The notes beneath the pieces are model-generated. The model saw nothing but the letters and a program-made list of their open reading frames with translations. It was not told the origin of the DNA and made no database searches. From a virus, in the IMG/VR virus record IMGVR_UViG_3300042868_004419, positions 1-34,447 of that record: a stretch of DNA of 34,447 bases. The stretch is one strand, 5' to 3'. Numbering within the stretch: the first letter of the stretch is position 1; every line of letters begins with the position of its first letter. Shown here piece by piece: positions 1 to 34,447 of the stretch. The translations under genes were made by a program, and so were the position numbers.

Positions 1-878
1 AATTGCATCAATTTACGATTTCTTTTTAATATTTCCAAGTTATTTTCAAATAAATCGTAAGCTTTTGTTTTCTTTGGTTGCTCTTTGATAAATTCTAATA
101 AAGATTCAGTAGTTTGAACTACCTCTTCAGTTAATATTGGAAAGTTTTTTATAATTGTTTTTAATCCTAATCCGGGTAAACCATTTAAATTATCAGATTT
201 ATCACCGTCAATCATTCTGAAATTGACAAAGTTATGTGGGTGGATTCCGAACTCTTCTACCACTTCTGGTATATTATAGATTTTCTTTTTAGATGGTGAA
301 TAAACACTTACATCTTTATTTACCAATTGTAAGAAATCTTTATCGGAACTCATTATCACAACCTTCTCATCTTCCTTCTTTAATTGAGTAGTGATGTAAG
401 CAATAACATCATCGGCTTCGATTCCATCATAAATCATAATGGATACTGGTAAAGAAGAAAGTAATTCACCTAATCCGACCATTTGCCGTCTCATAGATTG
501 ACTTTCTTCTTCTGGATTCATTTCAACAGATGCAGCACGATTCAATCTCATTTTGATTTTGTTGTTGCCTCTATCTGCTTTATAACCAGAGTATATATCT
601 TGTCTGCTTTTGTTACCACCTTTACCATCAAATACAATGATACATCGGGTAGGATTGATTGTACGGATTGCGTAGCCGATACTTTTTAAAGTACCGACTA
701 TGCCTCCAATGTGGTCTCCATTATCGTTAAGATTTGGAGCAGTTGACCAAGAACGAATGAAGGTATTAAGACCATCAATAATTAATGTTTTGGAGTTACG
801 ATGTAAATCACCAAATTCATTATGTTCTTTATCTATTTGTTTTAGTATATCTAAATACCTTTTGTTAATCTGACTCAT
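1..878 (-). CDS. rnh: 5'-3' exonuclease / RNase H (T4 rnh-like, FEN-1 fold), 3' end cut by window
   Basis: Structure-specific 5' nuclease that would remove RNA primers and flaps during lagging-strand synthesis. At least 292 residues are visible; the C-terminus lies beyond the left edge. Seen in order: LIIDGLN near residue 27-33 (first metal-binding Asp), VFDGKGGNKSRQ followed by YSGYKADR (basic arch), GIEADDVIAYI, VIMSSDKDFLQLV, and MIDGDKSDNLNGLPGLG, the helix-3-turn-helix DNA-binding loop. These acidic clusters are the metal ligands of the FEN/T4 RNase H family. The ATG at 878-876 starts inside the end of the upstream recombinase gene (14-nt overlap), so the two are probably translationally coupled. 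It is the last visible gene of the ssDNA-binding protein/recombinase/nuclease operon. The family is certain; calling it the T4 rnh counterpart rests on phage context. Confidence 0.88.
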   Translation of the reverse strand, partial: MSQINKRYLDILKQIDKEHNEFGDLHRNSKTLIIDGLNTFIRSWSTAPNLNDNGDHIGGIVGTLKSIGYAIRTINPTRCIIVFDGKGGNKSRQDIYSGYKADRGNNKIKMRLNRAASVEMNPEEESQSMRRQMVGLGELLSSLPVSIMIYDGIEADDVIAYITTQLKKEDEKVVIMSSDKDFLQLVNKDVSVYSPSKKKIYNIPEVVEEFGIHPHNFVNFRMIDGDKSDNLNGLPGLGLKTIIKNFPILTEEVVQTTESLLEFIKEQPKKTKAYDLFENNLEILKRNRKLMQ

Positions 879-1968
879 TGCCTTCATCCGTTGTTATTTC
901 AACTTCCTCTGATGCTGATGTTTTATATTGTAAAATAGTTGCTTCGCAGATTCTACGATAGATTTGGTCTTTTAAAGACTCATCCTGTAAAATAGATACA
1001 AAGTCTTTTGATTGGAATTTGATTTCCTCTCCTGATTCAATATCAGTATATGTGTACCAAGCACCGGCTTGTTTTACTAATTTTTGGTCTTTCATAACTG
1101 AAATCCACCCACCATAGTTATCAATACCTCTATCAAAGAAAATATCAAAATCTGCGTGTCTCAAAGGAGGTCCCATTCTGTTTTTGATAACCTGACAACG
1201 AACCTTAATACCTACGATTCTATCTCCTGCTTTCAATTGTCCCATATTCTTCAATCTCAATCTAACAGATGCGTGGAATGCAAGTGCTTTTCCACCCGAT
1301 GTTGTCCACGGGTCTCCAAACATTGCGTTCATTTTCTGTCTTAATTGGTTTGTGAATACTAATGCAATAGATTGTCTACCAATCATATTGGTAATCTTTC
1401 TCATTGCTTTTGAAATGATGATTGCCTTATCAGTTGCGTAACCGTCTTTATCATAATCAGCTTCCATCTCTTTCTTTGAAGATGCTGCTGCTACTGAATC
1501 TACTACGATTGTAACTAATCTATCCTTATCACCCTTACGAACTTGCTCAATAATTGTTTCACAAGCTTCAAAAATACCCTCAACGGTATCTACTGAAACA
1601 TAAAGGAGTTTGGAAATATCCACTCCAATTGCTTCTAAAAATTCTCTACTAACTGCGGTTTCGGTATCAATCAGAACTGCAACACCACCTTTACGTTGTG
1701 CTTCAGCTAATAAATGGGCAGAGAGCAGAGATTTTCCACTCTGCTCTAAACCCGTTATTTCTGTTATTCTACCAACTGGCAATCCTCCATAAGGTCTGTT
1801 TGAGATTGCAACATCTAACATTGCATTTCCCGTTGATAACCAATCTTTGACGTTTGTCGGAGCATCCGTACTATCATCGTCTAAGAAATAGGCAATCTTC
1901 CCATCCTTATTTTGTTTGTTTAGAGAATCGGCAAGTAAACTTGCTAAATCATCTTCTCTTTTTGCCAT
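865..1968 (-). CDS. uvsX: UvsX/RecA-type recombinase
   Basis: ATP-dependent strand-exchange protein for recombination-dependent replication and repair. The 367 residues carry Walker A GLEQSGKS (73-80), DTET with the presumed catalytic Glu at about 103, Walker B LVTIVVDSVAA (151-161, Asp157), and the L2/DNA-binding region FTNQLRQKMNAMFGDP leading into TTSGGKALAFHASVRLRL (205-238). The TSGGKAL-F-ASVRL signature is typical of RecA proteins. The tail is acidic (EEVEITTDEGNESD), as in RecA. Walker A departs from the bacterial GPESSGKT consensus, as expected for phage forms. It follows the gp32-like gene by 12 nt and overlaps the nuclease start by 14 nt. T4 itself does not keep these three genes contiguous, so the order is a local arrangement. 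Confidence 0.93.
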   Translation of the reverse strand: MAKREDDLASLLADSLNKQNKDGKIAYFLDDDSTDAPTNVKDWLSTGNAMLDVAISNRPYGGLPVGRITEITGLEQSGKSLLSAHLLAEAQRKGGVAVLIDTETAVSREFLEAIGVDISKLLYVSVDTVEGIFEACETIIEQVRKGDKDRLVTIVVDSVAAASSKKEMEADYDKDGYATDKAIIISKAMRKITNMIGRQSIALVFTNQLRQKMNAMFGDPWTTSGGKALAFHASVRLRLKNMGQLKAGDRIVGIKVRCQVIKNRMGPPLRHADFDIFFDRGIDNYGGWISVMKDQKLVKQAGAWYTYTDIESGEEIKFQSKDFVSILQDESLKDQIYRRICEATILQYKTSASEEVEITTDEGNESD

Positions 1969-1980
1969 TTGTAACTAATT

Positions 1981-2847
1981 TTAGTTGTTAAATAAATCGT
2001 CAAATGCCGAAGTAACATCATCTTTTGTTGTTACCGATGCTTTTGGTGCAGGTGTGATAGGAAGTTCATCATCCCAAGGTAGTGTATCTACTACTGGTTT
2101 TGATTCTACTCCACCACCCAAATCATGTGATACCGATGGTTTTGGCTTTGGTGCTTCTAATTCAGCAACAACCTCATCACTATCACCGTTAGCTCCTGCA
2201 GTTGGGTTTAACCAATTTTCTAATACTGATTTTAATTCTGCGTAAGATAATTCAGAATACAATTCCGTAATATCTTTTTGTGCGTTCAATAATTCAGTTA
2301 CTGCTTCTGCTTCTGGTAAGATTTTAGATACCGCAGGTTTAACTCTGATTGTAGTTGTTGGGTATGCTGCATTTGATTCCTCAGCAGATACTACTTCTAA
2401 TACAATATCACGTCCTGTGTGTGGGTCTGTAATATCACCGTAATCAGGGTCTGCAATGTATCCTAAGATGTCCTGATAAACAGTTTTACCAAATCCCCAA
2501 AACTTAACTCCTTCACTTTCCTTACCTCTTACGATTACAGGTGCGAATGTTCTTAATTTTGGCTCCATCTTCTTACCTGCTTTCCAATCGTCTGTATCAC
2601 CTGTACGTTTAAGTTTTTCTGCAAACTCTACGATTGGGTCAGGTCTACCAAATGAAATTGGAGATAGATAAGTTTTGTTGTTAATATTGTAGTGAAAATA
2701 CAATTCAATAAAAGGATTGTCCTTATTAAATTTGTAAGGTACTAAACGGATTTGAGATTTTCCGTTTGCCGGTTTCCAAATTGAATCCGACTTCTTTGTG
2801 TTTGTTTGAAGAGAGCTAAATCTCTTTAATGCTAATGAAATGTCCAT
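1981..2847 (-). CDS. 32: gp32-like single-stranded DNA-binding protein
   Basis: 288-aa protein that would coat ssDNA at replication forks and cooperate with the recombinase encoded next. The N-terminal basic segment (SLALKRFSSLQTNTKKSDSIWKP) is followed by an OB-fold-like core: IRLVPYKFNKDNPFIELYFHYN, then KFWGFGKTVYQDILGYI and DITDPHTGRDIVLEV. This pattern matches T4 gp32-type proteins. A Pro/Ala/Glu-rich linker (about 215-265) leads to an acidic tip, DDVTSAFDDLFNN, the partner-binding tail typical of SSBs. There is no Cys at all, so the Zn-finger of T4 gp32 is absent. The start at 2847 follows an A/T-rich leader with a stem-loop and paired repeats that resembles the T4 gene 32 autoregulatory operator. 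No strong Shine-Dalgarno is present. Confidence 0.85.
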   Translation of the reverse strand: MDISLALKRFSSLQTNTKKSDSIWKPANGKSQIRLVPYKFNKDNPFIELYFHYNINNKTYLSPISFGRPDPIVEFAEKLKRTGDTDDWKAGKKMEPKLRTFAPVIVRGKESEGVKFWGFGKTVYQDILGYIADPDYGDITDPHTGRDIVLEVVSAEESNAAYPTTTIRVKPAVSKILPEAEAVTELLNAQKDITELYSELSYAELKSVLENWLNPTAGANGDSDEVVAELEAPKPKPSVSHDLGGGVESKPVVDTLPWDDELPITPAPKASVTTKDDVTSAFDDLFNN

Positions 2848-2852
2848 TGCTT

Positions 2853-2893
2853 TTTTAAATTTTAAGTGTTAATAAATTGTTTTAAATTTTAAG
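2853..2893 (-). repeat. Paired 14-bp direct repeat in the gp32-like gene leader
   Basis: On the coding strand CTTAAAATTTAAAA occurs exactly twice, at 2893-2880 and 2866-2853, separated by 13 nt of A/T-rich sequence and ending 5 nt before the start codon. An unstructured A/U-rich stretch with UUAAA-type repeats next to the start codon is where T4 gp32 binds its own mRNA, so these are candidate autoregulatory binding sites. The function is inferred. Confidence 0.6.
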
Positions 2894-2929
2894 GTTATAT
2901 CGCGATTACCTATATCTAAATATAACCTT
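2891..2929 (-). promoter_or_regulatory. Leader stem-loop upstream of the gp32-like gene (candidate translational operator)
   Basis: Coding-strand arms AAGGTTATAT (2929-2920) and ATATAACCTT (2900-2891) form a perfect 10-bp stem around a 19-nt loop. The stem ends 44 nt before the start codon. Downstream sequence is A/T-rich with little structure apart from the paired repeats. Position and layout recall the pseudoknot plus unstructured A/U tract of T4 gene 32. No T run follows, so it is not a terminator. Confidence 0.6.
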
Positions 2930-2938
2930 TTTACATTT

Positions 2939-2958
2939 TGTTGTATAAAGATACAACA
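2939..2958. repeat. Inverted repeat over the -7 element of the gp32-like gene promoter
   Basis: TGTTGTAT (2939-2946) and ATACAACA (2951-2958) form an 8-bp perfect inverted repeat with a 4-nt centre. It covers the putative -7 element TATCTTTA and would fit an operator. Read on the plus strand it is followed by a T run, but no plus-strand gene exists to terminate. Confidence 0.45.
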
Positions 2959-2977
2959 TTTTTTTTACTTTTCCAAG
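2946..2977 (-). promoter_or_regulatory. Bacteroidota-type promoter for the gp32-like/recombinase/nuclease operon
   Basis: Coding strand: CTTG (-33 region, 2977-2974), 20-nt spacer, TATCTTTA (-7 region, 2953-2946). This fits TTG-N19/20-TAnnTTTG/A. Transcription would begin near 2941, giving a leader of about 90 nt that contains the stem-loop and the paired repeats. The -33 region shares the string TTGGAAAAGTAAAA with the promoter at 3798-3829. Confidence 0.6.
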
Positions 2978-3014
2978 CTTTATTTTGCCCAATAAAAAAC
3001 CTTTATTTTGCCCA
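2978..3014. repeat. Short tandem duplication at the 3' end of the Nmad1-like gene
   Basis: CTTTATTTTGCCCA occurs at 2978-2991 and again at 3001-3014 with a 9-nt spacer. The right copy covers the last codons and stop of the gene ending at 3003; the left copy is non-coding. This looks like a small tandem duplication of the gene end. Confidence 0.6.
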
Positions 3015-3359
3015 TTTTCCTCTACTCACTAATTGAGCAATTACGGAATATATAGATAGGTCTTGGTAAGTATCTTCAACTGATTCTCCAACTTCATCTG
3101 GTTGACCCATAACTACCAATTGTTTTAATCTGTTGATTTTATCATTTTGTCTGAACCACAATCCAGTCAAAGATAGTTTAATATCTTCTTTGGTTTGTAA
3201 TGGTGTTCCTACTGAAATGTTACCAGGTCCGTAGTTTCTTTGTTTTTTACAAAATGTATCATACATCTCGTTTAAAATAACTTTGAATTCCTCACAAGTT
3301 TGTGGATACACTTCTTCGCAATATTCAATTGCCGATTGTTCTAGTTTGGTTTCTGTCAT
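3003..3359 (-). CDS. Nmad1/DUF1599-like small protein (nucleotide-modification-associated)
   Basis: 118 aa. The segments YDTFCKKQRNYGPGNIS, GLWFRQNDKINRLKQL and ESVEDTYQDLSIYSVIAQLV match my memory of the DUF1599/Nmad1 pattern: a KK-x-DYG-like motif, DK-NRL, and E-x-DT--DL--Y. Members are common in phages, often beside nucleotide-metabolism or base-modification genes, but the reaction is not established. The gene starts 3 nt after the stop of the 41-aa gene and is probably the last gene of the unit driven by the promoter at 3798-3829. No other obvious DNA-modification gene is visible in the window. The family call is moderate and no function is claimed. Confidence 0.55.
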   Translation of the reverse strand: MTETKLEQSAIEYCEEVYPQTCEEFKVILNEMYDTFCKKQRNYGPGNISVGTPLQTKEDIKLSLTGLWFRQNDKINRLKQLVVMGQPDEVGESVEDTYQDLSIYSVIAQLVSRGKWAK

Positions 3360-3362
3360 AAC

Positions 3363-3488
3363 TTATTTTTTAATACCCCATTTTTTTTCTAACATAGTAT
3401 AATACCTCTGTGTTTTGTTTCCGTTATACAGAAAATACACAATGTGGATGTCTAACCACAATTCAATCTTTTTTAGTAACTGTTTCAT
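3363..3488 (-). CDS. Small hypothetical protein, 41 aa
   Basis: An open frame begins with ATG at 3488-3486, inside the last 26 nt of the gene ending at 3463, and ends with TAA at 3365-3363, four nt before the next ATG. The product starts MKQLLKKIELWLDIH, has an aromatic middle (VYFLYNGN) and ends in a basic tail (LEKKWGIKK). It fills what would otherwise be a 100-nt gap between tightly packed genes, the strongest argument that it is real. No family is recognised. The basic, amphipathic N-terminus could bind membrane or nucleic acid, but that is speculation. Confidence 0.45.
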   Translation of the reverse strand: MKQLLKKIELWLDIHIVYFLYNGNKTQRYYTMLEKKWGIKK

Positions 3489-3792
3489 CTTTTTTATTTA
3501 TTTTGTTTTTAAGTTTTATTGCTAATGCGCACAATTCGTATTCTTCGTTTTCTTCCAAAATTTTTATATTATCATCCAACAAACCATCAAATTCATTACT
3601 TCTAATTGATAATGCTATAACAAGAATTCCTTTTACAATTATTTCTGCAAAATCTATCTTTTTTCTTTTGTTTATTACGGCATAATTTATTGCATGAATT
3701 ATTGCTTTGGCAATTTCAATTTGATGTTTTTCAAATAGTTCGTTTGGATTATCTTCCGAAATCTGTAATGGGACGAATTTTTCTGCTTTCAT
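3463..3792 (-). CDS. Hypothetical protein, 109 aa
   Basis: Not recognised. The sequence is mostly helical and charged: MKAEKFVPLQISEDN, a central hydrophobic helix FAEIIVKGILVIALSI, and a Lys-rich C-terminus (KLKNKINKKDETVTKKD). There is no signal peptide and the hydrophobic stretch is too short and polar at its edges for a confident membrane span. A host-like promoter at 3798-3829 ends only 5 nt before the ATG, so the mRNA may be leaderless. It probably heads a unit with the 41-aa gene and the Nmad1-like gene. Confidence 0.6.
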   Translation of the reverse strand: MKAEKFVPLQISEDNPNELFEKHQIEIAKAIIHAINYAVINKRKKIDFAEIIVKGILVIALSIRSNEFDGLLDDNIKILEENEEYELCALAIKLKNKINKKDETVTKKD

Positions 3793-3797
3793 TAATA

Positions 3798-3829
3798 CAA
3801 ATATACGGAAAATATTTTACTTTTCCAAA
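3798..3829 (-). promoter_or_regulatory. Bacteroidota-type promoter, possibly giving a leaderless mRNA
   Basis: Coding strand TTTG (3829-3826), 20-nt spacer, TATATTTG (3805-3798), an exact TAnnTTTG match. Five nt separate the -7 element from the ATG at 3792, so the transcript should begin at or beside the start codon. The -33 element lies in the last codons (NLEK) of the upstream gene. Confidence 0.65.
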
Positions 3830-4224
3830 TTATCTATATTAATTGCTTTAAAAACTTTTGTAGGAATTTTTTTGTATCCGTTTGGAGATGTTGTGATAAT
3901 ACAGTTTTTGTATTCATCCCACTCTAACTGATAAGTATTATCTAACATACCACCTGTTTTCGATTTAACCACTTCGTTAAGTGCGTTGATAGTGTAGATT
4001 GTATTGGATTGTTTTTTTCTATGAACTAAAATTGTTTTCCACACAGATGGAATAGCCAAAGAACCCTTTTCTACATTAAATGTAATATAAAGTTCTCCCA
4101 AATTTGTTTTACTCTCTAATACAAAAACGTTTGGATTTGTAAGTATATATTGGTTTAGAACGAATTCTAATGATTTATCTAGTTCTTCTTTTGTGGTAAA
4201 AAGACATAATAACTGTGTATTCAT
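3817..4224 (-). CDS. Hypothetical protein, 135 aa
   Basis: Not recognised. It begins MNTQLLCLFTTKEELDKSLEF and alternates short beta-like segments (LGELYITFNVEKG, WKTILVHRKKQSNTIYTINAL, YQLEWDEYKNCIIT), suggesting a small alpha/beta fold. No catalytic motif, signal peptide or membrane segment is seen. An ATATTTAT motif lies 27 nt upstream of the ATG, so it may be expressed late, unlike its downstream neighbours. Its final codons supply the -33 element of the next promoter. Confidence 0.6.
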   Translation of the reverse strand: MNTQLLCLFTTKEELDKSLEFVLNQYILTNPNVFVLESKTNLGELYITFNVEKGSLAIPSVWKTILVHRKKQSNTIYTINALNEVVKSKTGGMLDNTYQLEWDEYKNCIITTSPNGYKKIPTKVFKAINIDNLEK

Positions 4225-4250
4225 CTATTATTAGTTTATTAACTTTAAGG

Positions 4251-4258
4251 ATAAATAT
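4251..4258 (-). promoter_or_regulatory. Late-promoter-like motif ATATTTAT
   Basis: The octamer lies 27 nt upstream of the start at 4224 and is followed on the coding strand by CCTTAAAG. No TTG is found at -33 spacing. It is one of ten copies in the window. Confidence 0.45.
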
Positions 4259-4281
4259 AAAATTACAAACTAAAAACGATT

Positions 4282-6447
4282 TTATTTACTACTTTTTCTA
4301 CTATCTACTTTTGAAGCAACGCATTCTCTTAAACCTTTACCCAATTTTTTTTCAACTTTTTTACTTTCACCAGATGTTCTCCAACTATCTTCTGCCAATG
4401 AAACCGTTCCGTTTGGACTCGTAATTTCAATAAATCCAGTAGTTGCGTTGATTTTACATTGCTTTAATAAGTGTTTATTTAATTGAGCTCTTCCTTCTTC
4501 CGATTCAATATCTCCTTTAAATCCACTTAATTCTGCTAAACACCCTCTAAAATCACCAGGAACACTATCTCTAATACCAGTTACTGCTGCTAAATTACCA
4601 TCATAATTTTCAACCATTAAATCAAAGTGCATTGAATGAACTACGGTTGCAATATATGCTTCGGTGTGAGGACCATTATTTCCATCTTTATCTGGGAATC
4701 CTCTTTCTTTATCTGCTTGGCCAATTTGATTTACCATATCACTATGAACCGCTGCAACTAAATCTTTTTCATCGTTTTTGTTCTTAACTGCCAATGATAC
4801 CGATTCTGAATTTAAGTCTATATCAGGATATTTTTGTTTCATTTTTGTAACCTGAGCAAACTCACCAACTTTTGTAAGAACTTTACCAAATGGTTTATAA
4901 CCAACAGTTTTACCTTTTGCTTCTTCCGATTTCATATATTGTTGAGTTGCCGAAAGAAGTTCTGCGGTTGATACTTTTTGTAAATCTATACCGTTTTCTT
5001 GTGCAAATTTATTAAACCCTACATGTTGTCTTAAAGCATCCGTATATGGTTTCATTTCTTCAGTTTCACTGAGTTTAACAAAATTTTCATCAATCTTCAT
5101 AGATGCAAATGCTCTGTTGGTTGCCTGTTTACCATCTTTACATCTTTCAATTCCATCTTTTGCAAAAGTTACTACTGCTTCGGATACTTCTGGACCAAAC
5201 TGTTTTATGATACTACCCAACATATATTCAGGAGTAGTGTTTGCCCACATATCATTTAATTCATTTGCCTTTTTATTTGTAATATGTAATATGGTAGTTC
5301 TATCATTTTTATCTTTACCAATTACCATAGTATCGTGAAATCCTAATTTATCAAATGCTTTGATTTCTTTTTCGTAATGTTTAATATCATCTGCATTCCC
5401 AGATTTTTTTGCTTCTTCGTATTTATCTTGTAAATGTGCACGGATTGCCTCATCATGTCCACCTATTGCCGGATTTGATTGAATTACATGAAATGGTTTT
5501 GATTCATCTATATTACTATTGTTTCTAATTGCATGCAAAGTGGCGTGTGCTCCATCAAAACTAGCATCTGCCCAATCTCTAAATGTTTTTGGGTCTTTTC
5601 TAAGTCCTTTATTACCACCTTTAAACCACAAAGATTCAGGGTTAGCTTCTAATCTTTTTAATTGTAAATCACCCCATACTTTTCTTTGTGCAAGATAATC
5701 AACTGCTTCTTCCGGAGAAACTCCTAATTGTTTAGAAACTTCACCAATTTTTCTTTTATTATCTTTTGCTTTTGCAAGAATATTTTGTTTTTCAACTTCA
5801 ATTGCTTCTGCATTTTCTTCTTTAAAATTGGAAAATCCATTTTCTTTAAATTTATTTGCACCACGTGTCAATGTTGATTCCCCCCAAGATGCAACTGCAC
5901 CACCTGGACCCGCTATTCCGTTATCTCTTAAATCATTTGTTTCATCCGATGATTTAATAATTTCAGAATCATCACCATTATTTAACGATTGTCTAGTTGT
6001 TTCTTGGTCTTGGTTTAATTTTTTTTGTTTAGGTGTTTCTGGTTGAGATGCTACAGGTTCAGGTGTTGGTTCTGTACCTTTTTCAGCTGATGATTGGAAA
6101 TCACTACCACTTAACTTTTGAGATTGTTTAGGTTCTGATTGTTTTGCAGGTTGAGCCGGGTCTGTGTGAGTTCCTGCTTTTAATGCATCTGCTTTTGCTT
6201 CTTTACTTCCAAAGTAAATCAACTTCCCACTCTCCTTAGACCTTGCCGCAAGTGCTCTATCTGGTTTGGTTGCTTCTTTAATATACTCAAACACAACAGA
6301 TGCTCTATCTGTAAGTTGTTGTGCAGAATCTATACCTCTTTCTCTTAAAAGTTTTACCAATATTTGTTTGTGGGATTCGTTTGTTAAATCAACAATCCCT
6401 ACCTTATAACTTAACTCCTCTAATATCTCGTCAAAATTTGGATACAT
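4282..6447 (-). CDS. Large probable virion protein, 721 aa
   Basis: Function not recognised; virion association is inferred from context and from resemblance, as I remember it, to structural proteins of marine T4-like phages. The N-terminal helical module (1-60; MYPNFDEILEELSYKVGIVDLTNESHKQIL) is followed by ALAARSKESGKLIYFGSKEAKADALKAGTH (65-95). A low-complexity Gln/Pro/Glu/Lys linker (95-175) leads to a large alpha/beta region with TTILHITNKKANELND and TEAYIATVVHSMHFDLMVENYDG. The last 90 residues contain GDFRGCLAEL and a basic tail (KKVEKKLGKGLREC...DSRKSSK). No enzymatic motif was identified. The start follows the stop of the 149-aa gene by 8 nt, so the two are probably co-expressed. Confidence 0.6.
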   Translation of the reverse strand: MYPNFDEILEELSYKVGIVDLTNESHKQILVKLLRERGIDSAQQLTDRASVVFEYIKEATKPDRALAARSKESGKLIYFGSKEAKADALKAGTHTDPAQPAKQSEPKQSQKLSGSDFQSSAEKGTEPTPEPVASQPETPKQKKLNQDQETTRQSLNNGDDSEIIKSSDETNDLRDNGIAGPGGAVASWGESTLTRGANKFKENGFSNFKEENAEAIEVEKQNILAKAKDNKRKIGEVSKQLGVSPEEAVDYLAQRKVWGDLQLKRLEANPESLWFKGGNKGLRKDPKTFRDWADASFDGAHATLHAIRNNSNIDESKPFHVIQSNPAIGGHDEAIRAHLQDKYEEAKKSGNADDIKHYEKEIKAFDKLGFHDTMVIGKDKNDRTTILHITNKKANELNDMWANTTPEYMLGSIIKQFGPEVSEAVVTFAKDGIERCKDGKQATNRAFASMKIDENFVKLSETEEMKPYTDALRQHVGFNKFAQENGIDLQKVSTAELLSATQQYMKSEEAKGKTVGYKPFGKVLTKVGEFAQVTKMKQKYPDIDLNSESVSLAVKNKNDEKDLVAAVHSDMVNQIGQADKERGFPDKDGNNGPHTEAYIATVVHSMHFDLMVENYDGNLAAVTGIRDSVPGDFRGCLAELSGFKGDIESEEGRAQLNKHLLKQCKINATTGFIEITSPNGTVSLAEDSWRTSGESKKVEKKLGKGLRECVASKVDSRKSSK

Positions 6448-6455
6448 AATTTAAT

Positions 6456-6905
6456 TTATCTAAATGGATTCCATAAACCTCTCTTATCCACTTCTTTTTG
6501 TGTAGATGGTGCAACTTTTGCATTCTTTTGATGTGAATACTTCATTGGGTTATACGGTTCTAATTCGGATGTATTTACATTACCATCAGCATCAGTTTTA
6601 GTTTCACCTCTTTCATCTCCCATTCTTACGATACCAACTGTTTTTGTTCTCTTGTTATACACAACTGAATCTACACCCATATCGGATTTATCAGTTTTTG
6701 TTTTTTTTGAACTACTATTTCCACCAAATACCGATGTTCCTTTTACAGGTTCAGAACTTTGAGCAGCTTGACCAGCAGTTGTAGTTTTACCTGCAATTGT
6801 TATCTTTGTATCAGGTCTTAACGTATGTTGTTTTTGATATGAATCAAATGCTGCCTGATTTCTAAAATCCATTTCCCTTAAAGGAATTAAGTTTACTAAT
6901 TTCAT
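6456..6905 (-). CDS. Probable virion-associated protein, 149 aa
   Basis: The N-terminus MKLVNLIPLREMDFRNQ is followed by AFDSYQKQHTLRPDTKITIAGKTT, a module I associate with structural proteins of T4-like marine phages. A Ser/Lys/Thr-rich linker follows and the end is KRGLWNPFR. The frame stays open upstream to an ATG at 7004, but that extension would overlap the polymerase-like gene and lie upstream of the putative promoter at 6930-6961. The start at 6905 is therefore preferred. No enzymatic motif is seen. It probably works with the 721-aa protein encoded 8 nt downstream. Confidence 0.6.
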   Translation of the reverse strand: MKLVNLIPLREMDFRNQAAFDSYQKQHTLRPDTKITIAGKTTTAGQAAQSSEPVKGTSVFGGNSSSKKTKTDKSDMGVDSVVYNKRTKTVGIVRMGDERGETKTDADGNVNTSELEPYNPMKYSHQKNAKVAPSTQKEVDKRGLWNPFR

Positions 6906-6928
6906 ATGTTTGTGTTTGTGTATATTGT

Positions 6929-6961
6929 ATAAATATAAAACTTTATTGTAAATGAACCAAA
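6929..6961 (-). promoter_or_regulatory. Promoter with both host-type spacing and the ATATTTAT motif
   Basis: Coding strand TTTG (6961-6958), 20-nt spacer, TATATTTA (6937-6930), overlapping ATATTTAT (6936-6929). It could be read by host RNA polymerase and by a late form. The octamer ends 23 nt before the start at 6905. Confidence 0.55.
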
Positions 6962-8202
6962 TTATCATAATTCGTTCCTTCATCTGCTTTGACAGGGAAT
7001 CCACCTTTTTCCATAATGGTCGGTAGGAGGTTCAAAATTTGTTCCCTTTCGGATGGGTGGGTGTCGATTAAGAACGCATCATATGTGTATAAGATTATTT
7101 TTGATTTCATCCCATCCATAAACTCCAACATCTCTACCATCTTCATATAGTTTATTTCAGTTTCTAATGCTTGTAGAAGATAGTTAAATATTTTTTGTTG
7201 ATTCGGTAATTCGATTCGATTATGATTAATTTCCCTTTTAAATAAAGGTGTCGTTAATTTACCCGAAATTACATACCGTTGATACAAACTTTCAATGTAT
7301 GAATCTACTTTTTGAAAGAACGGTATCCCTCTTGCAAAGTCGTCTAAACCTCCATACAAATACTTAAAGGTTAATCCTTTTGCAGTATCGTAATCACACC
7401 CATAATGGTTTGCAAGGTATTGGTGAGCAGATATACCCGTAGGAAACTTATACCCTATCAACCCCGCGATTAAACGGATGTGATACGATTCATAATCAAA
7501 TCCAATTAAAGTTCCTTCCTCAAATCTACTTATGATAGTTCCCCTACTCCCATCGCCTTTAGGAAGAGCAGAGTAATTTACGTTTAAGTGTCTATTGGAT
7601 GGTCTACCCGTAATGGTATATGGATTGTATTGTGTGTGTACCCTACCCTCATTGATGTATCTATAATCGAAGCTAAATCTATCAATAAAATTTTCCACTT
7701 CGACTTGAACCCCCGCCCCTTCCACTTTTCCTAATAGAGAGATTGAATCCGAATACTTACGATACCAATCCTTTATCTCAAAACCTTCAGGTATTGATTT
7801 TAAGAGTTCGTACCACTTCATAAGAGGAATACAGTCGTTGTTGAAAAGATAATCATTTCTATACCCCTTAAAAAGAGTTTCTACAAAATCATTAAATACA
7901 AAAGGTTTACCTACTGATTCAAAATATACCCACTCATAATCAAGTCCGTTTGATTGGATATATCGGTTTCCTAATACTAATGTGTTTGGATTGCAGAGTT
8001 TAGATATTGGGAATGGTGTAACGGAATCTGCATCGATGTGTTGGAAATTTAAAATAAAATCCGTATCTTTGGTTTTTATATATACAAATGAAATTGGAAA
8101 CATTGATTGATGTCCCCTTTGAGAACTCCATACAGGAACTATCAGTAAAATCTCCTCTGGATTTAGTAAGTGTAAATCTTTATCTGTTTCAATTATATTC
8201 AT
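6943..8202 (-). CDS. Compact family-A DNA polymerase-like protein
   Basis: 419 aa with the ordered landmarks of a Pol I-type palm. TGRPSN (198-203) and NVNYSALPK correspond to the TGR..S..PNLQ.IP segment. Motif A is FDYESYHIRL with Asp236. Motif B is TAKGLTFKYLYGG with Lys275, Phe279 and Tyr283 aligned to the RR..K...FG..YG helix. LPNQQKIFNYLLQALE resembles the downstream Q-helix, and motif C is YTYDAFLID with Asp375. The two catalytic Asp are kept, but the motif A Glu is His, the first motif B Arg is Tyr and motif C HDE is YDA. The protein is far shorter than T7 or Pol I enzymes and shows no clear 3'-5' exonuclease signature. Activity could be real, specialised or lost. T4 itself uses a family-B polymerase. 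Confidence 0.7.
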   Translation of the reverse strand: MNIIETDKDLHLLNPEEILLIVPVWSSQRGHQSMFPISFVYIKTKDTDFILNFQHIDADSVTPFPISKLCNPNTLVLGNRYIQSNGLDYEWVYFESVGKPFVFNDFVETLFKGYRNDYLFNNDCIPLMKWYELLKSIPEGFEIKDWYRKYSDSISLLGKVEGAGVQVEVENFIDRFSFDYRYINEGRVHTQYNPYTITGRPSNRHLNVNYSALPKGDGSRGTIISRFEEGTLIGFDYESYHIRLIAGLIGYKFPTGISAHQYLANHYGCDYDTAKGLTFKYLYGGLDDFARGIPFFQKVDSYIESLYQRYVISGKLTTPLFKREINHNRIELPNQQKIFNYLLQALETEINYMKMVEMLEFMDGMKSKIILYTYDAFLIDTHPSEREQILNLLPTIMEKGGFPVKADEGTNYDNLVHLQ

Positions 8203-8207
8203 ATCTA

Positions 8208-8238
8208 CAAAGATACAAAAAATAATTCACATTTCAAA
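8208..8238 (-). promoter_or_regulatory. Bacteroidota-type promoter for the polymerase-like gene
   Basis: Coding strand TTTG (8238-8235), 19-nt spacer, TATCTTTG (8215-8208), an exact TAnnTTTG match. Only 5 nt separate it from the ATG at 8202, the same spacing as at 3798, again predicting a leaderless or near-leaderless mRNA. Confidence 0.65.
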
Positions 8239-8240
8239 AT

Positions 8241-8615
8241 TTATTTATGAAATTGTAAAATATTAGGTAAATATAATCCTAAATTTTTTATCTTTTCTGC
8301 ACCCAATCGTATAGATGCAGTATTTGCATTAAATATACCTTTATCCATAACCATACCATTATCATTATATACCATATCTAATGGTCCTGCTATTCTCCAA
8401 TAAATACTTTCAGATAACCAATATGGGTTTTTTAATAATTGTATATAAGTTTTTTCATCTATCTCATATACGAATCCATTTATATCGTTTGCTTTTTGAG
8501 TAAAAAATCTTTCTACAAAACCTTTAGCATAATCGGTTTCCGTTGGCGATGGTACAATCGTCTGTGGTATAAACAATGATGGTAGTTCTCTATCTTTAAT
8601 TAAATCTGTGTACAT
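8241..8615 (-). CDS. Small structural protein downstream of the baseplate hub gene, 124 aa
   Basis: Starts MYTDLIKDRELPSL at 8615, two nt after the stop of the hub-like gene; an ATG further upstream (8663) would overlap that gene and is not preferred. Visible segments are PTETDYAKGFVERFFTQKAN, YEIDEKTYIQLLKNPYW and SIYWRIAGPLDMVYNDNG. The ETDY..G...R.F pattern and the WRI.GPL segment recall small conserved proteins of the tail module in T4-like marine phages. Translational coupling to the hub gene suggests a baseplate role. No enzymatic motif is visible and the exact T4 counterpart is unknown. Confidence 0.55.
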   Translation of the reverse strand: MYTDLIKDRELPSLFIPQTIVPSPTETDYAKGFVERFFTQKANDINGFVYEIDEKTYIQLLKNPYWLSESIYWRIAGPLDMVYNDNGMVMDKGIFNANTASIRLGAEKIKNLGLYLPNILQFHK

Positions 8616-8617
8616 TA

Positions 8618-10876
8618 TTATATTTGTTTTCTTAACCAATCGGCAGTAATTGTAGTTAGCCAACCTTCTGCGTTAATTCCTTGTTGTATTGATGTAATTT
8701 GAAAACATCCGTTTTGATTATATACTTCTGGAACCCCATCTATAAGAAAATAGTCCGCAGTAGCAAGTCCTGATATACCATCAATTGCAATAGTAACAGT
8801 TATACCAGAAACTAAAACTGTATCTGGTGCCGGTGTTTTTACCAAATAATATTTTAATAAAGATTCATCTGTATAGATTAAATTATGTTTGTCATTACCA
8901 ATTTTAAATCTAACAAAGGTTTTATCTAAAGATTCATTAGCTTGTTTTACTTTTTCCGTTTTTGCTTTTTCTTTTGCTACTTTAGCTTCATTCAATTCTT
9001 TATCCGATGGTTTTTTGGCATCTTTTGCATCTTTTGCAGCATCTTCCTGTTTTTTCCTATAAAGTTCTTTTTGTATTTTAACTTCAATCGGATTTATAGA
9101 ATGAAAACCATCTGCATTTTTAAGAGTTTTCATATCTGCATTTTCAGCTAAATTTTGCTTATATCTTAAATTTTCAGATTGTTGAGTACCACTATCCTCC
9201 GTTGCTTCTGAAATTTCTAATTGAGATGCATACAAAGTTTGTCCTGCCATCATATCACTCATTTGAAAATCAAATGAAAATGTTTGTACAATTGAATTTG
9301 TTGGTCCAATTTTAAATCTATATGTAGGAGAGTTTGGTGTTGGAGTAAATACTCTTGGTAATTTTCTATCAATAATTGTTAATCCTTGATTTGAATTTGA
9401 ACTACTATCTGGAGTTGATAATTCAAGATAGGAATACCCATACATACTCATTTGAATTAAAGTTAAAAGTTCGTATAATAAATCTGAATTTTTAATTGAA
9501 TTCTTTTTTAAATCTGCAAATCTTTCATAATTTATAAATACATTTAATAAATTACCAGTATAAGCAGGTAATTCTATGTTAGTTGGGTCTGTTGGTAATT
9601 TAAAATTAGTAATTTTCGCACCACTATCATCCAAAATAAATGAATAACCGTTTATTAAAGATTTTTTTCCATCGGAAACTTTGAATGTTTGTTTTTTTGT
9701 TTTAGGGTCAGTAACTTTTATATGCCCAACTTTAATGTTTCCATCAATATCTACATTTATATCAGGTAATGTTCCGGGAAAAATAACATTTTCGTTAGAT
9801 GACATCATAAATTTTGTGGCAGATACTGGTAACACTTTATTATCACCAACCGTACCACATACTATATTAGGTGAAAGATGTAACGAATTTATAATTTCTA
9901 ATATTAATCTAAACGAAATGTAAGGAGTTTTTGATATTGTGTTATCTTCTGCTTTTTTCTCTTCTATACCCCAATTAAAAAATTCCTTTTCCCATTTTTT
10001 TGTATCTTTAAAAGTTGTCAATAAGTTGGTATCTATATCTTCTGCAATTTTTGTAATATATGATTTTACATCACCTTTTACTACTTTTGCACTTTTTTTA
10101 CCTTCTGATTTTGAAGATTGACTAAGTAATTGAGATGCTAATTCGTTTCCTGCTGATATTTCTAAACTTACATTATATGTTCCATCTGCATCAACCGAAA
10201 ATGAATAAGTTAAAACTTTACCCGTCCAAACGTCATAATTACCCTTTGTATCTTCTAATTTTTTTAAATATGTTTTTTTATTAGCTGCCCATTTTTCCTC
10301 CAATGGAGAATACACATTTGTAAATTCTTCTACAAAAGATTTCCATTTATTTTTTGGAAATAAATTATTTTGAATTTCATTAGTATTGGTAGTTAAATCT
10401 GAATTATTTCCATATTCTAATAACAATTGCATACCTGGTCTTAAAAAAAACATTTCAAACATTTCCAATTGTTTTAGTGAAAATACTTTTATGTTTAATT
10501 TTGCCGTTTTTAATACTGCGTTTTCACCACCATCTTCAATTTGCAAATCAATAATTAAAGGTACTGATAATTTTCTGTTTGATTCACCGATTACTTCAAT
10601 TGCTTTTCCATCTAAATCATATCCTACAATGGTATTACCGGTTTGATATAATTTACCAATATCCGTTGTATTTGATAAAACACACCCATGATATTTTGCA
10701 TTATATTTTTCATCTACAATCATATCTACACTATGTTCGGTAGTTGTTACAACGGCGGGGGATGTTAATATAACAAATGGTTGTGTTTTAATTAATCTAC
10801 CAGGGTTACTAGCTCTTAATTCTAATTCGTTTGTAATCCACTTTTTTATGGGTTGGATATATGGAATTGCGGGCAT
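8618..10876 (-). CDS. Baseplate hub-like protein (gp27/gpD-type), 752 aa
   Basis: Large protein encoded between a gp53-like wedge gene and a small structural gene. The N-terminal half has beta-rich repeats with INIKVFSLKQLEMFEMF-type helices, LRPGMQLLLEYG, and VWTGKVLTYSFSVDADGTYNVSLEISAGNEL (about 213-243), a pattern I associate with tail hub beta-barrels. A Lys/Glu/Ala-rich helical insertion lies at about 590-650. The C-terminus, GCFQITSIQQGINAEGWLTTITADW, matches the (F-x-I/V-T-S-I-x-H.....W-T-T) ending of hub proteins such as T4 gp27 and P2 gpD. Hub proteins join the tail tube to the spike. No lysozyme domain is visible, unlike T4 gp5. Family assignment is by pattern and needs structure comparison. 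Confidence 0.5.
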   Translation of the reverse strand: MPAIPYIQPIKKWITNELELRASNPGRLIKTQPFVILTSPAVVTTTEHSVDMIVDEKYNAKYHGCVLSNTTDIGKLYQTGNTIVGYDLDGKAIEVIGESNRKLSVPLIIDLQIEDGGENAVLKTAKLNIKVFSLKQLEMFEMFFLRPGMQLLLEYGNNSDLTTNTNEIQNNLFPKNKWKSFVEEFTNVYSPLEEKWAANKKTYLKKLEDTKGNYDVWTGKVLTYSFSVDADGTYNVSLEISAGNELASQLLSQSSKSEGKKSAKVVKGDVKSYITKIAEDIDTNLLTTFKDTKKWEKEFFNWGIEEKKAEDNTISKTPYISFRLILEIINSLHLSPNIVCGTVGDNKVLPVSATKFMMSSNENVIFPGTLPDINVDIDGNIKVGHIKVTDPKTKKQTFKVSDGKKSLINGYSFILDDSGAKITNFKLPTDPTNIELPAYTGNLLNVFINYERFADLKKNSIKNSDLLYELLTLIQMSMYGYSYLELSTPDSSSNSNQGLTIIDRKLPRVFTPTPNSPTYRFKIGPTNSIVQTFSFDFQMSDMMAGQTLYASQLEISEATEDSGTQQSENLRYKQNLAENADMKTLKNADGFHSINPIEVKIQKELYRKKQEDAAKDAKDAKKPSDKELNEAKVAKEKAKTEKVKQANESLDKTFVRFKIGNDKHNLIYTDESLLKYYLVKTPAPDTVLVSGITVTIAIDGISGLATADYFLIDGVPEVYNQNGCFQITSIQQGINAEGWLTTITADWLRKQI

Positions 10877-10879
10877 AAC

Positions 10880-11182
10880 TTATTTATTTATCTTGTCAAA
10901 ATCTCTTAAAATAGTTGGTAAATCTGATGGTATTCTTAATTGAAGACCTGGTTCTATATGAAACGAAGCATCGTTTAAATTATTTGCAATTGAAATAACC
11001 CACCAATATGACTTATCTCCATAGTATTTACTTGCCAATATATCCAATCTATCACTTGCTTCCGATATTACATACATATCGTTATCAGTTGCTTTTATTT
11101 TTGGATATATAACAGAACTTAAATACTTTCTTTTAGTATTATCAGTTGTTAATTCGGTTGTATATTGGTATCTACTAGCCAT
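10880..11182 (-). CDS. 53: gp53-like baseplate wedge protein with LysM fold
   Basis: 100 aa. After a short N-terminal arm comes YVISEASDRLDILASKYYGDKSYWWVISIANNLNDASFHIEPGLQLRIPSDL, the (SDRLD-LA-KYYGD---WWVI--AN-----PG--LRIP) pattern of LysM-like tail proteins including T4 gp53. In contractile tails such proteins connect the hub/tube to the wedges. The gene sits 20 nt after the gp48-like gene and 3 nt before the hub-like gene, a compact baseplate operon. Length is shorter than T4 gp53 (about 196 aa), so only the LysM part is kept. Confidence 0.7.
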   Translation of the reverse strand: MASRYQYTTELTTDNTKRKYLSSVIYPKIKATDNDMYVISEASDRLDILASKYYGDKSYWWVISIANNLNDASFHIEPGLQLRIPSDLPTILRDFDKINK

Positions 11183-11202
11183 TTTTATCTATTTACTTAA
11201 TT

Positions 11203-12561
11203 TCATAGTATCCCATGTCCATAATAAGCTGCTATTTCCTCTGAACTCATTTGGGTTTCATCTATTGGTTCAACGCCTATTTGTATTTGTTTATATGTTA
11301 TTTCTCCCGTATCTGATAATGCTTGTAATTCCTCAGGAGATGATGTATCTGGTGCTTTAATTGATTTTTTATCAAATACTCTAGTACCATTAAAATTATA
11401 TTTAAATTCGTTATCTTCTATTTTATGATTTTCTATTATTTTTATTCCAATAGAAACATCCATTACAGATGGGTATAAAGAATTATCACCATCTGATTCA
11501 TTTTTTGGATTAAAATTAGACCAAACAACGTTATCATCTATAGCAAATGATAAACTTTCCATATATCCAAACATATCTTTATATAAATCACCAATTGAAA
11601 ATGTTATTAAATTTGGTGAAAACGCATATTGTGATGTTTGAGAACCGGCATATGTCATTACTGAAATTTTACTATCAGGAAATGTTAATGATTTTAAATA
11701 TTCTATTTTTTTAATCATTGATTGTTTTGAAGAAATATCCATATAGTATAATTTTAAATTGAACTTTACAGAACGTTCAACTCCTTGATACCTATACGTT
11801 TTAAATGGATTTCCAACATATCTAAAATTACTCCATTCTGGTTGTATATCTTCATTTATTCCGGATATTGCTCCTACAAATGGAACTATTGTATTACTAC
11901 CATATTTTTGAAATGTTATTGGAACTTGATTTTGAAAACGATTTTCTTTTATCCAGTCTTGTAGTGCTAAATCTTTTTCAAAATATTGAATATCATTCAA
12001 ATCTTCATTTGACATACTCCAAGTTCTATTTTCAACGGATGTTCTCTGTGTTCCTCTTAAATGTGTTGAAAATGGTTTTTTATTTGTGTAAGCATTTTCA
12101 TTAGATTTATTTTTTAAAGAATCACTCAATTTTGTTAAACCATCTTTACTTCCAAATTTATTTAATCCTTGAATTGCCAAATTAGTTGCAAGACCTATTG
12201 GAGATGAGCCACCTTGTGATAGTGAATTAAGAACTGAATTGGGTGTAGGACTTTGTTTTATAGTATAATCAGTACCCTTTTCTACTACATCTTTTAAACC
12301 TGCTTCTGTGAATGCAGTTAATGTAATTGGTTTACTTAATGGGGTATCTCCTTTAAATATAGTATCCGATGGTCTGTTTGCAACTCCACCAATAGCTCCC
12401 GCTATTTGCCCACCTACTAAATCTGCAACAGTATTGGGAGAAGATGCTAGTAATGCTGCTGCTCTTGGTGGATTAACTAACCCTCTACTATCTATACGAA
12501 TAAGTTCTTTATTGTATAGTTCTTTTTTTCCAGAATCAAAAAGTTCTAATATTGTTGGCAT
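11203..12561 (-). CDS. 48: Baseplate tail-tube cap/junction protein (gp48/gp54-like), 452 aa
   Basis: Begins MPTILELFDSGKKELYNKELIRIDSRGLVNPPRAAALLASSP, with an Arg-Gly-Leu-x-Asn-Pro-Pro segment I associate with gp48-type proteins, followed by a Gly/Ala-rich stretch (VADLVGGQIAGAIGGVAN). The C-terminal half carries RSVKFNLKLYYMD, SLTFPDSK and ITFSIGDLYKDMFGYMESLSFAIDDNVVW, resembling the tube-like domain that polymerises on the baseplate. Such proteins cap the hub and seed tube assembly around the tape measure. Position between the tape-measure and gp53-like genes agrees. An ATATTTAT motif is 20 nt upstream of the start. A gp54-like identity is the main alternative. Confidence 0.6.
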   Translation of the reverse strand: MPTILELFDSGKKELYNKELIRIDSRGLVNPPRAAALLASSPNTVADLVGGQIAGAIGGVANRPSDTIFKGDTPLSKPITLTAFTEAGLKDVVEKGTDYTIKQSPTPNSVLNSLSQGGSSPIGLATNLAIQGLNKFGSKDGLTKLSDSLKNKSNENAYTNKKPFSTHLRGTQRTSVENRTWSMSNEDLNDIQYFEKDLALQDWIKENRFQNQVPITFQKYGSNTIVPFVGAISGINEDIQPEWSNFRYVGNPFKTYRYQGVERSVKFNLKLYYMDISSKQSMIKKIEYLKSLTFPDSKISVMTYAGSQTSQYAFSPNLITFSIGDLYKDMFGYMESLSFAIDDNVVWSNFNPKNESDGDNSLYPSVMDVSIGIKIIENHKIEDNEFKYNFNGTRVFDKKSIKAPDTSSPEELQALSDTGEITYKQIQIGVEPIDETQMSSEEIAAYYGHGIL

Positions 12562-12581
12562 TTATAGTGTATTGATTTACT

Positions 12582-12589
12582 ATAAATAT
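12582..12589 (-). promoter_or_regulatory. Late-promoter-like motif ATATTTAT
   Basis: Lies 21 nt upstream of the gp48-like start, inside the 44-nt gap after the tape-measure gene. No TTG at -33 spacing. Confidence 0.5.
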
Positions 12590-12605
12590 GAGTTATTTAA
12601 ATTTA

Positions 12606-15600
12606 TTACATTCTCGGAGTTCCACCATCTCTTCTATTAACTGCCATTGTTTTTAAACTCGATGCCATTAATTGTTGGTTTAATTTAATTCCATTAACAC
12701 TAAGAACAGGTTTAGAATCAGTTTCCAATAAGATAGCTTCTAATAATGCAGCACTTACACCCATTAGTTGAACCATTTTTATTTGTAATTTTACTTGATA
12801 TTCTGCCGCAGATAACATCCCTGCCGGTACTGATACTCCACCACCCTGTGCTCCAGGTGCTCCAACAACAGTAGTTGTTCCTGCTTTGGCAGGTGTTTTA
12901 GCCGTAGATGGTGCTTTAGCTGCGGGGGCAGATGGGGCAGTCATTGTACCCCAGTTTTGATATAACCCATATGCACCACCTAATACACCACCAACTGCAC
13001 CACCAACAACATTACCAACACCTGGAATAATTGAACCTATCATTGCACCATAACCTGCACCAGATAATGCAGAACTTGCAATATCAGCACCTGCTGCCGT
13101 TTTTTTGTTTCCTTTTGCGGCTTGGTCTTCTCCAAAAGCATTCAACGCCAAACCACCAATAATACCAGGTAATCCACCTTTAAGTAATTTCGCGCCACCT
13201 TTTAATAAATTGGCAGGTTTTAAAGAATTAGTAATCTTTGGTAATAAACTTTTAGCGGAATTAAATATTTTTGACATTTTGCTTCCTCCAGGTCTAGGTC
13301 CACGAGGTCCTTTTGGTCCTCTTGTTTTTCTTGGTTTTTTATTTTTAGAATCAGGTCCATCACTATCCAACATATCTGTAACACTACTATCACCATCCTG
13401 ATTTACTACAAATACTTTCTGAACTCCACCCATTAATTTTTCAATACCCTTTCCTACAATATTACCCCCAATTCCACCGGCAATAGCTGCTAATCCAGTT
13501 CTCCAATTTTCATCAAACATTCGTTCAATACCCAATTTAGCTGCATCCGCTGCATTTTTAATTGCACCTGAACTTGTAATAAATGTATTTTCTTCTAACG
13601 TATTTAATTTTGATTCTGCCATTTGTTGGCCGAGTAAAAACGATTGGTATTTTTGATACGCAGGGGATTTTAAATATGAATTTGTTATTTCATTTTCTAA
13701 TAATGCTTGGTCTTTTTGTTGTTGTAATAAATTCTTTTGATATTGTTTATATCCATCAGATTCCAAATATGCTTTTGTTATTTGACCTGATAATTTAGCA
13801 TCTACAATTGCAGTCTGTGCTTGTATAGATGCCGTTTGTGATGCTAATGTAGATTGTGCAGATTGTGTTGTTTTTAAAAATTCTTTATTACCACCTTTTA
13901 CATTTCCAGTTTGTGCACTTACATCTTTAGCACTACCAGTTGCAATTTTTTGTATTGAATCCAAATCCATTCCACCCAAAGCTTGTGATAATGCTTCTTG
14001 TTGAAACATATTCATCTTTGTTGGGTCTAACCCTTGTGCTTTTATGGATTTTAATGCATCATCGGTTTTACCTTGTGCAAATAGTGCTCTTGCTTCTGAA
14101 AGGTTTACATTTTTACCTAACATTGCAGATAACTCCATTTCTTTTTTGATACTATCTTTGTAGTTCAAAACCATACTCTTACCTGCTTTCGCTATATCGC
14201 CAAATGAAACTCCTAATTGTTGTGCATATGCAACTTGCTTTTGTAATGCAGGACCTGATTTGATTTGGTATCCTAATGCTTCTTTGGATGCTTGTGCAAC
14301 CTCTTCCATATATCCACCCAAATCTATACCCGCAGAATCTGCCATTGCTCGCATACCCTCCGTCATATTTAATGCACTTTCATTTGTAAGTTTGCCCATT
14401 CTTTTAAAGAACGACATCATACCTGATATATTTTCAGAAGATTGTCCCGTTCTTTTTTCTAATACCGCCATATCAGCTGCTACATCGGAAGTTACTTTAG
14501 TACCCAATGCTTTTGTTGCAGTTGTTAAAGAAGCGGCTACATTTTCTGCACCAACACCTGCTAATTGCATTTGTGCTGCACCATACCCAATTGAACCTAT
14601 ACCTTTACCATAAAGTGCAGTTTTAGCAGCTGCTTTGAATTCGGCTGCACCCGTTTGTAATTGTGCTGAAAATTGTATTGCTGCTCTTTGAGATGAATGT
14701 GCAGCTTCAATAGTTAATCGATTTACCTCATTGGCAGTATCTATACTATTTTGATTTACTTCTAAACCTATTTGTTTACCTATGAATCCCTTTTTCTGTT
14801 CAAGTTTATTAAGTTCACCATAAGTATTTATATTATTTTGCTTTGTTTCTAAATCTGCTCTTTGGGTTATAAACCCACGTTTATTAGCAAGTTTTAAAAC
14901 TTCTCTTTGACCATCGATTAGATTTTGTTTTGCATCGTTTAATGCTTTAGTACCTGCTTCCGTTTCCGCACCAAAATATTTCATTGATAATGCGCCCGCA
15001 GCTGCTCCTAAAGCAGTCATTGCTAATCTTGCACCTTCGGCATTTTTTTCAACTACATTTTTAAGAACACCTCCAAATTCTTGCATTAATGGAACACCCG
15101 ATGAACCTACATGGTCTATTGCTGCATTTAATAATCCTGCTTTTTTAGCAGTTTTATCATATGCCTTTTCAACGGATTTCATTTCTGAACCCATATCTTT
15201 AAATACTTGCAATAAATCTTCGGTTTCTTTAGTGTTGAGTTGAGATGATTTTAACATCCTATCAAATCCAACACGCATTTCTTTTAGTTTTTTATTAGCT
15301 TGCTCTTGGGTCATTACACCATCTTTAACATCTTGATGGTATTGTGCAGCTAAACTTTGAAAATCTCCCCACATTTTGGAAAGTTTTCCAGTAGCAGTTA
15401 CTTGTTCTTCTGTTAAACCTTTTGCTTCTTTTAAACCATTATTTATAAGTTCTTGTATAGCTAATTGACCTTTTAATTTTTTTTGAGCTTGCTCATATAA
15501 TCTATCATTTTCTTCTAATCCTACAGTTGTTTTGGCAAAAGCACTTTCTAAACCAGCGGTTGCCTGGTCTTTTTGTGCTTTAACTGAATTTTTAGTTGCT

Positions 15601-15626
15601 AATTTGGGTTTTTTTGGAGCAGCCAT
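12606..15626 (-). CDS. Tail tape-measure protein, 1006 aa
   Basis: Longest protein of the tail module, placed after the tube and hub-assembly genes, as tape measures are. The sequence is Ala/Gln/Lys-rich and strongly helical, with repeated segments of the type KNNINTYGELNKLEQKKGF / KQIGLEVNQNSIDTANEVNRL (about 260-300) and (ITNSYLKSPAYQKYQ / ITKAYLESDGYKQYQ, about 610-660). A hydrophobic glycine-zipper region (about 815-890; SALSGAGYGAMIGSIIPGVGNVVGGAVGGVLGG) is typical of segments that enter the membrane during DNA ejection. By the usual 1.5 Å per residue rule the tail would be about 150 nm, longer than T4's. Start at 15626, 10 nt after the preceding gene. Confidence 0.8.
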   Translation of the reverse strand: MAAPKKPKLATKNSVKAQKDQATAGLESAFAKTTVGLEENDRLYEQAQKKLKGQLAIQELINNGLKEAKGLTEEQVTATGKLSKMWGDFQSLAAQYHQDVKDGVMTQEQANKKLKEMRVGFDRMLKSSQLNTKETEDLLQVFKDMGSEMKSVEKAYDKTAKKAGLLNAAIDHVGSSGVPLMQEFGGVLKNVVEKNAEGARLAMTALGAAAGALSMKYFGAETEAGTKALNDAKQNLIDGQREVLKLANKRGFITQRADLETKQNNINTYGELNKLEQKKGFIGKQIGLEVNQNSIDTANEVNRLTIEAAHSSQRAAIQFSAQLQTGAAEFKAAAKTALYGKGIGSIGYGAAQMQLAGVGAENVAASLTTATKALGTKVTSDVAADMAVLEKRTGQSSENISGMMSFFKRMGKLTNESALNMTEGMRAMADSAGIDLGGYMEEVAQASKEALGYQIKSGPALQKQVAYAQQLGVSFGDIAKAGKSMVLNYKDSIKKEMELSAMLGKNVNLSEARALFAQGKTDDALKSIKAQGLDPTKMNMFQQEALSQALGGMDLDSIQKIATGSAKDVSAQTGNVKGGNKEFLKTTQSAQSTLASQTASIQAQTAIVDAKLSGQITKAYLESDGYKQYQKNLLQQQKDQALLENEITNSYLKSPAYQKYQSFLLGQQMAESKLNTLEENTFITSSGAIKNAADAAKLGIERMFDENWRTGLAAIAGGIGGNIVGKGIEKLMGGVQKVFVVNQDGDSSVTDMLDSDGPDSKNKKPRKTRGPKGPRGPRPGGSKMSKIFNSAKSLLPKITNSLKPANLLKGGAKLLKGGLPGIIGGLALNAFGEDQAAKGNKKTAAGADIASSALSGAGYGAMIGSIIPGVGNVVGGAVGGVLGGAYGLYQNWGTMTAPSAPAAKAPSTAKTPAKAGTTTVVGAPGAQGGGVSVPAGMLSAAEYQVKLQIKMVQLMGVSAALLEAILLETDSKPVLSVNGIKLNQQLMASSLKTMAVNRRDGGTPRM

Positions 15627-15636
15627 TTATTATATA

Positions 15637-15882
15637 TTAACTATATTTTTTAATTACCGCATCAATCTCTGTTGTATCAAGATTTCTGTTTTTTGCCATA
15701 GCTTTAGCTGAAGCTAAAACTTTATTCATATCGTTATCCCATCCAGACCATATATCTGCCAGTTCCGGGTCTTTATCTCTTAAACGAGATAACCATCCAG
15801 ATTCTTTATTTTGTGATTTTGCTTTTAAAAATAAATTGAAAAATTTATCTAAAACTCCTTCTGATAATACTCTTTTGGACAT
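15637..15882 (-). CDS. Small tail-module protein, 81 aa
   Basis: MSKRVLSEGVLDKFFNLFLKAKSQNKES is an amphipathic N-terminal helix; the rest (DPELADIWSGWDNDMNKVLASAKAMAKN) is helical and charged. The N-terminal pattern, a basic helix with EG(V/I)LD-FF, resembles small conserved proteins found next to tail genes in T4-like marine phages. Role unknown; location directly before the tape-measure gene suggests a tail-assembly chaperone or minor virion protein. An ATATTTAT motif lies 29 nt upstream and overlaps the stop of the preceding gene. Confidence 0.55.
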   Translation of the reverse strand: MSKRVLSEGVLDKFFNLFLKAKSQNKESGWLSRLRDKDPELADIWSGWDNDMNKVLASAKAMAKNRNLDTTEIDAVIKKYS

Positions 15883-15910
15883 AATCGTATTTTTAATTTA
15901 TATTACTCAT

Positions 15911-15918
15911 ATAAATAT
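15911..15918 (-). promoter_or_regulatory. Late-promoter-like motif ATATTTAT
   Basis: Overlaps the TGA stop of the 64-aa gene and lies 29 nt upstream of the start at 15882. Confidence 0.45.
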
Positions 15919-16112
15919 CATCTTCTTTTAGTTTTAGATGAATTATTTGTATTAGATGGTTTAGATTTTTCAATATTCTCTCTTTCTTCCTCTTTTACTT
16001 TTAATAATTCTTTCCAATAGAACTGACGGAGTTTAGTTGACATGAAATATAAATCATGCCAATTAAACCCACCATTTGCATAATAAACCATTTGAAAAAT
16101 AGTTTCATGCAA
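15918..16112 (-). CDS. Small tail-assembly protein, probably reached by frameshift from the gp26-like gene
   Basis: 64 codons counted from TTG at 16112-16110; there is no usable ATG at the 5' end. The product (HETIFQMVYYANGGFNWHDLYFM, STKLRQFYWKELLKVKEEEREN, basic Ser/Asn tail KTKRR) has the helical, charged look of tail-assembly chaperone extensions and of small hub-assembly proteins in T4-like phages. The frame continues open upstream to 16148, across the stop of the gp26-like gene and through a run of seven T, in the +1 frame. Either TTG initiation or a +1/-2 shift in the T run can express it; the shift would add 73 residues to the gp26-like protein. No Shine-Dalgarno precedes the TTG. Confidence 0.6.
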   Translation of the reverse strand: MHETIFQMVYYANGGFNWHDLYFMSTKLRQFYWKELLKVKEEERENIEKSKPSNTNNSSKTKRR

Positions 16113-16125
16113 TAATACGGAATAG

Positions 16126-16938
16126 TTACTCGGAAGGGTAAAAAAAGTCTATCCCAAACGGGATACGGAGAGCCTCCGTCTCACCTGCTGAATTTTCGTA
16201 TTCGGTAACTAAATCTAAATCGGGAGTGAATGATAAAATATGTTTTCTCAATGCTTTAGAGTCCATTGCTAATAATCGATTCGAAACAAAGTTACTAATA
16301 TATCCTAAATCTCTATTACCATCTACTTCCGTAATGATTCTTCTGAATCTCGTAGTGATTTCGTTTCCTTGTTTTAAAACTTTTTCACTTGCTTCAACAT
16401 CTTTTTGAATTGCAAGTTCATCACCATGAGTAAGTAATTTAAATTTAATTGGAGTTTTTGATTTTGGTAAAGTAAATTCGTATTCGTTATTTCTATTTAA
16501 TAAAGTATAATCGATTTCTTTTGTTTTTAATTTAGATAAATCTATTTTTACAGTTACATCTTCCTCTGATACCGAATCATTTACCGTAACATCGTATTCA
16601 GGACCAAACGCTAACATTCTTGTAATAATCAAAATTGCGTTTTTATCACCAATTAAAAGGTCATTGATATTAACACCAGGTTCTACTACAATTGATTCTA
16701 ATAATCTATCCAAATGTATTCCTTTACGGATTAAATTGGTAGAAGTTAAAATATCTTCTTCTTTTGCAGTCATCAATTTAAGAGTAATCTCTCCTTTTGC
16801 TAAAGGTGAACTCTCTGGGTATGTTAAACCTTTTGATGGTAATGAAATAACTTCCGTTGCAAATGGGAAGTTTTTTTGAGTTGGAGCTTGGGGTGTCCCT
16901 AAACCTCTCGTAACTTGTTGTTCTAATTGTTCTTCCAT
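16126..16938 (-). CDS. 26: gp26-like baseplate hub / tail-assembly protein (T4 baseplate family)
   Basis: 270 aa: NFPFATEVISLPSKGLTYPESSPLAKGEITLKLMTAKEEDILTS...LIRKGIHLDRLLESIVV...INDLLIGDKNAILIITRMLAFGPEYDV. This block is characteristic of T4 gp26-type hub proteins and their homologues in marine phages. The middle has KFKLLTHGDELAIQKDVEAS, and the C-terminus ends IPFGIDFFYPSE. In the family these help assemble the central hub; position between tube and tape measure also matches tail-assembly chaperones of other phages. It has its own start after the terminator at 16979-17009, without the exact ATATTTAT motif. The final codons GAC TTT TTT TAC include a seven-T run where a shift would fuse the protein to the downstream frame. 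Confidence 0.7.
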   Translation of the reverse strand: MEEQLEQQVTRGLGTPQAPTQKNFPFATEVISLPSKGLTYPESSPLAKGEITLKLMTAKEEDILTSTNLIRKGIHLDRLLESIVVEPGVNINDLLIGDKNAILIITRMLAFGPEYDVTVNDSVSEEDVTVKIDLSKLKTKEIDYTLLNRNNEYEFTLPKSKTPIKFKLLTHGDELAIQKDVEASEKVLKQGNEITTRFRRIITEVDGNRDLGYISNFVSNRLLAMDSKALRKHILSFTPDLDLVTEYENSAGETEALRIPFGIDFFYPSE

Positions 16939-16978
16939 AATATAACTTAATGTGTTTATTAATATATATCACATTTTT

Positions 16979-17009
16979 AAAAAAATAAAGGGGAACATTT
17001 CTGCTCCCC
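16979..17009 (-). terminator. Rho-independent terminator after the tail tube gene
   Basis: Coding strand GGGGAGCA-GAAA-TGTTCCCC (17009-16990): an 8-bp stem including one G-U pair, capped by a GNRA tetraloop and followed by TTTATTTTTTT. It lies 27 nt after the tube gene and would set the sheath/tube unit apart from the baseplate genes. Confidence 0.85.
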
Positions 17010-17035
17010 TCATATTTCAATTACTTTATTTAATT

Positions 17036-17524
17036 TTAGTACTCTAATACTGCGTAATCAAATGTTAAAGTTAATTCAATTGATACAGGGTCGTTTGAAG
17101 CCCAATCCAATTCACCAAAGTTTGCTGATGTAATGAATGCTCCTTTGATTGTCCATTGCTCAACCTTATCACCAACTGGTCCTAACAAATAGAAAGTAAT
17201 ATCCTTCTTATAGAATGCTGCGTATCCATCTCTACCCGTTAATGATTCGTGTGATGTTCTAATCCACTCCATAACTTGTTGTGCTCCTGATGGAACGATT
17301 GGGTCATAAAGTGTGATATTCATATCATCCCAGTTAGATTTTCCCTTTATCTTACGCTTTACGTTGATATGGTCTAATTCAACTATTTCTGAAGTAAATG
17401 TTGGTCTACTTGCAGTTTTGATGATGTATGATTCTATACCATTGATTTCCATAATGAATCTGTTACCAAGCTTTGGTTCAAAATTCTTATAAAATATCTT
17501 GTCAAATTCTAATATTTCTGGCAT
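17036..17524 (-). CDS. 19: Tail tube protein (gp19)
   Basis: 162 aa, the usual size of gp19. Features of the family: NRFIMEINGIESYIIKTASRPTF near the N-terminus, EIVELDHINVKRKIKGKSNWDDMNITLYDPI, then a central helix QQVMEWIRTS and the closing strand pattern LGPVGDKVEQWTIKGAFITSANFGELDWASNDPVSIELTLTFDYAVLEY. Hexamers of this protein stack to form the inner tube, through which DNA is ejected. It follows the sheath gene by 48 nt, with an ATATTTAT motif in the gap, and is followed by a strong terminator, consistent with high, separately tuned expression. Confidence 0.93.
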   Translation of the reverse strand: MPEILEFDKIFYKNFEPKLGNRFIMEINGIESYIIKTASRPTFTSEIVELDHINVKRKIKGKSNWDDMNITLYDPIVPSGAQQVMEWIRTSHESLTGRDGYAAFYKKDITFYLLGPVGDKVEQWTIKGAFITSANFGELDWASNDPVSIELTLTFDYAVLEY

Positions 17525-17552
17525 TTTCTTTTTATTTAAATGTTATTCTCTA

Positions 17553-17560
17553 ATAAATAT
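17553..17560 (-). promoter_or_regulatory. Late-promoter-like motif ATATTTAT
   Basis: Lies 29 nt upstream of the tail-tube start, in the short gap after the sheath gene. No -33 TTG. Confidence 0.5.
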
Positions 17561-17572
17561 GGTTTTTTAAAA

Positions 17573-19804
17573 TTATCCGTTAAACGCCGCTCCAGTTGGT
17601 AAGATGTTGAAATCAATTTGAATGAATTCAGCTGTCTTAGTTGGTTGTAAGTAGATAGCTCCTTTCATAATGTTTCTATCAATTACATCTGGTGTGTTGT
17701 TTGAATCATCCATCACAACTCTAAATGCATAAAGTCCTTGTCTTTGTTGAATTGCTTCTAAGTAAGGGTTTACGATGTTTAAGAATCTGTTTCTAGTTTC
17801 AGAAGTATTTTGTTCGAATACTAAATATCTTGAAGTAGATGCGATGTATTTTCTAACAGTTAATAATAATCTTCTTACATTGATTCTATCCAATGCAGAT
17901 GGTTTATCTTGTAATGTTTTTTGTCCGAATACTACGATACCTTGTCCTGGGAACTGAACGATTGGATTTACCTTTCCTTCATATAATGTATCTTTTTCCG
18001 ATTGAGTTAAACGATTTTGAACTGCTACTGCTCCAATCAATCCACCTCTATTTAAACCCGCTGGTGCGAACCATTCTGCTGCTACTCTATCGTTAGATGC
18101 AAATACACCAGGTAATAATACTGATGGTGGTACTGCAATTAACTTATTAGTATTAACATCAATAGTTTTAATCCAAGGGTAGTAAGATGCTGCGTAGTTA
18201 GAATCAACATCATTTGCTTGTCCTACTGCGTTTGTTATTGAATCCGAATATGTTGTTGTGTCCATTATGTAGAAACAATCACTTCTTTCTTCAACCATAT
18301 CTAAAATATCAGTTGTTACCGCGGTGTGCAATCTTCTAATAACACCAGGAGTTACAATCATATTAACATCGTATTCATCTTGGTTAGATAATGCCGATAC
18401 GTGCTTTCCGTAAGCAATAGAGCCAGATGATAATGATGTAGAAAGATTAAATCCTTGTGAGTTTCCTGCTATAATACTATCTCCTTTGTAGATAGGTGTT
18501 GCGGGGCTCATACCATCAAAACCTTCTTGGAATGCTACTAAGAATTGTGCTGCTGAATTACCAACAGATAATGCTCCTCCGTTTGCCGCATCTACTCCAA
18601 ATGCTACGTTAGCACCTACACCTGCTCCGTTAGGAATTGGCTTTAAGTAAATTGAGTTATCAGTATTACCATCTAAATCAATACCACCATATACAGTTGC
18701 CGAAGAACTAACATAAGTTACTGAAGGAATTAATGAACCAATTCCTGCTGATGCTGAGATTGGTAATGTATAAGCTCCATGTCCAAAAGGAACTGCTTGA
18801 ACTGGTGAGTTTTCGTTTAATTCAGAAATTCTAATATATTTTGAGTTATTAACCCAATCACCATTTTCAGTTATTTTACCATCTGATGCAATTGTTCTTT
18901 TTCTATCACCAATTACTCTTGCGATGTAGTTAGGAGAGTTAGGGTCTAAGTTTACATTAGAATAAGTTTCCAATACTACTTTCTTTTTGTTTGTATCAGA
19001 ACCATCTCTAACAACAACTGTGAATGTACCGTAATCAGTACCATTTACAGAACCTGCTGCTTTAATGTTTGTAATACCGATTTTAACTTTAGTATTTGCT
19101 GCATTTCCCGCACCAATTGTTTCAAAACGGAAAAGATTTGTTCTTTCTCCAGAAATCAATTGTGATTGGATAAATGGTGTCAATGCTTCTTGTGCATCAA
19201 ATGTATATGCTTGGTCTGCTAATACCGTTACACTTGCACTTGTAGCTGATACAAATGGAACATTATGATTTTTAAAAAATCCATAAACATAAGGTTTTTT
19301 TGCTCCAAATGCAGATAATCCAAATACAGATTCAATATCATCCGTATCAGATGCTTCCAAAGATGCGGATAATAATCCTGCGTTTGAACCCGAAATTAAA
19401 AATTGACCAGATGAACCGACTGTTACAGTTGTTCCTGCAAAACCTGCGTTTGAACCACTTGCCGTATTAAATAAAATACCAACAGATGCCGATATTGAAC
19501 CCGAAGTTACTGTTAATAATAAAGGAGCAGTTTCAGTATATCCGCCGATACCCGCAACTCTACAAATTGTAGCAGTTCCTGCTTCTCTTAAATATGATTG
19601 TACTGCTAAAGGTGTGTAGTATGTATCATCAACTGTTCCGAACAAAGTTTCGAATTCTGTTTGAGAATTAACGATTGTTGGAACTAATGGTCCTTCTTTA
19701 AAAGGTCCGATGAATGCTGCACCAATATCAGCTACACCTTGTTGTAAAAATGAAAGGTCGTTTTCTTTTGTAAAAACACCTGGTGATACTATTTTGTCTG
19801 CCAT
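17573..19804 (-). CDS. 18: Contractile tail sheath protein (gp18)
   Basis: 743 aa. The N-terminus KIVSPGVFTKENDLSFLQQGV with AAFIGPFKEGP is the classic sheath start. The C-terminal domain is the most conserved part: ASNDRVAAEWFAPAGLNRGGL, VNPIVQFPGQGIVVFGQKTL, SALDRINVRRLLLTVRKYI, and ending FIQIDFNILPTGAAF. Subunits form the contracting tube around gp19. The central region (about 90-430) is Ser/Ala/Gly-rich and variable, forming the outer protrusion domains. An ATATTTAT motif (19840-19847) lies 36 nt upstream, and a TTG occurs 19 nt upstream of its overlapping TATATTTA, so a host-like reading is also possible. Confidence 0.95.
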   Translation of the reverse strand: MADKIVSPGVFTKENDLSFLQQGVADIGAAFIGPFKEGPLVPTIVNSQTEFETLFGTVDDTYYTPLAVQSYLREAGTATICRVAGIGGYTETAPLLLTVTSGSISASVGILFNTASGSNAGFAGTTVTVGSSGQFLISGSNAGLLSASLEASDTDDIESVFGLSAFGAKKPYVYGFFKNHNVPFVSATSASVTVLADQAYTFDAQEALTPFIQSQLISGERTNLFRFETIGAGNAANTKVKIGITNIKAAGSVNGTDYGTFTVVVRDGSDTNKKKVVLETYSNVNLDPNSPNYIARVIGDRKRTIASDGKITENGDWVNNSKYIRISELNENSPVQAVPFGHGAYTLPISASAGIGSLIPSVTYVSSSATVYGGIDLDGNTDNSIYLKPIPNGAGVGANVAFGVDAANGGALSVGNSAAQFLVAFQEGFDGMSPATPIYKGDSIIAGNSQGFNLSTSLSSGSIAYGKHVSALSNQDEYDVNMIVTPGVIRRLHTAVTTDILDMVEERSDCFYIMDTTTYSDSITNAVGQANDVDSNYAASYYPWIKTIDVNTNKLIAVPPSVLLPGVFASNDRVAAEWFAPAGLNRGGLIGAVAVQNRLTQSEKDTLYEGKVNPIVQFPGQGIVVFGQKTLQDKPSALDRINVRRLLLTVRKYIASTSRYLVFEQNTSETRNRFLNIVNPYLEAIQQRQGLYAFRVVMDDSNNTPDVIDRNIMKGAIYLQPTKTAEFIQIDFNILPTGAAFNG

Positions 19805-19839
19805 TTTGTATTCTAATTTAAAAATTTTATTATCTTAAT

Positions 19840-19870
19840 ATAAATATAAAAATTATTTTCAAAACAACAA
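19840..19870 (-). promoter_or_regulatory. Promoter of the sheath gene with ATATTTAT and a possible -33 TTG
   Basis: The octamer is at 19840-19847; the overlapping TATATTTA (19848-19841) is preceded by TTG at 19870-19868 with a 19-nt spacer. It lies in the gap between the Hint adhesin gene and the sheath gene. Confidence 0.5.
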
Positions 19871-19874
19871 TTTA

Positions 19875-21623
19875 TTATTTGTAGTTTGGAGAGAAATAAT
19901 CATATACCTGGTCTACTAAGGCTAAAGTTTGTAATGTGTTATAAAACAATACTGGTCCGATTTGTCCATTCCAAAATGATGTTCTTGCACTATTTGAACC
20001 TATCGTTACATAGTTTGTAGATGATGGTGCAGTAAATGCTGCTGAGGTAAGTATTCCTACTGATACACCATCTACATATATTGTACAAGTACCACTTGGT
20101 TGGAATGCCGCTGAAATCATATACCAAACATTTGATGATAATGATGTTGCTAATTGTGCACTATTTCCTAATGTACTACCATAGAATTTAACTCTATTTA
20201 AAGTAGAACTATCGGTTGATTCAATTGCTAAACCATAAAAACCTGCATAGTCAAAAATGTGTCTTGTAGTTGTACCCAATGTTGTTGTAGGTCTTACCCA
20301 AACGTGAATAGTACCTGTATTAGTATTAAATTGAGAAATACCACCATTAACATTTGATGCGGTATCTTTATAGAACAAATCACCACCATCAAAAGAATAA
20401 TATCTTTCTTTTCTACTTGCACCACTATTGTATGCTGGGTTTGAACTTGCTCTTGATAGAGGGCCCTGTGCTCCAGGTCTAACACCCGTACCATACCCAC
20501 TCATATCCAATAAATCCACCGTTGGTGTACCGGTTGCAGGTAGAGAACCTGCTGCAAATGATGCAGTTTTAGCAGGCTCTAAATACATTCTTAATCCAGA
20601 TGCAGGAATAGATGGTTGTGTGGTTGTTCCTTTGTTGTGTGATATTGTACCATTTGCCAAATAAACGTCAGCATTCTCCACATTAAGTGTTACAATTTCA
20701 ACATCTTCTATTATTTTAGCAACATCATATACCAAAACTTCAACTAAACCACCATTTTCATCATAAGTTAATACTGAATCTCCTGGTAATATAGTTTCTA
20801 CTATTTTAAAGTGATATTTTTGTGTTTCAAAATCAAACACATATAATGGGTGAGTTCCAGTTGCTTTTATTAAACCATTGTTAATATTATAATATCCACT
20901 TGCAAAATTAAATGTAATATCAGATACAGTTACATCTTGATATTCACCTGCTGCGGTCTCCGAATTAAACATTCTCCATTCTGTTGATTCTGTATCTGTA
21001 CCATCTAATGATTCATCTGGCAATCCTGCTGGCACCCATGCTTTAATTACATCACCAACTGCCAAATCTTCTACATTTACAACAGTATTATCTGCTTTTG
21101 TTACCGGAGTATCAAATAATAAACAGAAATCAGTTTGGTTAATTGTGTTATAAACATCAACTGCGTATAATGTTTTTGTAACAGTAGAGTTATAATTGGT
21201 TGCCGCAGTATTAAAACCATCGTTATAAGTCATTGATAAAACGGATTGTGCTTCCGAATATGTTGATACTGCTATTGATGCAGGTGTTACTGGAAAAGAT
21301 GGAGTTGCTCCTAATGTTGCACTACCAACCGTAAAGTTTGCATTATTAAATGATACTGTATAGTTTGCAGCTACACTACCAACTCTTGTACCATGAGCAG
21401 CTCCTGCACTTCCAAATGTAAATGTGGCGTTTTCTGCAGTACTTTCTACAATATATGTAAAAGTTGGTGGAGTTACTGTTACTGAATCAATTGCAAATGA
21501 ACCAAATGAAACTTGCGTTCCAGCTGCAGCATTTCTTGCATTTAATGATGATTCTTGTGAAGTTCTTGCTGAACCTACAGTTGCTCTGTATAAATTTCCT
21601 AAAGATAAATTAGTTTTTGGCAT
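19875..21623 (-). CDS. Tail adhesin with embedded Hint (intein-like) domain and C-terminal LamG-like domain
   Basis: 582 aa. Residues 1-166 are beta-rich and Ser/Thr/Ala-rich, probably the virion-attached part. A Hint domain spans about 167-330: Cys167 in DFCLLFDTPV with VEDLAVGDVIKAW (block A), ATGTHPLYV with His258 (block B), KIVETILPGDSVLTYDE, and VTLNVENADVYLANGTISHN ending in His329-Asn330 (blocks F/G). The next residue is Lys331, not Cys/Ser/Thr, so standard intein splicing is unlikely and a bacterial-intein-like cleaving domain fits better. Residues 340-582 look like a LamG/concanavalin-type jelly roll (LRMYLEPAKT, YYSFDGGD, GTIHVWVRP, WYMISAAFQPSGTCTIYVDG, WNGQIGPVLFY), probably carbohydrate-binding. 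No homing endonuclease insert is seen. Confidence 0.8.
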   Translation of the reverse strand: MPKTNLSLGNLYRATVGSARTSQESSLNARNAAAGTQVSFGSFAIDSVTVTPPTFTYIVESTAENATFTFGSAGAAHGTRVGSVAANYTVSFNNANFTVGSATLGATPSFPVTPASIAVSTYSEAQSVLSMTYNDGFNTAATNYNSTVTKTLYAVDVYNTINQTDFCLLFDTPVTKADNTVVNVEDLAVGDVIKAWVPAGLPDESLDGTDTESTEWRMFNSETAAGEYQDVTVSDITFNFASGYYNINNGLIKATGTHPLYVFDFETQKYHFKIVETILPGDSVLTYDENGGLVEVLVYDVAKIIEDVEIVTLNVENADVYLANGTISHNKGTTTQPSIPASGLRMYLEPAKTASFAAGSLPATGTPTVDLLDMSGYGTGVRPGAQGPLSRASSNPAYNSGASRKERYYSFDGGDLFYKDTASNVNGGISQFNTNTGTIHVWVRPTTTLGTTTRHIFDYAGFYGLAIESTDSSTLNRVKFYGSTLGNSAQLATSLSSNVWYMISAAFQPSGTCTIYVDGVSVGILTSAAFTAPSSTNYVTIGSNSARTSFWNGQIGPVLFYNTLQTLALVDQVYDYFSPNYK

Positions 21624-21634
21624 ATTAGTATGTG

Positions 21635-22633
21635 TTATTCTCCGTTATAAATATCTAAAAGTTTTTCTTTCCATACATCTTTATTTCCAAAATGTGTTTT
21701 CATCCAATCTTTTAGTTTGTGATGTTCTGTTTTTCTTTCTTCATAACTATCTTTACAGATTTGCTCATAGGTTTCCTTAAAAGTTTCTGCATCTTTTGCT
21801 TTATATTTGTAGTCAAGGGGAATACACCAGTTTTCATGTAATATTGGTATCTTACCCCAATCAACTGCTTCAAATATTCCATATCCGAAGGGTTCATTTT
21901 CAAAACACGAGTGAGATACACCCCAATCAAGTCCGTAGAACCTTTCTTTAAATTTATAATCAAACTTATAAATTTTACTTTTTTCGAATTTATGTCCATA
22001 CTTCTTTCGGTAATATTTATTAAATGTTTCTGAATTTGTTGAAATGTAATTTTCAAATGGCTCTATGAACTCTAAATTCTTTCTACCTTCCGCTCTTGCG
22101 GCAAATCCAATTTTTAATGACTCCGAAACTTCTTTATTTGCTGTAAATTCGTAACAATTTGGTATATGATATAAATTTTCTGTTTTATATGGAAAATGAT
22201 ATAATCCTACCCAAACTTTATTTTTAATCTTATCAATCATTTCTGATTCATATTCCCAATTACCATACCAATGTAAGTATTCATCTTTTTCCATTTGTGC
22301 CATTAAAGACACTTTTGTTAAATTATGAAAAACGATTGAATCAATCTTTTCCAAATTTTGATGAATAGCTCTGGTTGGAGTGTAATGACCATGTAGAATA
22401 TGTATCCGTCTTGCACCTTCTAAATGTTTTATAATTTCATCTTCAGATGTTTCCCAAATATGGTCAATATTGATTTCAAAATCCTCATAATTTTGAGGTT
22501 TATGTCTATGGAAAAGAAGAAGTGGCTTTACCTCTAAATCAGGAGCCACTTCTTTTATCCATTGTGTTACCCACATATCTGCACCACTATTGAACCAGGG
22601 TCCTCCTGCGGTGGTATAGTAAACGTCGTACAT
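21635..22633 (-). CDS. GT-B glycosyltransferase (GT4-like)
   Basis: 332 aa. The N-terminal half has YYTTAGGPWFNSGADMWVTQWIKEVAP, a nucleotide-sugar enzyme start with a Gly-rich loop, and IHILHGHYTP. The C-terminal half has KIGFAARAEGRKNLEFIEPF (174-193), the hinge and donor-site region, and GVSHSCFENEPFGYGIFEAVDWGKIPI (238-264), the E-x(7)-E-type donor-binding motif of GT4 enzymes. No signal or membrane segment. It sits between a fibre gene (3-nt gap) and the Hint adhesin, so virion fibres or host surface glycans are likely acceptors; the acceptor is inferred. Its last codons (DIYNGE) contain the ATATTTAT motif for the next gene. Confidence 0.8.
   Translation of the reverse strand: MYDVYYTTAGGPWFNSGADMWVTQWIKEVAPDLEVKPLLLFHRHKPQNYEDFEINIDHIWETSEDEIIKHLEGARRIHILHGHYTPTRAIHQNLEKIDSIVFHNLTKVSLMAQMEKDEYLHWYGNWEYESEMIDKIKNKVWVGLYHFPYKTENLYHIPNCYEFTANKEVSESLKIGFAARAEGRKNLEFIEPFENYISTNSETFNKYYRKKYGHKFEKSKIYKFDYKFKERFYGLDWGVSHSCFENEPFGYGIFEAVDWGKIPILHENWCIPLDYKYKAKDAETFKETYEQICKDSYEERKTEHHKLKDWMKTHFGNKDVWKEKLLDIYNGE
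21647..21654 (-). promoter_or_regulatory. Late-promoter-like motif ATATTTAT within a coding end
   Basis: The octamer is part of the Asp-Ile-Tyr codons at the end of the glycosyltransferase gene and lies 24 nt upstream of the Hint adhesin start. Confidence 0.45.
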
Positions 22634-22636
22634 TTA

Positions 22637-24001
22637 TTAAGAACCTATTTGTGCTTTTAACTCTTCTATTTGCTTTTGTTGTTCTTTAATCGCTTCTACC
22701 AATAAACCCATCATTTTAGAATAATCTAACGCTAAGAAACCATCTTCTCTAGTTTTAATTACTTCTGGTAAAACTTCTTGAACTTCTTGTGCTATCAAAC
22801 CCGTCTTTGGAGTTGATTTTGTTACTTCATTTACATCATCATTCCATTCCCAAGTTACACCATTTAATTTAGATACTTTATCTAATGCGTTTGGAATAAT
22901 TTGAATGTTATTCTTATGTCTCTTATCTGAAGTAAAGAATGCCGTAATATCACCTGTTGCAGTAATAGTTCCGTTAATGGTTAAGTTACCATGTGTTACT
23001 GCCGAAGTTGTTAATAATGCTTGGTTAATTATTGTTCCATATCCAGTTGTAGAAGATATAGTTACTTGCGAAGAACCTGATACAGTTCCGGTTGGTAATA
23101 ATGGAGTTACTTGTGTAGAACCTGAAACTACACCCGTTGGTAAGTTTGCAATCGTTTGTAGTGAACTCGAAACTATACCACCTGGAATACCAGTTATTGA
23201 TGTGTAATTTACTTGTGATGAACCCGAAAATAGTGTTCCAAGTGCACTTCTAATTTGGTCAGAGGTAACTGAACTACCCAATGCGGTGGATGTACCTGCT
23301 ATTGTTATTGAACTATTTGTTAATTGTGCGTTTCCAATTCCTGTTACTTGTGATGAACCACTTACTATTCCTGCTGGTATAGAAGATATATTTGCGTATG
23401 TAATTTGTGATGAACCAGTTACTATTCCACTTCCACCTAATATTTGTGAAGAACCCGATATTACACCATCCGTATTAATTTTAGTTTTAATCGTTGTATC
23501 GATTGAACTTGTAAATGAATTTAAATTTGTTATAGATGTATTTGATGAGCCCGTTGCAGCTTCTAATGCGGTTAATGTTGCTGCACTTAATGATTTTACA
23601 ACACTTGTACCTTCTACAAATTTAATTGAACCGGTTGATATATAAAGGTCTCTCCAAATTTTATCAGCAGAACCTAAATCAAATGCGTTTGTTGTTTGTG
23701 GAATAAGAGATGAACTCAAAGATGCTACAACATTTACAGTATCAGCAGTTGCATCACCAATTGTGATAGCTCCACCTAATGTTAAATTACCATCAATTTT
23801 CGCATTTCCCGTAATATCCAATGATGAACCCGAAATTCCAGCGAATGAACCCTGACTTCCTGTTCCGGAAGCTCCTAGTGTAATATCACCGGTTGCTCCT
23901 CCAATTTGTAATGTTCCTAAGTCTGTATTTACATACGGCTCTCCGAATGCTAACGAACCAGATTTTTGTGCGTTCGTCCCACGTCTAAATTTAAGTCCCA
24001 T
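22637..24001 (-). CDS. Tail fibre with C-terminal S74 self-cleaving chaperone, 454 aa
   Basis: The N-terminus GLKFRRGTNAQKSGSLAFGEPYVNTDLGTLQIG is the RRGT...GE...TD...L-IG module common to phage receptor-binding proteins. The shaft consists of repeats around (I)SGSSQVT and P-x-GIVSGSSQ. The C-terminus is an S74 intramolecular chaperone: SDKRHKNNI with Ser358 and Lys363 as the expected catalytic dyad, TGLIAQEVQEVLPEVI, LDYSKMMGLLVEAIKEQQKQIEEL (trimeric coiled coil). In this family the chaperone trimerises the fibre and then cuts itself off. A late-like motif is 52 nt upstream. The glycosyltransferase gene begins 3 nt after this gene. Confidence 0.85.
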   Translation of the reverse strand: MGLKFRRGTNAQKSGSLAFGEPYVNTDLGTLQIGGATGDITLGASGTGSQGSFAGISGSSLDITGNAKIDGNLTLGGAITIGDATADTVNVVASLSSSLIPQTTNAFDLGSADKIWRDLYISTGSIKFVEGTSVVKSLSAATLTALEAATGSSNTSITNLNSFTSSIDTTIKTKINTDGVISGSSQILGGSGIVTGSSQITYANISSIPAGIVSGSSQVTGIGNAQLTNSSITIAGTSTALGSSVTSDQIRSALGTLFSGSSQVNYTSITGIPGGIVSSSLQTIANLPTGVVSGSTQVTPLLPTGTVSGSSQVTISSTTGYGTIINQALLTTSAVTHGNLTINGTITATGDITAFFTSDKRHKNNIQIIPNALDKVSKLNGVTWEWNDDVNEVTKSTPKTGLIAQEVQEVLPEVIKTREDGFLALDYSKMMGLLVEAIKEQQKQIEELKAQIGS

Positions 24002-24052
24002 TTTAGTTTACTCTTTTTTTTAGTTTAAAGTATAGGAAAACCCCATACCCAT

Positions 24053-24060
24053 ATAAATAT
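24053..24060 (-). promoter_or_regulatory. Late-promoter-like motif ATATTTAT
   Basis: Lies 52 nt upstream of the fibre start at 24001, immediately after the stop of the upstream fibre. The leader between them has a weak hairpin (TATGGG / CCTATA, 24029-24050 region). Confidence 0.45.
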
Positions 24061-27033
24061 CTATTTATTTTCTAATCGTTTAATTTTTGCTGATAATTCT
24101 TTGATTGCTTCAATTAATAATGGAACTATTTTTTCATATTGAACTGCTTTGTATCCGTTATCTCTATTTGTTACGATTTGTGGAAGTATTGATTCAATTT
24201 CTTGTGCAATTACTCCAATATCATTTCCTTTGTGAGAGTGTATTTCATCATATCCTTCTTTCCAATCATATGTATTACCACTAATCGATTCAACTTTTTC
24301 TAATGCGTTTTGAATTGGTTGGATATTTTCTTTTAATCTAATATCCGATGAGTAAAATGCAGTAATATCATTAGTTGCTCTAATTTCACCTGCTAACGCT
24401 GATGCGGCAGTTCCAATACCCAATGAATTAAATTGATAATCACCAGATGAACCACTATGAATTGCAGTTCCGCCTAATACTTGCGATGAACCCGAAACTA
24501 TACCACCTGGAATAGATGAAATACTTGTATATGTTATTTGTGATGAACCACTAACTGTACCGTTAGGTAAATGTGCTATTGTTTGTGTCGAACTACTAAC
24601 TATTCCCGCTGGTATTGAACTAATACTTGCGTATGTAATTTGAGATGAACCACTAACTAATGTAGGTAATGAACTAATACCACTAAAAGTAATTTGAGAT
24701 GAACCACTAACAATATTAGCAGGTATAGAACTAATATCTGCGTATGTAATTTGAGATGAAGATGATACAACATTATCTCCACCTGCTCTTAGCAATTTGG
24801 ATTCAGCATCCAATGGTCCTGCTTTCCAATAATCGTTTGTTGTATCCCATAGTAATGAACCAGAAGTAAGTGTTCCAGTTGCATCTCTAACTACTAAACC
24901 TGCATTTGCTGAACCTGCTCCATTTAATTGGATAATGTTATCTTTAATATTAAGAGTTGTACTATCTATAATAGTTGTAGTTCCTAATACTGTTAAATTT
25001 CCCGCTAATGAAACATCTGTTCCAGATACAGTTATTGCCCCTCTTAAAGATGAAGTATATGAGTTTAAAGATGTAATATCATTTGCTATAGAACTACTAA
25101 ATGTTGAATAGTTAGTTGTTGCCGTAATATCAACTTGTGATGAACCCGAAACTATACCACCTGGAATAGATGAGATACTTGTGTATGTAATTTGAGATGA
25201 ACCAGATACTACTCCTGTTGGTAATATTAATGTAATTTGAGATGAACCACTAATCACACCCGTTGGTAATAATGGAGTTATTTGAGAACTACCACTTACT
25301 ATACCTCTACCGTTTGTTTCGTATGATGAAGTTGCTGCTTCTATACTATTTAATCTACTATTTGCAGATGCAGTAAATAATTCAATATTAGTAAATTTTG
25401 AATTTAAATCTAATCCACCAAATGCAATTGAGTTTATATAAGCTACACTAGCACTAAGAGTTAATACTCTTGAATCTACCGAAGTTGAGTATCCATTAAA
25501 AAATCCAGAACCTGTCCACGAATTTAATGATGCCGTTACTGAATTTATTTGATTAATAGATGCACTATGTGATGCAGATATAGCTTCTAATGCTATTAAT
25601 TTATTGTCTATTCCACCACTCCATGCATTTGCAGATGATGTGTATGATAATAAAGATGCACTTACTGAATTTAATTGTCCAATTGAAGAACTAACCGATG
25701 CAGATGTGTTTTCTAAATTATCTAATCTAATTTTAGTAGATGCAGTAAATTCGTTTGTTCCGAATATACTTGCAGTAAATGCATTTAATGAAGAAGTAGT
25801 TTGATGAATACTTGCTAAATCACTATCTACGGATGAAGTATAAGTAGATAGTGTATTATTTTTGTTATCTTGTGATTGAGTAAATTGTCCTAATAATGAA
25901 ATAGAATTATCTACACTTGCAGATTTACTTTGTAAGTTGCTTAATCTACTATCTACCGATGTTGAATATACAGTTACACTATCACCATTCAAACCAACAA
26001 CTGTAGATGAACTAATTGAACCAACTACACTTAAATTTGTATTAATTGCAAATCTTGTATTAGTATGTTCCCAACTCATTGAAACATTTGCTCCTGCTAT
26101 TTCGAATCCAGAACCATCTGATAATAACGATGTTGTAGAACCACTTGATAGAGTTAATAATTTATCCTCTATGTAAGTATTTGTTGTATTTAATGATGTT
26201 TGTGTACCATCTACAATTAAGTTTCCTATTATTCTTGTATTTCCACCAGTTACATCGATTGCAGTTTTTAATGAGTGAGTATATTCGTTAATAGAAGATG
26301 TGTGCTCATATATAGATTGAGTAAAAGTATTCATTGAACCAGTATATGATGCAATTACTATATCTTTAAATTCTTGAGAAGATGTAAAGGTATTTATTGA
26401 ACCAGTATATGATGCAATTGCTAAATCTTTTGCTTCTTGAGATGATGTAAATGATTGTAAAGATGCCGATGCTAATTGCAATTGGTCTAATCTACTATCC
26501 ACACTACCAGTATAAATTGCTAATGTTGAATTTTTAGTTTCTTCCGAAGAACTAAATGAGTTTAAACTTGCAGTTGAATCTTGTAATCTATCTAATCTAC
26601 TATCTACCGATTCAGAAAATGTGGTTATATTAATACCATTTACGCTACCCGTAAGAGAACCCGATAAACTATTTGCATAAACTACACTCCATTTTGCAGA
26701 GTTATTACCTACATCATATAGATTATTAGTACCAGGAATTAAATTTGTAGTAAATACACCTAATGCAGAAATATTATCCGATTGGTTGTTTCCTAAAAAT
26801 AAATTACCAGAAATGGCAACATCTCCACTAAAATATGCGTTTGATGCAGTAAGGTTTCCTGTTAAATTGATATTACCAACTGAGGATGTATTTAATGCAA
26901 GTAATGTGATAGGATTTCCATCACCAATTGATACTTGTAAAGAGTTTTTTCCTTTGTGTAAATATAATTCACCATCTAATATTGAAGATGATATATCAGA
27001 TGTTCCTCTTCTAATTTGAAATATAGCTGCCAT
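24061..27033 (-). CDS. Long tail fibre with S74 self-cleaving chaperone, 990 aa
   Basis: The N-terminus AAIFQIRRGTSDISSSILDGELYLHKGKNSLQVSIGDG is the same RRGT...GE...IGDG module as the other fibres. The shaft has many copies of S-VDSRLDxLQxxSASLxSFTSS (about 150-560), then GIVSGSSQITY-type repeats (about 570-860). The S74 domain carries SDIRLKENIQ with Ser896/Lys901, DIGVIAQEIESILPQIV and a final coiled coil (LLIEAIKELSAKIKRLENK). The two repeat systems suggest trimeric beta/coiled-coil shafts. Some shaft DNA is identical to that of the 1025-aa fibre. It is preceded by an ATATTTAT motif 21 nt upstream. Confidence 0.85.
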   Translation of the reverse strand: MAAIFQIRRGTSDISSSILDGELYLHKGKNSLQVSIGDGNPITLLALNTSSVGNINLTGNLTASNAYFSGDVAISGNLFLGNNQSDNISALGVFTTNLIPGTNNLYDVGNNSAKWSVVYANSLSGSLTGSVNGINITTFSESVDSRLDRLQDSTASLNSFSSSEETKNSTLAIYTGSVDSRLDQLQLASASLQSFTSSQEAKDLAIASYTGSINTFTSSQEFKDIVIASYTGSMNTFTQSIYEHTSSINEYTHSLKTAIDVTGGNTRIIGNLIVDGTQTSLNTTNTYIEDKLLTLSSGSTTSLLSDGSGFEIAGANVSMSWEHTNTRFAINTNLSVVGSISSSTVVGLNGDSVTVYSTSVDSRLSNLQSKSASVDNSISLLGQFTQSQDNKNNTLSTYTSSVDSDLASIHQTTSSLNAFTASIFGTNEFTASTKIRLDNLENTSASVSSSIGQLNSVSASLLSYTSSANAWSGGIDNKLIALEAISASHSASINQINSVTASLNSWTGSGFFNGYSTSVDSRVLTLSASVAYINSIAFGGLDLNSKFTNIELFTASANSRLNSIEAATSSYETNGRGIVSGSSQITPLLPTGVISGSSQITLILPTGVVSGSSQITYTSISSIPGGIVSGSSQVDITATTNYSTFSSSIANDITSLNSYTSSLRGAITVSGTDVSLAGNLTVLGTTTIIDSTTLNIKDNIIQLNGAGSANAGLVVRDATGTLTSGSLLWDTTNDYWKAGPLDAESKLLRAGGDNVVSSSSQITYADISSIPANIVSGSSQITFSGISSLPTLVSGSSQITYASISSIPAGIVSSSTQTIAHLPNGTVSGSSQITYTSISSIPGGIVSGSSQVLGGTAIHSGSSGDYQFNSLGIGTAASALAGEIRATNDITAFYSSDIRLKENIQPIQNALEKVESISGNTYDWKEGYDEIHSHKGNDIGVIAQEIESILPQIVTNRDNGYKAVQYEKIVPLLIEAIKELSAKIKRLENK
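24488..25173 (-). repeat. Identical DNA repeats within and between fibre genes (GSSQ shaft units)
   Basis: The segments 24488-24519 and 25142-25173 agree almost completely over 32 nt, and their first 29 nt are identical to 31757-31785 in the 1025-aa fibre. They encode the GIVSGSSQ-type shaft unit. Near copies occur in the 454-aa fibre around 23162. Such repeats offer sites for recombination between fibres. Confidence 0.75.
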
Positions 27034-27053
27034 TTAATCCGTTTGAGTTTTAT

Positions 27054-27061
27054 ATAAATAT
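27054..27061 (-). promoter_or_regulatory. Late-promoter-like motif ATATTTAT
   Basis: Lies 21 nt upstream of the 990-aa fibre start at 27033 in a 51-nt intergenic gap of almost pure A/T. No -33 TTG. Confidence 0.5.
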
Positions 27062-27084
27062 AAATAAATACTATTTTGTTGAAT

Positions 27085-27678
27085 TTATTTGTAACTATCT
27101 CCCCCTACCCATAAAACTAAACTTTTTCGTATTCCTTTTGTTATTGGAGTTACTCTATGAAGTAAAAATGATGGAAAAAGAATTGAAGTTCCTTTTAATT
27201 TTTCAACTTTTTTAAAATCACCACCTGACCAAATTTCTAAATCACCTCCTTCATAATCATTTGGGTCTGAAAGTTGTATTGTTATACTAATTTTTCTGTG
27301 ATTGATTAAACCTGGTCCAATATCTAAATGCCAATCATAATGCCCGCCACCTTCGTAATATTCGGTATATTGTATTGAATCTACAATTGAATGTAAATTG
27401 AATTGCCAAATTTGTGAATTTGCATCAATTACTAAATCTTTTAATTTATCATATAACCAATCAGAATATTCATCATAATGAATCCATTTTATTTTAGATT
27501 TTCTAATAGCATTTTCTGGTGTTTCTTCATTTGAAATAACTTTTGCATCTTGATATGGATATAGATTTTTTAAATTATCAATCCACATTAATTCTTCTTC
27601 GGAAAATGTATCTGTATATCCAAAATAATTTGTTTGGTCTATTTTTGGGTTTGTTTGAAATATTGGTTTTACGTTCAT
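27085..27678 (-). CDS. 2-oxoglutarate/Fe(II)-dependent oxygenase (prolyl-4-hydroxylase fold)
   Basis: 197 aa. The HxD...H...R iron and 2-oxoglutarate ligands are visible: HYDWHLDIG (His117, Asp119), FPSFLLHRVTPI (His174) and GIRKSLVLWVGG (Arg184). YYEGGGHYDWH and YEGGDLEIWSG are typical of the P4H/PiuC-like group. Substrate cannot be read from sequence; hydroxylation of a protein side chain is the family norm. The gene starts 6 nt after the halogenase-like gene, with fibre genes on both sides. T4-like cyanophages often carry a 2OG-Fe(II) oxygenase near tail genes, so this may be a fibre-modifying enzyme. Confidence 0.88.
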   Translation of the reverse strand: MNVKPIFQTNPKIDQTNYFGYTDTFSEEELMWIDNLKNLYPYQDAKVISNEETPENAIRKSKIKWIHYDEYSDWLYDKLKDLVIDANSQIWQFNLHSIVDSIQYTEYYEGGGHYDWHLDIGPGLINHRKISITIQLSDPNDYEGGDLEIWSGGDFKKVEKLKGTSILFPSFLLHRVTPITKGIRKSLVLWVGGDSYK

Positions 27679-27684
27679 AACAAA

Positions 27685-29253
27685 TTATTGTAGTATATAT
27701 TTAATAAATTCACTATGTTTTATAAATGAACCTGTAGTACTTAATTTTAAATTTTGTTTATACTTGCGTATATGTATTAATATTTCATCTCTACGAGTAC
27801 TCATTGCCAAACTATCTAGTAATTCTTGAGCCTTATTTATATCAAATAATTCTAATCCTGCTAAAATACTATACCAGCTAAGTAAATTATATATCCAATA
27901 ATTTTTACCATTTTCAAAGAAAAATATACTATTAGGTATTGTTAATTTACATTCATTTAATAATTTTATAATACCTTCCGGTGCGGTAGTTTTATTTTTA
28001 AATTCTGTCCAAAATTTACTTGATGTTCGTTTTGTTAAATAATGTAGATATATAAATTCTAAAGTTTCATTATTAATTGATTCAACACTTTTATTATAAC
28101 GATTTCTATAATATTCGTTGTCTGGATTAATTCCTAAAAAATTATCTAAAAAAATATCCAATGATATTGCTTGATTCATTATTGATGTTGCTTCCAATGG
28201 TTCAACAAATCCGGAAGACAAACCTATTGCAATGCAATTATTAACCCATGATTTTTCATAATATCCCGCTTCAAATTCAAATGATTTTCCAAATGATATG
28301 TCATTACCAAATGTTTTTATTATTTCGTCTTTTGCTAAATCTTCTGTAATATAATTAGAGTCGTACACATACCCACATCTAAATCCAGTTTGAAGAGGTA
28401 TTTTCCACACCCATCCAAAATCCATAGCTATTGATTCAGTATAAGGTGGAATTTCATTTTCATCTTCAAAATCCATTGAGAATCCAATAGCCCGTTTCAT
28501 AGGAAGGTGTTCTTTATATGAAATCCATTTAGTTTTATATAACCCACCAATAACTAATTTTTTAAATCCTGAACAATCAAATACAAAGTTTGTTGGGTAT
28601 TCTTTACCACTTTTTGTATGGATGAATTTTATATATTCATTTTCACCTAATGAAAAATCAACTACTTCATCATCCACATACTCAACACCACGTTTAATAG
28701 CAACATCTTTTAAAAAATTAGCCATCAATGTTGCATCAAAATGAATAGCATTTGGACCTATACTATCAAAATGAGAAATAGGGTCATCTAATTTATTATG
28801 TGGATTTAAATTTAATGTTTTTTTTATTAAATTTGATTTATGTAAATCAACATCTATAAGAACACTATCCAAACTATTACCTCTAGTAATTTCATCTAAT
28901 AATATTGGAGGAAAGCTGCAATTTGTTTTATTATCAAAAAGTGTTGGATTAAACCAATCTTTGTTATTGAATATGTGGTGGTAGCTTTTGCCATCACCAT
29001 TCCAATTAGTAAATTTAATGGCTTCTTTAACAGTAGCATTAGTATATTTATAAAAATCACTTTCGCTTATTCCAAGTTTAACTAATAAATTTAATACATT
29101 CGAAGTTGTACCTTCACCCGCTCCTAATATACCAATATCTGAACTAGATATTACTCTTATAGCACAATATGGGTAATATTTTTCAAGGTATAATGCGGTC
29201 AACCATCCAGATGTACCTGAACCAATTATTGTAAATATGTATTTATTTTTCAT
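27685..29253 (-). CDS. Flavin-dependent tryptophan halogenase-like enzyme
   Basis: 522 aa. IIGSGTSGWLTALYL (9-23) is the GxGxxG FAD-binding site. ATVKEAIKFTNW places Lys80 at the position of the catalytic Lys79 of PrnA. GWVWKIP (280-286) is the WxWxIP motif diagnostic of flavin-dependent halogenases, and GFVEPLEATSI carries Glu354 near the second catalytic site. FDCSGF and GAGEGTT are also family features. The family chlorinates or brominates Trp or other aromatics using FADH2 from a partner reductase; no reductase is seen here. Halide use and substrate are unproven, since related phage proteins have not, to my knowledge, been assigned a substrate. It shares a unit with the 2OG-Fe(II) oxygenase. 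Confidence 0.82.
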   Translation of the reverse strand: MKNKYIFTIIGSGTSGWLTALYLEKYYPYCAIRVISSSDIGILGAGEGTTSNVLNLLVKLGISESDFYKYTNATVKEAIKFTNWNGDGKSYHHIFNNKDWFNPTLFDNKTNCSFPPILLDEITRGNSLDSVLIDVDLHKSNLIKKTLNLNPHNKLDDPISHFDSIGPNAIHFDATLMANFLKDVAIKRGVEYVDDEVVDFSLGENEYIKFIHTKSGKEYPTNFVFDCSGFKKLVIGGLYKTKWISYKEHLPMKRAIGFSMDFEDENEIPPYTESIAMDFGWVWKIPLQTGFRCGYVYDSNYITEDLAKDEIIKTFGNDISFGKSFEFEAGYYEKSWVNNCIAIGLSSGFVEPLEATSIMNQAISLDIFLDNFLGINPDNEYYRNRYNKSVESINNETLEFIYLHYLTKRTSSKFWTEFKNKTTAPEGIIKLLNECKLTIPNSIFFFENGKNYWIYNLLSWYSILAGLELFDINKAQELLDSLAMSTRRDEILIHIRKYKQNLKLSTTGSFIKHSEFIKYILQ

Positions 29254-29286
29254 AACTTATATTTAAAAAACAGAATTATTAATTTA

Positions 29287-29742
29287 TTAATATGTAATTA
29301 ATTCACCATTTAAATTATGTGTTGGACGTGGTATATTATATTCTACTATAGTCCAACTAGCAGTTTCTTCATCCCATTTCCAATATTGATTTGGTTCTAA
29401 TGATTGAGTTGAATTATTAAATGGTAATTCCCATTGGAATGTATTTAAATTTAAAGTAGCATGTTGACTAATCGGTTGGTCATGAAAAACATCATATTCT
29501 GGATTATACAAACCACCTATAATAGCATAATTTCCTCTAATCGGAGTTTTGCCATATGAATGTTGATTACCACCTGTATTATATGAGGTTTGTTTCCAAT
29601 TTCCTTCTAACCCAATTGAAGCAATAAAAGCTTGACCAATAGGTTCACTTTCTGGAAATTCTAAATTACCACAATCTTCATTAGATACAACTATTACAGT
29701 TTCTACTATATTATTTTCGTCTATTTTTGCAAAATGTGCCAT
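29287..29742 (-). CDS. Small conserved fibre-locus protein, 151 aa
   Basis: Begins MAHFAKIDENNIVETVIVVSNEDCGNLEFPESE, continues GNWKQTSYNT...RGNYAIIGGLYNPEYDVF and ends with a Trp-rich PNQYWKWDEETASWTIVEYN. I recognise the MAHFAKIDENN..V..V..V.N..C segment from many T4-like marine phages, where it lies near fibre and oxygenase genes; its function is unknown. A TTG three codons earlier (29751) overlaps the upstream stop, so the ATG at 29742, two nt after that stop, is preferred. The sheet-like, Trp-rich C-terminus suggests a virion role. It separates the glycine-rich adhesin from the halogenase. Confidence 0.65.
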   Translation of the reverse strand: MAHFAKIDENNIVETVIVVSNEDCGNLEFPESEPIGQAFIASIGLEGNWKQTSYNTGGNQHSYGKTPIRGNYAIIGGLYNPEYDVFHDQPISQHATLNLNTFQWELPFNNSTQSLEPNQYWKWDEETASWTIVEYNIPRPTHNLNGELITY

Positions 29743-29744
29743 AA

Positions 29745-30737
29745 TTAACAACTTGGGGTAAATGTTCCTGAACCTTGAAAAACGTGTATGGTGTATCCAC
29801 CCGATGTATATGTATAATTTCCTCCTGAAGCTTGAGTACCACCGGCGTATCTTACTTGAACAATACCAGAACCTCCATAACTTCCTCTTCTACATGGACA
29901 ATCACCTTCACCTCCACCACCTTGACCTCTATTAGCTACACCGTCCATAGCACCTCCCGAATCATACCCATAATAACTACAATACCCACCTCCACCGCCA
30001 CCAATTCCACCAAAATATTCGTGACTACCATTATCATATGTTACTGGGTTTGATGCATTATTCCAGTTTGTTCCACCCGAACCTCCTTGAGATTGCCAAT
30101 TATATTGAGTAAATCCATTACCTGCAAAATTAGCAGCCCCACCACCTCGTCCACCAGTATCGGATGATGCTTGACCTGCTGTTCCTTTTCCACCACCTCC
30201 ACCACCACCTGTTCCAGAAGCTGCACCTCCACCTAATCCCATCCCCGATGTACCCCCACCTGGAAAGTGGTACCCGGCATATCCTTGACCTCCACCACAT
30301 CCACCATCTGCACCATCACTATCCCATGAACCGCCTCCACCACCTCCGTAAGTGTGATTACCACCAAAATAACTATTTCCACCTCTTCCACCTTGAACGC
30401 CAGATTGATAATAAGTATCACAACCTGAGCTTCTAGCACCACCGCCGCCACCTACTACAACACTAATTCCTCCTCCACCTTTAGTCATAGTATAACCATC
30501 AACTCTAGCACCTCCTCCGCCTCCGCCTCCGCCCATATGCTGTCCTCCTCCACCTCCACCAGAAACTATTAATACTGAAAGTGATATGGTGTGTGAATAA
30601 TTATAAAATTCGCTCATTGCATCGGGTGTACCCTTTCCTGCTTGTGCACTCAATGAACGTAATGAATAAGTACCATTGCAACTTATTTCAGTTCTAATTT
30701 GAGATAAAGTAATTCTTCCTGAACCTTGTAATGCCAT
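29745..30737 (-). CDS. Glycine-rich tail fibre adhesin (gp38-like polyglycine protein), 330 aa
   Basis: The N-terminus ALQGSGRITLSQIRTEI...GTPDAMSEFYNYSH is a phage tail-protein start module. From about residue 53 the protein is dominated by Gly runs of 4-9 separated by short variable motifs (MGGGGGGGGARVDG, VVVGGGGGARSSG, GGGYCSYYGYDSGG), the pattern of polyglycine type II helix sandwiches in S16-type gp38 adhesins. The C-terminus YGGSGIVQVRYAGG...YTIHVFQGSGTFTPSC is the usual end of such domains. It contains nine Cys, several in loops. The variable loops would contact the receptor. DNA is locally GC-rich from GGN codons. Promoter: host-like, at 30753-30784. Confidence 0.75.
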   Translation of the reverse strand: MALQGSGRITLSQIRTEISCNGTYSLRSLSAQAGKGTPDAMSEFYNYSHTISLSVLIVSGGGGGGQHMGGGGGGGGARVDGYTMTKGGGGISVVVGGGGGARSSGCDTYYQSGVQGGRGGNSYFGGNHTYGGGGGGSWDSDGADGGCGGGQGYAGYHFPGGGTSGMGLGGGAASGTGGGGGGGKGTAGQASSDTGGRGGGAANFAGNGFTQYNWQSQGGSGGTNWNNASNPVTYDNGSHEYFGGIGGGGGGYCSYYGYDSGGAMDGVANRGQGGGGEGDCPCRRGSYGGSGIVQVRYAGGTQASGGNYTYTSGGYTIHVFQGSGTFTPSC

Positions 30738-30752
30738 AATATTATAATCTTA

Positions 30753-30784
30753 TAAAGATACTAATTATTTTTTATTTTTCCAAA
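30753..30784 (-). promoter_or_regulatory. Bacteroidota-type promoter for the glycine-rich adhesin gene
   Basis: Coding strand TTTG (30784-30781), 20-nt spacer, TATCTTTA (30760-30753). The -33 lies in the NLEK codons that end the 1025-aa fibre gene, as at 3826. The leader would be about 10 nt. Confidence 0.6.
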
Positions 30785-33700
30785 TTATTTTCTAATATTT
30801 GAATTTTATTTTTTAATTCTTCAATTTGGTTTTGTTGTTCTTTTATACCTTCAATTAGTAACCCAATCATGTTACCATACGCAACATTTTTAATACCTGT
30901 ATCATTCTCTGAGACAACTTCAGGTAATACCAATTCAACTTCTTGAGCAATTACACCCGCAAATCTCCTATTCTTATCATCAAAGTCATTTCTATTATAT
31001 GTTACACCATTAATTTGTGATATTTTTAATAACGCATCTTTAATAGTTTCTATATTTGATTTTAATTTAATATCCGAATATGCCGCTACATCACCGGTCG
31101 CCGTTACTGAACCACCAAAAGTTGCATTATTGTTTTCTAAGTTAATTTCCATCGGCCAAGTACCATTTACAGTTGCCCATGTTTGACTATTATTACCATT
31201 ACCTCTTAATATATAAAATATATTAGAGTTTACGTGAATCATAGCAGAACGATTGTCTGTATCTTGAAAGTAAATTGTTGGTGATGAATTATTGATAACC
31301 GGATTAGCTGCAGATGAGAATGTACCCGTTGGTCCTGTTGGTCCTGTTGGTCCTGTTGGTCCTGGCCCGCCGTTAGTTCCATTAGTTCCCGCAGGACCAG
31401 CAGGACCTGGACTTCCATTACTTCCCGCAGGACCAGCGGGACCTGTTGGACCTGTTGGACCTGTTATTCCTGATTGATTTGTCCATTTTCCCGTAGTTGA
31501 GTTATAAACCATCAATTGATTATTTGATGGAGTTGTGACCGTTACATCGGATAAACCTGAAAATGCAACTTGAGCAGAACCCGTTACTACAGTTCCAATT
31601 GCAGCTCTTATTTGAGCTGCAGTTATTGTTCCACCTAATGAAGTTGATGTACCTGCTATTGTAATTGCATTTGAACCACTTAATATAGTTGAACTACCCA
31701 ATACTTGTGATGAACCCGATATTGTACCCATTGGTAAATTTGCAATAGTTTGAGTTGAACCCGAAACTATACCACCTGGAATAGAAGAAATATTTGCGTA
31801 AGTTATTTGTGAACTACCACTAATAATACCTCTACCTTTTGTTTCGTATGAAGATGTTGCCGTATTTTGATTTAAAAAAGTAGATGCAATAGAAGAACTA
31901 AATGCAGTTAAATTTATATCATTTATTGTTCCCCCTATGGGCATTACTATTTTATTTTGAACAAATATATTTGATGCCGATATTGCACTTAAAAAATTAG
32001 GATTAATATTTCCTTCTCTAATTGATGCCTTTTGTTCATTTGTTAAACCTGCAGTTTTTAATAATGATATATCACCACTTCTTGCATCAACTGTAATTCT
32101 ACCTTGTTCAGTACCATCTGGATTATGAAATCTAATAGAACCAGTTGAAATAAATAAATCTCTAAAAGAATTTGTTTCTGAACCTAAATCGTATATAAAA
32201 CTACCACTTGGAATAATAGAACCTGTTAGGAATATTGTACCACTAATACTTTGATTACCTATAAATGAATTAGAACCAGTTGTTGCAAGACTTCCTGTTT
32301 TAGTTTGTATTGTAGAAATTTGATTTGAAACCGATGAACTAAATGTTGTAAGATTTATACCATTTATAGTACTTGTACTTTCAATTGAACCACTCACTAC
32401 TATATTATTACCAAAAACAACCCCGTTACCTCCAGAAGAAGTTATTTTATTTCCATCCTGTATTTGTAAAGTTCCTCTAACATCTATTAAACCAGTCGTT
32501 GGGTCAAATAATAAATTACCACCACCTGATGTTTTTAATTGAATATCACCATCTGCTGATTGTAAAATAATACTATCACTACCTGCTTCTAAAATTTTTA
32601 TTGATTGCCCTACATCGGTTGTGATTTGTAATTCATTTCCCGTTGAACCCAATACTTTTGTACCATCTATGTAAAGTGAACCGGATGAAACGTATATATC
32701 TCTCCATTGATACGTTGCCGAACCTAAATCGTATGTATTATCGATTGCAGGTATAATCGAACCACTTAAAGTTTGAGTTCCTACAAATGTATTGGAACCT
32801 GTAGTTGCTAATACCGATGATGTTAATTGTGATGAACCACTTACTACACCACTCGGTAATGCTCCACCAAATGATGATGTTGCAACTGCATATGATACAC
32901 CACTACTATTACCTACCCAAGTATATCCTTGTTGTAAAGATGCAGTAAATGTTGTGTTTGTATAAAAACTTTGAGATGTTATACTAGCAACATATCTATC
33001 ATCTACTACAAAATCAATTGAACGTGATGTTGGATATATAACAGTTGTATCTCCTAAATTAGATAACCCACCAACAAAATGAATTGGACTTCCAACGGTT
33101 TCTACAGTTCCAAAATTAAGATTGTATCCTAAACTTGCACTATTAAAGTCTCCAAAAGTTGTGTCATCAACATTAAAATCAAATGCGTTTGGAAATACAT
33201 ATGTTCCTTGTGCCCCGCCTGCTGCAAGGTCTGTTCCATTCAAATATAATGAACCAGTTACGGTTACTGAACCTGTAAATTGGTGTGTATCGTCTGTTGT
33301 ATCACCGAATTTGTTAGAACCCGATGTATATAAAATAGATGATGAAATTATACCAATATTAAATTGTCTTGCATTAACTGCCCCTAATATAGTTAAGTCA
33401 GATGTTACTAGTGCAGAACCACTAATTATTGTTTCGCCGTGATTTACGGTAAGTGTATCGTTTACTTTTAGAGAACCAAAAGAACCAGTTAGGGTTGCTC
33501 TTAAAGAACCCGTAATATTTTGGTCTGCTTTAAATTGATTTGAACCCGTAGTTGCGTATGAAGCAGTATAAGAATTCAATGAAGAGAGTATTCCAATTAC
33601 TTGAGATGAACCAGAAACTACACCGTTTGTTGCTGCTATTGATGCCGTAATTGCACCCGTGAGTTCAATAGAACCCGTTGTAATTGAATTTGTTGTTAAT

Positions 33701-33849
33701 ATACTTTGTATTGATTCAACTGAACCTGATTTTTTAAAGAATAGTTTACCATCGTGGGTATTAATTGCTAATTCTCCTAAATTAAGGGAACCAGTATCAG
33801 GTACTTTACCCGATTGGGCAGAGCGTTTTAATTGAATAGTCGATGCCAT
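30772..33849 (-). CDS. Long tail fibre with collagen-like repeats and S74 chaperone, 1025 aa
   Basis: N-terminal ASTIQLKRSAQSGKVPDTGSLNLGELAINTHDGKLFFKKSG is the fibre attachment module shared with the partial fibre at the right edge. The shaft has SGSSQ repeats and IDNTYDLGSATYQWRDIYVSSGSLYIDG-type units that recur within the protein. A collagen-like Gly-X-Y stretch (about 790-842; GPTGPTGPAGPAG, ending GPTGPTGPTGPTG) precedes a beta domain. The S74 chaperone has SDIKLKSNIE (Ser925/Lys930), AGVIAQEVELVLPEVV and a closing coiled coil. It follows a strong terminator and an ATATTTAT motif, so it begins a separate unit. Confidence 0.85.
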   Translation of the reverse strand: MASTIQLKRSAQSGKVPDTGSLNLGELAINTHDGKLFFKKSGSVESIQSILTTNSITTGSIELTGAITASIAATNGVVSGSSQVIGILSSLNSYTASYATTGSNQFKADQNITGSLRATLTGSFGSLKVNDTLTVNHGETIISGSALVTSDLTILGAVNARQFNIGIISSSILYTSGSNKFGDTTDDTHQFTGSVTVTGSLYLNGTDLAAGGAQGTYVFPNAFDFNVDDTTFGDFNSASLGYNLNFGTVETVGSPIHFVGGLSNLGDTTVIYPTSRSIDFVVDDRYVASITSQSFYTNTTFTASLQQGYTWVGNSSGVSYAVATSSFGGALPSGVVSGSSQLTSSVLATTGSNTFVGTQTLSGSIIPAIDNTYDLGSATYQWRDIYVSSGSLYIDGTKVLGSTGNELQITTDVGQSIKILEAGSDSIILQSADGDIQLKTSGGGNLLFDPTTGLIDVRGTLQIQDGNKITSSGGNGVVFGNNIVVSGSIESTSTINGINLTTFSSSVSNQISTIQTKTGSLATTGSNSFIGNQSISGTIFLTGSIIPSGSFIYDLGSETNSFRDLFISTGSIRFHNPDGTEQGRITVDARSGDISLLKTAGLTNEQKASIREGNINPNFLSAISASNIFVQNKIVMPIGGTINDINLTAFSSSIASTFLNQNTATSSYETKGRGIISGSSQITYANISSIPGGIVSGSTQTIANLPMGTISGSSQVLGSSTILSGSNAITIAGTSTSLGGTITAAQIRAAIGTVVTGSAQVAFSGLSDVTVTTPSNNQLMVYNSTTGKWTNQSGITGPTGPTGPAGPAGSNGSPGPAGPAGTNGTNGGPGPTGPTGPTGPTGTFSSAANPVINNSSPTIYFQDTDNRSAMIHVNSNIFYILRGNGNNSQTWATVNGTWPMEINLENNNATFGGSVTATGDVAAYSDIKLKSNIETIKDALLKISQINGVTYNRNDFDDKNRRFAGVIAQEVELVLPEVVSENDTGIKNVAYGNMIGLLIEGIKEQQNQIEELKNKIQILENNLEK
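31322..31475 (-). repeat. Collagen-like triplet repeat within the long fibre gene
   Basis: About 50 codons of Gly-Pro-Thr, Gly-Pro-Ala and Gly-Thr-Asn triplets in perfect register, with one GGPG interruption. At DNA level this is an imperfect 9-nt tandem repeat, prone to length change. Confidence 0.85.
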
Positions 33850-33883
33850 GTGGCTAAGTTTTTAAAGTTATCTAACAACAAAT

Positions 33884-33897
33884 GTAGTATATACTAC
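33884..33897. repeat. Perfect 14-bp palindrome GTAGTATATACTAC
   Basis: Lies between the late-like motif (33902-33909) and the start of the 1025-aa fibre gene (33849). It could be an operator or a leader hairpin. Function unknown. Confidence 0.5.
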
Positions 33898-33901
33898 GAA
33901 T

Positions 33902-33909
33902 ATAAATAT
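33902..33909 (-). promoter_or_regulatory. Late-promoter-like motif ATATTTAT after a terminator
   Basis: Sits 11 nt downstream of the terminator and 53 nt upstream of the fibre start. With a terminator before it, the fibre gene needs a promoter here, which is the best single argument for this motif being one. Confidence 0.55.
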
Positions 33910-33919
33910 AACTTAAAAC

Positions 33920-33947
33920 AAAAAAACCCCTACTATGAGGGGTTTTT
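33920..33947 (-). terminator. Rho-independent terminator between fibre genes
   Basis: Coding strand AAAAACCCCT (33947-33938), 6-nt loop, AGGGGTTTTT (33931-33922): a perfect 10-bp stem followed by a T run. It lies 21 nt after the upstream fibre gene. The sequence is nearly symmetrical and could work in both directions. Confidence 0.9.
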
Positions 33948-33967
33948 ATTATAATTTTTATTTACTA

Positions 33968-34447
33968 TTAAAGTTCTCCACCATCTGGACCAAGTGATGC
34001 TGATATTTCTAAGTTGAACAACCTACCTGCTACTGAACCACTAAATGCTAATACATCACCGATTCCGTAAAGAGAACCACTAAATCCCGAGCCTGTTGTG
34101 ATAGTTGCGATTGTTACATCGTTATATCTAAAATCAACCGAACCAGATGTAGTTGCTACTTTGTAAAGAGAACCACTTGCTTGTATGTATCCAATTGTTC
34201 CTGCAAACGGGTCAGAATTAAAATCAAAGTCATCGGGTCTCATCGATGCCGTAACACCTGTTAATCCGGCACCACTACCAACGAATGCCGATGCAGTTAC
34301 TGCTCCACTAAGATTAATCGAACCAGTTATACCCGCACCAGTTACTACGATTTCTACTACCTCATCGGTTGAACCCGACTTGTGTATAAACGCTTTACCA
34401 TCATAGGTGTTTAATGCGATTTCACCTACTTGTAACGATGTGGTTGT
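33968..34447 (-). CDS. Tail fibre protein, C-terminal 159 residues (5' end beyond window)
   Basis: The frame is open to the right edge; the visible part starts TTTSLQVGEIALNTYDGKAFIHKSGS, which matches the N-terminal module GELAINTHDGKLFFKKSGS of the 1025-aa fibre. So only about 25 residues are missing and this is a short fibre or attachment protein of about 185 aa. The rest, SGAVTASAFVGSGAGLTG...GSLYGIGDVLAFSGSVAGRLFNLEISASLGPDGGEL, is beta-rich and lacks an S74 chaperone and repeats. It may form a base or adaptor for longer fibres. An internal ATG at 34243 is not taken as the start because of the upstream homology. It is followed by a strong terminator. Confidence 0.7.
   Translation of the reverse strand, partial: TTTSLQVGEIALNTYDGKAFIHKSGSTDEVVEIVVTGAGITGSINLSGAVTASAFVGSGAGLTGVTASMRPDDFDFNSDPFAGTIGYIQASGSLYKVATTSGSVDFRYNDVTIATITTGSGFSGSLYGIGDVLAFSGSVAGRLFNLEISASLGPDGGEL

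Follow-up and report, generated by a model that had tools for sequence, protein, structure and literature searches.

A compact divPolA1-type family-A DNA polymerase in a virus population that also encodes a gp43-like family-B polymerase

The virus record analysed here is a fragment of 34,447 bp, in the following called the window. It encodes a protein of 419 amino acids that a preliminary description had read as an unusually compact and degenerate family-A DNA polymerase (PolA). The locus raises the question which kind of polymerase this is, whether it is the only one of its virus and which work it could do.

The gene and its predicted fold

The open reading frame starts with an ATG at position 8202 of the minus strand and ends at 6943 (Table 1). 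The preliminary description had given no strand; the plus-strand frame over the same positions contains many stops and is not open. The protein carries a TGR motif at residues 198-200, followed by D236 and H241 (in place of Glu) in motif A, Y271 (in place of Arg), K275, F279 and Y283 in motif B, and Y374-D375-A376 (in place of HDE) as motif C. Its match to Pfam DNA_pol_A (PF00476) reached 35.5 bits (E 6.9e-9), which exceeds the curated cut-off of 34.3. This was the only Pfam match, a DNA_pol_B domain being absent, and a PHROG 'DNA polymerase' match was obtained at 1.4e-14. For seven pairs of compact polymerases we found dN/dS values of 0.06-0.16, i.e. the gene is under strong purifying selection. 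Together with several hundred equally long viral homologues these data bear out the earlier reading of a real family-A polymerase with the motif residues named above.

Table 1. Features of the polymerase locus. Positions refer to the window unless residues of the 419-aa protein are given.
Feature	Position	Strand	Basis or remark
UvsX-like recombinase	865..1968	minus	PHROG UvsX-like 1e-75, Pfam RecA 4e-61
gp32-like SSB	1981..2847	minus	Pfam gp32 8e-16, PHROG SSB
'NTQLLC' protein, 135 aa, candidate partner	3817..4224	minus	found together with the compact polymerase in every group
divPolA1-type compact family-A DNA polymerase, 419 aa	6943..8202	minus	family matches, predicted fold, motif alignment
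Exonuclease-type domain, shrunken, catalytically degenerate	residues 1 to ~115		structure comparison
Short thumb region (predicted)	residues ~120-195		
Palm and fingers: motif A D236..H241, motif B K275/F279/Y283, motif C Y374-D375-A376	residues ~196-419		
Bacteroidota-type promoter-like element TTTG-N19-TATCTTTG	8208..8238	minus	ends 5 nt before the ATG
Conserved 124-aa gene directly upstream of the polymerase	8241..8615	minus	same-place homologues in window and Mel-JY01 groups and in LR756508
Tail/baseplate-hub-like gene, 752 aa, starts the conserved order	8618..10876	minus	upstream homologues in LR756508 and Mel-JY01 groups

An AlphaFold2 model built with 47 homologues had a mean pLDDT of 93.5 and a pTM of 0.89. 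Foldseek returned the Klenow fragment, the Bacillus fragment and Pol nu as top matches (best E 3e-17). With VIA-align, model residues 1-415 were placed on residues 301-875 of the Bacillus Pol I large fragment (Z 26.8, rmsd 3.8 Å over 393 residues, 16% identity). The structure prediction that had been proposed as a check thus yielded a Pol I palm and a model that can be aligned to Pol I large fragments from end to end. The protein shares with the large fragments of Klenow, Bacillus and Taq the fold over these 393 residues, the motif order and the core of Asp, Lys, Phe, Tyr, Arg and Gln residues. It differs from them in being ~160 residues shorter, in the replacement of E710 by His, of R754 by Tyr or other residues and of H881-D-E883 by YDA, in having the 5' nuclease in a separate gene and in being accompanied by a second polymerase of the phage. 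Only ~80 residues separate the exonuclease-type domain from the TGR motif.

The N-terminal part was also considered separately. When modelled alone, its 120 residues gave a moderate pLDDT of 79. DEDD 3'-5' exonuclease domains ranked first in Foldseek, and the exonuclease domains of phage G20c Pol I and Klenow ranked first in VIA, both with modest scores (best E 7e-3 and Z 6.3-6.7, respectively). In combination with the whole-chain alignment, these scores support a predicted shrunken exonuclease-type domain. A profile comparison of the N-terminus with the Pol I exonuclease aligned the polymerase part only, such that the assignment of this domain rests on structure. In the alignment of the domain the DxE motif was absent and only H31, Y41 and H55 were invariant; PF01612, present in the full-length PolA of Flavobacterium phage vB_FspM_immuto (immuto), did not match the window polymerase. 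Lacking the DEDD catalytic carboxylates, the protein is probably not a proofreading Pol I. A dead exonuclease-type domain is also found in the Pol I of Bacillus and Taq. The earlier statement that there is no clear exonuclease domain therefore holds for the catalytic residues, but not for the fold, since residues 1 to ~115 form a small degenerate domain of the DEDD-exonuclease type. A separate proofreading subunit encoded beside the polymerase gene was considered and dropped, the short neighbouring genes matching no exonuclease family.

Relatives and active site

A divergent PolA that occurs beside a regular PolA, B or C was named divPolA1 by Yutin et al. 2024 (Virol J 21:200, PMC11348598), who described it for 14 phages, among them immuto, whose genomes measure 155-190 kb; a short thumb, an inactivated exonuclease and conserved replication genes were given as its features. 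Several of these 14 proteins were absent from the collections searched here. The window protein is a member of this family and its lineage is thus already described; we regard the membership as near-certain. It is homologous to the immuto protein (tblastn 9e-33), has the conserved palm residues and an inactivated exonuclease-type domain, and comes from a virus with a regular polymerase and with replication genes downstream (see below). Compared with divPolA1 of immuto (gene 1) it has a similar length (419 vs 441 aa), the same Klenow-like palm with catalytic Asp, an apparently short thumb and a dead exonuclease-type domain, and both have the conserved downstream replication genes and a regular polymerase and fall into one 100/100 clade. 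The two differ in sequence (26-32% identity), in the partner polymerase, which is of family B (gp43-like) for the window and of family A for immuto, and in the two virion-like genes that precede NTQLLC in the window. In the literature searched, the name divPolA1 was found only in Yutin et al. 2024 and its preprint, and no experimental test of divPolA1 was found.

Relatives are widespread among viruses. One scan of viral contigs gave 128 loci, with complete proteins of 418-424 aa where read, and a profile scan gave at least 572 loci. The immuto-like group comprised 312 and the Mel-JY01-like group 109 loci, counts that may overlap and include near-copies. The median lengths were 421, 441 and 404 aa for the window, immuto-like and Mel-JY01-like sets, respectively. 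Overall the family extends to roughly 1,000 viral contigs. In 85,000 genomes of bacteria and archaea, matches were limited to two MAG contigs, labelled Flammeovirgaceae and Rickettsiaceae, which may be phage contigs. The groups of compact polymerases are mutually only ~27% identical. In a tree they form one clade that includes the window and immuto proteins and is separated from six full-length PolAs with 100/100 support, while long branches and few outgroups leave the place of this clade among the PolAs unsure. The divergent lineage that had been considered earlier is hence a deeply diverged branch of family A. The known T4-like outlier RM378 was examined as a possible carrier of the same protein and set aside: it is not among the tblastn matches listed (40 of 67). 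In its first 50 kb the annotated 'DNA polymerase' p024 looks like a split family-B exonuclease (FDIET) and p012 like a 5' nuclease.

Active-site residues were compared in Klenow numbering across 230 distinct compact polymerase proteins. The equivalents of R668, D705, K758, F762, Y766 and Q849 showed no variation, and the equivalent of D882 was invariant in all 228 proteins that cover this site; D236, D375, K275, R200 and Q344 of the window protein lie at such invariant positions. At the position of E710, the sugar gate, His was found in 230 of 230 proteins. A profile-profile alignment with full-length PolAs confirmed the register of the motifs (probability 99.1, E 1.9e-18). Judged from these alignments, the sugar-gate His of motif A is a true signature of the compact polymerases. 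In Klenow, R754 is an Arg that contacts the dNTP phosphates. Its position was occupied by Tyr in 178 of the 230 proteins, by Arg in 6 and by other residues in most of the rest, so that loss of the motif B Arg is common but not universal in divPolA1. A divergent subgroup (L439/G034 and L440/G035) retains this Arg in the motifs DRDEIK and DRNEVK. For the H734 position two alignments conflict in the Mel-JY01 group. Motif C read YDA in 224 and YDS in 4 of the 228 proteins covered. Six full-length PolAs, among them the second one of immuto, retain both E710 and R754 but have Glu, Ser or Gln at the E883 position, such that the exchange of the motif C Glu for Ala means little by itself.

With R754 lost in most members, the sugar-gate Glu always replaced by His and the motif C Glu replaced by Ala or Ser, catalysis may be slow, changed or lost. 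If it is lost, the polymerase fold would serve as a DNA-binding, scaffold or regulatory protein that, for example, binds primer-templates and recruits SSB or UvsX. The exchange of the motif A Glu is fixed, the losses of the motif B Arg and of the motif C Glu are nearly so, and the exonuclease site is gone, as such a protein would allow. However, both metal-binding Asp residues and the equivalents of Lys, Phe, Tyr, R668 and Q849 are invariant over groups of ~27% identity, as catalysis would require, and the motif C Glu is also missing in full-length phage PolAs, e.g. those of the Herelleviridae (Ser). We therefore consider a catalytically dead protein quite unlikely.

A second polymerase and a conserved gene order

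An intact gp43-like polymerase, for which the preliminary description had proposed a search, was found in the same virus population. Contig G010 (48,001 bp) matches the window over 27,634 bp at 99.989% identity and runs 20 kb further. On the same strand, 18.6 kb downstream of the compact polymerase, it encodes an 852-aa gp43-like family-B polymerase (PolB) with an exonuclease domain and with all six motifs intact (exo I DIE, exo II, exo III, DLTSLYPS, KILLNSMYG and YIDTDS). Genes for the large (phrog_168, 5e-84) and the small (phrog_225, 3e-16) clamp-loader subunit lie close to it, and a DnaB-type helicase and a PF02739 5' nuclease are encoded farther off. The possibility that the compact polymerase is the sole polymerase of a phage without gp43 is ruled out by this contig. 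An intact PolB in the same population argues that the compact polymerase is accessory, as had been suggested before.

A second polymerase was present in 26 of 26 records long enough to judge, two of which are immuto isolates of one kind. The partner is a PolB in G001, G004, G007, G008, G010, G011, G015, G036, G031, G035, Mel-JY01, G024-G028, G030 and the jumbo phage LR756508. In the immuto group (W03, G017-G023) no PolB was found and the partner is a full-length PolA of ~780-800 aa, whose exonuclease residues are intact where read (immuto). In the long relatives the partner lies 16-26 kb downstream. Thirteen records had no second polymerase (G002, G003, G005, G006, G009, G012-G014, G016, G029 and G032-G034). 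They end at or before that place, all within ~21 kb downstream of the compact polymerase gene, and are therefore uninformative rather than counter-examples. The PolB of LR756508 (L124, 255000-272000) is split over two frames of 1,017 and 621 aa that lie ~3 kb apart, possibly owing to inteins or introns; the PolB of G026 is likewise found in two frames.

Where the available DNA suffices, the genes around the compact polymerase follow a fixed order: hub, 124-aa gene, compact polymerase, NTQLLC, SSB, UvsX and 5' nuclease. The nuclease is of the type (PF02739) found at the N-terminus of bacterial Pol I. Downstream of the compact polymerase NTQLLC was found at 171/171 informative loci, SSB at 119/119, UvsX at 85/85 and the 5' nuclease at 74/75, near-copies being included in these counts. 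The order is the same in the 484 kb genome of LR756508. In the converse search from relatives of the SSB, a compact polymerase was located at most 9 kb upstream in 26 of 28 cases and just beyond in the other 2. In the immuto group BLAST detected the 124-aa gene in only 10 of 68 cases, and the 752-aa hub-like gene has no Pfam family match. That the polymerase gene sits between tail and virion-like genes, as stated earlier, is correct for its immediate neighbours; the gp32-like SSB and UvsX genes nevertheless follow 4 kb downstream on the same strand.

NTQLLC lies ~20-30 bp from the compact polymerase in two groups, while in the window two virion-like genes separate them. Among 50,697 phage records it occurred only in six, all of which carry divPolA1, and it matches no Pfam or PHROG family. 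The protein of the window contains an invariant HRKK..NT.YTIN.LN block. A two-subunit enzyme of the compact polymerase and the ~130-aa NTQLLC, which would act as a processivity or DNA-binding subunit and offset a short thumb, with the sugar-gate His altering nucleotide choice (e.g. tolerance of ribonucleotides at primer junctions), is conceivable but unlikely.

The constant company of SSB, UvsX, 5' nuclease and helicase across groups in which the other polymerase switches family could mean that divPolA1 is the central replication enzyme, be it for the lagging strand, for initiation or as main replicase, and that the 'regular' polymerase is variable or auxiliary. Since it is the context of divPolA1 that is conserved, Yutin et al. 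lean to a role in replication (PMC11348598). Against a central role stand the predicted lack of proofreading and the apparently short thumb, as fidelity and processivity would be required for genomes as long as 150-480 kb, and the fully intact PolB of the window's virus close to clamp-loader genes. We consider it unlikely.

The preliminary description had also assigned the gene its own host-type promoter. The element upstream of the ATG has a form that we take to fit the Bacteroidota promoter consensus (TTTG-N19-TATCTTTG). Of 65 distinct upstream regions in the window group, 30 carry such an element at a similar place, about -36 to -38; in the Mel-JY01 group it lies farther upstream in 9 of 51, and in the immuto group it was seen in none of 51. 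A genome-wide signal of Bacteroidota promoters was dropped, since matches to this form in the whole window (4) were close to the number expected from shuffles (2.6). Only the conserved position thus speaks for the element, which makes a promoter of its own plausible. Given its distance from the ATG, the transcript could be leaderless.

Among the other genes of the window, all on the minus strand, a flavin-dependent tryptophan halogenase (27685-29253, Pfam 6e-94) lies among tail-fibre genes and adjoins a 2OG-Fe(II) oxygenase (27085-27678, 1e-14), a pair that is unusual as phage cargo. A tail-fibre-like protein (19875-21623) has a C-terminal laminin-G-like domain, and inspection by eye suggests a Hint/intein-like block in its interior (CLLFDTPVTKADNTVVNVEDLAVGD ... 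NGTISHNKG), with Pfam reporting no intein. Long fibres rich in SGSSQ repeats are encoded at 30772-33849, 24061-27033 and 22637-24001; the two that were tested both end in an intramolecular chaperone (Peptidase_S74), and one has a collagen-like stretch.

Possible role and relation to known polymerases

From these data we infer, with somewhat better than even confidence, that the compact polymerase is an active, non-proofreading, Pol I-like gap-filling or recombination polymerase that serves a gp43-type replisome. Catalysis is predicted from the Klenow-like palm with the metal-binding D236 and D375, the Lys, Phe and Tyr of the fingers, R200 and Q344. Having an exonuclease-type domain without catalysis and an apparently short thumb, the enzyme should make short stretches of DNA without proofreading. 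Bulk replication would be left to the separate, complete gp43-like PolB and its clamp loader. The compact polymerase is encoded together with SSB, UvsX, a Pol I-type 5' nuclease and a helicase, and from this company its most likely job would be Pol I-like. It could fill gaps after primer removal by the 5' nuclease (lagging-strand maturation) and/or act at single strands and junctions made by UvsX. The phage system would thus be a split version of the work that bacterial Pol I does in one chain. This role is suggested by the gene neighbourhood and by analogy to what is established for Pol I, T4 RNase H, gp32 and UvsX. T4, however, has a 5' nuclease and gp43 and does without a PolA, which counts against gap filling. 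In addition, with virion genes adjoining it and a promoter-like element of its own, the gene of the window may not be expressed together with SSB and UvsX.

The loss of the exonuclease and of most dNTP-phosphate contacts and the location with UvsX and SSB would also suit a translesion or mutagenic polymerase that bypasses damaged templates after UvsX-dependent restart. Pol I-like enzymes of family A without special inserts are, however, usually poor bypass polymerases. The present protein is shorter than Pol I large fragments and has no inserts, and no damage-inducible control element was identified. A translesion function therefore appears improbable.

Two further types of phage PolA resemble the compact polymerase. 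The divPolA2 of barbaviruses is likewise a second, exonuclease-less PolA beside a regular PolB. By its published description (Yutin et al. 2024) it is set apart by the lack of a recognisable thumb, an unrelated N-terminal domain and variable neighbourhoods, whereas the layout of the window protein is that of Klenow and its neighbourhood is fixed. The PolAs of Herelleviridae (Listeria List-36/A511, Bacillus BM15) show 22-25% sequence similarity, and List-36 (L357) has the local order PolA, small gene, SSB and UvsX. In contrast to the compact polymerase they are long (~722 aa in List-36, where another piece of polymerase lies upstream, and 1,038 aa in BM15) and have the canonical E710 and R754, with Ser at the motif C Glu. 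The similar gene order could point to an origin of divPolA1 from a replicative PolA that was part of a module of this kind.

New in the present analysis are the size of the family, the sugar-gate His and the YD(A/S) of motif C, the strong purifying selection, the fixed gene order with its constant NTQLLC neighbour and the gp43 with clamp loader in the window's own population. The puzzle is that a phage with a complete proofreading replicase retains a second polymerase that probably lacks proofreading. Being widespread and kept under purifying selection while the main replicase swaps family, divPolA1 is a good place to ask for the unique job of a small polymerase. Its fixed neighbours name the candidate partners, i.e. 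the 5' nuclease, SSB, UvsX and NTQLLC, and a cultivated host-phage pair exists with Flavobacterium sp. LMO8 and immuto. It would also be of use to polymerase engineers, as a family-A enzyme in which His occurs naturally at the position of E710.

Follow-up and report, generated by a model that had tools for sequence, protein, structure and literature searches.

The locus described here raises the question of what a Hint domain does in the middle of a probable tail protein of a phage, and why the residue directly behind it is a lysine. Hint domains work through a thioester at their first cysteine (Cys1) and cyclisation of an asparagine at their end. The gene lies in the genome of an uncultured freshwater phage (IMG/VR record IMGVR_UViG_3300042868_004419, positions 1 to 34,447), and this whole stretch of 34,447 nucleotides is referred to as the window.

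Layout and fold of the protein

The gene is read on the minus strand, from 21623 to 19875, and encodes 582 aa (Table 1); the plus strand of this interval has stops throughout. A sequence-only reading of the window had described the frame as a tail adhesin in which a complete Hint module, with Cys167, TGTHP containing His258, and His329-Asn330 followed by Lys331, precedes a LamG-like domain. The frame and all of these residues are present as described, Pfam recognizes the LamG-like domain, and the Hint module is borne out by structure prediction, with BIL domains as the best solved matches.

Table 1. Features of the Hint gene and its neighbours in the window.
Feature	Position	Strand	Remarks
N-domain / Hint / LamG protein gene	19875..21623	minus	582 aa, stop included in coordinates; full-length homologs exist
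N-domain, residues 1-166	21126..21623	minus	conserved in all homologs; starts MPxTNLSLGNLYRA
N-side junction VDVYNTINQTDF, residues 155-166	21126..21161	minus	nearly invariant in close family
Hint domain, residues 167-330	20634..21125	minus	AlphaFold2 and Foldseek; all 28 members match Hint families below cut-off
Cys167, predicted N-S acyl shift nucleophile	21123..21125	minus	202/202 in deep family
Block B TGTHP, residues 255-259, with His258	20847..20861	minus	His 202/202
His329-Asn330, predicted Asn cyclisation site	20634..20639	minus	201/201 aligned sequences
Lys331-Gly332, +1/+2 residues; Lys331 the proposed amine acceptor	20628..20633	minus	Lys 201/201, Gly 199/201
C-part, residues 331-582	19878..20633	minus	type varies among relatives
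LamG / ConA-like lectin domain, residues 430-563	19935..20336	minus	Pfam Laminin_G_3, E 4e-14
Glycosyltransferase-like gene	21635..22633	minus	directly 5' of Hint gene; conserved partner
Tail sheath gene	17573..19804	minus	directly 3' of Hint gene; phrog_23, 5.6e-67
Tail fibre gene with Peptidase_S74 chaperone	22637..24001	minus	5' of glycosyltransferase-like gene

An AlphaFold2 model of residues 155-345, built on a 28-member family alignment, reached a mean pLDDT of 81.7 and a pTM of 0.79 and has the horseshoe-shaped, all-beta fold of the HINT superfamily. Searched with Foldseek against the PDB, it gave 55 matches at E<=0.001, and the 50 that were listed are all Hint domains of BIL, Hedgehog or intein type. 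The best match is BIL2 from the Tetrahymena thermophila BUBL1 locus (6Y75; 9.3e-10, TM to target 0.77), followed by the BIL of Clostridium thermocellum (2LWY, 2.8e-8), Hedgehog (1AT0, 2.7e-7) and then inteins, including the class 1 mini-intein of Synechocystis DnaB (1MI8, 3.7e-7). The middle domain of the protein is a complete Hint module, and the invariance of its residues, described below, is far beyond chance.

At the level of sequence the similarity is faint. With this protein alone, the Pfam Hint models stay below cut-off (Intein_splicing 0.12, Hint 0.12, Hint_2 0.15), the best curated Hint model scoring 12.8 bits against cut-offs of 28.4-35.8. A search of this phage's record with PF14890 gave no match because the score of the single sequence lies under the threshold. 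Weak matches to Hint_2 and Intein_splicing recur in 28 of 28 diverse family members, and one relative (L267) clears the PT-HINT cut-off (32.1 against 27.7). Since the Pfam score is sub-threshold while the fold match is clear, the Hint assignment is carried by the fold. Pfam matches to AXH (ataxin) in 23 members were discounted, since the beginning of the Hint fold resembles that domain.

The model of the full-length protein has a mean pLDDT of 63.4, with little confidence beyond the Hint, and for this reason the fold of the N-domain was left uninterpreted; a Pfam search of this domain matched no known family, and a comparison with isolate phages gave no match. Against the PDB, the full-length model finds the same BIL entries first and then pentraxins and other LamG-like lectins, which are carbohydrate-binding folds and in some cases domains of larger sugar-binding proteins. 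Its matches in BFVD were taken as leads only.

Conservation of the junctions and exchange of the C-part

Relatives were collected in three scans. The close family comes from one protein query (best 80 of 177 related loci). Two further profiles, one of the glycosyltransferase-like gene with a distant homolog from LR756508 placed first (best 80 loci) and one of short-tail forms (best 80 further loci), extend this to a deep family of 202 distinct proteins from viral metagenomes. Two scans of cellular genomes returned no relative. In the close family the N-domain, Hint and C-part layout occurs in 206 of 206 full copies, a count that includes repeats from the same contig and corresponds to 100 distinct proteins; one further copy is cut by a contig end.

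Across 53 distinct close homologs C167, T257, H258, H329, N330, K331 and G332 are invariant, and identity to the query is higher beside the junctions than in the Hint interior. In the deep family, where identity in distant clades falls to roughly 30-40%, Cys1 and the block B His are retained in all 202 proteins, the terminal His-Asn and the +1 Lys in all 201 that align over this region, and the +2 Gly in 199 of these. One Glu in block F is also invariant, and block F position 4 is, in an alignment made by eye, Thr or Ser as compared to Asp in class 1 inteins. His258, His329, Asn330 and Lys331 show synonymous codon variation, with both Lys codons in use; the Cys codon is TGT throughout. At other phage Hint or intein ends that we encountered, the +1 residue is mostly C, A, L, S, T or V, and Lys in few.

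It could be asked whether the Hint is merely a structural element that has lost its reactivity. Its activity is a prediction, and in the distant relative from LR756508 SASQ replaces the motif with the block B His, but a retired domain would hardly keep every catalytic residue unchanged in 202 sequences down to the most distant clades, and we regard this explanation as improbable. Some form of active self-processing, by contrast, is very probable.

The part behind the HN-K junction is as variable as the junction is constant: it is LamG-type in 141 proteins, FnIII-type in 49 (a label that stands for a weak Pfam match, E 0.003, under its cut-off), another beta domain in 2 and in 9 just a tail of 6-9 residues, for instance KGTDSDPG and KGSDSNPF. 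In a tree of the Hint domains, tail-only and domain-bearing forms are intermixed within one clade (support 0.966), so C-parts come and go here. The common factor is therefore the N-domain, the Hint and the Lys, and since Lys-Gly is kept despite the swaps, it serves the Hint or its junction and not the fold of the C-part. The sequence-only reading had supposed that processing might release the LamG head or attach it elsewhere. Attachment agrees with what is reported for BIL2; release does not hold as a general account because the same HN-K junction precedes an FnIII-type domain, another domain or none. A C-terminal toxin domain, the mark of polymorphic-toxin PT-HINT proteins, was not found behind the Hint, where LamG-type and FnIII-type domains and short tails stand instead.

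Could the Hint be an ordinary class 1 mini-intein, or the remnant of one, and thus a selfish element? It does share the fold, Cys1 and the terminal HN with class 1 mini-inteins such as that of DnaB, as well as the block B His. Mini-inteins of that class, however, carry Cys, Ser or Thr at +1 and interrupt host proteins that are otherwise intact and have homologs without the insert, whereas here +1 is Lys in 201 of 201, the C-part is swapped behind the Hint and no insert-free homolog occurs among the relatives seen. With 164 aa the Hint carries no homing endonuclease insert, and a Pfam search for endonuclease families found none in the protein. In the viral_contigs set the exact junction motif was searched for with A, C or G opening the next codon, and no such copy was found; all 74 of 74 loci retrieved by way of the glycosyltransferase-like gene carry the Hint. 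That the protein is never Hint-less holds for the relatives seen, the best 80 per scan. The evidence thus contradicts a selfish element, which is very improbable, and the earlier view that this is not a selfish intein stands.

Possible routes of self-processing

Cys1, the block B His, the terminal His-Asn and a +1 residue other than Cys, Ser or Thr are among the features of type A BIL domains. Because +1 is Lys, transesterification is not available, and the thioester is predicted to go to an amine. We therefore picture a protein of the phage tail module whose BIL-type, self-processing Hint lies between its N-domain and an interchangeable C-part. Cys167, aided by His258, would convert the Phe166-Cys167 bond to a thioester at the C-terminus of the N-domain. 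This would then be taken by an amine, either of Lys331 (on its side chain, or on its backbone once freed) or of an adjacent subunit. Asn330 would cyclise, cutting before Lys331, and the Hint would leave. The product would be an N-domain joined by a peptide or isopeptide bond to the C-part starting with KG, or to a neighbour. BIL-type autoprocessing of this kind, with resolution of the Cys167 thioester by an amine, perhaps that of Lys331, to a ligated or cross-linked virion protein, is the leading candidate, though we stop short of calling it probable.

There is precedent on both sides. BIL domains, in which the +1 nucleophile is missing, are described as yielding mostly cleaved products (PMC7664689), while titles cited in PMC4031507 speak of splicing and ligation by BIL domains that lack it. 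For TthBIL2, passages of PMC8616854 report that an isopeptide bond forms to a C-flank lysine; the acceptor is described as a lysine of ubl5, which these passages do not specify as the +1 residue. The sequence-only reading had considered normal splicing unlikely on account of the +1 Lys. This is correct for the canonical route, which needs a +1 nucleophile, but the reports of BIL ligation and the lysine amine used by BIL2 speak against excluding that the flanks are joined.

BIL2 resembles the phage domain in sitting between two folded domains and in having Cys1 and a terminal Asn (C1A/N143A are mutated in the PDB entries 6Y75 and 6TMM). It differs in its ciliate origin and in its flanks, which are ubiquitin-like domains and not tail domains, and the two share about 19% identity, a sequence profile comparison giving a weak E of 0.09 (about 0.1). 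Zinc control is reported for BIL2, and a +1 Lys rule is not known for it. A fold match alone would not imply the same chemistry, all the more with such weak sequence similarity. Bacterial BIL domains, such as that of C. thermocellum, are likewise free of an endonuclease, lack Cys, Ser or Thr at +1 and conserve Cys1 and HN; the phage family is set apart from them by the invariant +1 Lys, the nearly invariant +2 Gly, the location in a viral tail, the linked glycosyltransferase-like gene and the swapped C-parts.

The main competitor is that the Hint only cuts, at Cys167 by thioester hydrolysis and after Asn330, to give three free pieces, whereupon the N-domain and C-part would stay together non-covalently in the virion or the C-part would be shed. 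The predominance of cleaved products among BIL domains, the conservation of both cut sites and the missing classical +1 nucleophile are what one would expect in that case. The invariant Lys and the nearly invariant Gly after the Asn would be left unexplained, however, as would the HN in relatives with just 6-9 residues behind it, and we consider pure cleavage somewhat unlikely. A cutter acting on one side would presumably not need both sites, which are kept everywhere.

Because the +1 Lys is invariant, it probably has a part in the mechanism and is less likely an accident that disables it. That it is kept whether a lectin, an FnIII-type domain or no domain follows would suit an amine acceptor, but the Lys may instead position Asn330, act as a sorting tag or slow cleavage. 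In the short-tail forms it is hard to see what ligation to a tail of 6-9 residues would achieve, except where another protein serves as the acceptor. We further observed that every short post-HN tail examined (L225, L248, L267, L211, L379, L081) contains a Lys, examples being KGTDSDPG, VHGK, KH, KVD, APVDQKH, AVMVAKK and TDMTAQAEKT. This would fit a role for lysine, as a post hoc observation in few independent families.

Returning to amine-resolved, BIL-type processing, the invariant active site and Lys suggest that the Hint serves phages in joining or cleaving a surface protein as the particle is assembled. That the domain is active, that the thioester goes to an amine in preference to simple hydrolysis and that the domain has its role in virion assembly and maturation is what we infer from these patterns.

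Gene neighbourhood and other phage Hint proteins

All loci whose gene order was mapped share one arrangement: fibre (S74), glycosyltransferase-like gene, Hint, sheath and tube. The sheath follows the Hint gene in 197 of 197 loci with a visible downstream gene. The N-Hint protein adjoins the glycosyltransferase-like gene on the same strand in all 74 newly fetched loci seeded with the latter, and reciprocally the glycosyltransferase-like gene, again on the same strand, is found in all 72 Hint-seeded loci that extend far enough upstream. Even in the huge phage LR756508, which is unrelated, this gene has a homolog whose immediate neighbour codes for a Hint protein ending HNKH. The positions of sheath and partner gene are as first described, but the name glycosyltransferase is based on an EPFGxxxxE motif and drew no support from Pfam or PDB sequence searches.

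This linkage brings to mind a Hedgehog-like transfer, in which the thioester would pass to a sugar or lipid, the acceptor coming from the C-part lectin or from the product of the linked gene. The tightness of the linkage across divergent phages, the frequency of carbohydrate binding among LamG domains and the rank of Hedgehog, which also forms a thioester at Cys1, among the best fold matches would all suit such a reaction. Hedgehog, however, has no C-terminal Asn cleavage and carries a sterol-recognition region after its Hint, while in the phage proteins the terminal HN, dispensable for Hedgehog, is invariant and is followed by a LamG-type domain, an FnIII-type domain or nothing. As the C-part is absent or FnIII-type in many relatives and the partner's activity is putative and motif-based, transfer of this sort has little probability.

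A broader version of amine-resolved processing would see a widespread phage protein-ligase module, in which the side chain of the +1 Lys, or a lysine from an adjacent subunit, receives the thioester, so that tail appendages become covalently linked without ATP or a separate enzyme and are decorated by way of the glycosyltransferase-like gene. In this full form we find the idea doubtful. If the domain is active, many freshwater and marine phages would have a self-processing or self-ligating domain as a standing part of their particles, in a role unlike that of a selfish intein. This would offer a concrete test of whether phages form covalent bonds in tail appendages via Hint, provide new ligation domains with a lysine acceptor and account for a group of tail proteins whose present annotation, where there is one, reads 'hypothetical' or 'intein domain'.

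As an annotation, a Hint domain in a phage tail protein is nothing new. In Erwinia/Dickeya jumbo phages (phrog_38766) and in Trichodesmium phage NCTB, tail or virion proteins bear a homologous, C-terminal Hint and a short post-HN tail, and three of them are already named intein domain proteins in the NCTB record. These differ from the present family in their collagen- and Ig-like N-parts, which have no homology to the N-domain, and in their +1 residue, mostly Thr or Ala with Lys in one NCTB protein. We found no description in the open-access literature of the N-Hint-C family, its Lys rule, the swapped C-parts or the gene linkage. A sheath-based search among isolates led to Flavobacterium immuto phages, Microcystis phage Mel-JY01 and Rhodothermus RM378, whose sheaths are related to that of the window but in none of which a Hint match was found.

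Several further Hint proteins were seen along the way. Two relatives (L223 1-2148; L224 100-2418, minus) encode a second protein with two or three tandem Hint-like domains behind an N-part that, judged by eye, is ATP-grasp-like; at one place in L223 the THN that closes a Hint is followed immediately by the Cys of another. Phages of the short-tail clade have a second Hint protein across the glycosyltransferase-like gene, ending HN-VHxK, where x is G, D or S (L225 1874-3016, L300 1482-2819, L331, L336, L338, L339). The Hint protein of LR756508 (L211 4632-5930), in which SASQ replaces the block B His motif and HN-K is kept, had no relatives in the viral contigs. The same phage has a frame of 1387 aa (L215/L217), portal-like by eye, that is broken by several intein-like segments. 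In the window itself, the tail fibre cluster encloses, at 27085-29253, genes for a 2OG-Fe(II) oxygenase and for a tryptophan halogenase (Pfam 6e-94 for the latter), and a very glycine-rich protein, belonging to phrog_2295, a family with no assigned function, is encoded amid the tail fibre genes at 29745-30737.
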